The notes beneath the pieces were generated by a model that had not been told where the DNA came from, did no database searches, and saw only the letters and a list, made by a program, of their open reading frames with translations. Positions 1 through 64,000 of a DNA stretch of 64,000 bases are shown here, one piece after another. Positions within the stretch are counted from its first letter, which is position 1. Each line of letters opens with the position of its first letter. The stretch is from an uncultured Bacillota bacterium (lineage in GTDB: Bacteria > Bacillota > Clostridia > Oscillospirales > Oscillospiraceae): NCBI GenBank assembly GCA_947426945.1, contig CANEFX010000002.1, positions 1 to 64,000 on the forward strand. The letters are read 5' to 3'. A program made the translations under genes and the position numbers.

Positions 1-47
1 ATGATTTTATCTACTTCTACAATCATGACCGCATCCAGTTAAAGACT

Positions 48-77
48 GGAGTGGCACCGCTTGCGCTGCGCCACTCC
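48..77. repeat. Inverted repeat at the left edge of the window
   Basis: GGAGTGGC at 48-55 pairs with GCCACTCC at 70-77. There is no clear T-run on either side, so this is only a weak terminator candidate. No gene is supported in 1-168; the gene feeding this region would lie left of the window or be the minus-strand gene ending at 169. Confidence 0.4.
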
Positions 78-168
78 GCTTAAACCTCTATACTTTCTTA
101 CTTAGGCCCGCTTTTTTGTGCTGTCCGCACAACTTGGGGCGGTTCACTCTCGCCGGAGACCGTCTGTT

Positions 169-771
169 TTATGGCTCTGCTGCCGGGGCGAAAATCAGCC
201 ATTCCCACTCCTCGACATCCCAGAGCACGGCCGCGCGGCCGTCCTCCAGCATTAGCCAGCGCCGGTCCGGCTCGGGGCTGGATTCCCAGGATTCCTCTAT
301 AACCCAGGACAGGCCGTACCGCACCTCCCCCTCGTCGGGAGAGAGCCGGACACTCTCCCCCGTGCTCCGATAGAGCCCGCCGTCTATCAGGACAGCCAGG
401 TTCTCCGTCCCTTCAGGGAGGCAGGGGTCGGCCGGCTCCGCGGCGGGCGGCAACTCCATATCGGAGGCGCCGCCGGCAAAGCTGTTGTCCGGACTTTCCA
501 CACCTGCCGACGGTACGCCCTGTATCCCGACCGAACTGCTGGGGGCGCCGGCCGCGCCGTCGCTCCCCTGGTTCTCCGGAGCCGCGCCGCCCCCCATACC
601 GATATCCTTCAGCTGAAACGCCCCGTAGCCCAGCGTCAGAACCACCGCGGCGCTGGCCGCCAGACTGATCCAGCGGCTGTAATCCTGCCGGTGCGGTTGG
701 TACGCCTCCGCCTCCCGGATCAGGCCGTCGTCCAGCAGGCCGATGGCATCCAATAAGTGTTCAGAAGTCAT
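169..771 (-). CDS. Probable anti-sigma factor or sigma-linked membrane protein
   Basis: A 200-residue protein with a soluble N-terminus, one membrane segment at about residues 34-53 (WISLAASAAVVLTLGYGAF), a Gly/Ser/Pro-rich linker and an acidic C-terminal domain that would be extracytoplasmic. Its ATG overlaps the stop of the upstream ECF sigma gene (ATGA), so the two are translationally coupled. That arrangement and topology are typical of a sigma/anti-sigma pair. The usual zinc-binding HxxxCxxC motif of ZAS anti-sigma factors is not visible, so the regulatory role is inferred from context and not from a recognised domain. It could instead be a sigma-controlled envelope protein. Confidence 0.6.
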   Translation of the reverse strand: MTSEHLLDAIGLLDDGLIREAEAYQPHRQDYSRWISLAASAAVVLTLGYGAFQLKDIGMGGGAAPENQGSDGAAGAPSSSVGIQGVPSAGVESPDNSFAGGASDMELPPAAEPADPCLPEGTENLAVLIDGGLYRSTGESVRLSPDEGEVRYGLSWVIEESWESSPEPDRRWLMLEDGRAAVLWDVEEWEWLIFAPAAEP

Positions 772-1328
772 ACCGCGACCCCCTCTTTCTCCAGCTCCTG
801 CCGAAGCTTATTCCGCATTCGGTGGAGCTTCGACTTCACCTGCCCCACCGGCATCCCGAACCGCCCGGCCAGCTCGCTCAGCGGTTCCAGGTGGAAATAC
901 CGCCGGACAAAGAGCGCCCGGTCCTGCTCGCTCTGGCGGCGGAGGAAGGCGGAGATGAGGGCCGCCGTCTCCCCGGCCTCCAGCCTCTCGTCCGGGCTGC
1001 GACGGTCGGGCAGACAGTCCTCCAGCTCATGGAGGGCTATCTCCACCTGATTTCCGCCCCGTTTGGCCGCCCGGATGCGCCGCCACCGGTCCAGGGACAG
1101 GTTCCGGGTCAGCTTGCCGAAAAAGGCGGACAGCACCCCGGGCCGCTGGGGCGGCATGGCGTTCCAGGCGTGGAGCCAGGTGTCGTTGACGCACTCCTCC
1201 GCATCCTCCTCCCGGTCCAGGATGCGCCGGGCGATGGCGTGGCAGTAAGGGCCGTACTTCTCCTCGCTGGCCGCAATAGCCTGTTGGGACCGGGCCCAGT
1301 ACAGATCGATGATTCTGCCGTCCTCCAT
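768..1328 (-). CDS. ECF-type RNA polymerase sigma factor
   Basis: A 186-residue sigma-70 family protein of ECF size. Region 2 is seen in the N-terminal half (YCHAIARRILDREEDAEECV followed by a WLHAWN motif). Region 4 is seen at the C-terminus (LSELAGRFGMPVGQVKSKLHRMRNKL), a helix-turn-helix that would read the -35 element. A strong ribosome site (GGGGAGG) precedes the ATG. It is the first gene of a two-gene unit with the membrane protein that overlaps its stop. A 160-bp MITE lies about 25 bp upstream of the start codon, where its promoter should be, so its expression may be altered or supplied by that element. The target genes are unknown. Confidence 0.88.
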   Translation of the reverse strand: MEDGRIIDLYWARSQQAIAASEEKYGPYCHAIARRILDREEDAEECVNDTWLHAWNAMPPQRPGVLSAFFGKLTRNLSLDRWRRIRAAKRGGNQVEIALHELEDCLPDRRSPDERLEAGETAALISAFLRRQSEQDRALFVRRYFHLEPLSELAGRFGMPVGQVKSKLHRMRNKLRQELEKEGVAV

Positions 1329-1352
1329 GGCAGAGCCTCCCCTCTTCTTTAA

Positions 1353-1512
1353 GAAAGCGCTGATTAAATCAACGTGTGCAGATTTGCATCAGAAATTTTC
1401 CGCTGACAAGGAAGAAAAACGCAGGAATCCTGACGGATTTCAAGTTTTTCTGACGCAGTTCAGCGGAAATTTATGGTGTGAAGATATGTGCGGCGATTTA
1501 TTCAGTGGTTCC
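1353..1512. mobile_element. MITE-like element with TTAA target duplication
   Basis: A 160-bp noncoding element between direct repeats TTAA (1349-1352 and 1513-1516). Its ends are long imperfect inverted repeats. The left end reads GAAAGCGCTGATTAAATC; the reverse complement of the right end reads GGAACCACTGAATAAATC. Similarity continues inwards to a shared TTTCCGCTGA motif about 40 bp from each end. No ORF is present. A TTAA duplication is what IS1380-type transposases produce, so mobilisation by such an enzyme is a reasonable inference; no transposase of that kind is in the window. Confidence 0.7.
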
Positions 1513-1530
1513 TTAACTATAACAGACGCA

Positions 1531-1567
1531 AAACCCCGCCGCAGGTTGCGCTTGCAGCGGGGTTTCT
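1531..1567. terminator. Rho-independent terminator after the rubredoxin gene
   Basis: AAACCCCGC and GCGGGGTTT form the arms of a GC-rich hairpin directly after the minus-strand flavin reductase-rubredoxin gene (stop at 1577). It could act on either strand. Confidence 0.55.
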
Positions 1568-1576
1568 GAAAATTTT

Positions 1577-2194
1577 TCAGGCCAGCGGCTCGAAATCGGA
1601 GGCGGGATGCTTGCACAGGGGGCAGATATAATCGGCTGGCAGCTCGTCCCCCTCGTAGACATAGCCGCAGACCTTGCACACCCAGCGCTTCTTCTCGCTG
1701 GGGGCGGGGGCGCCGGGCTTTGGCTTGATGTGAGCCTGATAGTAGCTGTAGGTGGCGCTGGGCACGGAAGAGAGCACGCCGCCGTCCAGCACGTCGGCCA
1801 GAAAGAGGGTATGGGTGCCCAGGTCGGTGGCGGACACCACCTTGCAGCTCATCCAGGCGTTGGTCCCCCGGGTGACGTAGCGAATGCCGTCGGCGTCCTT
1901 TGCTGTGTGCTGCTCAAATCCGGCGAACTTGTCCGTGTCCCGGCCGGACTGGAACCCAAAACGCTTGAAAAGTTCGAAATCCGCCTCCTCCGAGAGAATA
2001 GACAGGGTAAAACGACCCGTCTCCTGCACCATGTCGTGAGTATAATTACTCTTGTTCACGGCGCAGACAATGCGGTTGGGGGTGGTGGTCACCTGAATAG
2101 CAGTGTTGGTAATACAGCCGTTATCCTTGTCCCCCCGGCGGGCGGAGAGTACAAACAGGCCGTAGCTCAGGGAGTACATGACCTTGTTATCCAT
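1577..2194 (-). CDS. Flavin reductase-like protein with C-terminal rubredoxin domain
   Basis: A 205-residue fusion. Residues 1 to about 150 form an FMN-binding split-barrel flavin reductase domain ([13 protein letters not shown] start, [15 protein letters not shown] strand). The last 37 residues are a rubredoxin: CxxCG at about 173-177 and CPLC at about 191-194 hold one iron atom. Such high-molecular-weight rubredoxins pass electrons from NAD(P)H to flavodiiron or related oxygen- and NO-detoxifying proteins in the cytoplasm of anaerobes. The partner is not encoded nearby. The gene stands alone, with a terminator downstream and an 88-bp hairpin repeat behind its promoter. Electron transfer is well supported by the domains; the final acceptor is inferred. 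Confidence 0.85.
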
Positions 2195-2279
2195 AAAAAA
2201 TCCTCCTTTGTTCAGTGTGCTTTGAATGGAATCAGTCTATCACAGCTTGCCCAAAAAGTCCAGTTAAAATTCTCCAAAA

Positions 2280-2367
2280 GGAGTGTCTGCAGAGAAGATA
2301 TATTGACGTGCTTCCCCCGCCTCCGGCGGGGGAAGCACAAACAATATTTCTGCGTTTAGGACACTAA
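2280..2367. repeat. Dispersed 88-bp hairpin MITE, copy A
   Basis: The centre is a near-perfect hairpin (GTGCTTCCCCCGCC and GGCGGGGGAAGCAC). The outer ends are related inverted repeats beginning GGAGTGTC. Against the reverse complement of copy B (50477-50564) about 75 of 88 bases match, and both are exactly 88 bp. It fills the space between the divergent rubredoxin and blaI-like genes. Confidence 0.8.
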
Positions 2368-2377
2368 AATTTTCTGG

Positions 2378-2417
2378 TTTACATTGTAGACCAGTTGTGG
2401 TATGATAGGTCTACAAA
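2378..2417 (+). promoter_or_regulatory. Promoter and dyad operator of the blaI-like gene
   Basis: TTTACA (2378-2383), a 17-bp spacer and TATGAT (2401-2406) make a strong sigma-A promoter. An inverted repeat, TTGTAGACC at 2384-2392 and GGTCTACAA at 2408-2416, straddles the -10 region and spacer. BlaI/MecI repressors bind dyads built on TGTA/TACA, so this is the likely autoregulatory operator. Confidence 0.75.
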
Positions 2418-2441
2418 GTAAACCAAAGGAGGCTGGATAGG

Positions 2442-2822
2442 ATGGACAACATCAACCTGACCAACAGCGAGTGGTATGTGCTGGACTGCCTGTGGGAGAA
2501 GTCCCCCATGACGGTGATGGAGCTGGTGGCCGCCCTGGGAGAGCGGCGGGACTGGGCCAAAAGCACTACCATTACCACCCTGCGGCGGATGGAGGACAAA
2601 AAGCTTGTCCTGTGCACTCTGGAGGGCCGGACGAAGCACTACGCCCCGGCCGTCCAAAAGGACCGGGCCGTGCGCCGGGAGACCCGCTCCTTCCTGGACA
2701 AGGTATATCAGGGCAGCGTGGGGCTGATGGTATCCGCCCTGGCCCGGGACAAGGCCCTGTCCAGGGCGGAAATTGACGAGCTGTATGAAATTCTGCGCAA
2801 AGCGGAGGAGGGAGAGACATGA
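2442..2822 (+). CDS. BlaI/MecI/CopY-family transcriptional repressor
   Basis: A 126-residue winged-helix repressor. The N-terminal half has the family pattern (LTNSEWYVLDCLWEKSPMTV, then KSTTITTLRRMEDKKLV as recognition helix and wing). The C-terminal half is the helical dimerisation and cleavage region. In characterised systems the repressor is released when a membrane-bound M56 protease is activated by an envelope signal. Its stop overlaps the start of exactly such a protease gene (ATGA), so the pair is a regulatory operon controlled from the dyad operator upstream. No beta-lactamase is nearby, so the regulated genes and the inducing signal are unknown. Confidence 0.9.
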   Translation: MDNINLTNSEWYVLDCLWEKSPMTVMELVAALGERRDWAKSTTITTLRRMEDKKLVLCTLEGRTKHYAPAVQKDRAVRRETRSFLDKVYQGSVGLMVSALARDKALSRAEIDELYEILRKAEEGET

Positions 2823-5800
2823 ATCTGCTGGTTCAATGGGCCATTACATCCTCGATCCTGATTTTGATCGTGCTGGCGGTCCGGCGGCTGTTCCGGGACA
2901 GGCTGTCCGCCCGGCTGCGGTACGCCCTGTGGGGGGTGGTGCTCCTGCGGCTGCTGGTCCCCTTCCAGGTGGAGCTGCCCGCCGCCGCCTCGAAGTCCCT
3001 GCCGCTGCTGGCCTCTAATCTGGTCTCTGACGTGGACCCCTGGCTGGACGAGGCTATGCTGTACGCCCTGCCCACCGAGGTCTACCCCGGCAATCAGAGC
3101 CTGACGGAGGGGAGCACCGTCATCGACCGGACGCTGCACAGCGGCAGCGATTCCGACCGGGCCTACTACTCCGGCGGCGTGGTCGTCGACCGGGAGCACG
3201 CCACCCACTACTTCTTTATGATGCCCGCCTCGGAGCTGCTGACGGCAATCTGGGGCACGGGCACGGCCCTGTGCCTGCTGGTAATCCTGTACAGCAACTG
3301 GGGCTTTTTCCTCCGCCTGGGCCGGAGCCGGAAGCGGCTGGAGGGCATCGACGCCCCCATTCCGGTCTACGCGGCGGAGGGACTGTCCTCCCCCTGCCTG
3401 TTTGGGGTGCTCCGGCCCGCCGTCTATGTGACCCCAGAGGCGGCGGAGAATCCGGACACACTGCGCCACGTGCTGGCCCATGAGCTGACCCACTATACCC
3501 ATAAGGACCATATCTGGTCCCTCCTGCGGATTTTGGCACTGGCCCTCCACTGGTACAACCCCTTGGTGTGGCTGGCGGTGTGGCTATCCAAGGGGGACGG
3601 GGAGCTGGCCTGCGACGAGGGGGCGGTCCGGCAGCTGGGGGAGGCCGAGCGCATTCCCTACGGCCGGACGCTGGTGGATATGGTGGCCGCCCGGTCATTG
3701 CGGCCCGGCGACCTGCTGTCCTGCTCTACTGCCATGACGGGCGGAAAGAAGTCCATCCAGCAGCGGGTGGCCCGGCTGGTAAAGAAGCCCGAGACGGTAA
3801 AAACCGCTCTTTTCACTGTCATTGCCCTGGTGGCACTGTCGGCGGTGTTCGTCTTCGTCGGGCGGGGAGACAACACCCCAAGGAATTTCCAGAGCTTTGT
3901 GGACAGGGCCACGGCTATCCGCTATATCCCACCCACTTACTCCAGCAAGCTCTACCCCAGCCCCATCACCGCCCCGGACCTGCTGGCCGAGGCGAAGGAG
4001 GCCCTGTCGGGCGTCACCACCCTGAACGACGGCGACCCCCAGCCCGACCTGAGCCCGAAGGCGCTGATGCACACGTCCTGGGTCCTCCTGACCTTCGAGG
4101 GCGGGGAGATGGAATACTCCCTCCTGTGGCAGAACGACCGCACCTATCTGTTCCCGGGGAACATCTACCGGCAGTACCTGGACCTCAGGGAGGAAGAGGG
4201 GGAGACCGCCCAGCTCCAGGGGGTCAGCGGGACGTTGATATCAAAGCCCGGCGTCAACCTGATCACTACCCTGGAAAGGCTGGCCAACGGCAGCCGGACG
4301 CAGCAGATCACCGGCTCCGGCTCCCCGGAGTTTGAGCGGTTCCTGGCCGATCTGGACAGCGCTCAGTCCATCTTTGTGGGCCAGCCTATGATCTCCAGCG
4401 CCGGGCCCAGGCCCCCCATCACCAACCCGGAGGCTCTGGCTCAGGCCAAGGAGCTGCTGGAGAAGGCGCGGCCGCCGTTCCAGGCGCCGGAGGGCGCCAC
4501 GCTGGAGGACCTTCAGAACAGTATTGACACAGAGCCGGCACCCATCACCCAGGAGGACCTGGAGAAGATGCTCTTTGGTGGGGGAAGCCCCGTCGTCCTC
4601 TGCCCCGACGAGGCCTATCAGTTCAGCGAGGAGCACCGCTACTGGCTGTCAAACTACAAGGATGGAAGCGCCAGCGTACTGCTCCAGTGGTATCCGGAGC
4701 GGGAGGAAAATAAAATCGAGGTGCTGGCCACCTTCTCCGAGGACGTTTACAGCCAGCTGGCCGAGCTGGCCCGGACCAACAGGGCCTTTACCCGGTCCCT
4801 TGCGCTGGACCGGCTCCTCCGGGAGGCGGAAAGCGCCTCCTCCATCCGGTACCGTCCGCCCTCCTACTCCAGCTACTTTTATCGGGAGGACATCACCGAC
4901 CCGGACCTGCTGGCCAATGTCAGGGAGAGCCTGTCCTATCTGATCCCCCTGGAGGACACGGACTCCCTGCCCGACGGTCAGGCCACCATCCACGCCTCCC
5001 GAATCATCCTGACCACCGGGGAGGGGGAGATCACCTACACCCTGATTCCCTGGAAGGGCTACACCTATGTGACCCGGGGGAGCGGCGACTACTCCGTGCA
5101 GGAGGGCGGCCGGACCGAGTTCCTGCGCACCCGGACCAAGAGCAGTTTGCCCGACACCGTCTCCAGCCTGGCCGGCACCATCTCTAGCCTGGCCCGGACC
5201 CAGGAGCTGGTCTCTCAGGACCCCTATATCCCCGTTGCCATGACCCGGGCGGAGCTGGGAGGATACGAGCCTGACTTTGTGCGGGAGCAGGGCATCCGAC
5301 TCCAGGGCCGGCCCGGCGGAGAGGACGGCGTGACCTTCTCCAGAGGCTACCGGGTCCGTGGCAGCGGCGCCATCCTGCTGGAATACGGGGGCGACGAGAC
5401 CCACGCCGGCGGCTGGATGCTGGAGCTGCGGGAGAAGGACTGGAGCGTCCTGTCCGACCAGCCCTCGGTGCTCCGCCTCGCGCCCACCATCTACGGCATG
5501 CCCGGCTCCAGCTGGACCTATGAGATCATGGAGCCCACCCTCTTCGCCGCCTATTGGAAGCCCAGGGACGTGGTCTCGGTCACCGCGGGGGACTACAACC
5601 CGGGACAGAAGGTGGAAATGGACCTCCCCGCTCTGAAAGACCAACTCACCCAGGCGCTGTATCACCAGTTTTCCGACGACTATGACAAGGAGAAATACGG
5701 GCAGTACGTTGTCACCATCCAGGTGGAGGGCACCGGCCTGAAGAGCTATGCGGACCGGGACATCGACGAGAACGCCGACCGGCTTATCCTGTCGGCGGGC

Positions 5801-5917
5801 TCAGAGCAGGACGCGGTCTGCCTGCGCCACAAGACCTTCGCCCAGAATACGGACGCGTCATCCGCATTCGTCCGCAGCCCGGAGCTGTACCGCACCATTC
5901 GGGACCTGTTCGACTGA
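2819..5917 (+). CDS. BlaR1/MecR1-like M56 metallopeptidase with duplicated sensor region
   Basis: A 1032-residue membrane protein, much longer than BlaR1 (about 600). The N-terminal third has membrane helices and the M56 zinc motif H221-E-L-T-H225 with a downstream glutamate (GDGELACDEGAV). A last helix near residues 335-350 leads to a large outside region. That region is not the penicillin-binding sensor of BlaR1. It contains two copies of a domain starting IRYIPPTYSSK (about residue 366) and IRYRPPSYSSY (about 676), each followed by a D-LLA motif and a strand-rich stretch. The protease is expected to cleave or inactivate the BlaI-like repressor upstream. The ligand is unknown; the domain duplication suggests a sensor unlike the beta-lactam type. 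Confidence 0.82.
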   Translation: MNLLVQWAITSSILILIVLAVRRLFRDRLSARLRYALWGVVLLRLLVPFQVELPAAASKSLPLLASNLVSDVDPWLDEAMLYALPTEVYPGNQSLTEGSTVIDRTLHSGSDSDRAYYSGGVVVDREHATHYFFMMPASELLTAIWGTGTALCLLVILYSNWGFFLRLGRSRKRLEGIDAPIPVYAAEGLSSPCLFGVLRPAVYVTPEAAENPDTLRHVLAHELTHYTHKDHIWSLLRILALALHWYNPLVWLAVWLSKGDGELACDEGAVRQLGEAERIPYGRTLVDMVAARSLRPGDLLSCSTAMTGGKKSIQQRVARLVKKPETVKTALFTVIALVALSAVFVFVGRGDNTPRNFQSFVDRATAIRYIPPTYSSKLYPSPITAPDLLAEAKEALSGVTTLNDGDPQPDLSPKALMHTSWVLLTFEGGEMEYSLLWQNDRTYLFPGNIYRQYLDLREEEGETAQLQGVSGTLISKPGVNLITTLERLANGSRTQQITGSGSPEFERFLADLDSAQSIFVGQPMISSAGPRPPITNPEALAQAKELLEKARPPFQAPEGATLEDLQNSIDTEPAPITQEDLEKMLFGGGSPVVLCPDEAYQFSEEHRYWLSNYKDGSASVLLQWYPEREENKIEVLATFSEDVYSQLAELARTNRAFTRSLALDRLLREAESASSIRYRPPSYSSYFYREDITDPDLLANVRESLSYLIPLEDTDSLPDGQATIHASRIILTTGEGEITYTLIPWKGYTYVTRGSGDYSVQEGGRTEFLRTRTKSSLPDTVSSLAGTISSLARTQELVSQDPYIPVAMTRAELGGYEPDFVREQGIRLQGRPGGEDGVTFSRGYRVRGSGAILLEYGGDETHAGGWMLELREKDWSVLSDQPSVLRLAPTIYGMPGSSWTYEIMEPTLFAAYWKPRDVVSVTAGDYNPGQKVEMDLPALKDQLTQALYHQFSDDYDKEKYGQYVVTIQVEGTGLKSYADRDIDENADRLILSAGSEQDAVCLRHKTFAQNTDASSAFVRSPELYRTIRDLFD

Positions 5918-5934
5918 TTTGATTCCGCTTCCAG

Positions 5935-5967
5935 CCCCGGCGGCCTCTGCCGCCGGGGCCTCTTTTT
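5935..5967 (+). terminator. Rho-independent terminator of the blaI-M56 operon
   Basis: CCCCGGCGG and CCGCCGGGG form a perfect stem with a 6-base loop, followed by CCTCTTTTT, 18 bp after the protease stop codon. Confidence 0.85.
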
Positions 5968-6165
5968 GTCACTTTTTCCAAATTTTTATTGCTGTTTTGT
6001 GGCTTTCGCCCATTCTGATGGCTGTTAATTTCCCGCTTTTCTTCGTTTTTACCCCGTTAAAATGCCGTTAATTTCGTTGTTTTTCAACCAAAAAATCAGT
6101 ATCATAGGATAGCAAAAAGGCTCCCTCTGAGAGGGAGGCTTGTTTAGAAAGGCAAGGTATCTCCT

Positions 6166-9099
6166 ATGAGTCTGCGCGTGGGCATTGACATCGGCTCCAC
6201 CACCGTGAAGGTGGCGGTCCTCAATGAACAGGATAAGCTGCTGTTCCGCTCCTATGAGCGGCATTTCTCCAAAACCCGGGAGCGGGCTCTGGAGACGCTG
6301 AACTCCATCCGGGACATGCTCTCCGGCCAGGATATCAAGGTCACCATCACCGGCTCCGCTGGACTGGGGGTGGCCGACGCCGCCGGCATCGACTTTGTAC
6401 AGGAGGTATACGCCACCGCCGCCGCCGTGAATACCTACATCCCCGACACCGACGCGGTAATCGAGCTGGGGGGCGAGGACGCCAAGATCATCTTCTTCGG
6501 CGGGGCGCTGGAGGAGCGGATGAACGGCTCCTGCGCCGGGGGCACTGGGGCCTTTATCGACCAGATGGCCACGCTGATGAACGTGTCCGTCAGCGAGCTG
6601 GACGAGCTGAGCCTGAAGCATGAGAAAATCTACCCCATCGCCTCCCGTTGCGGGGTGTTCGCCAAGAGCGATATCCAGCCCATCCTCAACCAGGGCGGGC
6701 GGAAGGAGGACGTGGCCGCCTCTATCTTTCAGGCGGTGGTGGACCAGACGGTGGCCGGCCTCACCCAGGGCCGGGAGCTGAAGGGCCGGATCGTCTTTCT
6801 GGGCGGGCCGCTCCACTTCCTCATGGGGCTGCGGCAGCGGTTTGTGGAGACGCTGAGGCTGGATTCCGACCACGCCGTTTTCCCCGAGGACGGGGACTGC
6901 TTCGCCGCCATGGGGGCCGCCCTGTGCGCCACCGACTACCAGCCCGTCCTCTTTGAGACGGTGATGAAAAAGCTAGAGGACAGCGCCGGAACCGCCACGG
7001 TGGTGGATACCATGCCGCCGCTGTTCACCAGTCAGGCGGAGTACGAGGCCTTTGCCGCACGGCACAACGCCAGCCGCCCTCCGGAGGCGGATATCCATAC
7101 TTATGCCGGCCCCGCCTGGCTGGGCATCGACGCCGGCTCCACCACCACCAAGCTGGCCCTCATCGCCCCCGACGGCGGGCTGCTGTACACCTACTACCAC
7201 TCCAACCAGGGCAACCCGGTATCCATCGTGCTGGAACAGCTGAGGGAGATTTACCGGCTGTGCGGAGACCGAATTGCAATCAAGGGCGCGGCCGTTACCG
7301 GCTACGGCGAGGACCTGATCAAAAACGCCTTCAACTGTGACCTGGGGCTGGTGGAGACTATGGCCCACTACAAGGCCGCCGCCCACTTTCAACCCCAGGT
7401 AGACTTCATCATCGACATCGGCGGGCAGGACATGAAGTGCTTCAAGATCCGCAACGGGGCGGTGGACTCTATCATGCTCAACGAGGCCTGTTCCTCGGGC
7501 TGCGGCTCCTTTATTGAGACTTTTGCCAAGGCGCTGGGCTACAGCATCGCCGACTTCGCACGTCTGGGCCTGTTCACCCCCAAGCCGGTAAACCTGGGCT
7601 CCCGATGCACCGTATTTATGAACTCCAGCGTCAAACAGGCACAGAAGGACGGGGCCAGCGTGGAGGATATCTCCGCCGGGCTGTCCACCTCCATTGTGAA
7701 AAATGCTATTTATAAGGTGATCCGGGCCGCCTCTGCCGACGACCTGGGCAAACATATCGTGGTTCAGGGAGGCACCTTTCTCAACGACGCGGTGCTCCGG
7801 GCCTTTGAGCAGGAGCTGGGACGGGAGGTCACCCGCCCGGTAATCGCCGGCATCATGGGGGCCTTCGGCGCCGCGCTGGCCGCCCGGGACCTGGGGCTGG
7901 AGAAGTCCGCCCTGCTGAGCGCCAGGGCGCTGGAATCCTTTTCCCACACTGCCCGGCCCGCCACCTGCGGGCTGTGCACCAATCACTGCTCCCTCACCGT
8001 CAACTCCTTCGACGGCGGGCGGCGGTTTGTCTCCGGCAACCGGTGCTCCCGCCCCCTGGGGGAGGAGCCCCGCCGCCTGCCCGACCTGATGCGGTATAAA
8101 TATGCAAAGCTCCGCTCACTCCAGGGCAGAGGGGAGGGGGACGGCTCCCGGGGGAGGATCGGCATCCCCTTCGGGCTGAACATGTATGAGAACCTGCCCT
8201 TCTGGTTTGAGCTGTTTACCAAGCTCAACTTTGAGGTGGTTCTCTCCCCCGAGTCCTCACGAAAGGTCTATCTCAAGGGCCAGCGCACCATCCCGTCGGA
8301 CACGGTATGCTACCCCGCCAAGCTCCTCCACGGCCACGCGGAGGCTCTGGTGGAGGCCGGAGTAGACGCCATCTTTTACCCCTGCATGCCCTACAACTTC
8401 GACGAGGGGGCGGGGGACAACAATTACAACTGCCCCGTGGTGGCCTACTACCCCGAGCTGCTGGCCGCCAACGTGCCCGAGCTGAAACAGGTCCGCTACC
8501 TCTACCCGTATTTCGGGCTCCACCGCCCCAAGGATATGGAACGCAAGGCCGGAGAGTGGTTTTTCAACGAGTTCCAGGTCCCACGCCGGGAGACGGCGGC
8601 GGCAGTGAAATCGGCTTATATCGCCTACGACGCCTATAAAAACGACCTGCGGAACACCGCCCGGACCTACATCGACAACGCCCGGGCCGAGGGGCGGCCA
8701 ATCCTGGTGGTGGCCGGCCGGCCCTACCACATGGATCCGGAGATCAACCACGGCATCAACGACCTGATTACCTCCTACGGCTTTGTACTGGTCACTGAGG
8801 ACGCGGTGGCCTGGCTGGAGGATAAGGCCCCCCGGCATGTCCTCAACCAGTGGACCTACCACGCCCGGATGTATAACGCCGCCCGGTATGTTTGCACCCA
8901 GTCTGACATGGAGGTAATCCAGTTGGTCAGCTTCGGCTGCGGCATCGACGCCATCACCGGCGACGAGATGCGCTCCATTCTGGAGGGGGGCGGCAAGCTG
9001 TATACCCAGCTGAAAATCGACGATATCAGCAACCTGGGGGCGGTCAAAATTCGGATTCGTTCTCTGATGGCCGCGATTGAGGCCAGAAAGGAGCATTGA
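6166..9099 (+). CDS. 2-hydroxyacyl-CoA dehydratase activase, tandem ASKHA plus DUF2229
   Basis: A 977-residue cytoplasmic protein. Two ATPase modules of the BadF/HgdC type follow each other: GIDIGSTTVKVAV near residue 6 with GSCAGGTGAFIDQMA, and LGIDAGSTTTKLAL near residue 320 with EACSSGCGSFIETFA. The CAGGTG and CSSGCG loops normally hold a [4Fe-4S] cluster between two subunits. A third part begins with C601-GLC604-TNHC608 and continues as a DUF2229-type dehydratase-like domain. Activases of this class use ATP to inject one high-energy electron into 2-hydroxyacyl-CoA dehydratases. The gene is 1 bp from the dehydratase-like gene downstream. The substrate cannot be read from the sequence. A GC hairpin at about 6117-6138 lies in the leader. 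Confidence 0.88.
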   Translation: MSLRVGIDIGSTTVKVAVLNEQDKLLFRSYERHFSKTRERALETLNSIRDMLSGQDIKVTITGSAGLGVADAAGIDFVQEVYATAAAVNTYIPDTDAVIELGGEDAKIIFFGGALEERMNGSCAGGTGAFIDQMATLMNVSVSELDELSLKHEKIYPIASRCGVFAKSDIQPILNQGGRKEDVAASIFQAVVDQTVAGLTQGRELKGRIVFLGGPLHFLMGLRQRFVETLRLDSDHAVFPEDGDCFAAMGAALCATDYQPVLFETVMKKLEDSAGTATVVDTMPPLFTSQAEYEAFAARHNASRPPEADIHTYAGPAWLGIDAGSTTTKLALIAPDGGLLYTYYHSNQGNPVSIVLEQLREIYRLCGDRIAIKGAAVTGYGEDLIKNAFNCDLGLVETMAHYKAAAHFQPQVDFIIDIGGQDMKCFKIRNGAVDSIMLNEACSSGCGSFIETFAKALGYSIADFARLGLFTPKPVNLGSRCTVFMNSSVKQAQKDGASVEDISAGLSTSIVKNAIYKVIRAASADDLGKHIVVQGGTFLNDAVLRAFEQELGREVTRPVIAGIMGAFGAALAARDLGLEKSALLSARALESFSHTARPATCGLCTNHCSLTVNSFDGGRRFVSGNRCSRPLGEEPRRLPDLMRYKYAKLRSLQGRGEGDGSRGRIGIPFGLNMYENLPFWFELFTKLNFEVVLSPESSRKVYLKGQRTIPSDTVCYPAKLLHGHAEALVEAGVDAIFYPCMPYNFDEGAGDNNYNCPVVAYYPELLAANVPELKQVRYLYPYFGLHRPKDMERKAGEWFFNEFQVPRRETAAAVKSAYIAYDAYKNDLRNTARTYIDNARAEGRPILVVAGRPYHMDPEINHGINDLITSYGFVLVTEDAVAWLEDKAPRHVLNQWTYHARMYNAARYVCTQSDMEVIQLVSFGCGIDAITGDEMRSILEGGGKLYTQLKIDDISNLGAVKIRIRSLMAAIEARKEH

Positions 9100-9100
9100 T

Positions 9101-10438
9101 ATGGCAAAACTGGTCTATGACGACACCGGCCGCCTGCTGTTTACCAAGGAGATGAAGGCGGAGTACACCCTCCTCATGCCCCAGATGCTCCCGGTCCACT
9201 TCGGCATGATGAAAAAGCTGCTGGAGTGCGAGGGTTATAAGGTGGATATGCTCACCACCAACCACCGGGGAATCGTGGACGAGGGGCTGAAGTACGTCCA
9301 CAACGATACCTGCTACCCCGCCCTGCTGGTGATCGGCCAACTCATCGACGCGGTGAAGCACGGGGGGTATGACCCCCACAAGGTGGGGCTGCTCATCACC
9401 CAGACCGGGGGCGGCTGCCGGGCCTCCAACTACATCCACCTGCTGCGCAAGGCGCTGGAAAAGGCGGACATGGCCTATATCCCCGTGGTGTCGGTGAACC
9501 TGTCCGGACTGGAGAAGAACCCCGGCTTCTCCCTCACCCTTCCCTTTATCCGCAAGGCGGTGTACGCCATGATGTACGGCGATATCATCGTCAACGTGGC
9601 CAACCAGGTCCGGCCCTACGAGGTGGAGGCGGGAGCCGCCGACGAGATGACAGACCGCTGGTCCCAGAAGCTGGTGGACGGCTTTCAGGCCGGAAAGGGC
9701 ATGAGCCGCAAGCAGATGCGGGCTAATTTTGACGCGATCTGCACCGACTTTGCCGCTATCCCGGTGGAGGGCGGGCCCAAGATCCGGGTGGGTGTGGTAG
9801 GCGAGATCTATGTGAAATTCGCCCCCCTGGGCAACAACAATCTGGAAAAATTCCTCCTGTCCGAGGGGGTGGAGCCGGTGGTACCCGGGCTGACCGACTT
9901 TATTATCTTCAAGATCTACAACCGGGTGGCCGACGTGGAGCTCTACGGCGGCAAGTGGATCAAAAAGGCGGGCTGCACCCTGTTTATGAAGTACATTGAG
10001 GCCTGCCAGCGGGACATGATCGAGGCCCTGGAGCGCTCCGGCCGCTTCCGCGCCCCCGGCCCCTTCCAGGAGCTGCACAAGCTGGTCCGGGGCTATCTGG
10101 GGGACGGCAACAAGATGGGGGAGGGCTGGCTGCTCACCGCCGAGATGCTGGAGCTCATTCACTCGGGGACCAACAACATCGTATGCACCCAGCCCTTTGG
10201 CTGCCTGCCCAACCATATCGTGGGCAAGGGGATGATCCGCAAGCTGAAGGACGACTACCCTTACAGCAACGTGGTGGCCATCGACTACGACCCCGGCGCC
10301 ACCCGCATCAATCAGGAGAACCGGATCAAGCTGATGCTGGCCAACGCCAGGGGCCTGACCCACACCGAGCCCGTCCGCACCCGGGAGGAGAAGCCAGCCC
10401 TGGAGCGGGAGCCTCAGCTGGCCCACGCCAATATATAA
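9101..10438 (+). CDS. 2-hydroxyacyl-CoA dehydratase-like protein (HgdB/activase partner)
   Basis: A 445-residue protein. I chose the ATG at 9101, which has AAAGGAG 7 bp upstream and follows the stop of the activase directly; a TTG 24 bp earlier lies inside the activase gene. The sequence matches dehydratase-like proteins often found beside long activases: HNDTCYPALLVIGQ and TGGGCRASNYIHLLRKAL supply conserved cysteines, and TQPFGCLPNHIVGKGM near the C-terminus supplies another. These cysteines probably bind an iron-sulphur cluster. No separate HgdA/HgdB pair or CoA transferase is nearby, so this may be an atypical reductase or dehydratase system and not a complete amino-acid fermentation cluster. 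Confidence 0.82.
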   Translation: MAKLVYDDTGRLLFTKEMKAEYTLLMPQMLPVHFGMMKKLLECEGYKVDMLTTNHRGIVDEGLKYVHNDTCYPALLVIGQLIDAVKHGGYDPHKVGLLITQTGGGCRASNYIHLLRKALEKADMAYIPVVSVNLSGLEKNPGFSLTLPFIRKAVYAMMYGDIIVNVANQVRPYEVEAGAADEMTDRWSQKLVDGFQAGKGMSRKQMRANFDAICTDFAAIPVEGGPKIRVGVVGEIYVKFAPLGNNNLEKFLLSEGVEPVVPGLTDFIIFKIYNRVADVELYGGKWIKKAGCTLFMKYIEACQRDMIEALERSGRFRAPGPFQELHKLVRGYLGDGNKMGEGWLLTAEMLELIHSGTNNIVCTQPFGCLPNHIVGKGMIRKLKDDYPYSNVVAIDYDPGATRINQENRIKLMLANARGLTHTEPVRTREEKPALEREPQLAHANI

Positions 10439-10522
10439 GAACCTGTATTTACAACCGTTTAACGCCGTCTGACCGGCCGAAACAGCCGGGCCCTGTCATA
10501 TTTTCCTCCCCCCAAAAATAGG

Positions 10523-10551
10523 TTGACAGGGGTGGAGGTCTATGGTACACT
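10523..10551 (+). promoter_or_regulatory. Sigma-A promoter for the riboswitch-mntP transcript
   Basis: TTGACA at 10523-10528, a 17-bp spacer and TACACT at 10546-10551. Transcription would start a few bases before the riboswitch. Confidence 0.8.
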
Positions 10552-10557
10552 GGCACC

Positions 10558-10680
10558 TAACAGTAAGGGAGTAGCCGGCGCGCCTGCGCGGCCCGGTCAA
10601 CATACTGGAGGATCCTCCTCCTGGCCGGGCCTGAAATGACGAGACTTACCTGTCCCAGGAGGACAGGTGGGTCTCTTTTC
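10558..10680 (+). ncRNA. yybP-ykoY manganese riboswitch with terminator platform
   Basis: The conserved motif pieces are present in order: AAGGGAGTAGCC, GTCAACATACTG and TGAAATGACGAGACTT, with a GC-rich helix between. AGTAAG (10562-10567) can pair with CTTAC (10645-10649) to close helix P1. The expression platform is visible: GAGAC (10641-10645) can also pair with GTCTC (10671-10675) around an ACCTGTCC/GGACAGGT stem, followed by TTTTC, forming a terminator. The two structures exclude each other, so ligand binding should stop termination and turn on mntP. This family is known to sense Mn2+. Confidence 0.92.
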
Positions 10681-10709
10681 TTATCCTCTCCCTGTAAGGA
10701 GGTCTTTTT

Positions 10710-11270
10710 ATGCGGATGTACGAGCTCTTTATCATCGCGGTAAGCCTGTCCATGGACGCCTTTGCCGTATCCGTCTGCAAGGGGATGGCCGCCGGGCGGC
10801 CTCGGATGGACCACTGCCTCACCTGCGGAGCCTGGTTCGGCGGCTTCCAGGCTCTGATGCCCCTCATCGGCTGGCTGCTGGGCGTACGGTTCCAAAGTCT
10901 GATTGTCTCGGTGGATCATTGGATCGCCTTTTTCCTGCTGGGCTTGATCGGCTTCAACATGGTGCGGGAATCCAGAGGAGGCGGAGCCGAGGCGCTGGAC
11001 TGCTCCTTCTCCCCCCGGGCCATGCTGCCTCTGGCAGTGGCCACCTCCATCGACGCCCTGGCTGTGGGGGTCACCTTCGCCTTTCTCCAGGTGGACATTC
11101 TGCCCGCCGTCCTGCTCATCGGCGCGACCACCTTCGTTCTGTCCGCTCTGGGGGTAAAGGTGGGCGACCTGTGCGGCAGCCGGCTCAAAAGCAACGCGGA
11201 GCTGGCCGGAGGGCTGATTCTTATAGGTATGGGAATAAAAATCCTGCTTGAGCATACCCTGCCCGCCTGA
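10710..11270 (+). CDS. mntP: Manganese efflux pump MntP
   Basis: A 186-residue integral membrane protein with six predicted helices in two related halves. Each half carries the family signature around conserved aspartates: SLSMDAFAVSVCKG near residues 12-25 and ATSIDALAVGVTFA near 111-124. MntP exports Mn2+ across the cytoplasmic membrane when the metal is in excess. GTAAGGAGG precedes the ATG. The yybP-ykoY riboswitch upstream gives direct Mn2+-dependent control, which strongly supports the assignment. Confidence 0.95.
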   Translation: MRMYELFIIAVSLSMDAFAVSVCKGMAAGRPRMDHCLTCGAWFGGFQALMPLIGWLLGVRFQSLIVSVDHWIAFFLLGLIGFNMVRESRGGGAEALDCSFSPRAMLPLAVATSIDALAVGVTFAFLQVDILPAVLLIGATTFVLSALGVKVGDLCGSRLKSNAELAGGLILIGMGIKILLEHTLPA

Positions 11271-11279
11271 AACATAAAT

Positions 11280-11308
11280 TTGCCTTTTTTCGCATAGTGT
11301 GCTATGAT
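11280..11308 (+). promoter_or_regulatory. Sigma-A promoter of the symporter gene
   Basis: TTGCCT (11280-11285), a 17-bp spacer and TATGAT (11303-11308), 46 bp before the chosen start codon. Confidence 0.65.
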
Positions 11309-11353
11309 AGCGTTCAGCGATTTGTGTGTCGCCATCAGGGAAAGGAGATATGT

Positions 11354-12544
11354 ATGAAAAAATCGGAAAACTTCCTTCTAAAGCTGCTCATTGGCGTAAT
11401 CGCGGGCGCCGTGCTGGGCCTGCTCATCCCTCAGGACAGCGCTCTGCCCTTCGCCGGCGCAGTGGCCAATGTCATCGGCACCGCCAAGTACATTCTGGGC
11501 CAGTTGATCAATTTCTGCGTGCCCCTCATCATCATCGGCTTCATCGCCCCCTCCATCACCAAGCTGGGCAGCAACGCCACCCGGCTGCTGGGGGTGGCCA
11601 TCGTGATTGCCTACGTCAGCTCGGTGCTGGCTGCCTTTATGTCCATGGGCGCGGGCTACGCCATCATCCCTCACCTGAACATCGCCGCCGCCGCCGAGGA
11701 GGGCGCGGGCCTGCCTGTCCCCTTTGAGCTGGCCATCCCCCAGATCATGCCGGTGATGAGCGCACTGGTGTTTTCCGTCCTTATCGGCCTGGCCGCCGTA
11801 TGGACCCGCGCCCGGACCATCGCCGCCATTCTGGAGGAGTTCCAGAATATCGTACTGGATATTGTGAAAAAGGTGGTCATCCCCATTCTGCCCTTTTTTA
11901 TCGCCTCCACCTTCTATCAGCTGGGCTGGAACGGCTCCATCACCAAGCAGCTGCCCGTCTTTCTCATCGCCATTGTCATCGTAATGGCGGGTCACTATAT
12001 CTGGCTGGCCGTCCTCTACGGGGCGTCCGGGGCCTACTCCGGCCGGTCTGGCATCGAGGTGGTGAAGCACTACGGCCCCGCCTATCTCACCGCCGTGGGC
12101 ACCATGTCCTCCGCCGCCACCCTGGCCGTGGCCCTTCAGTGCGCCCACAGAAGCAAAAACCTGCGTTCCGACATGGTGGACTTCGGCGTTCCCCTGTTCG
12201 CCAACATCCACCTGTGCGGCTCTGTGCTCACTGAAGTATTCTTCTGCATGACCGTCTCCCAGGTGCTCTACGGCAGACTGCCTGAACCAGGCACAATGCT
12301 CCTGTTCTGCGTGCTGCTGGCGGTGTTCGCCATCGGCGCTCCCGGCGTCCCCGGCGGCACTGTGGTGGCCTCCCTGGGGCTGATCGCCGGCGTACTGGGC
12401 TTTGACGAGACCGGCCGGGGCCTGATGCTGGCCATTTTCGCTCTCCAGGACAGCTTCGGCACCGCCTGCAATGTCACCGGCGACGGCGCCCTCACCCTGA
12501 TTCTCACCGGCTATGCCGAAAAACACAACATCGAAGCGGCCTGA
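11354..12544 (+). CDS. Dicarboxylate/amino acid:cation symporter (DAACS family)
   Basis: A 396-residue transporter of the sodium:dicarboxylate symporter family (PF00375). The ATG at 11354 is preceded by AAAGGAG; the longer frame upstream runs through the promoter and is rejected. It has about eight helices, and the C-terminal half contains the two re-entrant hairpin regions: a serine-rich segment (TAVGTMSSAATLAVALQ) and APGVPGGTVVASLGLI, followed by DSFGTACNVTGDGALTL in the last helix, where substrate and sodium are coordinated. It would import glutamate, aspartate, serine or C4-dicarboxylates. The exact substrate is not readable. It is a single-gene unit with its own promoter and terminator. 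Confidence 0.88.
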   Translation: MKKSENFLLKLLIGVIAGAVLGLLIPQDSALPFAGAVANVIGTAKYILGQLINFCVPLIIIGFIAPSITKLGSNATRLLGVAIVIAYVSSVLAAFMSMGAGYAIIPHLNIAAAAEEGAGLPVPFELAIPQIMPVMSALVFSVLIGLAAVWTRARTIAAILEEFQNIVLDIVKKVVIPILPFFIASTFYQLGWNGSITKQLPVFLIAIVIVMAGHYIWLAVLYGASGAYSGRSGIEVVKHYGPAYLTAVGTMSSAATLAVALQCAHRSKNLRSDMVDFGVPLFANIHLCGSVLTEVFFCMTVSQVLYGRLPEPGTMLLFCVLLAVFAIGAPGVPGGTVVASLGLIAGVLGFDETGRGLMLAIFALQDSFGTACNVTGDGALTLILTGYAEKHNIEAA

Positions 12545-12560
12545 CCGGTAAAAAGAACGG

Positions 12561-12592
12561 GCGGCCCGGAGAAAATTCTCCGGGCCGCCTTG
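12561..12592. terminator. Bidirectional terminator between symporter and bactofilin
   Basis: A perfect 13-bp stem, GCGGCCCGGAGAA (12561-12573) with its complement at 12576-12588, separates two convergent genes. Confidence 0.8.
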
Positions 12593-12598
12593 TCATCT

Positions 12599-13084
12599 TT
12601 ACTCCTCATCCAGGCGATAGCTGTCGCCAAAACGCAGGTCCTGGCTGACCACCTCGGGTTCATAGGTGCGTTCGGGGGGGGGGAGCATGGTGCTGCTGCC
12701 ATCCAGCCGGCCGTTCTCCACCACCAGGGAAGCAGTGGTCACATCCCCGTGAATGCCGCCGGTGCGCTCCAGACACAGGTGCTCCCGGGCGGTGATGCTG
12801 CCCTGGACGTCGCCGGCCACCCGCACCGCATCGGCCGTAATGGGACCCTGAACCATCCCTCCAGCCGCCACGACCACGCCGCCCTTCAGGTCGATCTCGC
12901 CCTCCAGCCGGCCCTCCACCTGCACATTGCCCTCGCCGCGGATCACGCCGGTAAAGGTGATTCCCGGGGCAATGATGGTGCTGCTCTTCGCCTTGGGCAG
13001 GGTGGGCAGCTCGTCAAACGGCTCCTCCTCATAGAGGGGCGCACTGACCGGCTCCTGCTTTGGCTGTGATCCAAATAAACCCAT
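12599..13084 (-). CDS. Bactofilin (polymer-forming cytoskeletal protein)
   Basis: A 161-residue protein starting at the ATG at 13084 (AAGGAG 8 bp upstream); a GTG 9 bp earlier overlaps the ribosome site. The central 100 residues repeat short glycine- and valine-rich strands (FTGVIRGEGNVQVEGRLEG, MVQGPITADAVRVAGDVQG), the right-handed beta-helix of bactofilins (DUF583). The N- and C-terminal tails are unstructured and proline-rich. Bactofilins form nucleotide-free filaments under the membrane and place cell-wall or sporulation proteins. No wall enzyme is adjacent, so the role here is unknown. Confidence 0.88.
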   Translation of the reverse strand: MGLFGSQPKQEPVSAPLYEEEPFDELPTLPKAKSSTIIAPGITFTGVIRGEGNVQVEGRLEGEIDLKGGVVVAAGGMVQGPITADAVRVAGDVQGSITAREHLCLERTGGIHGDVTTASLVVENGRLDGSSTMLPPPERTYEPEVVSQDLRFGDSYRLDEE

Positions 13085-13152
13085 TTTTGTCACTCCTTAT
13101 TAATCCTTGGCCGGCTGACTGCCGGAAGCTGAAACCCTATTAAGTAAAGAGC

Positions 13153-13181
13153 ATTATAACAAATTTTTCACAGAGGCGCAA
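13153..13181 (-). promoter_or_regulatory. Sigma-A promoter of the bactofilin gene
   Basis: Read on the minus strand: TTGCGC (13181-13176), a 17-bp spacer, TATAAT (13158-13153), about 70 bp before the start codon. The rest of 13085-13302 shows no gene. Confidence 0.65.
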
Positions 13182-13266
13182 GTGAAAAAATCACAAAAAA
13201 CCTTGCAATCTCCCGCTTTTTTGTCCCCGTTTTTCCAGCGGCGGCAGGAGACGGCACAGCGGATAT

Positions 13267-13297
13267 GGGCCCGCGCCGGATGATCTGGCGCGGGCCC
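13267..13297. terminator. Hairpin after the spoVAC-like gene
   Basis: An 11-bp perfect stem GGGCCCGCGCC/GGCGCGGGCCC lies 5 bp after the minus-strand stop codon. No long T-run follows. Confidence 0.6.
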
Positions 13298-13302
13298 CAG
13301 CC

Positions 13303-13746
13303 TCAAAAGCTTTGCAGCAGACATAAAATCAGTCCGTAGATTACGCTGGCGCTGATGCCAAATACAAGGACAGGCCCGGCTACGGTGAAGAGCTTTGCCG
13401 CCGTTCCGGTAACCAGACCCTCGCTTTTAAACTCCAGCGCCGGCGACACCATGGCGTTGGCAAAGCCGGTGATGGGCACCAGGGTGCCCGCCCCCGCTCG
13501 CTTGGCCAGCTTGTCAAACAGCCCCAGGCCGGTAAGCAGGGCGGCGGCAAAAATCAGCGTGACAGAGACGGCCGTACCGGCCTGTTCCTTGTCCAGACCA
13601 TAGCTCTGATACAGGCCGCTCAGCCCCTGGCCGGCTGCGCAGATTGCGCCCCCCACCAAAAAGGCCCAGACCATGTTCTTCCCCATGGGCGAGGGCTCCG
13701 ACCGCTCGTTGACCAGCTTGCCGTAGTCCTGGTTGGTCATGCTCAA
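13303..13746 (-). CDS. spoVAC: SpoVAC-like stage V sporulation membrane protein
   Basis: A 147-residue membrane protein with four or five helices and the SpoVAC signature GTLVPITGFANAMVSPALEF followed by EGLVTGTAAKLFTVAGPVLVFG. SpoVA proteins carry dipicolinic acid across the inner forespore membrane during sporulation and germination, and SpoVAC can act as a mechanosensitive channel. The start is uncertain: the TTG at 13746 has AAGGAG at 9 bp, the in-frame ATG at 13740 lies 15 bp away. Unlike the usual spoVAC-AD-AE operon, no SpoVAD or SpoVAE is next to it, so it is a solitary copy. A forespore sigma-G promoter was not identified. Confidence 0.85.
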   Translation of the reverse strand: MSMTNQDYGKLVNERSEPSPMGKNMVWAFLVGGAICAAGQGLSGLYQSYGLDKEQAGTAVSVTLIFAAALLTGLGLFDKLAKRAGAGTLVPITGFANAMVSPALEFKSEGLVTGTAAKLFTVAGPVLVFGISASVIYGLILCLLQSF

Positions 13747-13865
13747 ATCAGATCGCTCCTTCCTTGGTTATGCTGCTGTCTATCCTTTCCAAAGGGGAAA
13801 TTTTTATGCGTTCCTGTATGAAAGGCTCCTCTTCTGCATAGGTTGTAGCGAAAGGAGCGAGAGAT

Positions 13866-14381
13866 ATGATCTATCCCAAGCGACAGCTGATTTTGACCTT
13901 TGCCGCCGTTCTGCTGGCCGGCTGCGCCCTTCATTTCCTGTATGGCTGGCTGCCCAACGCCCTGACCGCCCTGTTCTCCCCGGTCAACGAGAGTCTCTGG
14001 GAACATGTAAAGCTGATTTTCTGGCCCTATCTGGGGGCGGCTCTTCTTCTAAACCGGGATCGTCCGGGCGGCGTCCGCCCCTGGCTGCTGGTCCTGCCCC
14101 TGCTGTGCCTCCTCATCCTGATTCTGGGCTGGATATACCATATCAGCCTGGGAGGCGAAGCCATGTGGGTGGATATCGCCATATTCGTCCTGGTGACGGC
14201 CCTGGGCTTCTGGCTGCCCACCCGCTTCTCCGGCCCCTTCAACGGGGTAAAATGGCTGCTGCCGGTCTTTGCCGCCGTCCTTCTGGCCGGACTGATCGCC
14301 TGGTTCACCCTCTATCCTCCGGAGGGGCTGCTCTTCCGGGATCTGGCTGCTGTGGGCTCCTGGCTGCCCCTGCCTTGTTAG
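13866..14381 (+). CDS. Small integral membrane protein, DUF6512-like
   Basis: A 171-residue protein with five predicted membrane helices. It carries a conserved SPVNESLWEHVKLIFWPYL segment near residues 39-57 and a WIYHISLGG segment near 97, a pattern I associate with a Clostridia family of unknown function (DUF6512). AAAGGAG precedes the ATG. It lies between spoVAC (divergent) and the phosphopantetheinyl transferase. No function can be assigned. The NESxWEH motif with charged residues at a membrane edge could be an active or metal site, but this is speculation. Confidence 0.7.
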   Translation: MIYPKRQLILTFAAVLLAGCALHFLYGWLPNALTALFSPVNESLWEHVKLIFWPYLGAALLLNRDRPGGVRPWLLVLPLLCLLILILGWIYHISLGGEAMWVDIAIFVLVTALGFWLPTRFSGPFNGVKWLLPVFAAVLLAGLIAWFTLYPPEGLLFRDLAAVGSWLPLPC

Positions 14382-14470
14382 AAGCAACACCATCTGGCAT
14401 CTCCCGCTGTTTAAAACGGTTGTCCTCTCCCTCTCTTTTTGGTATACTGAAAAGGAGGGAGGGGATTTTC

Positions 14471-15031
14471 ATGGTCATTTACAGCTGCGCGGGACTGACA
14501 TCCCGCGCCCAGGCTCGGGAGCTGCTGGCTCTGGCGGTCCTGGAGACCTGGGGACTGTCCCCTCTGCCCGAGATTGCCCGGATGGAGCAGGGCAAGCCCT
14601 TTTTTCCGGAGCGGCAGAACCTCCACTTCAACCTGAGCCACAGCGGAGACCTGGCTCTGTGCGCCCTGGACAGCGCTCCTGTTGGAGTGGATATTCAGGT
14701 GGTGCGGGAGCGGCGTCCCTCCCTGCTCCGGCGGGTATGTTCCGCTCAGGAGCTGGCCTGGCTGGAGAACCAGCCGGATCTCTGGCCCGCCTTTACTCTG
14801 CTGTGGGCCCTGAAGGAGAGCCGGGTCAAGGAGAGCGGCCAAGGTCTGACAGCCTCCATTCGGGAGATCCGGGTTCCGCTTCCGGAGGCAGGCCCCGTCC
14901 AGCTGGACGGGCTGTGGTTCCGTGCCTGGTCCGGCCCCGGCTGGGCGGCGGCGGTATGCGGGCACACGCCTGCGCCGGAAAATTTTTTGAAAAAACGCTT
15001 GACATTCCCACTGTGTGAGGGTTTACCCTGA
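14471..15031 (+). CDS. 4'-phosphopantetheinyl transferase (Sfp type)
   Basis: A 186-residue protein. The ATG at 14471 follows an AAGGAGGGAGG site; the long open frame reaching back to 13733 crosses other genes and is rejected. Motifs of the Sfp/AcpT superfamily are in order: FNLSHSGDLALCAL (about residue 56), VGVDIQ (about 75) with the magnesium-binding Asp, and WALKESRVKESGQGL (about 116). It moves the phosphopantetheine arm from CoA to a carrier-protein serine. No PKS, NRPS or fatty-acid cluster is nearby, so it may be the housekeeping or a general enzyme. Its last codons overlap the -35 of the MerR promoter downstream. Confidence 0.88.
   Translation: MVIYSCAGLTSRAQARELLALAVLETWGLSPLPEIARMEQGKPFFPERQNLHFNLSHSGDLALCALDSAPVGVDIQVVRERRPSLLRRVCSAQELAWLENQPDLWPAFTLLWALKESRVKESGQGLTASIREIRVPLPEAGPVQLDGLWFRAWSGPGWAAAVCGHTPAPENFLKKRLTFPLCEGLP
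14999..15029 (+). promoter_or_regulatory. MerR-type promoter with 19-bp spacer
   Basis: TTGACA (14999-15004) and TACCCT (15024-15029) are 19 bp apart, the elongated spacing typical of promoters twisted open by MerR-family activators. The spacer holds the imperfect dyad CCCACTGTGTGAGGG. The MerR gene starts 134 bp downstream, so autoregulation is likely. Confidence 0.75.
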
Positions 15032-15072
15032 ATCCAGGAACCGGTTCCCACAACAAAATGCCCCCAATATTT

Positions 15073-15102
15073 GTGTTCCCGTCCCCGCGGGGCGGGAACA
15101 CA
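15073..15102. repeat. Hairpin in the MerR leader, possible diverged MITE copy
   Basis: GTGTTCCCG and CGGGAACAC enclose CCCCGCGGGG. The flank AATATTTGTG resembles the flank of the 88-bp repeat family, so it may be a decayed copy. It lies in the 5' untranslated region of the MerR gene. Confidence 0.5.
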
Positions 15103-15163
15103 AAAGAAGTTTCCAGACCGGAAACACCCACATGAATCGGGGGACAAATTCAGGAGGAATGTC

Positions 15164-15952
15164 ATGCTGACCATCGGTGATTTTTCCCGGCTGAGCCGGG
15201 TCACCCCTCGGATGCTGCGGCACTACGACGCTCTGGGTCTGCTGCACCCGGAGGTGGTGGGAGACAACGGCTACCGCTACTACCGGCAGGAACAGCTGTC
15301 TGACCTGGTAAAGATACAGTGGCTGAAGGGCTACGGGTTTCCCCTGGGGGAGATTGGGCCGCTGCTGGAGCTGGAGGACAGCCGGCTTCTCCCGATCCTG
15401 CGGCAGCGGCGGCTGGACCTCTATCGGGAGTTGGACATCCGAAAGGCGCTGATTCACCAGCTTGAGGCGGACATCCTCCATATGGAGGGAACAATGATGA
15501 TTGAAACACCTTACCATGTGGTCCTGATCCAGGACCCGGAACAAAAGGTCTTCTCCATCCGGGAGACCATCGGCACAGACCGGTACCACGACTTCTTTGA
15601 GCGGCTGTTCCGCGAGGCGGCCGCCCGCGGGCTGACCCAGGCGGGCCCCATCCAGATGTGCTACCACGATGAGGCGTTCAACCCGGAGCACTCCGACGTG
15701 GAAGCCCAGATGGTAGTCGCCCAGGACGGCCCGGACATCAAGATCAAGCCCGCCTGTCTCTGCGCGGCGGTGCAGCACAGAGGGGCCTATGAGAAGCTGC
15801 ACCTGGCCTACGACGCCCTGTGCGCCTGGCTGGCGGAGCACACTGAGTACCGGATCTGCGGCCCCGCCATGGACCGCTACTTCGGCGACCCTGACAACAC
15901 GCCTGTCGATCAGTTGGAGACCGGGGTGCTCTTCCCGGTAGAGAAGGTATAA
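15164..15952 (+). CDS. MerR-family activator with GyrI-like effector domain
   Basis: A 262-residue regulator. The start at 15164 has AGGAGG 5 bp upstream. The N-terminal 70 residues are a MerR winged helix (TIGDFSRLSRVTPRMLRHYD, then GLLHPEVVGDNGYRYYRQEQ), followed by a coiled-coil dimer helix. From about residue 115 it has a GyrI/AraC effector-binding domain of the BmrR/BltR type, which binds hydrophobic or drug-like ligands. The MerR-type promoter just upstream fits autoregulation. The MATE exporter two genes downstream, on the other strand, is a possible target but no matching operator was found there. Confidence 0.87.
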   Translation: MLTIGDFSRLSRVTPRMLRHYDALGLLHPEVVGDNGYRYYRQEQLSDLVKIQWLKGYGFPLGEIGPLLELEDSRLLPILRQRRLDLYRELDIRKALIHQLEADILHMEGTMMIETPYHVVLIQDPEQKVFSIRETIGTDRYHDFFERLFREAAARGLTQAGPIQMCYHDEAFNPEHSDVEAQMVVAQDGPDIKIKPACLCAAVQHRGAYEKLHLAYDALCAWLAEHTEYRICGPAMDRYFGDPDNTPVDQLETGVLFPVEKV

Positions 15953-15959
15953 AGCGAAA

Positions 15960-15987
15960 GGGACGGTCCTCGGGACCGTCCCTTTTG
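15960..15987. terminator. Bidirectional terminator between merR-like and degV-like genes
   Basis: A 10-bp perfect stem GGGACGGTCC/GGACCGTCCC followed by TTTT on the plus strand, between convergent genes. Confidence 0.85.
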
Positions 15988-16830
15988 TCAGCGCTTCCGG
16001 AAAAACGCCACGGCGATGGCGCCGGGGCCCACATGGGTGCCGATGGTGCCCCCCACAGTGCCGGTGGGCAGGGAGTCGGCGTGCCCTTCCCACAGAGCGG
16101 CGCTGTCGGTAATGTACTTCTGCAGCAGCGCGTCGTTCAATCCGGCGTAGCCCAGTTTATAGGGGCGGGAGAAGTCCACGCCGGTCTTCTGAATCTCCTG
16201 GACCAGCAGGTTATTGCCGTTCTTGGAGCCCCGGGCCTTGCCCAGCACCACCACCTCGCCGTCCTGGACGGCCACCACCGGCTTGATGGCCAGCAGGCCG
16301 CCCACAAGAGCCACGGATGCGGATATCCGGCCGCCCCGCTTGAGGTACTCCAGGGTATCCAGCAGGGCCACCAGGCGGATATCCTGTTTCTCCTCCTCCA
16401 GCCGGCCGGCAATGGCGGAGGTATCCAGCCCCTGGTCCATCAACTGGACGGCCCGCTCCACCAAGATGCGCTCTCCGATGGTGGCGTTGGCGCTGTCCAC
16501 CACAAAGACCTTCCCGGGGAACTCCTCTGCCGCGATGCAGGCGCTCTGATAAGTCCCGGACAGCTTGGCGGACAGAACCACGGCCACCACGGTCTCCCCC
16601 GCCTCCACGGCAGTGCGGAAAGCCTCCTCAAACTGAGCGGGGGCGATCTGGCTGGTTGTGGGCAGTTCCTCCCCCTCGATGAGCTTTTCATAAAACTGGC
16701 GGTGGGTCAGGTCCACTCCGTCCCGGAACTCCTCCCGGCCAAAGGTGATGGTCATGGGCAGGACGGTAATCTCCGGGCGGTGGGGGGAAAGCAGATCGGA
16801 GGCAGAATCGGTAACTATTCTGATTTTCAT
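15988..16830 (-). CDS. DegV-family fatty-acid-binding protein
   Basis: A 280-residue protein. The ATG at 16830 overlaps the stop of the MATE gene (ATGA), so the genes are coupled; an ATG 6 bp earlier is too close to GAGGA. It starts KIRIVTDSASDL and contains LPTTSQIAPAQFEEAF and AKLSGTYQSACIA, the fatty-acid pocket motifs of DegV/FakB proteins. Such proteins hand a fatty acid to the kinase FakA for phosphorylation and entry into phospholipids. No FakA is nearby. The link with an exporter gene is unusual and does not itself explain the function. Confidence 0.87.
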   Translation of the reverse strand: MKIRIVTDSASDLLSPHRPEITVLPMTITFGREEFRDGVDLTHRQFYEKLIEGEELPTTSQIAPAQFEEAFRTAVEAGETVVAVVLSAKLSGTYQSACIAAEEFPGKVFVVDSANATIGERILVERAVQLMDQGLDTSAIAGRLEEEKQDIRLVALLDTLEYLKRGGRISASVALVGGLLAIKPVVAVQDGEVVVLGKARGSKNGNNLLVQEIQKTGVDFSRPYKLGYAGLNDALLQKYITDSAALWEGHADSLPTGTVGGTIGTHVGPGAIAVAFFRKR

Positions 16831-18188
16831 AGACATTCCTCATTTCTCACCCCGGCTTTTGCGGGGTCGGTCGATTGTACCACAGACCGGCCGGGAGATA
16901 CAAGGGCAAAAATGACGAAGAGCGCAGTAACCGCGTCGGCCCCGGACTGGCAAAACCACACTGCCTCCCGGCCCAGAAGGGCAGGCAGCGCCAGAATCAG
17001 CGCCGGCGGCAGGACCACGCTGCGCAGCAGCGAAAAGGCCAGCGCCCGGCTCGTCCTCCGGGTGGCCTGCCAGAAGGAGATCATCAGAAGATTAAAGCCG
17101 GTGAGAAAGAATCCGCAGAAGTAGGGGAACGACTTCTCCGCAGCAAAGGTGGCAAGCTCCGGGTCCTTCGGTGCGAAAAGGAGGTAAAACCACCGGGAGC
17201 CTGCAAAAATCAGGACGCAGCTGACCAGTCCCACACCCAGAAACACTCCGGTGGAGAAACGGCGCAGCGCCTGGTTCCGCTCCTCCTCGCCCGAGGCCAT
17301 AAATCGGCTGAACACCGGCTGGAGACCCTCCGCCATACCCAGAAATAAGGTAAGCAAAATCAGCATCAGATACCCGATAACCAGATAAGCGGCCAGACCC
17401 AGCTCTTCGTATCCCCAGCGGGTGATGGCCAAGTTGTAAAGAAAGGTGACGATACCGATGGAGAACTCCATCATAAAGGAGGGAAAGCCGCAGAGCAGGA
17501 TGCTTCCAGCCTCCGGCAGCCTGGGCCGGACAAGGAGGAAGTACAGCTCTCCCTTCCTTTCCAGAAAGTGAGGCAGCAGGATGAGCACACTGAAGATTGG
17601 GCCCAGGGCGGTGGCCAGGGCCGCCCCCCGGATACCCAGGTTCAGCGGATACATAAACACATAGTCCAGCAGGATGTTGGACCCGGCTCCGGCAATCATG
17701 GCTGCCATGGCCAGCCCGGGCCGCCCGTCGTTGCGGACCATGCCCCCCAGCAGGAAGCTGAACAGCTGGAAGGGGGCGAAGGTAACGATAAACCACAGGT
17801 AATCACAGGCCGGAGCCAGCACCTCCTCCGAGGCCCCCAGCAGACAGGCCAGGGGCTCCAGAAACAGGTTCCCCAGGGCGCAGACCAGCAGGCCGCTCAC
17901 CCCCAGCATCCAGACGGCGGTGTTGAACAGCCGGCGGGCTCCCGCTCTGTCCCCGATCCCCAGCCGGGTGGCGATGAGCACCCCCGCCCCAGCGCCGGCG
18001 GCGATGGCCACCGAGATCAGTATCTCGATCAGCGGCACCGCCACAGCGGCGGCGGCCATAGCCCCCCGCCCCAGACGATGGCCAATAAAAACTCCATCCA
18101 CAATGGTATAGACGGAGTTGAACAGCAGACCAACCATCTGGGGGACGGCAAAACGGAAAAACAGCGCCCGCGGCTTGCCCTCAAACAT
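16827..18188 (-). CDS. MATE-family multidrug/toxin efflux transporter
   Basis: A 453-residue protein with twelve predicted helices in two MatE halves. The N-terminus, FRFAVPQMVGLLFNSVYTIVDGVFIGHRLG, is the classic MATE opening. GGAGG lies 8 bp before the ATG at 18188; a start 15 bp earlier is possible but lacks a site. Export is driven by Na+ or H+ antiport; substrates are unknown. It forms an operon with the DegV-like gene, sharing an ATGA overlap. The 385 bp upstream contain no gene, only an 88-bp repeat copy. Confidence 0.88.
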   Translation of the reverse strand: MFEGKPRALFFRFAVPQMVGLLFNSVYTIVDGVFIGHRLGRGAMAAAAVAVPLIEILISVAIAAGAGAGVLIATRLGIGDRAGARRLFNTAVWMLGVSGLLVCALGNLFLEPLACLLGASEEVLAPACDYLWFIVTFAPFQLFSFLLGGMVRNDGRPGLAMAAMIAGAGSNILLDYVFMYPLNLGIRGAALATALGPIFSVLILLPHFLERKGELYFLLVRPRLPEAGSILLCGFPSFMMEFSIGIVTFLYNLAITRWGYEELGLAAYLVIGYLMLILLTLFLGMAEGLQPVFSRFMASGEEERNQALRRFSTGVFLGVGLVSCVLIFAGSRWFYLLFAPKDPELATFAAEKSFPYFCGFFLTGFNLLMISFWQATRRTSRALAFSLLRSVVLPPALILALPALLGREAVWFCQSGADAVTALFVIFALVSPGRSVVQSTDPAKAGVRNEECL

Positions 18189-18344
18189 GGAAACGACCTC
18201 CAAAGCAAAAAATAAAACGCCCCCGGCCGCTCCTTCTACGGCCTATGGAGCGGCAAAGACGTTAACCAGGTTACCCGGCGGTAACATATTGATTTTCTAC
18301 ACTATATCAGGAATCAAGAGACTTGTCAAGAGATACTCGGATTT

Positions 18345-18432
18345 GGGGAACATCTGCTTAAAAGATTTATTTGGGTGTTTCCCCCGCCTGAAGGCGGGGG
18401 AAACACAAACCAACCTCTGCGTTTGGGAAACC
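18345..18432. repeat. Dispersed 88-bp hairpin MITE, copy C (diverged)
   Basis: The core is a perfect 15-bp inverted repeat, GTGTTTCCCCCGCCT and its complement, at 18375-18406. The left flank keeps TCTGC and AAGAT-TATT; the right flank keeps CTCTGCGTTT, as in copies A and B, but the outermost bases have changed. It lies in the 385-bp gap 18204-18589, which holds no gene. Confidence 0.65.
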
Positions 18433-18589
18433 TCCCTGGATTTTTGCCGGGTATTTCTCCGTATATTTGCGCCTGAACGCCTTGATATGTCAAAACTCTC
18501 GGGCTGTACTGCCTGTTTGCGCCCTGCCGCCGCCAAATGCAGACGCTCCACGACCTCAGCGCAAAGCCGGCAATGGGCGGCACGCCAGT

Positions 18590-19531
18590 TCAGTTTCCTG
18601 ATTCAAAATCATGGACGAGGGGCGGTATCTGGGAAATCATGTTGTCCATGTCTTCGAACATGGCGCTCTTGGTGGTACCCAGGCGGCTGGCAGAGTCAAT
18701 ATGCGTAACGACTTCCTGATACTGTTCCTTAATTTTGTCAAAGAACTGACACAGCACCTGCAGCTCCCCCTGAGAGGACTGAATCACCTCGGCGATGCCG
18801 TCCTGCACAGCGGTGGCTCCGGCTGCCGCCGCCGTAATCTTCCCAAAGCTTCCCTCGGTCTGCTCCACAATTACGGCGCTCTGCCCCAGCGTCTGCTGGA
18901 CCCCGGCAATGCTTTGGCTCAGTCCGCCTGCCCGACTCTCCACGTCGTTTACCCCGCCGTCCACCTCGCCGGCCAGTTCCTTGATCTCCTCTGCCAGCTT
19001 TTTGACCTGGGCGGCCACTACCGCAAAGCCCCGTCCCTCCTGACCGGCTCGCGCCGCCTCAATAGAAGCGTTGATAGCCAGAATGTTGGTCTGTTCCGCA
19101 ATGGACACAATCTTGCCCATGGATTTCTGGATACTGCGGATAGCAGATTCCAGCTGGGCAAAGGTTTCTGACATGGCGTCGAAGGACTGCTGCACCTGTG
19201 CAGAAACCTGATTCAGGTCCTCCATCTGACCTCTGGCCTCGGTAATGGACTGCGCAATCTCCTCCTGTACCTGTCCAAACTGCTCAGCTGTCTCATTGAT
19301 GTTGGAAAAGGAGTCTCCAAGATTCTGAAGTTCCTTCTGGAACTGGTCTGTTCCCTTCAGCACACTGGAAAAGGACGTGCCCACCTGGCCCAGCTCCCAG
19401 AGGGATGACACCTCTTTTTTCACCAGCTCCTGCTGATATTCTTTCAGACTGTTTGCCACATGCAGCACTGGATAGAGGCTCTTCTGCTCCTGAACAGGGT
19501 GCGCCTGACGGCTCTTTTTTTGAAACAACAT
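18590..19531 (-). CDS. Soluble methyl-accepting chemotaxis-type signalling protein
   Basis: A 313-residue protein with no membrane segment and no HAMP domain. Residues 100-270 form a long coiled-coil MCP signalling domain. The conserved hairpin tip is present as [42 protein letters not shown] (in parts, about residues 145-185). Such domains form arrays with CheA and CheW. The first 60 residues are not a known sensor. The gene is 14 bp after a FIST-domain gene in the same direction, so the FIST protein is the likely sensory partner, working as a split FIST-MCP receptor. Confidence 0.87.
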
Positions 19532-19545
19532 GGCCCTTCTCCCCC

Positions 19546-20601
19546 TTACTCAAAGACTACACAGGTCATAGACTGGTTCACAAACCGGTTGTTGTAATGT
19601 TCCCCGTAGCCTACAAAGCCTGCGTGATTACCCAGCGCAGACATATCCCGCAGATAGTTCTGCATGTAGCCCTGCTCGGAAAACAGCTTGTATCGGAACA
19701 GACAGTTTACCGAAAAGACGGCTGACCGCCGGGGAAAATCCCGGTCGATTTGGCGAATGGTATCCTGAACAATGGCCCGGTAGTCCCCCAGTTCCAACAG
19801 GATGAGCACATCGGAGTCGTTGACCTGACGGAAGCAGGCCAATGCGCTGCCGCTGACCTCCTTGATGGAGATGATGCAGGTATCGTCTCCGTTAATCTTT
19901 CCGAAGGGGTTCTGGAAGGTTCGGGTAAGTATCTCTTCATCTGTCACATGGAGAATATCCTTATAGACCTGCTTGGCGGACTTTCCGTTCAGCGCTCCCA
20001 GAATATAATTGGCCCGGTCCGTGTTGGAGGCCACAAAACGGTAATCTCCCAGCTGATGGTAGATATTCTCCTTATATGTTTTGACCCGGCCGTTTTGGTT
20101 CCGTACCAGTCCATAAGCCACCGCATCCTTATAAATGTGCCCATTGGCCGAAACAACGCCCTGATCGCCGGTACCGCCCATCAGGGAGATGCCTCGCTTG
20201 CGCAGAGCGGTATATATGGTAGTAAGCACACAGGCGTCGTTGCCGGCGCAAAAGTCGATGCAGACGGTATCGCGCTCCGAGCCGCCTACAGCCTGCATGT
20301 CGTGTTCCAGGCGCCGTATGTATTTTACCGGCATGGAGGATACCTCCTCCAGCACATTGGCGGCGGCTGTAACGCCATCCAAAAAAGCAATTACACCTAC
20401 GCCATTCTCTACAATGCCCGTCTTATAGCTCATTCCCACGCACCCGATGCTGGGAATACCGGGAAACCTTTTTTCCAGCAATGCTACATGATTTTCAAAC
20501 TGGTTTTTATTGGATAGCAGCATAATAAACTGCGGCTGGTAAAGGCCTTGGAGCGCCTCATTCAAATCTCCCCGCTGGCTCATACCATAAAACTGTTTCA
20601 T
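19546..20601 (-). CDS. FIST-domain sensory protein
   Basis: A 351-residue cytoplasmic protein with FIST N- and C-terminal domains. It shows [18 protein letters not shown] and [11 protein letters not shown] in the first part, a [12 protein letters not shown] glycine loop near residues 136-147, and a C-terminal strand-rich half ending [19 protein letters not shown] and [14 protein letters not shown] domains are thought to bind small ligands, possibly amino acids, and are usually fused or linked to signalling modules. Here the output module is a separate MCP gene 14 bp downstream. Confidence 0.85.
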
Positions 20602-20690
20602 ACTGTCGTCCTCCTCTATGGCTGCATCTGGCGTCTAAATTATATGGTAAGTCCCTCTGCGTGTCAATCTTATTTGAATGGCCATTTTGA

Positions 20691-20731
20691 TAAAAAAAGA
20701 GACACACCGTCAGACAATTCTGGCGGTGTGT
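20691..20731 (-). terminator. Rho-independent terminator downstream of hbd
   Basis: On the minus strand, an ACACACCG...CGGTGTGT stem (20702-20731) is followed by CTCTTTTTTT (down to 20691). It ends transcripts coming from hbd before the FIST gene. Confidence 0.8.
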
Positions 20732-20755
20732 TCATGTTATTAAAATCGCATAAAT

Positions 20756-20788
20756 TTCACTCCCACCCCTTCCGGGGGTGGGAGTGAA
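20756..20788. repeat. Long hairpin directly after hbd
   Basis: TTCACTCCCACCCC and GGGGTGGGAGTGAA form a 14-bp stem 8 bp after the hbd stop codon. It may be a first terminator or RNA-stabilising hairpin, and resembles the shape of the dispersed hairpins without clear sequence identity. Confidence 0.6.
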
Positions 20789-20795
20789 AGAAATC

Positions 20796-21632
20796 TTATT
20801 TGCTGTAGTCGTAGAAGCCCTTGCCGGTCTTGCGGCCCAGCAGCCCCCCCCGGACCATCTTCCGCAGCAGCAGAGAGGCGCGGTACTTGGGATCGCCGGT
20901 CTCATTATACAGGGTGTCCATAATGGCCAGGCAGACGTCCAGGCCTACCAGGTCGCCCAGCGCCAGGGGGCCCATGGGGTGATTGGCGCCCAGCTTCATG
21001 GCGGTGTCGATGCCCTCGGCGGAGGCCACGCCGGTGTACAGCAGGTCGGCGGCCTCGTTGATCATGGGGATGAGAATCTTGTTGACCACAAAGCCGGGGG
21101 CCTCAGCCACCTCGACGGGCTCCTTGCCAATCTCTTTGGACAGGTTGAAGATAAAGTCAAAGGTCTCCTGGGTGGTGTTGGCCCCCCGGATTACCTCCAC
21201 CAGCTTCATGCTGGGGACGGGATTGAAAAAGTGCATCCCGATCACGGGGTGCTTCAGGCCCAGGGCCATCTCGGTGATGGACAGGGAGGAGGTATTGGAG
21301 GCAAAGATGGTACCCTCCTTGCACATGGCGTCCAGCTCGCCCAGCAGCTCCTTCTTGGTGGCCATATCCTCCTTGACGCACTCAATGATCAGATCGGCGT
21401 CGGCAGCCGCGGACTTCTCCTCCACCAACACGTTGGCCATCAGGGCGTCCTTGGCGGCCTGGTCCATCTTCCCCTTGTCCACCCTCTTCTGGAGGGACTT
21501 GTCCAGGTTGTCCTTGTGCCGCTGGGCGGAAGCCACGCTGCTGGCATACATCAGGGCGGTGTGCCCCTTGGCCGCAAAAACCTGAGCAATGCCGCTGCCC
21601 ATGGTGCCGGCGCCGAAAATCGCTACTTTCAT
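20796..21632 (-). CDS. hbd: 3-hydroxybutyryl-CoA dehydrogenase
   Basis: A 278-residue NAD(P)-dependent enzyme. The ATG at 21632 has AGGAGG 9 bp upstream; the longer frame upstream is noncoding. It has the N-terminal Rossmann fold [14 protein letters not shown] (residues 7-20), ASNTSSLSI with the catalytic serine, and [17 protein letters not shown] with the catalytic His; later [17 protein letters not shown] and [12 protein letters not shown] complete the family pattern. It reduces acetoacetyl-CoA to 3-hydroxybutyryl-CoA in the butyrate route, or runs in beta-oxidation. Crotonase, thiolase and bcd genes are not adjacent, so here it is a single gene. Confidence 0.93.
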
Positions 21633-21862
21633 AACTGTTTTCCTCCTAAAATTTAGTATTGCCGGACCTCTCCGGCGGGGAATGGCCGGAGGGTCCGGCC
21701 CCGCTCTTTCATTTACCAGTATAACTGTTTTTTTCCAGGAACGCAAGAGAAAAATCTTGTTTCCTGCCGCCCGCACCCCCCGGAGGAATTCCCTTGACAT
21801 TTGGGGAAGAAAAGTATATGATGGGAAAAAATTGCAAGCTGAAACAGGAGGCTTTCAAGCCT

Positions 21863-22570
21863 ATGAAGGTATCTCTGGTCATACCCGCGTATAATGAGAG
21901 CAAAATCATACTGGACACCATCCGCACCGTCTCCGCAAAGCTGGCCCAGTTGACAGAGGACTATGAGATCGTCCTTGTGGACGACGGCAGCACCGACAAT
22001 ATGGCCGGGCTGATACAGGGCTGCGGCGATCCCCGCGTCCGGCTGGAGCACTACTCCCCCAACCACGGCAAGGGCCGGGCCGTCCGTGTGGGCATGCTGG
22101 CCGCCCAGGGGGACGTTATCCTATGCACCGACGCCGATTTGGCCTACGGCGTGGACGTGTTTGGCGTGATGCTGGACTGCTTTGCCGCCTCCGGGGCGGA
22201 CCTGGTGATCGGCTCCCGGCGCCTGAGCGGCGAGGGCTATCAGAACTATCCCCCCCTGCGGATTCTGGCCTCCAAGTGCTTTGGTCTGCTGTCCCATATA
22301 CTGTCCGGGCTGCCCTATGATACCCAGTGCGGCATCAAGGGCTACCGGCAGGCCGCCGCCCGGCAGATTTTTTCCCGATGCGGCACCGACGGCTTTTCCT
22401 TCGATTTCGAGGTCCTGATGCGGGCGGACAAGCTGGGCCTGAAGGTGGAGCAGATCCCCGTATCTGTTATCAATTTCCGGGAATCCAAGGTAAACGTGGT
22501 CAAGGACAGCCTCCGGATGTTCCGGGACGTATTCCGCATTCGCCGCGCCGTGCGGAAGGACAGGCAGTAA
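21863..22570 (+). CDS. Family 2 glycosyltransferase (dolichyl/polyprenyl-phosphate glucosyltransferase type)
   Basis: A 235-residue GT-A enzyme without the C-terminal membrane helices of some relatives. It shows VSLVIPAYNESKIILDTI at the N-terminus, EIVLVDDGSTDN (nucleotide-sugar binding), DVILCTDADLAYG with the DxD-like metal site, and DLVIGSRRLSGEGY followed by DTQCGIKGYRQ. This is the pattern of enzymes that move a sugar to a polyprenyl phosphate. The next gene, 31 bp on, encodes a GtrA-like protein, the usual partner. AGGAGG lies 11 bp before the start. Confidence 0.87.
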   Translation: MKVSLVIPAYNESKIILDTIRTVSAKLAQLTEDYEIVLVDDGSTDNMAGLIQGCGDPRVRLEHYSPNHGKGRAVRVGMLAAQGDVILCTDADLAYGVDVFGVMLDCFAASGADLVIGSRRLSGEGYQNYPPLRILASKCFGLLSHILSGLPYDTQCGIKGYRQAAARQIFSRCGTDGFSFDFEVLMRADKLGLKVEQIPVSVINFRESKVNVVKDSLRMFRDVFRIRRAVRKDRQ

Positions 22571-22601
22571 CGGCCGGAACGCCAATGTGCAGGAGCAATT
22601 T

Positions 22602-23087
22602 ATGAAAGAAAAACTCATCCGTCTGATCCGGGTCTTTGACCCGAAAAAATTCCTTAAATTCGGCATCATCGGCGTGCTCAACACCCTGGTGGACTTTGTG
22701 GTATTCTATGTGATGGACCGCTGGGTCATCGGGGAGGGACCCACGCTGGTCCTGCTGGGCACAGCGGTGGCCGCCGGGCTCTATATCTCCAACGCCGTCG
22801 CCTACGTGGTAGCCAGCATTCACTCCTTTGTGTGGAATAAATTTTGGACCTTTCAAAAAAAGGACAGAGTCACCCGGGGCGAGGCCGGACGCTACCTGCT
22901 TACCAGTGCGGGCTATCTCCTGATCTCCTCCCTGAGCCTGGCCGTGTTTACCCGGTTGTTCTCCGCGCCGGTTCTGGCCGGAATCATACCGGAAAATTGG
23001 GTAAACATGCTGGCCAAGCTGCCTACAGCCTGCGTTACCATCTTTTACAACTATCTGATGAACAAATTCTGGGTTTTTAAAAGCTAA
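22602..23087 (+). CDS. GtrA-family membrane protein
   Basis: A 161-residue protein with four membrane helices. It contains FLKFGIIGVLNTLVDFVVFY and the GtrA hallmarks NAVAYVVASIHSFVWNKFWTF and NYLMNKFWVF at the C-terminus. GtrA proteins are thought to flip or position polyprenyl-linked sugars for transfer to cell-surface polymers. AGGAG lies 7 bp before the ATG at 22602. It forms a two-gene operon with the GT2 enzyme and ends at a strong terminator. Its position close to other polysaccharide genes supports a surface-glycan role. Confidence 0.87.
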   Translation: MKEKLIRLIRVFDPKKFLKFGIIGVLNTLVDFVVFYVMDRWVIGEGPTLVLLGTAVAAGLYISNAVAYVVASIHSFVWNKFWTFQKKDRVTRGEAGRYLLTSAGYLLISSLSLAVFTRLFSAPVLAGIIPENWVNMLAKLPTACVTIFYNYLMNKFWVFKS

Positions 23088-23110
23088 ATTCTCCCTCGGA
23101 AGAATAACAA

Positions 23111-23155
23111 TCCCCCGCCCTTCCAGGATGCCCTGGATGCCGGCGGGGGATTTTT
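23111..23155. terminator. Bidirectional terminator after gtrA-like gene
   Basis: TCCCCCGCC and GGCGGGGGA at the two ends of a hairpin (23111-23150) are followed by TTTTT, between convergent genes. Confidence 0.85.
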
Positions 23156-23211
23156 ATCTTTTACTCAAATACGGCACAGCCGCATACTCTAAGGGGACGG
23201 CGCAAGCCGCG

Positions 23212-25662
23212 TTATCCGCCCAAAACCGATTGAATATACTGCTGGTTGAGCTCCGTCAGGGTGAGGGTCCCCATGTGCTGCTCGTTCCAGTCCTGGAACA
23301 TCTGATAAATTTCTGCCGTGGCCTGCTTACACTGGGGAAACTCGCTGGAACTGAACATCAGAATTTCAAAGGCGGCTTGCCATGCCTCGCTGTCCGCCGA
23401 GAGGAAGGTAACATGCTTTTTCAGCATGGCGACAGCCTCCTCCGGCTGGCCGGTGGCAAAATAGAACCGGGCCAGATAGGGCGGAATGGTGTTGGAGTCC
23501 TCCTGGGCCAGACGGCCCGCATACTCATTGGCCTTGAGGTAAATATCCCAGTTTTCATCCATGTCCAGGTCCTGGGCAGAGACCACATAGGAGAGCATAA
23601 AGCTGTTTTTCTCGAACAGATCCATAGAGATGGCAGAATCCAGACTGTCGAAGGTGGGCTGCTTCTTCACCATGTCGGCCGCACGCATATTCAGCCCCAG
23701 AAGGATGGCGTAAAGGGTCACAGCCCCGCACAGCCCTGCCACACTCCAGCTGCGGACCTTCTCCCTCCCCGGGAAAAGAGGCAGCTCTCCGCCGCAGCAC
23801 AGGCATATCAGGCCCAGCACCCCTATGGCCAGGGGAAGGTAATAGCAGGAGGAGAACACCACCTCCACCGCGCCGTGCCCCGCCATAAAGACCAGTCCCG
23901 CCCCCAGGGCCGGGGCAAGAGCATCAGCCTCCTCCTTCCGGCGCAGGTTCTTCCAGACGGCCACGGCGCACAGCCCCAGCATCCCCACAAAGAGAATCAG
24001 GCCCACCACGCCGGTGGTCAGAAGGGTCTCCACATAGTGGTTGTGGGTGTACTTGGTCTCGTAGTAGAAGGATTGGACCCCGGGGGAGGCGCTCTCAAAG
24101 GTGCCCAGGCCCAGGCCGATGACAGGACTCTTGCGGAAAAGCTTCATGCCGTCGGCAAAGAACACCACGCGCTGTATGGCGTTCTCGTTGGCAAAAAGGC
24201 CCTGAAGGCGGTTGGCGATGAAGCCGGGCAGCAGCTTGTAATCCAGCTTCAGCGCCGTGCTTCCCGAATCCCCGCCGAATACGGCCTCACGCAGGGTCAG
24301 GTCCTCCTCTGCCCAGAAGTTGAAATAGGTAACCAGACTCTCCTCGGGCACAGTGAACACCGCACCGTCGGCCTGACCGGAGTAGAGTACGGTGCTGGTA
24401 TGCATCATGGTCTCCTGTCGGTTCTGGCTCTCAATGGTCACCGAAACGGGCCCGTCGGCCTGGATGTTTAAGGTATACGTGCCGGTATCCGGGTACTCCG
24501 CCCTGCGCAGCCCCTCTCCTGCCGCCAGATCGGCAGGTCCGGTCACATTCATGGCCGAAGCGGCAAAGGCCGCCAGCAGGACCAATACCCCGCCCAGCAG
24601 AACAGCAAAGAACCGGACATTTTTCAGCGCACCCTCCAGCTTGGGCCGGAGAGCCCCGTCCAGCAGGCACAGCAGCGCCGCGCCGCCCGCCGCGCAGAGC
24701 AGCGGAATGGGCTGAAAACCGTTCCAGCCGCTGAAGGAGGTAAGGAAGATGGGAAAGGCGCCGGCCAGGGCCAGCACAAAAGTCTCTACCATCAGGACCA
24801 GCAGGGACGCCTTGCGGTCTTTCCGCTCCAGCAGGAGCAGCGCCAGGAAAGCCAGGGCGATCATGCCGCTGGCGCCCATGCTGAACACCAGCAGGAAAGC
24901 CAGGGCGTTGAGGAACAGGCAGACGATGTGGAAGCACCGCTCCCGCTTCTCCTCCGCCGTCACCACCAGCCCCAGCGCCAGCAGCACCCCCAGGCCTGCT
25001 GCGCCGGCAAAAATATTGGGGTTCCCGTAGAGGGAGTTCATCCGCACTCCCGCCTCCACCGAGGTTTTACTGACCTCGGCGTAATCTGGGGTCAGCAGAC
25101 CCAGGAAAGCAAACAGAGGTCCGCTGAGCCAGTGGGTGGAGAGCATATCAATGCTGAACAGACTGGCCAGAGCGGTGCCGCCGGACAGGACGGAGGCCGC
25201 CGCCCGGCCGCTGTTCCTTCCCTTCCGGGACCAGGCCAGGATCAGCAGAAGGACACAGAAGCCGATCAGCAGTTTCAAAAACTCCTCCAGAGCAAACCTG
25301 CCGGCGGCGGCGTAAAGGCTGGATATCCCGTTCATCACCATCCAGACCGCCACGCCCGCCAGGGGAAGGGAGAGCCTGTCCCGCACCACGGAAAAACGGA
25401 CCAGACAGGAGCCAACGGCCGCGGCGGCCATGGCCATGGCCAGCGCCTTGATGGTGGAACCGTTTGCAAAACAGGTCCCCAGGAAAAACACCGCCATCAA
25501 GGCCAGGGGAACCCAACGCCACCTGGAGGGGAAGGGGACGGCAGCCTGCACCGCCGGCCGGGACGCGGCCTGGGGTTTTGGCGTGTTCTGCACCTGAGGC
25601 TGAGGCGCGGCCTGCGGCTGGGCTGCACGGGCCCTGCCGGCCGCTTTTTTCTTAGAAGACAT
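23212..25662 (-). CDS. O-antigen ligase (WaaL/Wzy)-family membrane protein
   Basis: An 816-residue protein. The N-terminal 55 residues are Lys-, Pro- and Gln-rich. About twelve membrane helices follow, with a large outside domain near residues 390-500 and the ligase motif KSPVIGLGLGTFESASPGVQ and YTHNHYVETLLTTGVVGLI in the second half. The C-terminal 180 residues look TPR-like (YLKANEYAGRLAQEDSNTIP, ATGQPEEAVAMLKKHVTF). These enzymes polymerise or ligate lipid-linked glycans at the outer face of the membrane. It is upstream-coupled with the sugar transferase gene 17 bp away on the same strand. Confidence 0.85.
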   Translation of the reverse strand: MSSKKKAAGRARAAQPQAAPQPQVQNTPKPQAASRPAVQAAVPFPSRWRWVPLALMAVFFLGTCFANGSTIKALAMAMAAAAVGSCLVRFSVVRDRLSLPLAGVAVWMVMNGISSLYAAAGRFALEEFLKLLIGFCVLLLILAWSRKGRNSGRAAASVLSGGTALASLFSIDMLSTHWLSGPLFAFLGLLTPDYAEVSKTSVEAGVRMNSLYGNPNIFAGAAGLGVLLALGLVVTAEEKRERCFHIVCLFLNALAFLLVFSMGASGMIALAFLALLLLERKDRKASLLVLMVETFVLALAGAFPIFLTSFSGWNGFQPIPLLCAAGGAALLCLLDGALRPKLEGALKNVRFFAVLLGGVLVLLAAFAASAMNVTGPADLAAGEGLRRAEYPDTGTYTLNIQADGPVSVTIESQNRQETMMHTSTVLYSGQADGAVFTVPEESLVTYFNFWAEEDLTLREAVFGGDSGSTALKLDYKLLPGFIANRLQGLFANENAIQRVVFFADGMKLFRKSPVIGLGLGTFESASPGVQSFYYETKYTHNHYVETLLTTGVVGLILFVGMLGLCAVAVWKNLRRKEEADALAPALGAGLVFMAGHGAVEVVFSSCYYLPLAIGVLGLICLCCGGELPLFPGREKVRSWSVAGLCGAVTLYAILLGLNMRAADMVKKQPTFDSLDSAISMDLFEKNSFMLSYVVSAQDLDMDENWDIYLKANEYAGRLAQEDSNTIPPYLARFYFATGQPEEAVAMLKKHVTFLSADSEAWQAAFEILMFSSSEFPQCKQATAEIYQMFQDWNEQHMGTLTLTELNQQYIQSVLGG

Positions 25663-25679
25663 TCCAATGACCTCCCGTT

Positions 25680-27062
25680 TTACTGGAGCTTCTCCTGATT
25701 TTTGATTCCCTTAAAAAGAGTCATAAACAGGATTTTAATATCAAAAAGCAGCGTCCAGTTCTCAATGTAGAAAATATCATGGCGGATCCGCTCCTCAATG
25801 GAGGTATCCCCCCGCAGGCCGTTGACCTGAGCCCAGCCGGTAATGCCGGGGCGGACCTGGTGTTTGACCATATACAGAGGGATCTCCTCTTTAAACTGCT
25901 CTACATAGAAGGGCACCTCCGGCCGGGGGCCCACCAGGCTCATATCCCCCTTCAGCACGTTGAAAAACTGGGGAAGCTCGTCAATGGAGAACTTTCGGAT
26001 AAAGGAACCAAACCGGGTTTTGCGGGCATCGGTATCGGTGCTCCAGGCGGTTTCGGAGCTGTCGTTAACCCGCATGGAGCGAAACTTATACATATAAAAC
26101 TCTCTCTTGCCCAGTCCCACCCGCTTCTGCCGGAAGATCACCGGCCCGGGAGAACTGAACTTGACCCCCACCGCCGCAAAGAGCATAATGGGAGCGGTTG
26201 CTGCAATCAGCAGAAGGGAGCCCACAATGTCCATAGACCGCTTCATAAAGGCGTTGCCCAGGTTGTCCAGTGGAATACGCCGCAGATTCATCAGGGGCAG
26301 GCTGTTGATAAAGTCGATCTGGGGCCGGGCGGGCACATAGTCGGCGAAAAACGGAATGAGGGACAGCCGGACCCCGCTCTTCTCACAGGCCTGGATCAGC
26401 TGCGGCATATGGGCATAATTCTCCATCTCCAGGGCCGCCACCACCTCGTCCGGCCTGCTGCGCTCCAGCACCGACTCTATCTGGGACAGATCCCCCAGCT
26501 TTTTCCGGGCGGGCAGCCTCTCTCCGCCGCCGGCAACATACCCCTTGACGGTCAGCCCCAGCTCAGGAGCCCGCTCCAGCTCAGCCAGATATCGCTTGGC
26601 CAGAGGGCCCGCCCCCACAAGGACCACAAATTTCTGGTTGTATCCCTGCTTCCGAAAGCGGTATAGGACCTTCCGCACAAAGATCCGCTTTCCTCCGGTC
26701 AGGCAGTTGACCAGCAGGAAATAAATGACCAGCGCGCCGCGGGAAAAGTGGACGTCCCGCAGCAGGAACAGGGACATCTGGAAAAGGATAAAGCCCAGGG
26801 TGTTGGCCCAGACGATTCCCCCCAGGTCCCGGTAGAGCCGCTTCTTCCGCACCGACTCGTAAAGCCCCATAAACGCGTAGAGCAGCACATGTCCGGGGCC
26901 CAGAAATGCCGCCGCCTGTACATACCGGATCAGCGGCACCGTGGGGACCCCCGGAAACAGGGTAAACCGAAGCCAGAAGGAGACGGGCAGGGCGATAAAA
27001 ACCAGCAGCCCGTCCAAAAGCATATTCAAATGATTCAAAAACCGCTGATTTTCACGGATCAT
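25680..27062 (-). CDS. Polyprenyl glycosylphosphotransferase (undecaprenyl-phosphate sugar transferase)
   Basis: A 460-residue protein of the WbaP/CpsE type. Four N-terminal helices and a Rossmann-like middle domain (KFVVLVGAGPLAKRYLAELE) lead to the C-terminal catalytic domain, which has KRSMDIVGSLLLIAATAPIM, YKFRSMRVN, SIDELPQFFNVLKGDMSLVG followed by PRPEVP, and GITGWAQVNGLRG. It transfers a sugar-1-phosphate from a UDP-sugar to undecaprenyl phosphate, the first step of a repeat unit for capsule or exopolysaccharide. It is the first gene of the minus-strand pair with the O-antigen ligase and lies divergent from a GT4 enzyme. Confidence 0.9.
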   Translation of the reverse strand: MIRENQRFLNHLNMLLDGLLVFIALPVSFWLRFTLFPGVPTVPLIRYVQAAAFLGPGHVLLYAFMGLYESVRKKRLYRDLGGIVWANTLGFILFQMSLFLLRDVHFSRGALVIYFLLVNCLTGGKRIFVRKVLYRFRKQGYNQKFVVLVGAGPLAKRYLAELERAPELGLTVKGYVAGGGERLPARKKLGDLSQIESVLERSRPDEVVAALEMENYAHMPQLIQACEKSGVRLSLIPFFADYVPARPQIDFINSLPLMNLRRIPLDNLGNAFMKRSMDIVGSLLLIAATAPIMLFAAVGVKFSSPGPVIFRQKRVGLGKREFYMYKFRSMRVNDSSETAWSTDTDARKTRFGSFIRKFSIDELPQFFNVLKGDMSLVGPRPEVPFYVEQFKEEIPLYMVKHQVRPGITGWAQVNGLRGDTSIEERIRHDIFYIENWTLLFDIKILFMTLFKGIKNQEKLQ

Positions 27063-27174
27063 GGGCAGCTTTCACCCGGCCTTTTTTCTGTTTTTATGGC
27101 GTGTTATTATATCACATTTATTCTTCTCTGTCAAAACGAGAATACAGTTGTCTTTTTTCCCAGAAGTTTGCCCC

Positions 27175-27204
27175 TTGCCTTTCAAGCTCTGTGTGTCGTA
27201 TAAT
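27175..27204 (+). promoter_or_regulatory. Sigma-A promoter of the GT4 gene
   Basis: TTGCCT (27175-27180), an 18-bp spacer and TATAAT (27199-27204), 26 bp before the start codon, in the gap between divergent polysaccharide genes. Confidence 0.7.
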
Positions 27205-27230
27205 AGAAAAAAATTATCTGGAGGCCGCCT

Positions 27231-28376
27231 ATGGAACGAAAAATCCTGTTTACCGCCTCTACATACTCCCACCTCGCAAACTTCCACCGCCCTTATCTGC
27301 GCGCCTTTGCCGGCCTGGGCTGGACGGTGGACGCCGCCTGCGGCGGACCGCCCAGGGAGCTTCCGGAGGCCCGGCGGGTAATACAGCTCCCCTTCGAAAA
27401 GTCCATCACCGCCCCGGCCAATTTTCAGGCGGCCCGGCTGCTGCGGCAGGAGATGAAAAGGGAGGGATACGGCCTTATCAGCACCCACACCTCCCTGGCG
27501 GCTTTTTTTACCCGTCTGGCAGCCAGAGGGCTGGATACGGTGGTAGTGAATACCAGCCATGGCTATCTCTTTGACGAAAATACTCCCGCTGCCAAACGTG
27601 CCCTTCTTCTGGGAGCAGAAAAACTCACCTCCAAACGGACCGACCTTCTTCTGACCATGAACCGCTGCGATTACGAAATGGCCCGGCGTTACCGGCTGGG
27701 TCAAAAGATTATTGACATTCCCGGCGTTGGCGTAGATTTCTCCCGGCTGGACTGCGCTCCGGCAGACGCCGGGACGCTGCTGCGGGCCCGGTGGGACCTG
27801 CCGGAGGACGCTTTTGTCCTTATCTACCCCGCCGAATTTTCTGCCCGCAAAAATCAGGCCATGCTGCTGCGGGCCCTGGCCCTTCTGCCCCGGCGGATCT
27901 ATCTCCTTCTTCCGGGAGAGGGGGCGCTTTTGGAGCGCTGCAAGGCCTTGGCAGAGGAGCTTGGCGTTTGGGATCGAGTGCGCTTCCCCGGACACGTGTC
28001 CGACATGGGCCCCTGGTATCTGGCCGCCGACTGCGCCGTATCCGCAAGCCGGAGCGAAGGACTGCCTTTTAACGTAATGGAGGCCATGCACTGCGGCCTC
28101 CCCGTGGCCGCCTCTGCCGTCAAGGGCCACGAGGACCTCATCCGGGAGGGCGAAAACGGCCTTCTCTTCCCCTGGAACGATGCGGAGACCTGCGCGGCGC
28201 AAATCAGCGCTCTGGCCGATCACCCGGCGCTCCTGTCCCGGCTTGGGGCGCGCGCCGCAGAATCTGTGGAGCAGTACCGACTGGACGCCGTCCTTCCAAA
28301 AGTCATAGCGGCGTACGAGACGGTAAGCCCCGCGCTCGCCGCTGACAGGAACCGGAATCTGGCCTCCATTTCGTAA
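27231..28376 (+). CDS. Family 4 glycosyltransferase
   Basis: A 381-residue GT-B enzyme. The N-terminal half is the acceptor-binding domain (KILFTASTYSHLANFHRPYL). The C-terminal half binds the sugar nucleotide and has the EX7E pattern in SEGLPFNVMEAMHCGLPVAA, preceded by VRFPGHVSDMGPWYLAADCA. It probably adds a sugar to the lipid-linked intermediate started by the neighbouring sugar transferase. GGAGG lies 9 bp before the ATG. It has its own promoter and is divergent from the sugar transferase. Confidence 0.88.
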   Translation: MERKILFTASTYSHLANFHRPYLRAFAGLGWTVDAACGGPPRELPEARRVIQLPFEKSITAPANFQAARLLRQEMKREGYGLISTHTSLAAFFTRLAARGLDTVVVNTSHGYLFDENTPAAKRALLLGAEKLTSKRTDLLLTMNRCDYEMARRYRLGQKIIDIPGVGVDFSRLDCAPADAGTLLRARWDLPEDAFVLIYPAEFSARKNQAMLLRALALLPRRIYLLLPGEGALLERCKALAEELGVWDRVRFPGHVSDMGPWYLAADCAVSASRSEGLPFNVMEAMHCGLPVAASAVKGHEDLIREGENGLLFPWNDAETCAAQISALADHPALLSRLGARAAESVEQYRLDAVLPKVIAAYETVSPALAADRNRNLASIS

Positions 28377-28479
28377 AATATCGTCCTTCGGCGTCCGTTT
28401 TCCACTTCACCTCAAATCCGGCCGGTCCTCAGCCCAAGCGTCCCCCGGTAATTTCCAGACATCCCCAAAGCAGGCGTCA

Positions 28480-28508
28480 GTATCATGCGGAGAATATTGT
28501 GCATACTA
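28480..28508 (+). promoter_or_regulatory. Candidate sigma-G promoter of spoVT
   Basis: GTATC (28480-28484) and CATACTA (28502-28508) are 17 bp apart and match the Bacillus/Clostridium forespore sigma-G consensus (GHATR and CATnHTA). spoVT is a known sigma-G gene in B. subtilis. Inferred from motif only. Confidence 0.5.
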
Positions 28509-28556
28509 TCTTTTGCCAGACAGACATATCCACAACAGAAAAAAGGAGTTTTTGAT

Positions 28557-29102
28557 ATGAAAGCAACTGGTATCGTGCGCCGCATTGACGACCTGGGCCG
28601 GGTAGTTATCCCCAAAGAGATCCGCCGTACTATGCGTATTCGTGAGGGCGACCCCCTGGAGATATACACCGACAAGGACGGCGGCGTGATTTTTAAAAAG
28701 TATTCCCTGATGGGCGGGCTGGTGGACTTTGCCGGCCAGTTGTGTGAGACTTTGAACCGCACCACCGGACAGGTAACCGTCATCACCGACCGGGACAGCT
28801 GCATCGCGGTGGCGGGCGTCCCCCGGCGGGAGCTGGCGGACAAGGCGGTCTCCTCCCAGATGGAACGGCTGATGGAGGGCCGGCAGGTCTATCAGTACAA
28901 GCCGGGTGAGGAAATCATTCCCCTGTGCTCCGACAGCGATAAGTATTCCCTGAGCACCGCCGCTCCCATTCTGTCCGAGGGCGACGTTCTGGGCTGCGTC
29001 CTCTTTGCCTGCGCCGGGAAGGACCGGCTGGCCGGCGGCGAGGTGGAGTACAAGCTGGCGCAGTCCATCGCGGCCTTTCTCGGCCGGCACATGGAGAGCT
29101 GA
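28557..29102 (+). CDS. spoVT: Stage V sporulation protein T, AbrB-like regulator
   Basis: A 181-residue protein, the usual SpoVT length. Residues 1-50 are a swapped-hairpin AbrB DNA-binding domain (KATGIVRRIDDLGRVVIPKE, RTMRIREGDPLEIYTDKDG); residues 55-181 are a GAF-like ligand domain. The ATG at 28557 has AAAAGGAG 9 bp upstream. In Bacillus SpoVT tunes sigma-G-dependent genes in the forespore, affecting coat, cortex and germination. A matching sigma-G promoter lies upstream. Its presence supports an endospore-forming host. Confidence 0.93.
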   Translation: MKATGIVRRIDDLGRVVIPKEIRRTMRIREGDPLEIYTDKDGGVIFKKYSLMGGLVDFAGQLCETLNRTTGQVTVITDRDSCIAVAGVPRRELADKAVSSQMERLMEGRQVYQYKPGEEIIPLCSDSDKYSLSTAAPILSEGDVLGCVLFACAGKDRLAGGEVEYKLAQSIAAFLGRHMES

Positions 29103-29140
29103 AAGGTTTCCGGCCTCACCTCGTTTCCAGCACCCAGACG

Positions 29141-29174
29141 AGCGCCGCCCTGTTGGGCGGCGCTCCTGCTTTTT
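29141..29174 (+). terminator. Rho-independent terminator of spoVT
   Basis: AGCGCCGCCC and GGGCGGCGCT form a perfect 10-bp stem with a 4-base loop, followed by CCTGCTTTTT. Confidence 0.88.
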
Positions 29175-29214
29175 GCTGAGCCTGTAAACAATTTTTGAAC
29201 TTTCATAAAATCTC

Positions 29215-29272
29215 TTGACAATTTTTCCCGGCCGCGTAAAATAATCAACAGGTTAATCATTAATGGATTAAC
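29215..29272 (+). promoter_or_regulatory. Promoter and MarR operator of the ABC exporter operon
   Basis: TTGACA (29215-29220), a 16-bp spacer and TAAAAT (29237-29242) are followed at 29252-29272 by a perfect inverted repeat, GTTAATC and GATTAAC around ATTAATG. MarR proteins bind such AT-rich dyads, so repression of the operon by its first gene is likely. Confidence 0.75.
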
Positions 29273-29298
29273 AATCTTGTTGAGAGGAGGCTTTCCTC

Positions 29299-29766
29299 GT
29301 GGAAGATTTGTTTCACGAGATGGATTTACTCTCCCGTCAGTTTAACCAGACGCACCGGGCCGCCGTACAGGCGGAACTGAACGCAGCCGGGCTGGGCGAG
29401 GTTGGCCACCCCATGCTTGTTTCTATTCTCCAGTCCGCCGAAGCGGACCCGGAGAGCCAGTGCCAGGCACAACGTGAGCTGGCCGACCTGCTCCACGTCT
29501 CTCCCCCCGCCGTGGCCAACTCCCTGAAATGCCTGGAACGGGATGGTTACATCCGCCGGGAGCCCTGGCAGAAGGACGCTCGGCGCAACCGGGTGATCCT
29601 CACCGAGAAGGGGGCCGCCGCTGTGGAGGGCTGCCGGGACGTCTTCCGCCGGGTGTCCGCCCGGATGATGGCCGGCTTCACCCCGGAGGAGCTTCAGCAG
29701 CTGGCCCAGTTTCAGCGCCGGATGCTGGACAACCTGACCCACCCGGATTCCCACGAAAAGGAGTGA
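29299..29766 (+). CDS. MarR-family transcriptional regulator
   Basis: A 155-residue winged-helix protein starting at GTG 29299, with GAGGAGG 8 bp upstream. The MarR fold is visible: QRELADLLHVSPPAVANSLK (recognition helix) and the wing RDGYIRREPWQKDARRNRVI with the conserved DxR. N- and C-terminal helices form the dimer. It is the first gene of an operon with two ABC half-transporters, beginning 7 bp downstream, and a palindromic operator lies in front. The arrangement is typical of drug-responsive exporters; the inducer is unknown. Confidence 0.9.
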   Translation: MEDLFHEMDLLSRQFNQTHRAAVQAELNAAGLGEVGHPMLVSILQSAEADPESQCQAQRELADLLHVSPPAVANSLKCLERDGYIRREPWQKDARRNRVILTEKGAAAVEGCRDVFRRVSARMMAGFTPEELQQLAQFQRRMLDNLTHPDSHEKE

Positions 29767-29773
29767 TTTTACC

Positions 29774-31507
29774 TTGCTTTCTCTGTTTCTGACCCATTTG
29801 GAGGGTTACAAAAAAGAGGCGATCAAGTCCCCCATCCTTATCATTCTGGAGGTCATCTGCGAGCTGCTCCTCCCTTTGGTAATGGCAGAAATTGTGGATG
29901 TGGCTATTCCCTCAGGGGATACAAGCTATATCTTCGCCATGGGTGCGCTGATGCTGGTCCTGGCCCTGCTGGCGATGGCCTGCGGCGTGGGCTCCGCCAA
30001 ATACGCCTCCTTTGCCAGCCAGGGCTTCGGCGGCAATCTGCGCCAGTGCCTGTTCAACAAAATTCAGGACTTCTCCTTCGCCGACATCGACCGTTTTTCC
30101 TCCGCCTCCCTGATTACCCGCATGACCAACGACGTCAACGCAATGACCATGATGCTGGCCATGGGCCTGCGGATGCTGGTCCGGGCCCCGGTGATGCTTA
30201 CCGCCGCCCTGGGAGTCAGCCTGTACCTCAACGCCCGGCTGGCCGTAATCCTGCTGATTATCATCCCCCTAATGGTACTGGCCATCGCCGTGCTGATGAA
30301 AATCTGCACCAAGCTCTTTGAGACGATGCAGAAGAAGATTGACGGGCTGAACAACGTACTTCAGGAGAATCTGGTGGCCATCCGGGTGGTGAAGGCCTTC
30401 GTCCGGGAGGACCACGAGCGAAAGAAGTTCAACCGCTCCAGCGATGAACTGATGAACGCCGGCCTCACCGTGGGGATGCGGATCATCGCCATGATGCCCA
30501 TCATGATGCTGTGCATGAACGGGGCCACCCTGGCCGTCCTCTACTTCGGCGGCAGAATGGTCATGGGGGCGTCCTTTGAGCTGGGCGATCTGAACGCCTT
30601 TCTCTCTTACATCATGCAGGTGCTTATGAGCGTGATGATGGTAGCCATGTCCCTGCTCCAGCTGTCCCGGGCCCAGGCCTGCGCCCGGCGGATCAACGAG
30701 GTGCTCCAGGCTGTCCCCTCCGTCCAGAACAAGACGGAAACCGCTCCTCTGCCCGCTGCGAGGGGCCGGGTGGAGTTCCGGGACGTGTCCTTCAAATACG
30801 CCGCAGGCGGCACCGGGGACGACGTACTGTCCCACATCAGCTTCACTGTGGAGCCGGGCCGGTTTGTGGCCATTGTGGGGGGCACCGGCACCGGCAAGTC
30901 CTCTCTGGTAAACCTGATCCCCCGGTTTTACGACGTCACGGGCGGTTCCGTTCTGGTAGACGATCTTGATGTACGGGACTACCCGCTTGAAGCGCTGCGG
31001 GGCCGCATCGGCATGGTGCTCCAGACTAATATTCTCTTTACCGGCACCATCCGGGAAAATCTGCTTTGGGGCCGCCCGGATGCCTCCGAAGAGGAGATGA
31101 TCCAGGCCGCCAGGGACGCTCAGGCCTACGATTTCATTATGTCCCTGCCCCAGGGCTTCGACACGGAGCTGACCCAGGGAGGCACCAACGTCTCCGGCGG
31201 ACAGAAGCAGCGGCTGTGCATCGCCCGGGCCATGCTGAGAAAGCCGGCCATCCTCATCCTGGACGACTCTACCTCCGCTGTGGACTCGGCCACCGAGGCG
31301 GCTATCCGGGAGTCCTTCCACAAAAACCTCAGGGATACTACCGTCATCATCATCGCCCAGCGCATTTCCTCCGTACAGTACGCCGACGAAATTCTCATCC
31401 TGGACGACGACCACATTGCAGGCCGGGGCACCCACGAAGCCCTGCTGGCAGGCAACAGGATCTATCAGGAAATCTATCAATCTCAGCAAGAGGGGGTGGG
31501 CAGATAA
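29774..31507 (+). CDS. ABC exporter half-transporter, degenerate NBD partner
   Basis: A 577-residue protein with six N-terminal helices and a C-terminal ATPase. It starts at TTG 29774 after an AAAGGAG site. Walker A is GGTGTGKS, the signature motif is NVSGGQKQRL, and Walker B is AILILDDSTSAVD. In Walker B the catalytic glutamate is replaced by aspartate, which marks the non-hydrolysing site of heterodimeric exporters such as BmrC/BmrD-type pairs. The next gene, overlapping by one base (TAATG), encodes the canonical partner. Export of drugs, lipids or peptides is likely. Confidence 0.9.
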   Translation: MLSLFLTHLEGYKKEAIKSPILIILEVICELLLPLVMAEIVDVAIPSGDTSYIFAMGALMLVLALLAMACGVGSAKYASFASQGFGGNLRQCLFNKIQDFSFADIDRFSSASLITRMTNDVNAMTMMLAMGLRMLVRAPVMLTAALGVSLYLNARLAVILLIIIPLMVLAIAVLMKICTKLFETMQKKIDGLNNVLQENLVAIRVVKAFVREDHERKKFNRSSDELMNAGLTVGMRIIAMMPIMMLCMNGATLAVLYFGGRMVMGASFELGDLNAFLSYIMQVLMSVMMVAMSLLQLSRAQACARRINEVLQAVPSVQNKTETAPLPAARGRVEFRDVSFKYAAGGTGDDVLSHISFTVEPGRFVAIVGGTGTGKSSLVNLIPRFYDVTGGSVLVDDLDVRDYPLEALRGRIGMVLQTNILFTGTIRENLLWGRPDASEEEMIQAARDAQAYDFIMSLPQGFDTELTQGGTNVSGGQKQRLCIARAMLRKPAILILDDSTSAVDSATEAAIRESFHKNLRDTTVIIIAQRISSVQYADEILILDDDHIAGRGTHEALLAGNRIYQEIYQSQQEGVGR

Positions 31508-33573
31508 TGCCAGGACCTCATCGCGCCCCAAGAGGGGGCTATGTCAAGCCCAAAAACCTGAAAAAAACCATGGGCCGGCTGGTGGGCTATCTCACCAAGA
31601 GCAGACTGCCGCTTCTGCTGGTGCTGCTGTGTCTGGTGGCGTCGGTGGGTGCCAATCTGGGCGGGTCGTATCTTGTTCGGCCCATTATAAACAACTTCAT
31701 CTGGTCGGGCTGTACCGACTATGCCGGGTTGGGCCTGGCCATCCTCCAACTGGCTGGAATTTATCTGCTGGGCTGCCTGGCCACCTACGGTCAATCGGCT
31801 ATGATGGTCCGTCTGGCTGAGAAGGGGGTCAACCGGCTGCGCAAGGAGCTGTTCAACGCCCTGCAAACCCTCCCCCTGTCCTATTTCGACCAGCATCCCC
31901 ACGGAGAACTGATGAGCCGGTTTACCAACGACGCGGACAACGTGCAGATGGCTCTCCAGCAGAGCATGGTCTCCCTGTTCTCCAGCTGTCTGATGTTTGT
32001 GGGGCTGGTGGTCCTTATGCTGGTCATCAACTGGAAGCTGTTCCTTGCCACCGCTTTGGTGCTGGCTCTCACCATGTTCCTGTTCAAGCAGCTGGGAGGC
32101 CGCAGCCGGAAATTTTACCAGAAACAGCAGGCCGCCCTGGGAGCCGTCAATGGGGAAATTCAGGAGACCATCGAGGGACTGAAGGTGGTAAAGGCCTTTA
32201 CCCATGAGGAGGCGGCCAAAGCCAAGTTCCAGAAGCTGAACAACGCCTACCGGGACGCCGCCCAGCAGGCCAACTTCTACTCCGGCGTTATCATGCCGGT
32301 AGCGGGCAACCTGATGAACATCAGCTACGCCCTCACCGCCGCCCTTGGCGGTCTGCTCTCCGTTCTTCAGGGCTTTGACCTGGGCGGGCTGGCAATCTAT
32401 CTCAACTACTCCCGCCAGGTGGGCCAGCCCCTGAACCAGATTTCCCAGCAGATGACCACTCTGCTGTCCGCCCTGGCAGGCGCGGAGCGCATTTTCGAGG
32501 TGATGGACACCGCCGCTGAGATAAACGAGGGCTCTGTTACTCTGATTCCCGCCGAGAAGGATGCTAACGGCACCCTCTCCCCCTTCGCCGGAGCAGGACG
32601 GCCCCGCACCTGGGCCTGGCGCACCCCGCGGGGCAACGGCATGGAACTGGTCCCGGTTTTTGTGGGCGAGGACGAGTCCCTCACCGAGATCACCGACCCG
32701 GAGTCCGTCCCCGACCCCGCCATGCTGGCGAACCACAGCTGGGCATGGAAGTACCCCGGCCCCGATGGGGCAATATCCCTCCACCTCATCCGGGGCACCG
32801 TGCGCAATGTCCCTGGCGAGGACTACTGTCTTACCGAGCTGCGGGGGGCGGTGCGGTTCAGCCATGTGGACTTCTCCTATGTCCCTGGCAAACGCATCCT
32901 GAAGGATGTGTCGGTCTATGCCGACCCGGGGCAGAAAATCGCCTTTGTGGGCTCCACCGGCGCGGGCAAGACCACCATCACCAACCTCATCAACCGCTTC
33001 TATGAGATCGAGGGCGGCATGATCACCTACGACGGCATCAACGTGACCGCCATCCGCAAGGACGATCTGCGCCGCTCCCTGGGGGCGGTGCTCCAGGACA
33101 CCCACCTGTTCACCGGCACCATCATGGACAACATCCGCTACGGCCGGCTGGACGCCACCGATGAGGAGTGCGTCGCCGCTGCCAAGAGCGCCAATGCTCA
33201 CTCCTTCATCCGCCGCCTGCCCGAGGGCTATCAGACCATGGTCACCGGCGACGGGGCCAACCTGTCCCAGGGCCAGCGGCAGCTGCTGGCCATCGCCCGG
33301 GCCGCCGTGGCCGACCCGCCGGTGATGATCCTGGACGAGGCCACCTCCTCCATCGACACCCGCACCGAGGCTCTGATCCAGCAGGGCATGGACGCCCTCA
33401 TGGAGGGCCGGACGGTGTTCGTCATCGCCCACCGCCTGTCCACCGTGCGCAACTCCAACTGCATCGTGGTCATCGAGCACGGCGAGATTGAGGAGAAGGG
33501 CAGCCACGAGGACCTTCTGGAGGAAAAAGGCCGGTACTACCGGCTGTACACGGGACAGTTCCAGCTGTCCTGA
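31507..33573 (+). CDS. ABC exporter half-transporter with canonical NBD and a linker insertion
   Basis: A 688-residue partner of the preceding gene; the ATG at 31507 shares its A with the previous stop (TAATG), so the earlier open frame is not used. It has six membrane helices, then Walker A (GSTGAGKT), signature (NLSQGQRQLL) and Walker B (MILDEATSSID) with the catalytic glutamate. Between the transmembrane domain and the NBD (about residues 341-445) it carries roughly 100 extra residues rich in Pro, Trp and acidic residues, not part of normal half-transporters. This insertion could form a cytoplasmic regulatory domain. Confidence 0.9.
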   Translation: MPGPHRAPRGGYVKPKNLKKTMGRLVGYLTKSRLPLLLVLLCLVASVGANLGGSYLVRPIINNFIWSGCTDYAGLGLAILQLAGIYLLGCLATYGQSAMMVRLAEKGVNRLRKELFNALQTLPLSYFDQHPHGELMSRFTNDADNVQMALQQSMVSLFSSCLMFVGLVVLMLVINWKLFLATALVLALTMFLFKQLGGRSRKFYQKQQAALGAVNGEIQETIEGLKVVKAFTHEEAAKAKFQKLNNAYRDAAQQANFYSGVIMPVAGNLMNISYALTAALGGLLSVLQGFDLGGLAIYLNYSRQVGQPLNQISQQMTTLLSALAGAERIFEVMDTAAEINEGSVTLIPAEKDANGTLSPFAGAGRPRTWAWRTPRGNGMELVPVFVGEDESLTEITDPESVPDPAMLANHSWAWKYPGPDGAISLHLIRGTVRNVPGEDYCLTELRGAVRFSHVDFSYVPGKRILKDVSVYADPGQKIAFVGSTGAGKTTITNLINRFYEIEGGMITYDGINVTAIRKDDLRRSLGAVLQDTHLFTGTIMDNIRYGRLDATDEECVAAAKSANAHSFIRRLPEGYQTMVTGDGANLSQGQRQLLAIARAAVADPPVMILDEATSSIDTRTEALIQQGMDALMEGRTVFVIAHRLSTVRNSNCIVVIEHGEIEEKGSHEDLLEEKGRYYRLYTGQFQLS

Positions 33574-33581
33574 CAGAAAGG

Positions 33582-33603
33582 GGCCCCGCCAGCCGGCGGG
33601 GCC
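33582..33603. terminator. Terminator between ABC exporter and LytTR operon
   Basis: GGCCCCGCC and GGCGGGGCC form a 9-bp stem with an AGCC loop between convergent genes. The T-run is weak. Confidence 0.65.
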
Positions 33604-33610
33604 TCGCTGT

Positions 33611-33754
33611 TTACTCTTTCCGCAGCTCCCGGATACACTTCACCACAAGGAAAATAAGCGCCGCCAAAAAGAAGATGCCGCATGGGACCAACACAGCCCA
33701 CGTAATGATCGAAGCGCAAAAGCTATAAAATGCCCGTTCAACAATGGCTCCCAT
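33611..33754 (-). CDS. 47-residue single-helix membrane protein
   Basis: The frame starting at the ATG at 33754 has AAAGGAG 8 bp upstream and encodes MGAIVERAFYSF followed by a long hydrophobic helix and the basic tail KCIRELRKE. It overlaps the end of the DUF3021-like gene by 17 bp and is the third gene of the lytTR operon. No family recognised. It could be a small subunit or regulator of the membrane protein encoded before it. Confidence 0.6.
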   Translation of the reverse strand: MGAIVERAFYSFCASIITWAVLVPCGIFFLAALIFLVVKCIRELRKE

Positions 33755-34529
33755 CACTTCTCTCCTTTCTCGGCACCGCCCGGCGGTACATCCAGCCCAG
33801 AATATTGCCCGCCAGGGCGGGGACGGCCGCCAGGAAGCAGTGGAACAGCTCCGCGGTGGACACCAGAGACAGCATGGGCAGGCAGCACACAAAGCAGGCC
33901 GCCGGATACAGCGGGCACACCCCCTGCCGCTTGCCCAGGGACACCCCGGCGAAAAATCCCCCCGCCGGCATCAGCACAAAGGGCAGAATCAGCGCGGACA
34001 GCACCGGGATATCAATCCAACCGCCGTTTATTTTATGCTCCACCCAGCGCAGTACCAGGGGCAGAATGTCGCACAGCAGCAGCACGAAGGGCAGATAGGG
34101 CAGGGTCTCCCGCCATTTCAGGGGGGACGGCCCGGCGTCCAGCCCCAGCAGGGTACGCAGCCGCATGACCTCCACATACCAGCCGATCCACCGCCCCAGC
34201 CAGATCAGGGCGTACAGCACGGCCAGCAGCCCCTCCAGCAGAAGCAGCACCCCCCAATCCCGGCCATAGAACCGGGCCATCAGCAGGACAAACAGGGCGG
34301 AGGTGACAGCAAAGTGGATCCCCGAGTGCAGCAGCAGCTGTTTGCCGTCGTCGGCAAAGGGCAGGGTGGCCACCCCCGCCGCGCCGCCCAGTCCGGCGCA
34401 CAGCATACACACCGCGGGGTCCACAAGCCGGGTGTCCATAAGATAAGGGATGAGAATCAGCGCGGCCAGCAGACCCGCCGTTCCCCCGGCCAAAATTCGG
34501 ACCAGCCAGGCCCATTTATCCTCCCCCAT
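33738..34529 (-). CDS. DUF3021-like integral membrane protein paired with LytTR regulator
   Basis: A 263-residue protein. The first 125 residues have four helices (LVRILAGGTAGLLAALILIP, HSGIHFAVTSALFVLLMA, LIWLGRWIGWYVEVMRL), the pattern of DUF3021 proteins. The C-terminal half adds four more helices. Genes of this type nearly always lie directly after a small LytTR DNA-binding protein, as here with a 14-bp overlap. The membrane protein probably holds or controls the regulator at the membrane. The C-terminal extension is longer than in most DUF3021 proteins. Confidence 0.72.
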   Translation of the reverse strand: MGEDKWAWLVRILAGGTAGLLAALILIPYLMDTRLVDPAVCMLCAGLGGAAGVATLPFADDGKQLLLHSGIHFAVTSALFVLLMARFYGRDWGVLLLLEGLLAVLYALIWLGRWIGWYVEVMRLRTLLGLDAGPSPLKWRETLPYLPFVLLLCDILPLVLRWVEHKINGGWIDIPVLSALILPFVLMPAGGFFAGVSLGKRQGVCPLYPAACFVCCLPMLSLVSTAELFHCFLAAVPALAGNILGWMYRRAVPRKERSDGSHC

Positions 34530-34983
34530 TGCGTTTCCTCCTCCCCAAATTCAGGGTTTCCTTGATCTTTTTCACATACCGCCGGGATACATAGACCTTC
34601 ACCGCTTCATCCAGCGTCATGCAAATAGTGCCCGACAGAGACAGGTCCACCGCCGTAACCCGGCTCAGATTGATGATCTCTGCGTTGGAGATGCGCACAA
34701 ACCGTGCCGCGTCCAGCTGCTCCTCCAGCTCATACAGGCGCAGGGGAACCGCATACACCTCCCCCGCCGTCTGGGCGGACACGCCCTTGCCATCGGCATA
34801 AAACCGAAGGAAATCCCCCTGGGGCAGAAGCAGCTTCTCCTCCCCCCGGCTCACCGGAATGGGGCCCAGGGTCAGCCTGGACAGACTGTCCGCCAAGCGA
34901 CGCAGCTCTTCGCTCTCCGCCCCGGCCAAAATCACGATTTTTGGCTCCTGCCGGCCGGGCTCAGTCCTGATTTCCACCTCCAC
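34516..34983 (-). CDS. LytTR-domain DNA-binding regulator
   Basis: A 155-residue protein with a short N-terminal domain and a LytTR domain at about residues 50-150: LLPQGDFLRFYADGKGVSAQ, YELEEQLDAARFVRISNAEIIN, VKVYVSRRYVKKIKETL. There is no receiver domain, so it is not a normal two-component regulator; such stand-alone LytTR proteins are controlled by a membrane partner, here the DUF3021-like gene that overlaps its end. Direct repeats upstream at 35044-35080 are probable binding sites, so it should control its own operon. Confidence 0.85.
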   Translation of the reverse strand: MEVEIRTEPGRQEPKIVILAGAESEELRRLADSLSRLTLGPIPVSRGEEKLLLPQGDFLRFYADGKGVSAQTAGEVYAVPLRLYELEEQLDAARFVRISNAEIINLSRVTAVDLSLSGTICMTLDEAVKVYVSRRYVKKIKETLNLGRRKRNGGG

Positions 34984-35043
34984 GTGCCTCCCCCCTCTTG
35001 CTTTTTAGTATAATCCCTCTCCCCCGTCCTGTCCATCGTTTTG

Positions 35044-35080
35044 GGACGGTCGGTCATTTTTTGCGGACAGTCGGCCGTTT
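35044..35080 (-). promoter_or_regulatory. Direct-repeat LytTR binding sites
   Basis: GGACGGTCGG at 35044 and GGACAGTCGG at 35065 repeat with a 21-bp period, each followed by a T-rich run. LytTR proteins bind direct repeats two helical turns apart. They lie 60-100 bp upstream of the lytTR start codon. Confidence 0.65.
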
Positions 35081-35085
35081 TACCG

Positions 35086-35114
35086 TTGACAGACAGGCCA
35101 AGTTGGGCTAAAAT
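35086..35114 (+). promoter_or_regulatory. Strong sigma-A promoter towards tRNA-Arg
   Basis: TTGACA (35086-35091), a 17-bp spacer and TAAAAT (35109-35114), 150 bp before the tRNA. No other gene lies between, so it probably makes the tRNA precursor. It sits back to back with the LytTR repeats. Confidence 0.75.
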
Positions 35115-35264
35115 AGCATAGGCGTCCGCCCCAAGTACTCACCGCTTTACGAACACTGCAAATTCAGCGGCTGAGCGGCCGCCTCCCATGCAGGGGTACA
35201 GCACCCCGCTCCTGAAGCACAGGCACATGGCGGTCAATTCAATCCCACTTTTACAATTTCATAG

Positions 35265-35341
35265 GCCCGCGTAGCTCAGCTGGATAGAGCGACCGCCTCC
35301 TAAGCGGTAGGCCAGAGGTTCGAATCCTCCCGCGGGTGCCA
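35265..35341 (+). tRNA. tRNA-Arg, anticodon CCU
   Basis: A 77-nt cloverleaf with encoded CCA. The acceptor is GCCCGCG/CGCGGGT (G-U at the first pair), the D arm GCTC/GAGC, the anticodon stem ACCGC/GCGGT with loop CTCCTAA, so the anticodon is CCU reading AGG. The T arm is AGAGG-TTCGAAT-CCTCC with one A-C mismatch at its base. A hairpin follows at once (35345-35376) and a strong terminator at 35391. Confidence 0.97.
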
Positions 35342-35390
35342 AAAATGCCGTAGATTTTTCTAGAATCTGCGGCGTTTTCCTGGACGCACA

Positions 35391-35426
35391 AACGGGCGGT
35401 GTCTCGCTGACACCGCCCGTTTTTTG
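35391..35426. terminator. Strong terminator downstream of tRNA-Arg
   Basis: ACGGGCGGTGTC and its complement form a perfect 12-bp stem with a 5-base loop, followed by TTTTTTG. It can also end the minus-strand cysteine-rich gene. Confidence 0.88.
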
Positions 35427-35537
35427 TTGTTCGCCTGCTTGCGCCGACCCGTTTTCTGCCGCCCTTAAAAACATTGATCTCACCTGGTTTTCATGTCTTC
35501 TTGCTGCAGCGCCCTTGAGGCCGGAATTTTCTTTAGC

Positions 35538-36284
35538 TCAGCGTTGGCAGCAGCCTCCGCCGGCGCTGCTGGTGGTGGTGATGGTGTTGGGCGGGAAGAA
35601 TTCGTCCACGGGGAACTGGACGCAGCGGAACATGTCGCAGGGGTCCTGTTCACAATTGTCGTTATCGCAGCTGCAATCCTTGGTGGGGATGCAGTAGTCG
35701 TAGACGGGGATCAGCAGCTGGGTGTCCCGCTCCAGACGGATGATGGAGAACTGGCCCAGGGTGATGAACAACCGGTGCTGATCGCCGCCGGTCACCAGCT
35801 CGTCGCCGAAGCAGGCGGCCACCGCCATGGGGATATCCACGCAGCCGCAGTCGCAGGGGCGGCATTCGCACACATCCACCAGCTTCAGGCTGAGGATCAG
35901 AGGATCGACGGCCTCCACCACTGCGGTGGGCAGATTGGACTGGGGTACACACTGGACCTGACTCTCGTTGTTCTCAGAGGTAAAGCTCTTGGAGCCGCTC
36001 TCGCTGCCGAAGAGCACCACCCGCTTGCTGAACGCAGCCAGACCGCAGACCTGAACGGGGCGGGCCGCCCCCACGAAGGCGTCGGCGGTAATACGGTAGA
36101 AATACCGCACATCCACAGTATAGAAACCCCGGTTGAAGGTAACCGGTTCCACATCAATGTACGCGTACAGCAGCTCGGCACTTCCGGCCTTGATGGACTG
36201 GGCCCGATCAATCACCTCCTGAGAGCAGCGGGTGGGATAAACTCTCAGATCCTCAACGCAGTCCTTATCGAAAGATATAGCGTC
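35538..36284 (-). pseudogene. Cysteine-rich Clostridia protein, 5' end cut off at the prophage junction
   Basis: The open frame runs from 36284 to the stop at 35538 (248 codons) but has no ATG, GTG or TTG in its first 23 codons; it starts right after an in-frame TAA at 36285. Residues such as DKDCVEDLRVYPTRC before the first GTG (36215) look like real protein, continuing smoothly into AELLYAYIDVEPVTFNRGFY and RVVLFGSESG. Cysteines cluster in CECRPCDCGC and near DCSCDNDNCEQDPCD. From memory this matches a common Clostridia family of about 260 residues whose N-terminus carries a start and a short extra segment, missing here. The function is unknown; a spore-surface role is only a guess. It seems to be split by prophage insertion. 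Confidence 0.7.
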
Positions 36285-36338
36285 TTATATATTGCATTTT
36301 TTACGTCGACGAATTATCTCTCTTTAGAGAATTCATGA
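36285..36338. other. Likely prophage attachment junction (left end)
   Basis: This 54-bp AT-rich stretch lies between the truncated host gene and the phage endolysin gene. ATATA-GCGTCT-TATAT at 36275-36290 is an imperfect inverted repeat exactly where host coding sequence stops, a plausible recombinase core. The matching right junction would be outside the window. Confidence 0.55.
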
Positions 36339-37091
36339 CTATCTCCGGCTCCGCAGCGCGAAAGCGGCGGCCTCGGCTTTGGTGCACAGCGCCTGCGGCC
36401 GGGTGGAGGCGGTGATGATCCCTGCCTCCTTTGCCCTGTCCCACTCCCCGTTGCTGCGGGCCCAGGCGGGCACGTCCTTCTCCTCCCGCTCCTTCAGGTA
36501 GCGGTCCATAAATCCCTTCCACTGCTCATAGGTCACAATCTCTTCCTCCTCATAGCTCACATAGGGCAGAAAGCCCCATTTCCTCCAGGTCCGGGCGTTA
36601 TGTCCGGGAACCTTCCCCAGATTCCCCACAGCGGTAATCTGTACGCCGTTGACCCACTTGGGGGAGCACTCCACGGCCAGCCCATCCCCGATGTACAGCC
36701 CGATGTGTCCTGGCAGCCACACCGCCGCCCCGGGGACAATCTCCCGGAAATCGTCGGTCACACCTCTGCACAGCCGGATCATTCCGTCGGCGCTGACGTC
36801 CGGCACACCATTGGCATTGTACCGCGCCCCGCCGTAGTTTGCGGAGAGGTCGCCGCTCCAGCCCCACAGAATGCCCTTGATCAGGTTGACGCAGTCAAAG
36901 CCGAAGGTATCGGCTGTGGCGGCGTGAATCATCCTAGTCCGGGCGGCGGCCCTGTTATAGTCGTGGTTATTCGTATACCGCTTCTTGTTGGCGGCGGTCA
37001 TGGGCGCTCCGAAACAGCCCATGACATACAGGGTCTTGTAGTGCTCCGCCACATCCACGCAGCGCCGGACCAGCTCCTGAGCCCTCATCAT
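36339..37091 (-). CDS. Phage endolysin, NlpC/P60-like
   Basis: A 250-residue cell-wall hydrolase. The N-terminal 165 residues have an NlpC/P60-type active site: C67 in DTFGFDCVNLIKGILWGW and H129 in LPGHIGLYIGDG. The C-terminal 80 residues (ARSNGEWDRAKEAGIITAST, LCTKAEAAAFALRS) resemble an SLH-like or binding module. It would cut peptide bonds in peptidoglycan at the end of lytic growth. The ATG overlaps the holin stop (ATGA). It is the last phage gene before the left junction. Confidence 0.85.
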   Translation of the reverse strand: MMRAQELVRRCVDVAEHYKTLYVMGCFGAPMTAANKKRYTNNHDYNRAAARTRMIHAATADTFGFDCVNLIKGILWGWSGDLSANYGGARYNANGVPDVSADGMIRLCRGVTDDFREIVPGAAVWLPGHIGLYIGDGLAVECSPKWVNGVQITAVGNLGKVPGHNARTWRKWGFLPYVSYEEEEIVTYEQWKGFMDRYLKEREEKDVPAWARSNGEWDRAKEAGIITASTRPQALCTKAEAAAFALRSRR

Positions 37092-37303
37092 GCCTTATCA
37101 CCGTCCTGCCTGTCCACCACATCCTGCACCTTCTGACTCTGGGTGCCGAAGTAAAAGGCGATAATCACAGCATAGATGGTCATAAAGTCCTGGCTGATCT
37201 GCCCGGTGCAGGCCATATAGGCGAACACGCCGGTCAGCACCAGTGTCACCAGGGATTTGACGCTCATCAGCGCCCCCAGGCGCTTCAAAATCACATTATT
37301 CAT
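37088..37303 (-). CDS. Phage holin
   Basis: A 71-residue protein starting at 37303 (AAAGG 9 bp upstream), not at the earlier ATG that touches the ribosome site. It begins NNVILKRLGALMSVKSLVTL, has two hydrophobic segments (VTLVLTGVFAYMACTG and TIYAVIIAFYFG) and a charged C-terminus. Size, topology and the overlap with the endolysin gene fit a class II holin that opens the membrane for the endolysin. Confidence 0.8.
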   Translation of the reverse strand: MNNVILKRLGALMSVKSLVTLVLTGVFAYMACTGQISQDFMTIYAVIIAFYFGTQSQKVQDVVDRQDGDKA

Positions 37304-37541
37304 TGCGTTCATCCTTTCCGTTTCTCAGTACAGTCTTCAAGCACATCAGCAGCAGCTCCCCGCCGAAGAAGGCCAGGATCACCCCCAGCAGGGCGGCGGG
37401 GTCGTGGCCGGTGCGGGAGAGAATACGCAAGCTGTAAGCGCTGGCCACCGTCCCACAGATGACGCACCAGAGCACCATCAGCTTGGCGAACAGGTGCGGG
37501 ATGCGCATGAGCCTCCGCCATGCGGCTTTCAGCCGTTTCAC
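37296..37541 (-). CDS. Second small holin-like membrane protein
   Basis: An 81-residue protein starting at GTG 37541, which overlaps the stop of the upstream gene (GTGA). It has a basic amphipathic N-terminus (KRLKAAWRRLMRI) and two membrane helices (LFAKLMVLWCVICGTVASAY and AALLGVILAFFGGELLLMCL). It overlaps the holin gene by 8 bp. It may be a second holin, an antiholin or a membrane anchor of the lysis module; I cannot tell which. Confidence 0.72.
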   Translation of the reverse strand: MKRLKAAWRRLMRIPHLFAKLMVLWCVICGTVASAYSLRILSRTGHDPAALLGVILAFFGGELLLMCLKTVLRNGKDERNE

Positions 37542-37873
37542 AGTCCCAGCCTCCCCAGCACCATCCCCAGCACGGCTGCCAGCACCAGCCAGATGGAATT
37601 CTCCTTCAGCTTGTCCAGCAGACGGCCGGGCTTGATCTTCTGGTCCTCCTGATAGGAAACCACCTTGTCCAGCTTGCCGTCCATTTCGGTGATCTTGCTT
37701 TCCAGCCGCTGTTCCCGCAGGTTTCGCTCTTCCCGATCCTTGTAGTAGTCTTTCCGGAAACGCTCCTCCCGGTCCTGGCCGGTCTCCAGCGCCTCCACAC
37801 GCTGCTCCAGCAGGGCCAGCCGGGTCGCGCTGCGGCACTCCCGCCCCGGCTCGTTGACACATGTTTCAGGCAT
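37538..37873 (-). CDS. Coiled-coil protein with C-terminal membrane helix (XhlA-like)
   Basis: A 111-residue protein. Residues 20-85 are a charged coiled coil (ALLEQRVEALETGQDREERF, EQRLESKITEMDGKLDKVV) and residues 92-110 a membrane helix (SIWLVLAAVLGMVLGRLGL). The layout is like haemolysin XhlA proteins that work with holins in Bacillus phages. Its stop overlaps the start of the next small membrane gene. Role in lysis is inferred. Confidence 0.75.
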   Translation of the reverse strand: MPETCVNEPGRECRSATRLALLEQRVEALETGQDREERFRKDYYKDREERNLREQRLESKITEMDGKLDKVVSYQEDQKIKPGRLLDKLKENSIWLVLAAVLGMVLGRLGL

Positions 37874-37876
37874 TGG

Positions 37877-38008
37877 TTATACCTCCTCTTCTCCGGTGAT
37901 TTCATTCAGTTCCGCCCGGGTCAGCCGTCCGGCGTCGACCAGGGCCTCCAGCCGGGGCTTGTCCCACAGACGGGGGTAATATTTTTGGGCCAGCTCGTAC
38001 ACGCTCAC
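37877..38008 (-). CDS. XkdX-family phage protein
   Basis: A 43-residue protein from GTG 38008, which overlaps the previous stop (GTGA). It reads SVYELAQKYYPRLWDKPRLE, then VDAGRLTRAELNEITGEEEV, the XkdX pattern (aromatic-rich start, K/R-L-VxxGxIT-xE-EITGE). XkdX proteins lie between tail-fibre and lysis genes in many Firmicutes phages; their function is unknown. Confidence 0.85.
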   Translation of the reverse strand: MSVYELAQKYYPRLWDKPRLEALVDAGRLTRAELNEITGEEEV

Positions 38009-38346
38009 AAACTCACCCCCTGCATGGCCGCCAGAAAGTCCACATCCGCCCTCAGCTGCTCCTGCGAGGTGGGGGCGGCGCGGGGTAGTGCGGCCCGATC
38101 TGCGGCGATCTCCGCCTCCGTGCGGGCAACTGCCTGCTCCCCGTCCCAGCGGTACAGCGGAATGCCATCCATGGCCCGCAGGGACGGGTTCTCGTCCCCG
38201 TTGAGGAAAAGCCGGAACTGATACCCGCCCTGCTCGTTGATGCGGCCCTGGTCATCCGTGGTGATGTAGTGGCGGTTGTAGATGGGAGTCATCATTATCT
38301 CAAGCTCATTGGTCCCATCAATTTCTCTGGCGCTGTAATTATCATA
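38005..38346 (-). pseudogene. Small tail-associated phage gene, 3' part, split by IS200/IS605
   Basis: The frame ending at 38005 continues upstream past the ATG at 38295 (YDNYSAREIDGTNELEI before MMTPIYNRHYITTDDQGRIN) up to the IS left end at about 38346. On the other side of the IS, at 40113-40096, a start codon with AGGAGG begins MSRDFD in the same frame. Joined, they give a 119-residue protein. The product resembles small proteins between tail fibres and XkdX. An internal restart at 38295 could still give a 96-residue product, but AGGAGG is missing there. Confidence 0.72.
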
Positions 38347-38457
38347 CGTGGCGTAATACCCCTGCCTTTAGGCATGGGGATATAAGCCACACCTTGTTCC
38401 CCCGTAAAAAGGCTTCCGGGGATTGCATTAGATATCGTTGAATGGTATAATGCGGTC

Positions 38458-38850
38458 ATGGAATATAAAAGTAATCACAATGTGGTGTACTCCTGCAAGT
38501 ATCATGTAGTCTGGTGCCCAAAATACCGCCGTAAGGTCTTGGTCAACGGTGTCGATGTGCGCTTAAAGGAACTCATAGAAGAAATCTGCAACGAATACCG
38601 CATCGACATCATAGAGATGGAAATCATGCCTGACCACATCCATTTGCTCATGGAGGTAGGCCCGCAATTTGGCGTACACAAAGCGGTAAAACTAATAAAA
38701 GGGCGAACTTCCCGCATTTTGAGGCAAGAGTATGGATGGCTCCGCTCAAGGCTTCCGTCTTTGTGGACAAACTCATATTTTGTTTCTACCGTTGGCGGAG
38801 CTCCTTTGTCGGTCATCAAGCAGTACATAGAGAACCAGAAGAATGTGTGA
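38458..38850 (+). CDS. tnpA: IS200/IS605 transposase TnpA (Y1 HUH)
   Basis: A 130-residue Y1 transposase. The HUH motif is H60-I-H62 in IMPDHIHLLMEV, and the catalytic tyrosine is Y123 in VIKQYIENQKN. The length is normal for TnpA, and nothing looks broken. It would cut single-stranded DNA at the end hairpins, most easily at replication forks. tnpB starts 9 bp after its stop. Confidence 0.95.
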   Translation: MEYKSNHNVVYSCKYHVVWCPKYRRKVLVNGVDVRLKELIEEICNEYRIDIIEMEIMPDHIHLLMEVGPQFGVHKAVKLIKGRTSRILRQEYGWLRSRLPSLWTNSYFVSTVGGAPLSVIKQYIENQKNV

Positions 38851-38859
38851 GGTGTAGAG

Positions 38860-39972
38860 ATGGAATACAGCTATAAATTCCGCATCTACCCCGACACGGT
38901 ACAGCTACAGCAGATACAGAGGACTTTTGGCTGCTGCCGGTTCGTCTGGAATCACTATCTTGCTTTGCGGAAAGAACTCTATGAGCAAAACGGAAAGACA
39001 ATGAACTATAATGCCTGCTCCGGGGATATGACACAGCTCAAGAAAATCCTGTCATGGCTGAAAGAGGTAGATGCAACCGCTCTGCAATCCTCTCTGCGTG
39101 ATTTGGACACTGCATACCAGAACTTCTTCCGGCGTGTGAAGCAGGGTGGGAAACCCGGGTATCCGAAATTCAAGAGCAAGCACGACCGCCAAAGAAGCTA
39201 CAAGAGCAAGTGCGTAGGTACGAATATCAAAGTGCTGGATAAGGCGGTGCAACTTCCGAAGCTCGGTTCTGTGAAGTGCCGTATCAGCAAAGAGGTCAAG
39301 GGCCGCATCCTGTCCGCAACAGTCAGTCAGAATCCCAGCGGGAAGTATTTCGTTGCCTTGTGCTGTACCGATGTGGAGATTGAACCGCTGCCCTCTACCG
39401 GGGCGGTGGCCGGTATCGACATGGGTCTGAAAGCATTTGCAATTACCTCCGATGGTATGGAGTATCCGAACCACAAACACCTTGCAAAATCTCAGAAGAA
39501 ACTTGCCAAACTCCAGCGGCAGCTGTCCCGAAAATCAAAGGGCAGTAACCGCCGGGAAAAGGCGAGAATCCAAGTAGCCCGTCTCCATGAGTACATCGCC
39601 AATCAGCGGAACGATATGCTCCACAAACTGTCTACCGGCCTTGTACGTGACTATGACCTGATAGCGATAGAGGATTTAGCGCCCTCCAACATGGTTAAAA
39701 ATCACAAGCTGGCCCAGTCTATCTCCGACGCATCCTGGGGTGAGTTCCGACGGCAGTTGGAGTACAAAGCGGCGTGGTACGGGAAACAGATTGTCACGGT
39801 TGACCGCTTCTTTCCGTCCAGTCAGCTATGTTCCTCCTGCGGTGCCCAGTGGCCCGGTACGAAAGACCTGTCTGTACGGGAATGGACTTGCCCCGTGTGC
39901 GGCACTGTCCATGACCGGGACGTGAACGCCGCAAAGAATATCTTGAATGAGGGGCTGCGCCTGTTGGCGTAG
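38860..39972 (+). CDS. tnpB: TnpB, RNA-guided nuclease of IS605
   Basis: A 370-residue TnpB. RuvC residues are D187 ([14 protein letters not shown]), E271 ([12 protein letters not shown]) and D354 ([13 protein letters not shown]); the zinc finger pairs are CSSCGAQW and WTCPVCG. The helical N-terminus [20 protein letters not shown] is typical. TnpB uses an RNA from the right end to cut the empty donor site, keeping the element in the genome. All catalytic residues are intact, so it is probably active. GAGGTG lies before the ATG. Confidence 0.95.
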
Positions 39973-40095
39973 TCCGTACATACGGTAGGGCGGGACACGC
40001 CCGAACCTATACACTCGGGGAGATTGTGTAAGTCCTCGCATGGTGCAGGCCGTAGTCAGCGAACCGAGAATCCCCCGGCTTTAGCCATGGGGAGT
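39900..40095 (+). ncRNA. Probable omega (reRNA) guide RNA of TnpB
   Basis: In IS605 elements the guide RNA covers the 3' end of tnpB and the right-end hairpins, with the guide sequence just beyond the element. Here structured sequence with AGCC/GGCT-type hairpins continues to the right end, and the guide would be the phage DNA from 40096 on. Inferred from the family; the 5' limit is a guess. Confidence 0.45.
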
Positions 40096-40113
40096 GTCAA
40101 AATCGCGGCTCAT
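40096..40113 (-). pseudogene. 5' stub of the split small tail gene
   Basis: Six codons (MSRDFD) after a good AGGAGG site 7 bp upstream, which directly follows the stop of the tail-fibre gene. The reading frame then enters the IS right end. It is the missing start of the gene at 38005-38346. Confidence 0.7.
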
Positions 40114-40124
40114 TGTATGACCTC

Positions 40125-41060
40125 CTATAACCTGGCATCTGCTATCACAGCAAATGCGTAGACATGACTCGTATCGACGGTCTCCCCTCCGAACCAGACC
40201 GAATCAAATCCATCATCCTTAATAGCATTTGCATAAGCCGGGACATCCAGTGTAACGCCAGGCGCCCAATAACCCACTCTATTGAGATCATTACCATGGT
40301 ATAACGTCACTGCCGGAATGGCGCGCATCTTTACCGGGAATTGTACATTGCAAATCATGTGGGTGTTGTTATAAAATTCTCGAGATGCAAAATAGAAGTC
40401 AGACACCCAATAATACCTCTGTTCTTCAGCCAGCGCCTGCTGGAAGTTGGGCGGCGGGTCGTTGAGGACCCACTTACCGTCTGCAGTTTGGCGGGCAAGG
40501 GTCTGGCGGTCGCCAAACTCCAGTTTGCATGCAAAAGGCACTAAGTCGACGCCAGACGAATTATTAATCGCGACATGGGGTTGATGACTACCACCGCCCA
40601 AAAAATAGAGAGTCGCTATGTCCTGGGAAAAAAAGACTGGATGCGCATCCTCCCCGTCCCAGATTTGAATAATACCGCTGCCAAACACCAAGTCTCCGTT
40701 TGAAAACAAGACAGACATAGTCACCAGTTTGCCAAGCAAAAAATCAGTCAAACCCGGTTCAAGCTTTTGCCAGATCGTTTCGCCAGGGGCCCGAAGGACT
40801 AATCCGTCTTTAGTAAGAGCAACCGATCCGGTAGTCTTTAACCAGCTGCCTATCGTGTACACCCAGGGTGCGGTCCACTCCGTCTGTCCCGTCTGGTTGA
40901 TGGGAAGCTGCCCTCCGCCCTGCTGGGATCCGCCGCCCGCGAAATACCAGTTGCGCAGCAGATTGGGGTTGCTCACTGGCACAACCGCGTTACCCAGCCG
41001 CCGGTCAATCTCTTCGCCGCTGTAGCTAAGGTCTATCCCGGGCACATCACACGTACTCAT
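40125..41060 (-). CDS. Phage tail-fibre-like protein
   Basis: A 311-residue protein; the ATG at 41060 lies inside the end of the previous gene, and the longer frame is that gene's shadow. The N-terminus has PGIDLSYSGEEIDRRLGNAV and NLLRNWYFAGGGSQQGGGQL, then WPINQ-like collar sequence (TGQTEWTAPWVYTIGSWLKT). Such NLLxNWYF sequences start receptor-binding or fibre domains in many gut Firmicutes phages. The rest is beta-rich with a C-terminal SHVYAFAVIADARL. Host-receptor binding is inferred from position and composition. Confidence 0.75.
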   Translation of the reverse strand: MSTCDVPGIDLSYSGEEIDRRLGNAVVPVSNPNLLRNWYFAGGGSQQGGGQLPINQTGQTEWTAPWVYTIGSWLKTTGSVALTKDGLVLRAPGETIWQKLEPGLTDFLLGKLVTMSVLFSNGDLVFGSGIIQIWDGEDAHPVFFSQDIATLYFLGGGSHQPHVAINNSSGVDLVPFACKLEFGDRQTLARQTADGKWVLNDPPPNFQQALAEEQRYYWVSDFYFASREFYNNTHMICNVQFPVKMRAIPAVTLYHGNDLNRVGYWAPGVTLDVPAYANAIKDDGFDSVWFGGETVDTSHVYAFAVIADARL

Positions 41061-41481
41061 ACAATTCCCACCATTCATCTGTCCCTGGCTCAGATGTGTT
41101 TCCGTCCCGTCGGGAGTGCCACAGCTTGTCCTTATGGCTGACGATATCCCCATTGTTGTAAGCATCGTGCGCGCCTGTAGGCTGCGCCCAAACTGGATAT
41201 CCGTCGGCGTCCAGGCTTACCGGAATGTACAAAGTATCAGTGGTATCCGGCGGCCACTCTGCCGCGCTGGTATGTGCCTGCGTAGTCCTGTAGAGGATGG
41301 GGTCTCCGTTGCTGTCTGCTTTATAGGAGACGTACATCTCCCCCTTATATTGGACACCTGGAGCCCACTGAGGGAATACCGTCGCCACCTCTCTGGCCTG
41401 GCTCAATGGAAGAGTATTGGCGTAAATCTGGAGCGCACGGCGCAGCTGTTCCATACCCTGAATATCTTTTGCAGTAAACAT
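41047..41481 (-). CDS. Phage protein with carbohydrate-binding (ChiC/CBM5/12-like) module
   Basis: A 144-residue protein. The N-terminal part has helices (KDIQGMEQLRRALQIYANTL); the C-terminal 50 residues have the small CBM5/12 pattern, AYNNGDIVSHKDKLWHSRRD followed by NTSEPGTDEWWELYEYV with conserved tryptophans. It probably binds cell-surface sugar as part of the tail tip or fibre. AAGGAGG lies before the ATG. Confidence 0.8.
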   Translation of the reverse strand: MFTAKDIQGMEQLRRALQIYANTLPLSQAREVATVFPQWAPGVQYKGEMYVSYKADSNGDPILYRTTQAHTSAAEWPPDTTDTLYIPVSLDADGYPVWAQPTGAHDAYNNGDIVSHKDKLWHSRRDGNTSEPGTDEWWELYEYV

Positions 41482-41496
41482 TTTTGTTGATCCTCC

Positions 41497-41778
41497 TTAC
41501 ACAGCCCCCAGCAGGGCTCTGATCATGTCCTCAGCTGTGTATTGGGGCTCGGGCTCCAGCTCGGGCTCCGGGATGGGCAATGGCTTCCAGCCGGTCACGG
41601 CAGGAATGCCGTCCCGGTCCTCTACGGTGAGCTCCCCAAACGGATAGTTTTCCAGCGTCTCCGGCGCACCAAACTCTGGCGGAATGACCGCATAGCCCTC
41701 CGGAACTGGAATTTCTGCGGCGGTGGTCTGGTTGTCATGCCCCCCCGCCTCATTGGGAGTGATTTTAATAATTGTCAT
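41497..41778 (-). CDS. Small phage tail-region protein, unknown
   Basis: A 93-residue acidic, proline-rich protein (EIPVPEGYAVIPPEFGAPET, PLPIPEPELEPEPQYTAEDM) with a strong CAGGAGG site. The C-terminus ends in a short helix (DMIRALLGAV). Many Firmicutes phages carry a similar small protein between fibre genes; no function is known. Confidence 0.7.
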   Translation of the reverse strand: MTIIKITPNEAGGHDNQTTAAEIPVPEGYAVIPPEFGAPETLENYPFGELTVEDRDGIPAVTGWKPLPIPEPELEPEPQYTAEDMIRALLGAV

Positions 41779-41790
41779 GTCATCCTCCTG

Positions 41791-42453
41791 TCAACCGATA
41801 GCAGCATAAGAATAATTCTCGCGTAATACATTTAACGAACCAATGCGCTGATAGGGATTCACTTCGTTCTGATAACCCCAAGTCCAGGTTATGCCATTGA
41901 CCGGCCATTGTACGTTAATAGAGATAGCATCTACCTCCGCATAGCCTTGGACATAATATGAGGCGCGCCAATAAGAGACTGCACCCGTAGATGGCTTGAC
42001 AAATATACATGTTTCCTGAAAAGAGCTATTTGGTGAACCAGAAATAAATACAACCTTCGGATCAAACCCAAAAAACAATGATCGGATCCCTTGCTGTCCC
42101 GCAATCCCTCCCGGGTCATCTCCCGTATAACTTCCCATAGCAACATTCGCTCTACGTCCTGTTTCAGCCTGAAGCGCTGCAAGCCACTGATAGATAGCAT
42201 AAAGAATATCATTAGGCGTGGATGCGGCGCTCCCGCCGTAGATTTCCGCAACACCGTCCGAGAGCAGGGATTCTTTTCCCAGATTTGTGCCCAGCACGGC
42301 CCAGCCGGGTGGGTTTAGCTTCAGGTCTGTAAAAAGCTGCCCGGAGGAAAATGCCCGAATAAAATCTTCGTAAGCAGGATAAAGGGTCATGGCATTTGGC
42401 GCCCCCTGAAGGGCATAGGCGTTGCCGGCCCCCTTCTGTACTCCATCTGTCAT
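41791..42453 (-). CDS. Phage tail-fibre or baseplate accessory protein, unknown
   Basis: A 220-residue protein, AAAGGAA before the ATG. It begins TDGVQKGAGNAYALQGAPNA and is beta-rich with many aromatic residues (WPVNGITWTWGYQNEVNPYQ). Composition and location among fibre genes suggest a virion surface protein, possibly receptor-binding. No recognised domain. Confidence 0.65.
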   Translation of the reverse strand: MTDGVQKGAGNAYALQGAPNAMTLYPAYEDFIRAFSSGQLFTDLKLNPPGWAVLGTNLGKESLLSDGVAEIYGGSAASTPNDILYAIYQWLAALQAETGRRANVAMGSYTGDDPGGIAGQQGIRSLFFGFDPKVVFISGSPNSSFQETCIFVKPSTGAVSYWRASYYVQGYAEVDAISINVQWPVNGITWTWGYQNEVNPYQRIGSLNVLRENYSYAAIG

Positions 42454-42469
42454 ACAAATTTCATTCCTT

Positions 42470-43765
42470 TCAAAATACTCCGCACTGAATTGCCCCGGAG
42501 GGCCAGGTAAAATATCGGGGAAAATAGCTGTCGACCTCTACAAGGGCTTTCTCAATGCTGTTGGCCCCCTCCGGGGTCAGAAACTGCATGGTCTCGGGCG
42601 GTTTTGCCTCGATGTACAGCGGCTGAGCGGTTCGCACTGCTTCCACATTTTGCAGATATGCCGTCATCCGCGAGCGTGTCGGGATGTCTTCTTTTTTCCA
42701 CCGTACGTCTGGTTTTAGCGGTATCGAGTAGCCTTGTCCGGCCAGCCGCTCAGACAAATAGTCCACTGCAATATTGACTCGGTTCATGTCCGTGTGGTTG
42801 TATGCGCCCTTGGATATACATTTGACAAACCACGTCCGCTCTTCTGCGCTCCAGCTGCCCGCCCCCTGCTGGTACATGGCCCGCAAAGTGTCCAAGTCGG
42901 ACACCGTCCGGTCTGTAATCAGCCGTATCATATAGATATCCTGGGAGCTTTCCAGCCCTGCGCGGTCCCGCACCATGATGTGGATGGTGTTCTCTCCCAC
43001 CTCCAGGGGCACGGCAGCCAGATAGGGTGGCTGCGTCAGGACAAAGCTCCCGATGGTCACCCGTTCCACCCCGGAGCCGCCGTCGCTGGCCTCCACAAGC
43101 ACCTCCGCACTCTCTGTGTCTACGACACGGTGCGCATCCGGGAGCCGGACATACATCCAGGGCGGTACGGTATCCACCTGGTAAGCCGCCGAAACAGTGG
43201 AGACATTGCCGTCGTAATCGCTGACCGATACGGTAACGGTGTGGGGTCCGTCTGACCAGGTATCTGTAACATTCCTCCGCCACACAAACAGCACCCGGCC
43301 CTGGTCGTCCCGCAGTACCTGTCCATCCCGGTCTCTCAGACAGAGCCGCTCATCTTTTGCAGGGGAGAATGAATACCGATATCCGCCCGGAATAGGCTCC
43401 AGCGTCCCGCCCGGCGGAGAAAAGCTGGCCGGGTTTATTCCGGAGCCTCCCGCCTCATCCACAGCCTCTGCCACGATTACAGGACGGCCTGTGGTAATCC
43501 ATCCGGGAGTGGGAGATATGATAGAGAGCACAGGTCCGATTGTCTCCCGCACTACCAGACGGAGAGCCTGTACCTGTTCCCCGCTCAGGCTGTCCGTCTG
43601 CCCAGCGTCGTTTGCCGCCTCTACCGTCACGGGGAAATAGCCCCCTGGTTGGTGGTAAGAGGTCCCCGTCGGCGTCAACGTCCCCTCGTACCGCCCCGTG
43701 GCCGGGTTGTAGGTAAGGGTAACCCACTGCTCTCCCAGCCTTGCCCGGACCTGCGTTATCGCCAT
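42470..43765 (-). CDS. Phage tail protein with Ig-like domains
   Basis: A 431-residue protein; the ATG at 43765 has GGGAGG 7 bp upstream. Residues 1-300 form several Ig-like or fibronectin-like beta sandwiches: GPVLSIISPTPGWITTGRPV, ATVTVSVSDYDGNVSTVSA-like strands, and VEASDGGSGVERVTIGSF. The C-terminal 110 residues are helical (SDLDTLRAMYQQGAGSWSAE) and carry DMNRVNIAVDYLSERL. It is probably an upper fibre or baseplate protein that links tail tip and receptor-binding parts. Confidence 0.75.
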   Translation of the reverse strand: MAITQVRARLGEQWVTLTYNPATGRYEGTLTPTGTSYHQPGGYFPVTVEAANDAGQTDSLSGEQVQALRLVVRETIGPVLSIISPTPGWITTGRPVIVAEAVDEAGGSGINPASFSPPGGTLEPIPGGYRYSFSPAKDERLCLRDRDGQVLRDDQGRVLFVWRRNVTDTWSDGPHTVTVSVSDYDGNVSTVSAAYQVDTVPPWMYVRLPDAHRVVDTESAEVLVEASDGGSGVERVTIGSFVLTQPPYLAAVPLEVGENTIHIMVRDRAGLESSQDIYMIRLITDRTVSDLDTLRAMYQQGAGSWSAEERTWFVKCISKGAYNHTDMNRVNIAVDYLSERLAGQGYSIPLKPDVRWKKEDIPTRSRMTAYLQNVEAVRTAQPLYIEAKPPETMQFLTPEGANSIEKALVEVDSYFPRYFTWPSGAIQCGVF

Positions 43766-43778
43766 GTATACACCTCCC

Positions 43779-43937
43779 TTAAGCCGGGTTTCCGGGCCAG
43801 GCCCCGCTCTGCCACTGCATAGACACGGGAACCAGATCAATGTCTGCTGCCGCCACGCTCACCAATACGGGCTGACTCGCCTTTGCAGGATCAGGCGTCA
43901 GCAGGACGGAAATGATAACGGGAACACTGTTGGCCAT
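43779..43937 (-). CDS. Small phage tail protein, 52 residues
   Basis: A short gene with AAAGGATGAT before the ATG at 43937 and stop at 43779. It reads ANSVPVIISVLLTPDPAKAS and ends VPVSMQWQSGAWPGNPA. It fits exactly in the gap between the two tail genes (5 bp and 13 bp spacers). Function unknown; likely a virion part or chaperone. Confidence 0.75.
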   Translation of the reverse strand: MANSVPVIISVLLTPDPAKASQPVLVSVAAADIDLVPVSMQWQSGAWPGNPA

Positions 43938-43942
43938 ATGTA

Positions 43943-46144
43943 TCATCCTTTCGGCTTGTCCCAGGACACCATGATAAATCCGGAGGCCCCGGGAACCCCC
44001 GGCTTTCCTTTACCCGGGGCTTGGGTAATCACAAATTCCCAGCCCCTGGGCCGTCCGTCCGGCCAGAAGAGTTGCCGCCAGTATCCCTGTCCCGGGTCTC
44101 CGCCTGCGCCGCCCGCGCCGCCGTCGCCCGAGCCGGGCAGAGGCGCGGCCACGCCGGCGCGGCAGAAGGTCTGCCCGTTGGCGATATCGGTGTACCCGTT
44201 TGGGTACACCGTCCCGTTGGCAGAGGAGTACACCCCGAATGTGGACGGTTCTCCCGCCTCGCCGGGCTCTCCGGGCTGGATGGACGGCGTGCCGCCCCGG
44301 CCCCGGTGATAGGGGACGATCTGTCCCGGATTCAGGTGTATCACGCCGAACCACACCCGGCCGCCGCTGCCGTCCGGTCCCGGATCTCCAAATCCGGCCG
44401 CCACATCGTGCCCGGGCAAAACGCCTTCTCCACGCACAAAGCCGTCTTCACCCAAACCGCCCCCCTGCCCGCCGTCAGACAGGACCAGCCGATACTCGGT
44501 TACCCCGTCCACGGCGGCAAACACGCCGTCATCTGCGTCCATAATGGCAAATTCCGTGTAGAGATAGCTGCCGTCAGCCTGGAGCAGCGTGGACCGGCAG
44601 CCCTGCATCACCCCGTCCTGAAACTGAAAGGTCTGGGACATGCGCCGGGCGGCCACGGCAGCGCTCTCATCCAGCCATACGGTGTCCACGTCTCCGATTT
44701 CGCTGGATGGATCTCCCCGGCCGGTCAGCTCCAGGATGTTTCCGCCGTACTGGCTCAAAATCAGCCGGGCGGCGGCCAGAGCCTGATCTCTGGTGTGAAG
44801 GAAAGGGTTGGCGATTGTCACCGTGTCCTCGCTGCTGGCGGCGTTGCCCGATACTACGTACTCAGTGTTGTTCTCATCCGCCAGCCGAAAGATCAGGGCG
44901 GCCAGGCTCCTGTTTGCCTTCACCTCAGGGTAAGCCTCCAGGTTGTCCAGATCGTATCTGTTTCCCTGGTTCCAAAGCGGCTCTGCGGTCAGGTGCCCGT
45001 CCTCCTGTCTGGCTCTGGGCCACGTTCCGGAGGCCTGACAGATCCAGCGCAGGATGTCCTTGCACTTTTTATTCGTCACATCTTCCCGGCTGTTGGCCTC
45101 CACCGGCCTGTCGGCATAGGCCGGGTCGGCATGCCAGCGGCTGGAAAAATTCGGTCCCAGCTGAGATACCAGGGCCTGCAGCCAGCCGCTCAGGGTCGTG
45201 GGCAGTGTGTCGGGGACGATAAACGTCCGCTCGGAGAGCAGCCCGATGATATCCACCAGATACCAGCTTATGGTGATCTCGTTGGAGGAGGCCTTCCAGC
45301 CATCCCCCGCCAGGTAAAAGACCCCCAGTCTCAGCCATTCCATGCCGTTGGCTGTCTCACAGCCCAGATAGATATCCACACCCTGCCGCTCTTCAATGGA
45401 CTGAAAAATACTGTCCTTTTTTCGCGGCTCATACCGCCGGTCCGCGTTGTCTATTGATACTCTGACGCTCCCGTATGGCTGCGACAGGCAGGAAAACTGT
45501 CCCTGCAGCGTCGCCGTAAAGGCGGCAAGATTGTCGGGGATCCACCGCTCAAAGTAGCCGGAGAATATCTCCACCAGCCGCACCCGCCGGAGCGGCAGCG
45601 ACCACCTCTCCACTGTGATCCGGATCGCGTCCGGGTTGTAGACTCTGAATCCGCTGAGCGACGCCTGCCGCTGCACATTGCCTGTAAATTTCCGGCTGTA
45701 AAAGGATACGCCGCCCGCAAGCACGTCCACCGTAAAATCCGTCGGTACGCCGTCCACTGGATCGCCGTCAAAAACCACGCTGCACGCCTGTAAGATGCTC
45801 ACGCCGGTAAAGTTGAGCTGGACAAACGCCCCTTCAAGCTGTCCTTCGGGGCCGCTCAGCTCCGCCGAAGCATAGCCCATATCCCCCGGGACACTGTAGT
45901 CATCCGGGAACAGCTCAAAGCTTCTATCCAGCAGCCATCGGTTGCCCTCCAGGGTCGCATACCGGGCCGGATCGTCGATCCGCTCATCGTGCAGCTGCTC
46001 GCTCCTGCTCCAGAGGGCCTCCGGGGACGACGTCACCGGCAGGATCACTTCATCCGGGTCAAAAAGTCCCACCTTTGCCGCCAGCTCCATATACCGGGGC
46101 GATCCCACTATGGCCTCCCGCCAGGCCTGACTGGTCTGTCTCAC
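43943..46144 (-). CDS. Phage tail-tip/baseplate protein with glycine-rich C-terminus
   Basis: A 733-residue protein from GTG 46144 (GGGAG upstream). Residues 1-480 resemble tail-associated hub proteins: repeated beta domains such as TDFTVDVLAGGVSFYSRKFT, IRITVERWSLPLRRVRLVEI and ADRRYEPRKKDSIFQSIEER. The C-terminal 200 residues are Gly-, Asp- and Pro-rich, partly collagen-like (PSIQPGEPGEAGEPS, GSGDGGAGGAGGDPGQG). It probably forms the tail tip with an extended flexible end. It follows the 128-residue protein, the usual distal-tail position. Confidence 0.77.
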   Translation of the reverse strand: MRQTSQAWREAIVGSPRYMELAAKVGLFDPDEVILPVTSSPEALWSRSEQLHDERIDDPARYATLEGNRWLLDRSFELFPDDYSVPGDMGYASAELSGPEGQLEGAFVQLNFTGVSILQACSVVFDGDPVDGVPTDFTVDVLAGGVSFYSRKFTGNVQRQASLSGFRVYNPDAIRITVERWSLPLRRVRLVEIFSGYFERWIPDNLAAFTATLQGQFSCLSQPYGSVRVSIDNADRRYEPRKKDSIFQSIEERQGVDIYLGCETANGMEWLRLGVFYLAGDGWKASSNEITISWYLVDIIGLLSERTFIVPDTLPTTLSGWLQALVSQLGPNFSSRWHADPAYADRPVEANSREDVTNKKCKDILRWICQASGTWPRARQEDGHLTAEPLWNQGNRYDLDNLEAYPEVKANRSLAALIFRLADENNTEYVVSGNAASSEDTVTIANPFLHTRDQALAAARLILSQYGGNILELTGRGDPSSEIGDVDTVWLDESAAVAARRMSQTFQFQDGVMQGCRSTLLQADGSYLYTEFAIMDADDGVFAAVDGVTEYRLVLSDGGQGGGLGEDGFVRGEGVLPGHDVAAGFGDPGPDGSGGRVWFGVIHLNPGQIVPYHRGRGGTPSIQPGEPGEAGEPSTFGVYSSANGTVYPNGYTDIANGQTFCRAGVAAPLPGSGDGGAGGAGGDPGQGYWRQLFWPDGRPRGWEFVITQAPGKGKPGVPGASGFIMVSWDKPKG

Positions 46145-46150
46145 TTCAAC

Positions 46151-46537
46151 TCATCTCCCATGGGGTCTCTCCTCCCGAAGCATAAAGGCCAGGCCGTGCC
46201 AGATAGGGCTGGAGCCGTCAAACGCCAGCACCTTGGGCTCGGTGAGAGACTCCACCACAAAGGTGGAGCTCACCGCTTTGTCGCCGTTGTCGGGCAGCAC
46301 CTGTGCGAGAAAGGGCGCTCCGGAGCGCAGCACGGCGAGCACCGGCCGCAGCGGATCGTCGGGGAGGTAGTCGCAGGCATAAAACACCCGCCACAGCTTT
46401 CCACCCCTCACCTCCTGGACGATACGCCTGCTTATCATTTCCACCCTTACAACACCGTCGTCCTCCCAGCATCTGTAATTGTCCCCGTCCACCTGGGGCA
46501 GGGGCCAGCCGCCAATCACCAGCAACGGGTCATACAT
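46151..46537 (-). CDS. Small phage tail-tip protein, unknown
   Basis: A 128-residue protein whose start overlaps the tape-measure stop by 8 bp. It reads YDPLLVIGGWPLPQVDGDNY and VRVEMISRRIVQEVRGGKLW, a beta-rich pattern. Its place between tape measure and tail-tip genes suggests a distal tail or hub component. Confidence 0.65.
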   Translation of the reverse strand: MYDPLLVIGGWPLPQVDGDNYRCWEDDGVVRVEMISRRIVQEVRGGKLWRVFYACDYLPDDPLRPVLAVLRSGAPFLAQVLPDNGDKAVSSTFVVESLTEPKVLAFDGSSPIWHGLAFMLREERPHGR

Positions 46538-49500
46538 CGCTCTTCACCTCCGGATTGGCCCTCGCGGCCGTCCGCAGGCCAGGCAGCAGGATCTCCCCTA
46601 CCTTTTGACCGTCCAGATAGACGTCGCCGGTTCCGCCGGGCGTATTTGCCGCCATTCCCGCCATGCTGGTGGACAGGCCGTTCACCATCCCCACGCCCAC
46701 ATCCTGCATCTGTTGGGGGGTAACGCCGTAGAACTGTTCCCGGATTCGGTCGGTGGAAAAGAGGGCGGCCAGCTCGGAATTGGAAGGGATACGCCCCGCT
46801 CCCGACAGGATATCAGACACACGGTCTGCCATAGCCTGGGCCTGTGCATACAGGGCGGTCTCCATAGAGGCCAGCCCGTCGATCAGCTCTTGTCCGGTGT
46901 TCACGCCTGCCTGAAAAGAGGTGTCCGTCAGGTTGCCCAGTGCGTCCCCCAGCTTGGCGTTGTACTCATTTTCCAAAGCGTCCATCTGCTCTTTGAAAAA
47001 CTCCTCCGCGATTCGGGCGGCAGTCTCCTGCTTCTCCTCCCACAAGGCGTTGTACTCCTCCCACTGCTGGTCGCTCATGGCCAGCAGCTGCCGGGCATAC
47101 TGGGTGGCGCTGTCCACGTCCATCCCCATCACCTCATCCATCAGCCCGCCGGATATGCCCCGGTTTCGGAGCTGATCCAGGGCGTCCCCGTAGGCCTCGA
47201 TGGCGCTGATCTGGTCCTGGAGGGAGCTGAGGGTAAGCCGGTCGTCTTCGGTGTTGAACAGATCGCCGTAGCCGCTGAGCCGGCTTTCCATTTTGTCTTG
47301 CTGATCGGAAACGGCGTCTATCCGCTCCTCCAGCTGGTCCACCAGATTATTCATCTGGTCTGCCCACAACTGGGCCTCCCGGTCTGCCAGGCTCTTGTCG
47401 TACTTGTAAATCTGCTCGGTGACCTTCCGGTACTCGCTGACGTTGGCGTCGTCGGTGAGATAGGCGTCCCGGTACTCAGCCATTTTCCGGTAGTACTCCG
47501 CCTCATCTACCAGGTCGGTGGCCTTCAGGTGGTCCAGCTCCGCCTTCAGCTGCTTGTAGGTCTCCAGATCCTGCTGGGCCTGGGTTTTTGCCTGTTTGCC
47601 GGCGCTCCTGGACGCTCTGGCGGCCCGTGTGGTCTCCCCTGTCACATTGCCCAAGGTGGACCGCAGGCGGTTCATGGCGGCGATCTGTGCGTCAATGGCA
47701 GTAGTGTCCGTCTTTTCGGCGTATAGCCTGGCTGCCGCCATCTCCCAGTAGGCGCTCCCGGCGTGCTGGGCGGAAATGGCCTCCGCCTCCAGCCTGGCGG
47801 CGGTGATCTGGGCCTGCTTCTGGGTCTCCAGGGCGGCGATCTGGTCATTAATTTTGGCGTCGGTCAGATTGATGTACTCCGCCCGGTTGAGGGTGACTGC
47901 CCCGGTCTCCTCATCAATGGCCAGGGCGGCCCCGTAGCCGGCGTCAATCAGATCCTGGGTGGTTTTGTAGCTGAGACTGCCCTCCTCGCTCTGCTCCTTC
48001 AGCGCCTTGGACAGGGTGTCCTCCGCCCCGGAGAGATAGAGAGTTGCCTCCTCCAGCTCCGCTATGCTGACAACGGCCTCCTGAGCAGTATCCCCGGCCT
48101 GCTGGATGCGGTTGGACATATCTTCTGTAGCGCCAGCTGTGTCGTTAGAGGCGGAAGCAACGTCCCCATACTTGTCCAGGACATCGTCCAGTCCATTTTG
48201 GTACTCGTCGTATACCTCCTGCAGTTCCTCAACAGTCTGGATCAGTTCTCTTTCTTTTTGCTCCAGCTCATTTCTGACTCCAATGGCAACCTGCCCGGTT
48301 GCGGCCTCTTTTTCCATTGCCGCCGCGGATTCGGCCCGGACCTGCGCCAGGTCTGCTTCCGCATCCTTCAGCTGCCGGGCAATTTCCATCTGCTGCACCA
48401 GCAGCTCACTGTAAGCCTTGGCGCCCTCATCGGCCACCATCCGCTGTGCTTCCGCTTCAATCAGATTGCGCACTGCGTCGGCAGTCATGTTCAGTTTTCC
48501 AGTCTGCTCGTCATAGGCCAGATTGAGCCCCGGGACAGCCGCGTTCAGCTCTTGTGTCATGTTCAGCAGGGCTTGTTGCTGAGCCGCGTTCAGGTCTCCT
48601 GCCTCAGCCAGCAGCAACAGGGCATCCGCCTGGGCCCGCAGGCCTTCCGCGCTTCCCTCTGCGGCTTTGGCATTGTCCGCCAGCCTGTTTTTTATTTCCT
48701 CCAGGCTGTCCAAGTACGCTTCGGCTTCGCTCTTCGTATCGTCTATTGCGGCCGTAAGCGCCGTAAACGCGCCCACCAGCAGTCCAATCCCAGCGGCGAT
48801 CGGGCCTATTGGCGTAGCCATTAAGGCGGTGCCAAACCCTGTTGTGGCTATAGCAGCCAGAGCCGCTTTGGCCGCGTAGACTGTGAACCCGGTTGCCAGA
48901 ACTCCGCCCGCCGCCGCAACCCCGGTAATAGCGCTCACCAGGATCGGACATTCCTCCACAAAATCAGCCGCCCATGAAAACGCGCCCGTTCCAGCGTCGG
49001 CCAAAACCCCAAGTGCGGGGGTCAGCTGGTCGCCCACGGCAATCTTCAGGTTGTTGGCGGCGTTGGCCGCCATCTGCATTTTTGCCTCGGTGGTGTCGTA
49101 CTTGGCCGCTGCGGTATCGGCCAGCTCGGTGTTGCTGATCCACGCCTGGTTGGCGGTGGACACTGCGGAGGTCAGGGTATCGCTGGCCAGCGCCAGAGAT
49201 TTGAGCATGTTGCTCTGCCGAATGCCGGACAGCCCCAGCTCCTCCAGCACCTGGGTAGCGCTTTCCCCTTGCTCGTCCAGACTGCCCAGTCCGGCAATAA
49301 AGGCCTGAATAGCGGTGATGGGGTCGTTTTTCCATGCGTCGGAAAACTGTTGAGCGGACATCCTGGCAACCAAAGCGAAGCCCTCCAGCTTGTCCCCTCC
49401 GGAGGTGACCGCCTTCTCCATGGCGGTCAGGGTCTGGGTCATGGCGGTGCCGCCGGCCTCCGCCTCGATGCCCACCGAGGACATGGCGGCAGCCAAACCC

Positions 49501-50456
49501 ATGATCTGGGCCTCGGTCAGTCCCGCCAGCTCGCCGGCGGCTGCCAGACGGCTGGCCATGTTAGTAATCTCGCTCTCGCTGGTGGCAAAGTTGTTGCCCA
49601 GAGCCACGATGGTGCTGCCCAGCCGCTCATAGTCCTCCGCCGCCGTCCCGGTGATGTTGGCGAACCGTGCCAAAGCGGTGGCAGCCTGGTCGGAGGTCAG
49701 GTCTGATACGTTGCCCAGGTTGACCATGACCTCGGAAAAGCTCAGCAGATCCTCCTTGGCAATGCCCAGCCGGGCGGCCGCCTCCACTACCTGGGCGATC
49801 TCGCCGGTGGTGGCCGGCATCTCGGTGGACAGCTCTTTGATGGCGTCCCCCATGCCGGCCAGCTCCGTTTCGCTGAGCTTGGCCACCTTGTTCACGTTGG
49901 CCATGGCCGTCTCGAAGTCCATGGAAGCGTCCACACAGGCGTGGATTGCGTCCGCAATCTCTTTCAGAGCCATGGCAACGCCCGCCGCTTGCAGGGCGGA
50001 GGCCAGCGTACTGACCGAATCCCCGGCCTGTTTGGTAGCGTTGCCAAAGCCGTCGATGGACCTGGCCGTCCCGTCGGCGCTGTCTCGGGCTTCTTTCAGG
50101 TATTTGCTGTTTTCCACAAGTTCCCGGTCCAGACCAATTAATTCTGCCTTGGCCCGGTTCAACTGCTGGCGGTACCTGTCTGTGATATTGCTTTCTTCTC
50201 CATAAATTTCGGTGGAGCGTTTTACAATATCGTTCAGCGTCTTGATTTTTTCCTTTTGCTGGTCGATCTGCTCAGACAACAGCTTATTTTTGGCGGTCAG
50301 GGCCGCCACTGTGTTGGCCTGGCCCTTAAACTGCGCCTCTGACAGGGCAATTTCGCTTTTCAAATTGCGCAGCGCCCCGTTTATAGAGGTCATAGCCTGC
50401 TTAAACTGGGTCTCCCCGTCCAGGGCCAGCCTCGTGGTTATACTTCTAACGGCCAT
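46530..50456 (-). CDS. Phage tail tape measure protein
   Basis: A 1308-residue protein, by far the longest in the prophage. The N-terminus is helical coiled coil with LRNLKSEIALSEAQFKGQAN. A TP901-type core follows: ELAGMGDAIKELSTEMPATT, IAQVVEAAARLGIAKEDLL, AGLTEAQIMGLAAAMSSVGI. Hydrophobic segments near residues 500-560 (ILVSAITGVAAAGGVLATGF) would enter the host membrane. The C-terminal half is coiled coil again. It fixes tail length and helps DNA entry. A MITE lies only 20 bp upstream of its start codon. Confidence 0.93.
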   Translation of the reverse strand: MAVRSITTRLALDGETQFKQAMTSINGALRNLKSEIALSEAQFKGQANTVAALTAKNKLLSEQIDQQKEKIKTLNDIVKRSTEIYGEESNITDRYRQQLNRAKAELIGLDRELVENSKYLKEARDSADGTARSIDGFGNATKQAGDSVSTLASALQAAGVAMALKEIADAIHACVDASMDFETAMANVNKVAKLSETELAGMGDAIKELSTEMPATTGEIAQVVEAAARLGIAKEDLLSFSEVMVNLGNVSDLTSDQAATALARFANITGTAAEDYERLGSTIVALGNNFATSESEITNMASRLAAAGELAGLTEAQIMGLAAAMSSVGIEAEAGGTAMTQTLTAMEKAVTSGGDKLEGFALVARMSAQQFSDAWKNDPITAIQAFIAGLGSLDEQGESATQVLEELGLSGIRQSNMLKSLALASDTLTSAVSTANQAWISNTELADTAAAKYDTTEAKMQMAANAANNLKIAVGDQLTPALGVLADAGTGAFSWAADFVEECPILVSAITGVAAAGGVLATGFTVYAAKAALAAIATTGFGTALMATPIGPIAAGIGLLVGAFTALTAAIDDTKSEAEAYLDSLEEIKNRLADNAKAAEGSAEGLRAQADALLLLAEAGDLNAAQQQALLNMTQELNAAVPGLNLAYDEQTGKLNMTADAVRNLIEAEAQRMVADEGAKAYSELLVQQMEIARQLKDAEADLAQVRAESAAAMEKEAATGQVAIGVRNELEQKERELIQTVEELQEVYDEYQNGLDDVLDKYGDVASASNDTAGATEDMSNRIQQAGDTAQEAVVSIAELEEATLYLSGAEDTLSKALKEQSEEGSLSYKTTQDLIDAGYGAALAIDEETGAVTLNRAEYINLTDAKINDQIAALETQKQAQITAARLEAEAISAQHAGSAYWEMAAARLYAEKTDTTAIDAQIAAMNRLRSTLGNVTGETTRAARASRSAGKQAKTQAQQDLETYKQLKAELDHLKATDLVDEAEYYRKMAEYRDAYLTDDANVSEYRKVTEQIYKYDKSLADREAQLWADQMNNLVDQLEERIDAVSDQQDKMESRLSGYGDLFNTEDDRLTLSSLQDQISAIEAYGDALDQLRNRGISGGLMDEVMGMDVDSATQYARQLLAMSDQQWEEYNALWEEKQETAARIAEEFFKEQMDALENEYNAKLGDALGNLTDTSFQAGVNTGQELIDGLASMETALYAQAQAMADRVSDILSGAGRIPSNSELAALFSTDRIREQFYGVTPQQMQDVGVGMVNGLSTSMAGMAANTPGGTGDVYLDGQKVGEILLPGLRTAARANPEVKSDV

Positions 50457-50476
50457 CTGGCCACCCCCTTTAATAC

Positions 50477-50564
50477 GGAGTGTCCTAAACGCAGAGATAT
50501 TATTTGTGTTTCCCCCGCCTCCGGCGGGGGAAATATGTCAATATATCTTCTCTGTGGACACTCC
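50477..50564. repeat. Dispersed 88-bp hairpin MITE, copy B, with 10-bp target duplication
   Basis: Perfect 9-bp terminal inverted repeats GGAGTGTCC and GGACACTCC enclose a TTTCCCCCGCC/GGCGGGGGAAA hairpin. CCTTTAATAC is present directly on both sides (50467-50476 and 50565-50574), a clear target-site duplication. It inserted between the ribosome site region of the tape measure gene and the plus-strand cassette, in opposite orientation to copy A. Confidence 0.88.
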
Positions 50565-50635
50565 CCTTTAATACAAGCTCTTGCGCTCAGGCCTTCTCTG
50601 TGATATGCTGATAAAAATGAATGGAGGTTGACAAC

Positions 50636-51187
50636 ATGCGTGAAGATGTTCAGCGTGCCCTCTCAGAGTACCAAGTCAAGATATTCGGCAATCAAAAAAA
50701 TCTTGAAAGAGCGGAAAAACTACTAAAGCCAGATGAAAAAGTCCTGTTTGTCACTCCGACCAACATCAACATCACCCACGTCAACACACGAAAGCACGAT
50801 TTTCTGCCTGGCGTCGTATTTTTAACGGACAAGCGCCTCCTATTTTCTTTCAAAGCGCTCTCCTCTTTTTCAACAGAAAGCATACCACTCAATGAAATAC
50901 GCTCTGTCGATTGCAGCGGCAACGGAATGACAGGCAGTCAGATCAGCGTCCATACCATTACAAAGTCCTATTCCATCCTGGTTACCTACAAAAGGGATCT
51001 GGCACAGCGGATATTCCAGCTTTTTGAGAATGCAAGATCCAGCGCCATAGATTCTTCTCCCCTCTCCTCTCCCGCTCCAGCGGTTTCTCCTGTTGACGAA
51101 ATACGCAAGTACAAGGATCTCTTGGATTGCGGGGCACTTACCCAGGAGGAATTCGACGCCAAGAAAAAACAGCTGCTGAATCTCTGA
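50636..51187 (+). CDS. Bacterial PH-like domain protein with SHOCT motif (cassette gene 1)
   Basis: A 183-residue protein on the strand opposite to the tail genes; GGAGG lies 9 bp before the ATG at 50636. Residues 10-125 look like a bacterial PH domain: LLKPDEKVLFVTPTNINITH, GVVFLTDKRLLFSFKALSSF, SIPLNEIRSVDCSGNGMTGS. The C-terminal 28 residues are a SHOCT motif (IRKYKDLLDCGALTQEEFDA). Such proteins are common in Firmicutes and phages, usually of unknown function; SHOCT is an oligomerisation tail. No membrane helix. As a lone plus-strand gene in the tail region it is a likely lysogenic-conversion gene. Confidence 0.78.
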   Translation: MREDVQRALSEYQVKIFGNQKNLERAEKLLKPDEKVLFVTPTNINITHVNTRKHDFLPGVVFLTDKRLLFSFKALSSFSTESIPLNEIRSVDCSGNGMTGSQISVHTITKSYSILVTYKRDLAQRIFQLFENARSSAIDSSPLSSPAPAVSPVDEIRKYKDLLDCGALTQEEFDAKKKQLLNL

Positions 51188-51191
51188 TTCT

Positions 51192-51218
51192 GCCCGGGGC
51201 TCCCGCCCCGGGCTTTTT
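51192..51218 (+). terminator. Terminator of the PH-SHOCT gene
   Basis: GCCCGGGG and CCCCGGGC form a perfect stem, followed by TTTTTCG, 5 bp after the stop codon. Confidence 0.88.
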
Positions 51219-51297
51219 CGCTTTTCGTAGGGCTGCTCCTCCTCCCGCCCGCAGGCGTCTTTCGGCCAAAAAATCAAAAAAACTTTTTCAAAACCTC

Positions 51298-51326
51298 TTG
51301 ACATTTACACGACTACGTGTTATTAT
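51298..51326 (+). promoter_or_regulatory. Strong promoter with internal dyad operator (cassette)
   Basis: TTGACA (51298-51303), 17-bp spacer, TATTAT (51321-51326) overlapping a TATAAT. The spacer contains a perfect inverted repeat ACACG-ACTA-CGTGT (51307-51320), so a repressor could cover the promoter. It faces three tiny genes. Confidence 0.75.
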
Positions 51327-51349
51327 AATATCAGAAAGGGGGAATGCAG

Positions 51350-51481
51350 ATGGCGAAACGAAAACGGGCAACGAAAAAGCCCACCAAAAACTCCATCGAC
51401 TGGCGGCAAACCTTAGTCGGAGCTCTGGTGGACTTAATCGTTGGCACAGCGCTTCTCCTGATAGCAAAGCTTCTGGATTAG
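51350..51481 (+). CDS. 43-residue basic membrane peptide (cassette gene 2)
   Basis: The frame MAKRKRATKKPTKNSIDWRQ continues into a hydrophobic helix ending LLLIAKLLD. GGGGGAAT lies 6 bp before the ATG, and the start is 24 bp from the -10. A strongly basic tail plus one helix is a form seen in small toxins, antiholins and membrane regulators. No family is recognised. Real expression is likely given the strong promoter. Confidence 0.65.
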   Translation: MAKRKRATKKPTKNSIDWRQTLVGALVDLIVGTALLLIAKLLD

Positions 51482-51549
51482 CGCCGGGGGCGGGGAAACC
51501 CGCCCCTCCCATACTAACAATTCCACCGAACCGTGTCAAGGAGGTAAAA

Positions 51550-51654
51550 ATGAAATATTTCCTGTGTTCCCTTGGGATATTGCTCATTGCTTTCGGCCTG
51601 GCAAAGCTGGTCATGGCTCTTTTGCAGAAAAGAAGAGAAGAGAGGCGGAAATGA
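51550..51654 (+). CDS. 34-residue membrane peptide (cassette gene 3)
   Basis: MKYFLCSLGILLIAFGLAKL followed by VMALLQKRREERRK: one membrane helix and a basic tail. AAGGAGG lies 7 bp before the ATG, a perfect ribosome site. A GC hairpin at about 51485-51508 separates it from the previous gene. Its stop is 1 bp before the next start. Function unknown; a toxin or signal-peptide-like regulator are both possible. Confidence 0.65.
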   Translation: MKYFLCSLGILLIAFGLAKLVMALLQKRREERRK

Positions 51655-51655
51655 T

Positions 51656-51856
51656 ATGGCGGATTTTCTGTCAGTCAGCGAGTTCTGCGCCCTCCACGGG
51701 AAAGACCCGGGCAATGTCCGCCGCCTGATCCAGCAGGGCCGCATCCCCGCCCAAAAGATAGGCAGTCAGTGGGTGATTCCCGCCGATGCCGCTCCCCCGG
51801 CGGACAAGCGGGTCAAGTCGGGCAGATACTGCGGAGCAAGAAAAAAATCTCAGTGA
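51656..51856 (+). CDS. 66-residue helix-turn-helix protein (cassette gene 4)
   Basis: A small DNA-binding protein of excisionase/MerR-like HTH type: ADFLSVSEFCALHGKDPGNV, RRLIQQGRIPAQKIGSQWVI, PADAAPPADKRVKSGRYCG. The start at 51656 is 1 bp after the stop of the membrane peptide gene. It could be the repressor for the dyad in the cassette promoter, or an excisionase. Its placement far from the integrase end argues for the first. Confidence 0.75.
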   Translation: MADFLSVSEFCALHGKDPGNVRRLIQQGRIPAQKIGSQWVIPADAAPPADKRVKSGRYCGARKKSQ

Positions 51857-51869
51857 CCAATCTTATCCC

Positions 51870-51900
51870 GGGCCAGGACTCACGCCCCGGCCCTTTTTTT
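51870..51900 (+). terminator. Terminator of the plus-strand cassette
   Basis: GGGCC (51870-51874) and GGCCC (51889-51893) close a hairpin followed by TTTTTTT. It lies over the end of the tail-chaperone extension on the other strand and would stop cassette transcripts there. Confidence 0.7.
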
Positions 51901-52421
51901 ATCCATCTCCGGATTCCGCCGCCTGATCTCCACCTCCACCATATCCAGCACCAGGCCCACCGGCAGCAGCAGCGCCTCCTTTACCGACAGGCCAAGGAAT
52001 TTAGACGCCATGTTTAGATACTGGGCGCGGGTGAGCCTTAGTCCGTTTTTTTTTCGAGCTCCAGCAGCCCCTTGTCAATCTCGCGGGGCTTTTCTTTCTC
52101 TTGTCCGAAGCCGGCGGCAATGGCCGCCTGAATAGCCATCCGAGCTCGGGCCACGTCCAAGGGAGAGAGGAACACGGCAAACAGGTCCACGCCGGGGATG
52201 GGTTGTTTGTCATAGCCCGCGTACCGGCGGTACAGTTCCCCCTGGGTAGCCAACTCCGTCAGATACCAGCAGATATTGTCAAAGGCGTCCCGGCTGTTGC
52301 CTTGGATATGATCCAGTACGGAGCCCTCAGATCCAAACTGGTCGTAGGTATCAAAGAGGGCCGCGCCGTTGAACAGCAGGTGATACTCCTGCTTGTCCAG
52401 TTCAAAGGGAATCAGCTTCAT
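51880..52421 (-). CDS. Tail assembly chaperone fusion (gpGT type) made by -1 frameshift
   Basis: The 127-residue chaperone gene ends in an A9 run. A -1 slip at A-AAA-AAA (52054-52046 region) leaves the zero frame after residue 125 and continues through NGLRLTRAQYLNMASKFLGL and SVKEALLLPVGLVLDMVEVE to the stop at 51880, adding 55 residues (total 180). The downstream frame has no good start of its own. This is the classic arrangement of siphovirus tail chaperones, where the longer form is made in minor amounts and helps wrap the tape measure. Confidence 0.87.
52038..52421 (-). CDS. Tail assembly chaperone, short form (gpG type)
   Basis: A 127-residue protein: KLIPFELDKQEYHLLFNGAA, FDTYDQFGSEGSVLDHIQGN, with a helical C-terminus (DVARARMAIQAAIAAGFGQE). 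Its start overlaps the major tail protein stop (ATGA). Together with the frameshift extension it corresponds to gpG/gpGT of other tailed phages. The tape measure gene normally follows at once; here a 1.4-kb opposite-strand cassette intervenes. Confidence 0.85.
   Translation of the reverse strand: MKLIPFELDKQEYHLLFNGAALFDTYDQFGSEGSVLDHIQGNSRDAFDNICWYLTELATQGELYRRYAGYDKQPIPGVDLFAVFLSPLDVARARMAIQAAIAAGFGQEKEKPREIDKGLLELEKKTD
52046..52054 (-). promoter_or_regulatory. Programmed -1 frameshift slippery site
   Basis: Nine A residues on the minus strand, read GAA-AAA-AAA-ACG in the zero frame and AAA-AAC-GGA after the slip. The zero-frame stop follows two codons later. Confidence 0.85.
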
Positions 52422-53068
52422 ACCGTGCCCGCCTTACCGGATATCCTGACTGGGGCGCTGGCCGGCTCCGCCTGGTCCTTGCCGATATCGGTGGAGGTGC
52501 CGTCAAACATGCCATCCACCCAAGCCTGGGCTTCTTCCTCAGAATCAAAATAATCAGAATAGCACCGCCACTTGCCAATACTACAGGAGGCCGCAGTGAA
52601 CTGAAGTTTTCCGGTGGACAGCGTGATGTTCTCCCCGTTGGTATTGTACTCCACCCCTTGCAGCATGGCTTTCACTTTCGGGTAAAAAACGCCCATGCAC
52701 ACATCGCGCGTATCGTCCAGCAGCATATTCACATAGAACCCCAAACCTCCGTAGGGCGTCTTGTCATTGTCGCCGAACCACATATTTTTGTGCTCGCCCT
52801 TTTCGATCTCCGCGCCGGAAATGGCAGACATTGTTTCCCGGGGGATCTCCGTCACTTCAACGGCAATCGGGCTTTCCTTAAATTTGATCACGTGCACCTT
52901 CAGCACGTTGTCGCCGTACCCCTTCGCCTCGTTGAAGGTCGGGTTGTCCGAAACCTTGTTCAGCGACCCGACGCTCACGGCCGCCCCATAAGACGGCAGT
53001 TTCTTGGGCGGCTCCGGATTCACCGCCGCAAAGGGCGCCCACCGGATATACTTCGCTCCGTAATCCAT
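52418..53068 (-). CDS. Phage major tail protein
   Basis: A 216-residue tube protein of the phi13/TP901 type. It reads YGAKYIRWAPFAAVNPEPPK, VSVGSLNKVSDNPTFNEAKG and VEVTEIPRETMSAISGAEIE; GLGFYVNMLLDDTRDVCMGVFYPKVKA is the typical strand-rich core. TAAGGAGG precedes the ATG. It would polymerise into the tail tube. Position before the tail chaperones supports the call. Confidence 0.88.
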   Translation of the reverse strand: MDYGAKYIRWAPFAAVNPEPPKKLPSYGAAVSVGSLNKVSDNPTFNEAKGYGDNVLKVHVIKFKESPIAVEVTEIPRETMSAISGAEIEKGEHKNMWFGDNDKTPYGGLGFYVNMLLDDTRDVCMGVFYPKVKAMLQGVEYNTNGENITLSTGKLQFTAASCSIGKWRCYSDYFDSEEEAQAWVDGMFDGTSTDIGKDQAEPASAPVRISGKAGTV

Positions 53069-53090
53069 AAATTTTCCTCCTTATTTTATT

Positions 53091-53142
53091 GGCTCCCTCC
53101 CCGAGGGAGCTGTCTGGCCGCAGGCCAGACTGAGGGAGCTCC
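53091..53142. repeat. REP-like palindromic repeat between tail genes
   Basis: GGCTCCCTC, GAGGGAGCTGTCTGGCC and GGCCAGACTGAGGGAGCTC form nested inverted repeats. GAGGGAGCTGTC...GACTGAGGGAG-type palindromes are frequent intergenic repeats in gut Firmicutes, as far as I recall. It fills most of the 80-bp gap between two phage genes. Confidence 0.7.
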
Positions 53143-53148
53143 CCCCAG

Positions 53149-53649
53149 TCACAGCCCCTTCTCCTTCAGCCACTTGTCATAGACTGCGGCGGATGCTTTC
53201 ACCGCCTGATCTGTCACTTTACTGATTGCAACAAAAACAAAGTTTCTTGCATTGATGGTGCGGGTGCCGTATTCGTTTAAGAAAGCTATTTCAGAATTTT
53301 TTACTCTCTGTTTTCCCCGCTTGCGGCTTCCCGCAAAGTAAACATATTTCTGTCGCTGGGCCCCTTTTACTTTCATCTTCCCGATCTTAACTGACCGGGC
53401 CAATTTTCCGGTGGAGTAGCTGCGCACCTGTCCAGGCAGCGTGTTGGTGTCTGAAGTATTCCGAAAGTTTCCGTCTTCAGTGCCATATCCAGAATACATT
53501 CCCAACTTGTTGGCTTCCTCCCGAATAGCTGGGGCAACAATCTGCGCCTCAGCTTCCAGCATTTTATTCACTACATCATCAGGGATGGCCGCTACCTCTT
53601 CCAATGACAGAATCAAGCCATCCAGCCCGTCCACGCTCAGTTTCGCCAT
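53149..53649 (-). CDS. HK97 gp10-like tail completion protein
   Basis: A 166-residue protein; the ATG at 53649 shares its A with the upstream stop (TGATG). N-terminal VDGLDGLILSLEEVAAIPDD and a basic beta-rich middle (GKLARSVKIGKMKVKGAQRQ, NEYGTRTINARNFVFVAISK) are typical of HK97 gp10 proteins, which finish the head-tail joint. Order before the tail tube gene is as expected. Confidence 0.8.
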   Translation of the reverse strand: MAKLSVDGLDGLILSLEEVAAIPDDVVNKMLEAEAQIVAPAIREEANKLGMYSGYGTEDGNFRNTSDTNTLPGQVRSYSTGKLARSVKIGKMKVKGAQRQKYVYFAGSRKRGKQRVKNSEIAFLNEYGTRTINARNFVFVAISKVTDQAVKASAAVYDKWLKEKGL

Positions 53650-53981
53650 CACACATCACCGTCCACTGCTTCAAACTCATACACATAGTGCTGTCCCAGC
53701 TCATCGGTAGCGTTGACGATGGTGGGATATGTCCACCGGGGGCTGGCCCCGCCCAGCGCCCGGCACAGCTGGCGCTTTTTGGGCTGCGGCCGGTTTTTCA
53801 GCGGCAGGAACCAATGGACCTGAACCAAATACCGCACCGCGTGAGGCACGTTATCCCCAAACCCGTCGGGTATCTCGTTATAGTTGTAGGTGCAATATTC
53901 CGTTTCGTCCCCGGTGTAGAAGTTGGGCACACACACCGGTACCAACGGCTCAACCGCCGCCCTGATTTTGTCGTCCAGCAT
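53649..53981 (-). CDS. Phage tail terminator/minor structural protein
   Basis: A 110-residue protein, LDDKIRAAVEPLVPVCVPNF then YCTYNYNEIPDGFGDNVPHA and VRYLVQVHWFLPLKN. Tail-terminator proteins of this group have the YxxYNY and Y-VQVxxF strands. It starts inside the end of the head-closure gene (32-bp overlap). It probably caps the tail tube at the head end. Confidence 0.75.
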   Translation of the reverse strand: MLDDKIRAAVEPLVPVCVPNFYTGDETEYCTYNYNEIPDGFGDNVPHAVRYLVQVHWFLPLKNRPQPKKRQLCRALGGASPRWTYPTIVNATDELGQHYVYEFEAVDGDV

Positions 53982-54324
53982 TGCCGCCCTCCTTGTTGCT
54001 CAGCCATTTGCACCAGATTTCCAGATACGCTCCGCTGTCGCCGTAAGTATTCAGGTAGACGATCTCATAGTCCAGCTCCTTATACCGTACGAACATTTTC
54101 CGGTCGATCTCCCGATTGGTCCAGCGGATCAGGAACCGGACCTTGACCTCACCAAAATCGGCGTTGTTTTTGGCCAGCTCTGTCCCGGAGGTCTGAGAAA
54201 ACTTTGCCCAGCAGCTATGCACCAGAGTGGGCTGAGCCCCCTCCGGAAGGTATCCGTCATCGTCAAGCTCCGGCTTACGGTAAATGGAGATTCTTTTGTT
54301 CAGCTCCCCCGCGTCGACGTACAT
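53950..54324 (-). CDS. Phage head closure protein
   Basis: A 124-residue protein from the ATG at 54324, with AGGAGG 5 bp upstream; the longer frame is a shadow of the connector gene. It reads YVDAGELNKRISIYRKPELD, with HSCWAKFSQTSGTELAKNNA and VRFLIRWTNREIDRKMFVRY, the SPP1 gp16/head-closure pattern. It closes the portal after DNA packaging. Confidence 0.85.
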   Translation of the reverse strand: MYVDAGELNKRISIYRKPELDDDGYLPEGAQPTLVHSCWAKFSQTSGTELAKNNADFGEVKVRFLIRWTNREIDRKMFVRYKELDYEIVYLNTYGDSGAYLEIWCKWLSNKEGGNAGRQNQGGG

Positions 54325-54659
54325 GGGACCTCCTGTTCCCCGGTGTCCAACTTGGACACCGGCTCGGTCAGCTTCAGCTGATTGATTTTCTGTCGGAAAG
54401 CCCGATTTTCTACGGTGGTAAAACTCCCCCGATCCTGTACGGAGATTCCCCGCCGGTCCCAACTGTCCAGCACCAGAGCGTTGACGCACAGGTCATAGAG
54501 GGCCCGGCGGGGGGAGCCCTCCGCCGGCTCCGACACCCCCGCCTGCTCCATGTAGATCACCGCCGCCATGCAGCAGCTGTCAAACAGCGGATCTTCCTCC
54601 GGGGCCAGCTCATCAATCCGGCAATAGGCCAGGATGGCTGCCCTGCGCTCCGGCGTCAT
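54300..54659 (-). CDS. Phage head-tail connector (gp6-like)
   Basis: A 119-residue all-helical protein: TPERRAAILAYCRIDELAPE, CMAAVIYMEQAGVSEP, YDLCVNALVLDSWDRRG. This is the gp6/SPP1 gp15 connector family that docks below the portal. Its last 20 codons contain a 23-bp palindrome that adds KLDTG-like sequence not typical of the family and may be a later insertion. Confidence 0.85.
   Translation of the reverse strand: MTPERRAAILAYCRIDELAPEEDPLFDSCCMAAVIYMEQAGVSEPAEGSPRRALYDLCVNALVLDSWDRRGISVQDRGSFTTVENRAFRQKINQLKLTEPVSKLDTGEQEVPCTSTRGS
54340..54362. repeat. Perfect 23-bp palindrome in the connector gene
   Basis: CCGGTGTCCAA and TTGGACACCGG are perfect 11-bp arms around one C. A shorter copy lies at 63067-63083. 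Both sit near the 3' ends of phage genes and are translated as VSKLDTG or VSNLDTEE. Confidence 0.9.
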
Positions 54660-56003
54660 TTAAACGGTCCCTTTGGCCCCCGACCTGGCTGCCACAGCGC
54701 CGGTTCGGTCCGCCAGGGTGATAAAGGGGCTGCGGGTCTTGGCGCTGTTCTTGATGGTCAGAGGGGTCTCTGCCTTGGGGGCGCCGTTGCAGCGGAACAC
54801 CATCCGGAAGCACATCTGGTCGGTGAGGAACTCCACGTGGATGGACCAGTCCTGCTTGGCGGTGCCCTTGGTCAGCAGAATGTACTGATAGGGGTCAATC
54901 AGGTTGATATCCCCCTTGCTCCCCAGGGCGGAGCAGCTGTCCTCGAAGAGCACCGGCTTGTTCAGCACCCGCTGGGTGTCGAAGTTGCCCAGACCGCCCT
55001 CCGGGTTCCACAGGAACTTGGCCGCCTCGCCGCTCTGGATGGACAGATAGGGCAGCTGTTCCTCCACGTCCGGGTGCATCAGCCACACCAGCCGCTCCCG
55101 GCCCTTGGGCATGGCCCTGGCCTGCATCTTGATGGCGTTGGCTCCTACAAAGGTCCCGGCCGCCTGCCCGGCTTCTGCATCCACCGTGATCAGCGCCTTG
55201 GAGGTCAGCAGACCCTTGGGCTTGCCCGTCCCGTCCCCGGAGATCACGCTGGATACCAGCAGCCGCTCCGCCGCCAGGGCAAAAGCGGTGCCAAAGAAGC
55301 CGGTCATAAAGGGGGCGTCGGTGAGCATCTCGTCGGTGGCGTAGGCGATTCCCATCATCTTCTCCAGGTCCATCTTCATCTCCCGGAACTGGGGCTTGCT
55401 GGCGTTTACCGTATTGGCCTCTGAGGTCCAGTACATCTGCACCCCGCCGAACACAGAAGAGGAGATATCCGTCTCGTCCACGCTTACCCACCGCATGGAA
55501 TTGGCGGGGCTGGAGCAGGTGTAGCGGTCCAGCCGGTTGAGCAGAGCGCTGTTCTGCACGGCGGTCTCCAGGATCACGCCGGCAAAATCCTCCTGGAGAA
55601 TATAGCCGCCGTCGGGGTTGACCCCCTCGTTGGCGCCCAGGGCGGCATTGTTCACCTGAATCAGCCGCTTGTCCGCCGTGTGGCTCTTGGCCACGTTCAT
55701 AATGGCCTGGAGCTGGTCCCCCAGGCTCTCGAAGGGATGGGCCCCATCCCGCCCCTTATCCCGGGGGCTGCCGCCGGCCTTGCCGCCGTGGAGCAGGCCG
55801 TCATAATCGTCCACCGGCTCCGCACCGGCCCGGCTGGCCTCCAGACTGCGCTCCAGGGCCTGAATATTTTTGTTGATCTCCTCCATCTGGTCGGTGACGG
55901 CGTTCAGCTCGTCTAACTTGCCGTCCTTGACCAGGGCGTCGGCCTGGTCCGCCAGGCCCTTTTTCTTTGCCCGCAGCTCCGTGATTTTTTCCATAAAGTC
56001 CAT
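54660..56003 (-). CDS. Phage major capsid protein, HK97 family
   Basis: A 447-residue protein. The first 115 residues are a helical scaffold-like delta domain (MEKITELRAKKKGLADQADA). The HK97 fold begins about residue 120: NPDGGYILQEDFAGVILETA, then YTCSSPANSMRWVSVDETDI, KMMGIAYATDEMLTDAPFMT, RLVWLMHPDVEEQLPYLSIQ and GKPKGLLTSKALITVDAE. The protease upstream would remove the delta domain during maturation. Confidence 0.93.
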   Translation of the reverse strand: MDFMEKITELRAKKKGLADQADALVKDGKLDELNAVTDQMEEINKNIQALERSLEASRAGAEPVDDYDGLLHGGKAGGSPRDKGRDGAHPFESLGDQLQAIMNVAKSHTADKRLIQVNNAALGANEGVNPDGGYILQEDFAGVILETAVQNSALLNRLDRYTCSSPANSMRWVSVDETDISSSVFGGVQMYWTSEANTVNASKPQFREMKMDLEKMMGIAYATDEMLTDAPFMTGFFGTAFALAAERLLVSSVISGDGTGKPKGLLTSKALITVDAEAGQAAGTFVGANAIKMQARAMPKGRERLVWLMHPDVEEQLPYLSIQSGEAAKFLWNPEGGLGNFDTQRVLNKPVLFEDSCSALGSKGDINLIDPYQYILLTKGTAKQDWSIHVEFLTDQMCFRMVFRCNGAPKAETPLTIKNSAKTRSPFITLADRTGAVAARSGAKGTV

Positions 56004-56059
56004 GCTTTTTCCTGCCTTTCCAATTCTTTTTTGTATTCCCCCTCCGGGGGAATACCGGT

Positions 56060-56767
56060 TTAATAACTCGCAAGCGCCTTAATCCTTGCAAAAGCGCGTC
56101 TTGCCTGTTCCTCCCGGGCGGCCTGTGCCCGCTCCGCCGCCACATGCTCCTGGTAGCTCCGCCGCATGGCCGCCGTCAGGCGGATGCGGCCTCCAGCGGC
56201 CGCCACGAAGGCGGCCGGGTCCTCTGCCTCCGGCTCCTCCAGTCCCACAACCTCGTCGATCAGGCCGTACTCCAGGGCCTGGGAGGGCGATATCCAGATG
56301 TTTTTGTCCATCAGGGAAATCAGCTCCTCCTGGGACTTCACGCCCTTCCGGGCCTCATACATCTCCAGCACACAGTCCCGGGCATTTTTCAGCGCCTGGG
56401 CGGAGCGTTTCATTTCATGGAAATCGCCTTCGGCGCCGCCGCTGGGGTTGTGGTAGCACAGCAGGGCTCCCGGCTCGCTGCGGATCACATTGCAGGCGGA
56501 GGCGGCCAGGGTGGCGGCAGAGGCCCCAAAGCCCTGAAACAGCGCCATAGTCTTGCCCTTATACCGCCGGAGCATGGAGCGAATCTCACCGCCCACCGCC
56601 ATGTCGCCGCCGGGGGAGTTGACCAGCAGAGTCACCTCGTCGCCGCCGGCGGCCTCCAGCGCCGCCTGGATGTCCATGGGGGCGGTGATGTCCCGCCAGC
56701 CCCACCAGCGCAGCACATCGGCGCTGTCGTTGTCCCACAGTTCTCCACGCAAAGGAATATCAACCAT
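56060..56767 (-). CDS. Phage head maturation protease, ClpP-like
   Basis: A 235-residue serine protease of the ClpP fold: VTLLVNSPGGDMAVGGEIRS, catalytic S83 in FQGFGASAATLAAS, catalytic H106 in LLCYHNPSGGAEGDFHEM. The C-terminus is a charged helix. It processes the capsid delta domain. It overlaps the portal gene by 8 bp and sits directly before the capsid gene, as in many HK97-type phages. Confidence 0.92.
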   Translation of the reverse strand: MVDIPLRGELWDNDSADVLRWWGWRDITAPMDIQAALEAAGGDEVTLLVNSPGGDMAVGGEIRSMLRRYKGKTMALFQGFGASAATLAASACNVIRSEPGALLCYHNPSGGAEGDFHEMKRSAQALKNARDCVLEMYEARKGVKSQEELISLMDKNIWISPSQALEYGLIDEVVGLEEPEAEDPAAFVAAAGGRIRLTAAMRRSYQEHVAAERAQAAREEQARRAFARIKALASY

Positions 56768-57986
56768 TGTTCTTCTCTCCTTTCAGGATGGACTCCAGAG
56801 AGGCCAGATTTTTCGTCGCCATAAACTGCGCGCCCAGTCCGCCCGGGATGGGGTTGCGCTCATCCAGCGCCCGGCATTCATCGGGGCACAAGATAGAATT
56901 GGACACCATTTTTTCGTAAAACTCAGATCTGGATTTGTCGTCCCCCCGCATGAGCACCGAGAGATTTCCCCTGAAGTACAGACCCGCCCGTCTCTGAGGG
57001 GACAGCAGACATTTGAACGAGTTTTCCTGCTCCCACTGGATTACGTATGGGGCCAGGGTATCCTGGACGAAGGTCACCCGCTGCTGCTGGTTGCTCTCAT
57101 AGCTCTCCTTTCCGCTCTGGAGCATGTGCTTGGGGATCCCGGTAAACCGGCTTACCTCTTCCACACTGAATACCCGGCTCTCAATGTACTGTGCGTCCGA
57201 CTGCTTCAGTCCCAAAGGAGTGTATTTATAGCCCCTGTCCAATACTGCCACCTTGAAGGCATCGTCTCCGTAGGGGTTGAATCGGGAAAACTGATCTTTT
57301 ATTTCTTTGCGGCCTTTTGCCTCCAGATCCGAATCTACTTCTACAATGCCGGAGATCATGGCCCCGTTCTGATAGAACTTCCGCCCATACCGCTGGGCCG
57401 CCCCCTCCGCGCCGATGGTCTCCCGGGCCAGGTCCAGAAACCCCCTCCCCCGGATGCCGTCATAGCTCTCAAAGAACAAAAAGCTCAGCTCATAGCCGGT
57501 AAAGGTCCGGGATACCCCGTCCACACTGTAGTCGTAGAAATACTGTCCTGTCTCCTGGTCCTGCCTGATTCCGCAGCTGTCCGAAGGAAGTGGAATGCGC
57601 TCCACAATTCGCCCCGCTCCATCCCGCCTGTTCCACACCGCACCGAACCCGTACCAAAAGGCGTTTGACATCACCGTCCGCCCCAGCATATAGGGGCTCA
57701 TGTTGTCGTTGGGCCGGACCTTAAACACTCGGTCCAGGTCCGGGTCCTGCTCCGGGATCCGGGCCTCTCCCTCTTTTCGATAGAGGGAAAAGGGAATCAT
57801 GCCAAAGTCGTTGCACAGGATACGGTGTGCCGCGGCCACCGGGCTCAGCTGCTCCGCTCCTCGGATGCCCATGTCATACTCTCCGCCGGACAGGAAGATG
57901 CTCCGAAATCTCCGGTTGACCTCATCCCAGCTCAGCGTGGTCCGTTCTACCGCTTTGGGCCGTCCCATCGCATTTCTCAGCAGCAT
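56760..57986 (-). CDS. Phage portal protein, HK97 family
   Basis: A 408-residue protein: VAAAHRILCNDFGMIPFSLY, RTVMSNAFWYGFGAVWNRRD, FFESYDGIRGRGFLDLARET and VSRFTGIPKHMLQSGKESYE, all portal motifs. Twelve copies form the DNA channel at one capsid vertex. GAGG precedes the ATG. A small membrane-type gene lies between it and the terminase. Confidence 0.93.
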   Translation of the reverse strand: MLLRNAMGRPKAVERTTLSWDEVNRRFRSIFLSGGEYDMGIRGAEQLSPVAAAHRILCNDFGMIPFSLYRKEGEARIPEQDPDLDRVFKVRPNDNMSPYMLGRTVMSNAFWYGFGAVWNRRDGAGRIVERIPLPSDSCGIRQDQETGQYFYDYSVDGVSRTFTGYELSFLFFESYDGIRGRGFLDLARETIGAEGAAQRYGRKFYQNGAMISGIVEVDSDLEAKGRKEIKDQFSRFNPYGDDAFKVAVLDRGYKYTPLGLKQSDAQYIESRVFSVEEVSRFTGIPKHMLQSGKESYESNQQQRVTFVQDTLAPYVIQWEQENSFKCLLSPQRRAGLYFRGNLSVLMRGDDKSRSEFYEKMVSNSILCPDECRALDERNPIPGGLGAQFMATKNLASLESILKGEKNNG

Positions 57987-57990
57987 AGTC

Positions 57991-58188
57991 TCACCTCCTC
58001 CCGCTCCGGGCCGCCAGGAAGGACAACACGAGCAGGAACGCGCCGCCAGCGGCCAGTCCAGCCGCCTCTCCCCAGCGCAGGGCTGCGGCGGCGGTGAGGC
58101 AGCTGCCGCCGGCTATCAGCAGCAGGTCCTCCAGATATAAGCCCAGCAGTCCAACCACCTGGGCCAGAAAGGTTTTCCATCGTCTCAA
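57991..58188 (-). CDS. Small phage membrane protein
   Basis: A 65-residue protein with two hydrophobic segments (FLAQVVGLLGLYLEDLLLIA and AAGLAAGGAFLLVLSFLA) and basic ends. Its ATG overlaps the terminase stop (ATGA). Small membrane proteins between terminase and portal are seen in other phages; function unknown. Confidence 0.7.
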   Translation of the reverse strand: MRRWKTFLAQVVGLLGLYLEDLLLIAGGSCLTAAAALRWGEAAGLAAGGAFLLVLSFLAARSGRR

Positions 58189-59921
58189 ATACTCCAGTCC
58201 TCCCCCAGTTCTGTTTTGTCATACGGGTGTTGCGCCTTGTAGATCAGCCACACCGCCACCGCAATCACCCAGGCCACGATGATGTCGATCCGGCCAATAC
58301 TCCGGTCCTTCATGGGCTTGATGTTCTCGTTGCCGTCCACGGCGCACCGCACGTTGCCGAAGCACCACCGGGCGCAGGTGTTGTGCACGTGGAGCATCTC
58401 CCGCTTGCGGATCATCCGCTCCAGCTCCTTCATGGCCGGGGACATACCCAGCATGGTCTGAGAGATGGCAATTACGGTAATTCCCTCATCCTGGAGCATG
58501 GGCGTCACCGTCTCGGTCAGGTGCTGGTCTACCCCCAGATACTGGAGCTTGTAGCACTCCTTTGCCTCCAAAACCGCATCAATGACGTCCCGGTAGTCCA
58601 CCATATCCCCTTTACACAGTTTCAGGAACCCGGCCCGCTCCCAGTCCCGATAGGGCTGTCCATCCCGCTTCTCCGCCTCCAGCACCCCCTCCAGAGGCCG
58701 CCAGGCGTAGAACAGGGCCACCGCCGTCTCCAGGCCGGGCTGCGGGGGAAACACCAGCACAAAGGCGGTTAAGTCGGTGGTCTTGGACATGTCCAGCCCG
58801 CCGAAGCACAGCTTTCCTCTCAGCAGCTCCAGCTGCTTCTCCCGCGCTTCCTTGGCGGAGGGGCCCCATTGGGTTTTGTCATAGAGGGTTACCGGCAGCC
58901 AGCCCACGTCTTTTACAGAGATCCACTGGTTAAGCCGCAGCCACCGGAAATTGCGTTCAGCTCGCTCACTCTGTTTGGCTGTCCGAGCCTCCGCCCGGAA
59001 CTTCCGGGCCCGCATGGTCACCCCATAGGAGGGGTTGCACCGCTTCCACAGCTCCTCGTCGTAGATATCCAGCTCGGCGATCTTGTCCGGATCGTCCTCA
59101 GTAAGGGTGGAGATGCCGTACATCACCGGCAGCCACTCGGTGTCGTCATTGTCTCCAGGGCGCTCCGGTTCTCCCCGGCGCCAGGCCAACAGCCGGCGGC
59201 ACTTCTCATGAATCTCCCAGCCGATGGAGGTCCGGTCCGGATCGTCCCCGGCGGTGGTGAGCACCAGCACCGTCTGTTGCCGGCGGGAGGCGTCGGAGCC
59301 GGCGGTCAGCACCTCCCACCGCTTCCTCCCCGCCCGGCCGCTCCAGGCGTGGAGCTCGTCGCACAGGATGGCGGAGAATGAGGGCCCATGCTTGTTTTCC
59401 ACGTCTCCGGAGTAGACCTTCATCACGCCGCCAAACCTGGTGCGGATCTCCCGCACGCTGTCCCTGCACCAGGCCAGGGGCCGGTGGGCTGGCTCACTGA
59501 GGGCGGTGTGCTCCACCATGTACTTGGCGCACTGGTAGATGATGTCCGCCTGCTGCTTGTCCACGGCGAAGACGCCCACATTGGGCAGGGGCTCCCCATC
59601 GGCCAGCAGGTGGTACAGGCCCAGCCCGGCGGCCAGCTCGCTCTTGCCGTTCTTCTTGGGGATCTCGTTATAGAGAAAGCGCCGGTATCGCACCCAGGTC
59701 CCGTCGTCGTCCTTCACCTGGACCCCGTAGAACTCCCGGATCAGCTGCTTCTGCCAGGGCAGCAGCTCAAATGGCTTGCCCGCCCACTCGTTCTGGCCAA
59801 ACACCAGCAGACCGAAGAAGCGCAGCACCCGGTCCACGGCCTCCTGGCTGTACCGCAGCTCCGCCCCGTCCTCCGGGACGGGTACCCGGATGAAAGGAGT
59901 CAGCCAGATCATTTCGGGCAT
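58185..59921 (-). CDS. Terminase large subunit
   Basis: A 578-residue packaging motor; the ATG at 59921 has GGAGG 8 bp upstream. The ATPase part has FELLPWQKQLIREFYGVQVK, the motif YNEIPKKNGKSELAAGLGLY (P-loop) and FSAILCDELHAWSGRAGRKR (Walker B). The nuclease part has LCFGGLDMSKTTDLTAFVLV and later acidic residues (YLGVDQHLTE). It translocates and cuts concatemeric DNA. It pairs with the P27-type small subunit upstream. Confidence 0.95.
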   Translation of the reverse strand: MPEMIWLTPFIRVPVPEDGAELRYSQEAVDRVLRFFGLLVFGQNEWAGKPFELLPWQKQLIREFYGVQVKDDDGTWVRYRRFLYNEIPKKNGKSELAAGLGLYHLLADGEPLPNVGVFAVDKQQADIIYQCAKYMVEHTALSEPAHRPLAWCRDSVREIRTRFGGVMKVYSGDVENKHGPSFSAILCDELHAWSGRAGRKRWEVLTAGSDASRRQQTVLVLTTAGDDPDRTSIGWEIHEKCRRLLAWRRGEPERPGDNDDTEWLPVMYGISTLTEDDPDKIAELDIYDEELWKRCNPSYGVTMRARKFRAEARTAKQSERAERNFRWLRLNQWISVKDVGWLPVTLYDKTQWGPSAKEAREKQLELLRGKLCFGGLDMSKTTDLTAFVLVFPPQPGLETAVALFYAWRPLEGVLEAEKRDGQPYRDWERAGFLKLCKGDMVDYRDVIDAVLEAKECYKLQYLGVDQHLTETVTPMLQDEGITVIAISQTMLGMSPAMKELERMIRKREMLHVHNTCARWCFGNVRCAVDGNENIKPMKDRSIGRIDIIVAWVIAVAVWLIYKAQHPYDKTELGEDWSI

Positions 59922-59940
59922 TGCGCCCACCTCCGGCGCG

Positions 59941-60432
59941 TCAGGCCTCACGGGCCAGCCCTCCTTGAATCAGCTGGAGAAAAGGATTCTGCTCCTCCGT
60001 TTCCTGCTTGGTGCTCTCCGGCACCACCAGCCGGCACCGGCTGGTCACGGTGAGCCCCATGTCGTTGGCACAGTTCCGGGCCTGCTTGAAATACCGCTCC
60101 TGCACCCGGCCCCAGGCGTCCGCCCGCTCCTGGTCCCGCTTGGCCAGGGCTTTCTCCGCCTCATCCGTGGCGATAACCCACTGATGCTGGGCTACCAGGT
60201 AGCGGCCCAGGGTGTCAGCATCCAGGTCGGTGTAGATACCAGCGGAGATCAGCTTCTTGCCCAGGGCACGAAAGTCCTTCTTCAGCTGTTCCGGCAGCCA
60301 CTTGGGCGGCTTGGCAGTTTTGGCTTTTTGGACTTTCACCTCCCCGGCCCGCCGCTGGGCCTCCTCCGCCTTAGACAGGTGCTTGCGCCCATTGGCTTTT
60401 ATCACATCCGTCGGCTGTCTCGGCCCCGGCAT
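59941..60432 (-). CDS. Terminase small subunit, P27 family
   Basis: A 163-residue protein: PGPRQPTDVIKANGRKHLSK, PKWLPEQLKKDFRALGKKLI, ADTLGRYLVAQHQWVIATDE. This is the P27 pattern, common with HNH-type cos phages. It binds the packaging start site. The HNH gene lies 470 bp upstream. Confidence 0.92.
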   Translation of the reverse strand: MPGPRQPTDVIKANGRKHLSKAEEAQRRAGEVKVQKAKTAKPPKWLPEQLKKDFRALGKKLISAGIYTDLDADTLGRYLVAQHQWVIATDEAEKALAKRDQERADAWGRVQERYFKQARNCANDMGLTVTSRCRLVVPESTKQETEEQNPFLQLIQGGLAREA

Positions 60433-60444
60433 CTCAATTCCCCC

Positions 60445-60597
60445 TTATGCCTCGAACACATGCCCGCAGTGCGGACAGCGTATGGTCGTCTTACCCGGTT
60501 CTTCCGTCTGGCCCGGCGCGGCCCTGGTGTACTCTCCAACCTCCACCGTTTTCTCCGGTTTCTCCGGAGCAAGCGTTCCGATCTGGAGGGCGCTCAT
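60445..60597 (-). CDS. 50-residue phage protein with CxxC motif
   Basis: A short gene from the ATG at 60597 to 60445, 12 bp before the small terminase start. It reads SALQIGTLAPEKPEKTVEVG and ends TTIRCPHCGHVFEA, a half zinc ribbon that may pair in a dimer. Coding is supported by its fit between neighbours; function unknown. Confidence 0.6.
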   Translation of the reverse strand: MSALQIGTLAPEKPEKTVEVGEYTRAAPGQTEEPGKTTIRCPHCGHVFEA

Positions 60598-60607
60598 TGC
60601 CGCAGCG

Positions 60608-60715
60608 TCAAACCCGCTGCTCCGCCGCCACCCGCACCGTCATGTCCTGGTCTCTGGGTGCCGGGTCGACGCCGCCTTTCCCAACGGCCCCGTCGGGCCC
60701 TTTTCGTCTGGCCAT
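60608..60715 (-). CDS. 35-residue phage protein, uncertain
   Basis: AAAGGAG lies 6 bp before the ATG at 60715; the frame reads ARRKGPDGAVGKGGVDPAPR and then DQDMTVRVAAEQRV. It ends 10 bp before the next small ORF. It could be a separate tiny gene or the first half of one gene broken by a frameshift with the CxxC ORF. Confidence 0.45.
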   Translation of the reverse strand: MARRKGPDGAVGKGGVDPAPRDQDMTVRVAAEQRV

Positions 60716-60903
60716 ACTGTCTCCTTTCCGCCTCAACCGCCCATGGGGAAAGAACCTTCCACGGAGGAGGTCATGCGGTCTTCACAGGCCGCCCAAAAAC
60801 TTTTTTGCCGGGGGGAGGGGTGCGCAAGGCATAGCCTTGCCCTGCGCACGCGCCCGGATCTAACCGCGCGCCGGCGCGCCCAAAACTCCCCGGGAACTGC
60901 CAT
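60716..60903. other. Noncoding stretch with palindromes, candidate cos region
   Basis: No convincing gene is present. GTGCGC-AAGGC at 60820-60830 pairs with GCCTT...GCGCAC ending at 60849, and GCGCGCCGGCGCGC at 60866-60879 is a perfect 14-bp palindrome. The place between HNH nuclease and terminase genes is where cohesive-end phages keep cos. Inferred, not proven. Confidence 0.45.
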
Positions 60904-61275
60904 TCACCTGTGCGTTTTTTTTCGCCGGTTTTTCCACTGTTCCCGCATGGTTTTTCGGCTGTGGCAGGAGTGGCACAAGCTCTCCAGGTTAGTCTCGTCG
61001 ATGAACAGTGCCCAGTTGCCCTTGTGGTCCTGGACATGGTCTACGTCGGTGGCTCTGACCCGCAGGCCACGCTGGGCGCACTTCCGACAGAAAGGCTCCC
61101 GCAGGAGTTGGGCCGGCCGAAGCTGGTCCGTCCAGATCGGCAGGCTGTACCAGCTGTGCCAGGCCGCGCTCTCCCGGCGGGCCGCTGGCTTGGGCTTGTG
61201 GGCAGGACACCAGCCGTCCCGGGTCAGCGCCGCGCAGCCTGGGTGCTGGCAAGGCCTCAGTGGTTTGCTTGCCAT
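60904..61275 (-). CDS. Phage HNH endonuclease
   Basis: A 123-residue nuclease: two zinc-binding pairs (CQHPGC with CPAHK at the start, CRKCAQRG later), then DVDHVQDHKGNWALF with the first catalytic His and NLESLCHSCHSRKT with the last. HNH proteins next to terminase genes assist specific DNA cutting in cos phages. GGAGG precedes the ATG. Confidence 0.92.
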   Translation of the reverse strand: MASKPLRPCQHPGCAALTRDGWCPAHKPKPAARRESAAWHSWYSLPIWTDQLRPAQLLREPFCRKCAQRGLRVRATDVDHVQDHKGNWALFIDETNLESLCHSCHSRKTMREQWKNRRKKTHR

Positions 61276-61346
61276 GGGCTGTCACCTCCACGGTCTTCGG
61301 GCAAAACAAAAAAGCCACGGCCAACAACCGCGCGTCTCAGCGCCAG

Positions 61347-61550
61347 TCATTGGCCGTAGCTCTCAAAGCATTCGCCCTTCACGATATCCACGATGTTCTC
61401 AGCTTTGCATATCCGGCAATACGCCACAATATTGCGCCCCTCGGTGTCCGGGCGTATCTGCATCAGCTGACGATTGCGGCGGCAGTTGGGACATTCGACC
61501 CACTTGCCTCTCATTATTAACAGTTTACCACGTTTTGGCTCACCTTGCAA
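61347..61550 (-). CDS. Small zinc-ribbon protein, Cys-rich KTR-like
   Basis: A 67-residue protein from TTG 61550, with AAAAGGAG 9 bp upstream; an ATG at 61514 without a site is the alternative (55 residues). Cysteine pairs WVECPNCRRN and VAYCRICKAEN make a zinc ribbon like the cysteine-rich KTR family. It ends VDIVKGECFESYGQ. It is probably nucleic-acid binding; function unknown. Confidence 0.7.
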   Translation of the reverse strand: MQGEPKRGKLLIMRGKWVECPNCRRNRQLMQIRPDTEGRNIVAYCRICKAENIVDIVKGECFESYGQ

Positions 61551-61614
61551 GGCTTTCCACTCCTTTTCCCATAAGTTAATATAATCCTCAAGTCTGAAAA
61601 AATATTAAAAAAGG

Positions 61615-62373
61615 TTACGACCGCTTCCGCCGGCGCTTGGCCTTTGGCCTGGGCCCGATGGTGGTCTCCCACCCGGCAGCCAGATACTTGATATATCGGT
61701 AATGGCCGTAGGCGGTGGAGACGTCCCCGGTGTCCTCGAAGGTCAGCGGCGCACTCTCTGGTACAGACAACGGTGTATCGTTGGGCACCCGGAAGCACTC
61801 GCGCTCCGGCTTGCGCAGATTCCGGGAGCCGGACCACAGCCGCAGCCCCACCTTATCCCGCTCCTCTTTGCACAGATACCGGGCCAGGGTCTCAAAATTC
61901 TTATCCCGGTCAATGCGCAGCTGCTTGAACTCCACGCCGCCCTGGCCCCACAGCCGGCGGATCAGGTCATAGTCCTCGCCAGTGGCGTTGATTAGTGCGT
62001 GATGGTGCCAGCGGCCCTCCCCATGCTTGTGTTCAGTGACGTAGAGGTAGCGCAGCTCCTGACCCTTTTCTTTTCGGGCTTTTCGCAGCCGCTTCCAAAA
62101 AGCCCGCATGACCGCCCGGGCCTCAGCCCGGTTTCGGGGTAAGTGGGCATCATCATAGGTGAGGGTCACATACAGATCCCGGACGCCGAAGTTGGCGGCA
62201 ATTTCCAGCTCTAGCTTCTGATAGGCGTATTTCAGATTCATCCGCCGCTGGGCCTCTGAGGACATCTCTTTTTTGCCGGCCCGGACACCGGCGCTGTCTC
62301 TGGGGTTGGGCGCGGGGTAGACACATTCTACCACCAGCGGTCCGGCAACAATGATCTTTTTGAATTTTGCCAT
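61615..62373 (-). CDS. HUH-type rolling-circle replication initiator-like protein
   Basis: A 252-residue protein with the three Rep motifs: YVTLTY (residues 68-73), the metal site H123-H-H125 in RWHHHALINA, and Y166 in ETLARYLCKEE with Lys169. The C-terminus is very basic (PRPKAKRRRKRS). Such single-tyrosine HUH proteins nick an origin and start rolling-circle replication in plasmids, ssDNA phages and some tailed phages. It lies in the early gene block. An origin was not found. Confidence 0.87.
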   Translation of the reverse strand: MAKFKKIIVAGPLVVECVYPAPNPRDSAGVRAGKKEMSSEAQRRMNLKYAYQKLELEIAANFGVRDLYVTLTYDDAHLPRNRAEARAVMRAFWKRLRKARKEKGQELRYLYVTEHKHGEGRWHHHALINATGEDYDLIRRLWGQGGVEFKQLRIDRDKNFETLARYLCKEERDKVGLRLWSGSRNLRKPERECFRVPNDTPLSVPESAPLTFEDTGDVSTAYGHYRYIKYLAAGWETTIGPRPKAKRRRKRS

Positions 62374-62425
62374 GAGGTCTGCCTCCTGTTATCCAACAGA
62401 CCGTAGCCCTCATGGCCTTCGTCTT

Positions 62426-62575
62426 TTAACCTTGTATTTTCATCTGCTCCGGCAGCACTTCCACCACGGAGATCACCCGGGTGTCGCCGTATCGCTCCGC
62501 CTCCATAGCCAGAACTTCCTTGACGCCGATGGCCTGCCCGGGCGGGGCATCCACTTCTGTGATGATCCTCAGCAT
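62426..62575 (-). CDS. 49-residue phage protein, unknown
   Basis: The ATG at 62575 overlaps the upstream stop by 7 bp. It reads LRIITEVDAPPGQAIGVKEV and LAMEAERYGDTRVISVVEVL, a compact alpha/beta pattern. It ends 52 bp before the Rep start. No family recognised; coding is supported by overlap and composition. Confidence 0.68.
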   Translation of the reverse strand: MLRIITEVDAPPGQAIGVKEVLAMEAERYGDTRVISVVEVLPEQMKIQG

Positions 62576-63051
62576 GGGTCCGATGCCTCCAGTGCGTCAA
62601 GTGCCCGGGTAATCTTTCGCCATTCCTTCATGGGCATCCTAGGTGCTCTGTCTATGCAAATATCTCTCAACTCGTCGGCCGAGATCCGTTGCTCCCTGAA
62701 ATGCGCCGTTTTCACGGAGACGGCGTTCAGCGAACCCAGCCCGCTGGCGGCACGATAGTCTTTTAAGCGCTGGACGATTGCCCGCTTCTCCGCACCTTCC
62801 GCTGCGGCGGCAGACTCCAGCTTTGCCGCCGCAGCCGGGGAAACTTTCTCCACAGCGGGCGCTTCTTCCATTTTTACCTCCATCTCGACCAGTGTGGGCA
62901 GCTCCAGCACCTCAGCAACGGTCTTGATTACATCCATCAGCGACATGCCCTCGGCTATGTAGCTGAGCAACAGTATTTTTGCTCTGGGCGTGCTGTCCGG
63001 AATGGACTGCCCACAGCAGGGGCAGGGCTCGCCGGGTTTCAGTATCCGCAT
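62569..63051 (-). CDS. Phage early protein with N-terminal CxxC and helical C-terminus
   Basis: A 160-residue protein. The N-terminus has GEPCPCCGQSIPD, possibly zinc-binding, followed by helices (LLLSYIAEGMSLMDVIKTVA) and an Ala/Glu-rich stretch; the C-terminal 70 residues are helical (RISADELRDICIDRAP). Unknown function; the location suggests a DNA-metabolism or regulatory role. Confidence 0.68.
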   Translation of the reverse strand: MRILKPGEPCPCCGQSIPDSTPRAKILLLSYIAEGMSLMDVIKTVAEVLELPTLVEMEVKMEEAPAVEKVSPAAAAKLESAAAAEGAEKRAIVQRLKDYRAASGLGSLNAVSVKTAHFREQRISADELRDICIDRAPRMPMKEWRKITRALDALEASDPC

Positions 63052-63053
63052 TG

Positions 63054-64000
63054 TCAGTCCTCCTCGGTGTCCAAGTTGGACACATTTTCCTCCACTGCTG
63101 GTAGTAACATCCAGCGGACCGCCTGTGCATCTATTCTCGCTCCAATGTCTGTCGGGCCAGAGCCTGTCCGGAAATTAAAGTGTCCATCAAAATAGCAGCA
63201 AATCTGACGAATGATTGTGCCGTTTCCAACATCAAAGTCCGCCACCACCTCACAGGGCTCCGCAGGGAAAGTGCCGCCGGGCATCCATCCGCAGATCACC
63301 AGCTGGCCCTCTGCCAGCTCCGGCGGGTCCATCTGGCAGGTCTCGCCGCTGCCGGGGACCGGGACCTCCAGCCAGTGGGTATATTGCAGGCCGGCCAGCT
63401 CTTTCTTACCGTTGGGCGACCGGAATTTGCTCCCGTCCCACAGGGCTGGCCGATATGTCGGGCCGTCATTGGTCAGCTGGTAGGTAAGGATTAGCTTGTC
63501 CACGGGCGGGGTCAGGCCCCGAGCCTCCCAGCGGATACGACGGGCGGGCTTCTCTGGTATAGCCGCCTGGTCCAGGATCTCTGAAATATCATCCCAGGAA
63601 TCTGCCGAAACAGTCTGTTCCTCCAGAGTTTCCATGGAATCCTCCCGCTCCTCCTGGAGTAGCCCTGGACGGATGTCCTCTGTCAGACCAATCAAAAAGT
63701 CAGTGGAGCAGTGCAGAAGCTTGGAAAGTTCGATCATACGGTCTCCACCGCACTTGCTCGGCTGAAGCCGGGCGCCAAGCCAGTTGGCCGGGTCATCAAA
63801 CTCGCCGGCGGCCCACTGGCGGATAGTTGAAACAGGGATGCCGCCATAGTAATCAAAGTCGATTCTGGTATCCTCCGGCACCCCGGCAGCCTCAATGGCC
63901 CGCAGGAGCCGTTTGGCATAGCCCTGGGTCTCCTTCTGGTACTTCCGGCCATGCTTCTGCTTGCGCTTGTGCTCCTCCTCTTTTGCCTGGTCGCTGGCCT
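63054..64000 (-). CDS. Phage regulator with HTH, N-terminus beyond the window
   Basis: The frame ending at 63054 stays open to the right edge (first full codon at 63998), so the GTG at 63881 is not the real start. Visible are KRKQKHGRKYQKETQGYAKR, then IPVSTIRQWAAGEFDDPANW and MIELSKLLHCSTDFLIGLTED, an XRE-like helix-turn-helix with the typical STDFLIGLT end. The C-terminal 190 residues are beta-rich with several cysteines and aromatic residues. Its last codons contain the TGTCCAAGTTGGACA palindrome. Role in early gene control is inferred. Confidence 0.72.
   Translation of the reverse strand, partial: ASDQAKEEEHKRKQKHGRKYQKETQGYAKRLLRAIEAAGVPEDTRIDFDYYGGIPVSTIRQWAAGEFDDPANWLGARLQPSKCGGDRMIELSKLLHCSTDFLIGLTEDIRPGLLQEEREDSMETLEEQTVSADSWDDISEILDQAAIPEKPARRIRWEARGLTPPVDKLILTYQLTNDGPTYRPALWDGSKFRSPNGKKELAGLQYTHWLEVPVPGSGETCQMDPPELAEGQLVICGWMPGGTFPAEPCEVVADFDVGNGTIIRQICCYFDGHFNFRTGSGPTDIGARIDAQAVRWMLLPAVEENVSNLDTEED
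63067..63083. repeat. 17-bp palindrome at the end of the regulator gene
   Basis: GTGTCCAA-G-TTGGACAC, a perfect palindrome around one base, same core as at 54340-54362. It is translated as NVSNLDT just before the stop codon. Confidence 0.9.

Follow-up and report, generated by a model that had tools for sequence, protein, structure and literature searches.

A cysteine-rich protein gene in this genome is divided at its 33rd codon by a prophage, and we think it quite probable, on the evidence of the sequences, that a phage of the SPbeta/skin type has inserted itself here in a conserved spore-envelope gene, that it would be precisely excised in the sporulating mother cell, and that the gene is a new target of sporulation gene-intervening elements. 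The window (the whole stretch of DNA analysed) spans the first 64,000 bases of a contig 140,619 bp long, from a 2.4-Mb draft genome of 52 contigs, labelled G000, and its best-matching relatives with names, among the best 80 of 563 matches, were Lawsonibacter sp., Flintibacter muris and Pseudoflavonifractor sp. The element interrupts a conserved coding frame of which both halves are present on the contig. Codons 33-275 and the stop lie at 35538..36269 on the minus strand, as located from related copies and a search of the genome itself, and codons 1-32 were found by the latter search at contig 79754-79849, also on the minus strand, beyond the window.

A sequence-only reading of this DNA had proposed that a prophage interrupts a conserved cysteine-rich gene, that the open minus-strand frame 36284-35538 starts right after an in-frame TAA, and that the missing start codon and first residues lie past 64000 at the far prophage end, next to a recombinase; these proposals held. 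The TAA sits in phage DNA, the first residues of the frame (DAISF) are encoded by the phage end, and the gene sequence proper begins with D33 at 36269. A match to the gene was present in 33 of 40 related genomes, and the intact copies read from relatives possess an N-terminus that is absent from the frame in the window. In the intact genus relatives, the start lies 32 codons further upstream and opens a block MPEKVVPGPV...EAVCIHTKKIFDSC[RK] that is followed by DKDC. A search of G000 with the N-terminus of the relatives gave a match at contig 79739-79849 (minus strand), which places the far end of the prophage in the same gene; a far end in a different gene would, by the terms of the earlier reading, have refuted its proposal.

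The two junctions have in common a GA crossover core, with which the Asp33 codon begins (36268..36269 on the minus strand, and contig 79752-79753 at the far junction). The phage half-site ATATATAAGACGCTATATCTTTC at 36270..36292 (minus strand) is a near-perfect inverted repeat of the half-site GGAAGATATAGCGCCTTATATAT at the other junction, and the two combined make up the attP. The tRNA-Arg gene at 35265-35341 was considered as the attachment site and rejected because the core sits within the split gene. Exact excision at the common core would restore the frame: a join at the shared GA yields a stop-free protein of 275 aa that is identical to the intact protein of the relative G003 in 255 of 277 aligned columns. 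Joined frames of 241-322 aa were stop-free in 40 of 40 split pairs tested (the own genome and 39 relatives, with the codon-33 pair of G016 left out and its junctions read separately), and they scored at least as high as the sum of their parts in all but one of these pairs, the exception being G389. At codon 33 (site A), the GA was the tied-best join in 19 of 20 pairs, the best join of G442 lying elsewhere. That excision of the prophage would be precise is well supported at the level of sequence.

The first 27.7 kb of the prophage occupy 36270..64000 of the window, and the element runs on to contig position 79751, for a length of 43,484 bp with one core counted. A scan of ten of its proteins against PHROGs gave matches to replication initiation, ParB-like and integrase families and to several virion and lysis functions, all of the latter on the minus strand: an endolysin-like protein that is the first gene within the element (36339..37091; phrog_3513, E 2e-14), the tail tape measure protein (46530..50456), the major head protein (54660..56003), the head maturation protease (56060..56767), the portal protein (56760..57986) and the terminase large subunit (58185..59951). 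A two-gene pair resembling IS200/IS605 elements (38458-39972; 130 aa and 370 aa), presumably TnpA-like and TnpB-like respectively, also resides inside the prophage close to its left junction.

At the far junction, 42 bp from the core, lies the gene for a large serine recombinase of 505 aa (contig 78192-79709, plus strand), so that the element encodes a site-specific recombinase at its own junction. The protein matches PF00239 (Resolvase) and PF07508 (Recombinase) above the cut-off and the zinc ribbon PF13408 at 21.8 bits, below the cut-off of 25.3; it is also an integrase match in PHROGs (phrog_95, E 2e-101), and its best PDB match is YokA of SPbeta (9dxd, E 2e-38), which we take to be SprA. 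By its size of about 500 aa and its domains, the protein is assigned to the large serine recombinases of the SPbeta type. A comparison of 18 element sets identified no directionality factor among the element ORFs, and the sole lead is a small ORF at contig 68628-69041 (minus strand) that recurs in nine of those sets and for which Pfam gave nothing at E values of up to 1. Directly upstream of the recombinase gene, and overlapping it, is an ORF of 421 aa (contig 76940-78205) whose start resembles those of AbiH-type abortive-infection proteins.

The same gene is split in many other genomes. Within the genus, the gene was matched in 60 of 64 genomes and is split in 13 of these 60, at codon 33 in ten (G000, G001, G005, G012, G014, G016, G048, G051, G065 and G074) and near codon 153 in four (G041, G055, G059 and again G016). 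The gene of G016 is in three pieces, with an element of ~41 kb at codon 33 and one of ~3.2 kb at codon ~153, both of which have a recombinase of their own (L040, L041), and the first part in G059 is visible for only 21 codons, at a contig edge. In a sample of the order, the gene was matched in 327 of 395 genomes and is split in 32 of them, about a tenth, a count made up of 30 clear splits among 38 re-examined genomes together with G000 and G012, and a lower bound because genomes with a single match (save G414) were left out of the re-examination. These splits fall at codon 33 in 14 genomes, at codon ~72-78 (site C) in six and at codon ~153 (site B) in 12; the two parts share a contig, in the order and on the strand required for excision, in 22 of the 32, and are on separate contigs in nine. 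The gene of G025 (C2:66543-97159, partly L057) forms three pieces, covering about codons 10-38, 33-72 and 65-273, and the strand of the middle piece is opposite to that of the others, as though recombination between inverted sites had turned it around; excision alone would not restore this gene because of that inversion. Splits in further families were found in a sample of the class. Genomes whose several matches are adjacent pieces (G347, G420, G266 and G433) were rejected as insertions, as were two with additional gene fragments (G034 and G453), and G061 was rejected as a split on account of a contig break within the gene; G398 and G414, which are unclear, stand outside the split count, as does G049, whose contig ends exactly at the junction.

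A serine recombinase, whole or in part, is present in the junction loci of all 30 order-sample splits examined for it (the 32 less G180 and G424) and in 13 of 15 genomes of the class sample. The recombinase frame ends within ~200 bp of the junction in 29 of the 30 (in G025 a fragment lies by the junction), and that of G090 is 3.7 kb away. Among the site-A elements of the genus, the recombinase is at the N-side junction in eight and at the C-side junction in G016 and G048. In a rapidly computed maximum-likelihood tree with 39 recombinases (20 from site A, 14 from site B and five from site C), drawn without the broken 244-aa frame of G001 and a 169-aa fragment at the locus edge of G025, each site group lies on one side of a branch, with support of 72, 100 and 100 for A, B and C, and the sites change twice on the tree, which is the minimum, against a mean of 15.7 when shuffled; details of the tree are unsure owing to some long branches. 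Since each site corresponds to one clan of recombinases on this tree, the three clans appear each to be adapted to their own place in the same gene.

A number of indications suggest that the product of the gene is probably a protein of the spore surface or spore envelope. Upstream of the start, in 28 of the 33 loci read, is the motif CACM-N15-CATANNAT, which we take to be a promoter of the sigma-K type; its CATA box lies 54-118 bases before the start codon, and the other five loci comprise one CACT-N16 variant and four without the motif. The stricter pattern CACC-N15-CATARNAT occurs twice in G000, before the split gene and before a long collagen-repeat gene (G000:C22:22700-24757, L069) that is presumably of the BclA type. 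It occurs four times in G012, before the split gene, a 47-aa cysteine-glycine protein that we assume to be of the YjcZ type, a 70-aa ORF and one position without a clear gene start, and four times in G011, three of them without a clear gene start. Such counts prove little by themselves because the reversed pattern also matches (once in G000, twice in G011 and once in G012, versus 2, 4 and 4 for the forward one), and the match before the BclA-like gene is the telling one.

The distribution of the gene also follows that of SpoIVA. In the class, of which 293 genomes were compared, it was matched in 148 of 220 with SpoIVA versus 5 of 73 without it (p 4e-21), or, with 48 of the 153 matches set aside as weak (E above 1e-30), in 101 of 220 versus 4 of 73 (p 2e-11). 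In the order, the figures were 318 of 375 versus 9 of 20 (p 9e-5), which leaves 57 genomes with SpoIVA that have no match to the gene and nine without SpoIVA that do; these tables were crossed by hand, and the p values ignore shared ancestry. The cysteine-rich protein matched no family in Pfam or NCBIfam, its cysteines are concentrated at its end, and its structure model, mostly beta strand, is of low confidence, so that the reading as a spore-envelope protein is drawn from its promoter, its composition and its distribution among genomes, neither family nor fold being informative.

The sigK-like gene of G000 is itself split, on contig 15 (C15:12759-23949, L211), into an N-terminal part at 12759-12968 and a C-terminal part at 23503-23949, with an element of ~10.5 kb and its own 572-aa serine recombinase frame in between. 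The C-terminal frame of this sigK-like gene ends early. Excision of this kind may therefore already be practised by the host. In the complete genome G011 (C1:3055148-3195553), the sigK-like pieces lie 139 kb apart, one of them has two internal stops, and a weak recombinase match (L214) lies beside one piece.

We propose that a temperate phage of the siphovirus type, equipped with an SPbeta/skin-type large serine recombinase, has integrated at codon 33 of the conserved, probable spore-envelope gene and would be retained as a prophage in the germ line, the forespore. During sporulation, the recombinase and a putative directionality factor, expected within the element and similar to the partner in C. 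difficile, would recombine the two junctions in the mother cell, whereupon the element would depart as a circle. The events would be ordered, such that sigma-K is first rebuilt by excision and the split gene is then rebuilt and read by sigma-K from its own promoter, the product passing into the spore coat or exosporium. The gene would further be a general hot spot across Clostridia, used by three clans with a site each, and certain of the elements there would have been reduced to a recombinase with one to three other genes. That the element is skin-like and spore-linked had been offered earlier as conjecture, and it now finds support at the level of sequence in the sigma-K-like promoter, the association with SpoIVA, purifying selection, recurrence at three sites with dedicated recombinases, and the occurrence of attP in viral contigs.

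The smallest elements of this hot spot are found at site B, where seven that we list (G520, G618, G585, G336, G346, G389 and G361) measure only ~1.4-3.1 kb. Their type of recombinase, of ~280 aa at loci L171, L167-L169, L215-L219, L223 and L225, is short: eleven aligned sequences end at ~275-300 aa, directly at the start of the downstream gene half, and three that were scanned contained the Resolvase and Recombinase domains only, with neither zinc ribbon nor coiled coil. These short forms look constrained, with dN/dS of 0.04-0.16 in the nine of 11 pairs that gave a value, mostly at dS over 1. Beside them are genes of host type (NUDIX and pyruvate kinase in G361; HAD, heavy-metal HMA and GAF in G585; five ORFs scanned), and no phage gene was noticed on reading the other, unscanned ORFs of the small elements. 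As far as the accessible part of a report on long serine integrases indicates, their coiled coil helps to control direction, and its loss is tolerated in one of them and abolishes recombination in the phiC31 integrase (PMC10754689), from which it follows that the short forms might cut without a partner or need a new one. It is conceivable, if somewhat doubtful, that these elements have lost their phage genes, shortened their recombinase and gained genes of host type, to become a fixed programmed DNA splicing in some Clostridia by which the mother cell permanently deletes metabolic genes so as to assemble a single spore-envelope gene. Were the small elements to be cut out, the mother cell would lose the host-type genes beside the recombinase, and this, if true, would be a case in which metabolic genes are eliminated from a terminally differentiating bacterial cell as part of its programme.

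Other accounts of the split gene have to be weighed. The one that survives best, improbable as we judge it to be, is an active lysogeny without developmental timing, in which vegetative cells see the phage leave and re-enter the gene, or DNA damage induces it, so that only chance would repair the gene. The element has virion genes, and no mother-cell promoter was recognised by eye upstream of its recombinase. In four elements (L039, L041, L046 and L048), the sequence GAACATTCGTTT upstream of the recombinase start loosely resembles a LexA box, which suggests ordinary prophage induction and may tie excision to DNA damage. The expected attP, CTATATCTTNCGANNAAGATATAG as written from the junctions of several genomes, is intact in seven viral contigs, in each of which an SPbeta-type recombinase lies 20-50 bp off; these recombinases are 54-66% identical to that of the prophage in their best segment and have ~500 residues in six contigs and 123 in L237, and no sequence of the split gene was found in the examined parts of the seven contigs. 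Such an attP points to circular phage DNA, in some three independent cases because five of the seven contigs have near-identical recombinases. In one viral contig record (L235:1-1932), parts of two different site-A recombinases flank one attP, as if two phages had recombined there. Repair by chance would, however, hardly maintain the constraint that split copies appear to be under, the small elements without a noticed phage gene persist with conserved recombinases, and the promoter type ties the need for the gene to the mother cell; excision timed to sporulation is the account that we prefer.

There is a slim chance that the insertions are plain disruptions, by way of a conserved attB, of a dispensable gene whose split copies are recent or decaying. 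The gene is not strictly essential, as the 57 SpoIVA-bearing genomes of the order without a match imply, the broken recombinase frame of G001 would suit decay, and a number of splits may have arisen only after the compared genomes diverged. Against this, split copies show purifying selection: in a hand-chosen set of pairs, several with dS over 1 and one (G325/G442) undefined, the dN/dS of the downstream half was 0.00-0.14 in 16 of the 18 split-split pairs with a value (G041/G055, at 0.365, and G336/G389, at 0.225, being the exceptions) and 0.06-0.29 in seven intact pairs. Low values alone are no proof of selection in the split state because an insertion may postdate the divergence of a pair. 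In G079, G220 and G170, with dN/dS of 0.04-0.09, the split is probably old because their recombinases have diverged too (branches of 0.27-0.37). The stop-free joined frames, the convergence of three clans on one gene and the conservation of the short site-B recombinases themselves argue likewise against disruption.

It is very improbable that the C-terminal part works alone, as a truncated gene with an internal start. A 225-aa ORF does begin at GTG 36215, a start which, if used by homologues, would have spoken against the earlier reading; none of the intact relatives read begins there, and their N-termini led us to reject this candidate. The conserved DSC-DKDC block and the N-terminus would be lost from such a protein, and the promoter and start remain with the far half. 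That chimeric contigs of metagenome-assembled genomes have placed phage DNA beside the gene halves is hardly credible, even with G000 a draft of 52 contigs and many relatives MAGs, in view of the same junction design in independent genomes, among them G136 and the single-contig G012, and of the predicted attP in viral contigs.

Developmental gene splitting has so far concerned a handful of genes, and here one gene, in an order rich in gut bacteria, is split at three codons by elements of three clans. The comparison makes it possible to ask, in a testable form, whether phages pick late mother-cell genes as places where damage is harmless to the germ line or whether the host gains a timing switch. 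The gradation from complete phages down to elements with hardly anything besides a recombinase offers material for studies of domestication, a likely spore-surface protein is named, and natural serine recombinases with defined attB and attP, short forms included, are put on offer.

The sporulation genes known earlier to be split, as given in the portions of the reports available to us, are sigK, spsM, spoVFB, gerE and yabG (PMC10747680, PMC5595907), and searches of open-access literature, preprints aside, listed no title or abstract on the present gene or on gene splits in this family. Gene splitting as such is known, and the target gene, the convergence on three sites, the breadth and the small forms dominated by a recombinase appear to be new. 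There is a close likeness to SPbeta in spsM of Bacillus subtilis, likewise a temperate phage with the same type of recombinase, whose precise excision rebuilds a spore-envelope gene, as is predicted here; the gene, the host and the att sequence differ, and no SprB-like partner was identified in the present element (PMC4191935, as seen in part). With gin in gerE of B. cereus, so far as the consulted text describes it, the small elements have in common that the intervening DNA carries serine recombinases and, as appears for the small elements too, is not a phage, and gin shows that a phage is not needed for such an element; gin is 28.6 kb long with three recombinases, whereas the smallest elements here are ~1.4-1.5 kb with one of ~280 aa (PMC5595907). 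Like yin in yabG and vfbin in spoVFB, the prophage is an element in what is probably a late sporulation gene, and the yin recombinase also adjoins the 5' half; yin is described, in the portion of the report seen, as unique to one strain, whereas the present split is widespread (PMC10747680).

With skin in sigK of B. subtilis and C. difficile, the present elements share a serine recombinase, inverted repeats, a rejoining in frame that is here predicted, and recurrence across genera, and skin rejoins its gene in the mother cell, as would be expected here; the target of skin is a sigma factor rather than a presumed structural gene of the envelope with three positions and three clans (PMC5025042). 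According to the accessible part of the same report, vegetative cells of C. difficile as well as the two compartments of its sporangium produce the skin recombinase, and it is a small partner, controlled by sigma-E and SpoIIID, that confines excision to the mother cell (PMC5025042). In G000 itself, sigK is likewise interrupted by an element of the skin kind.
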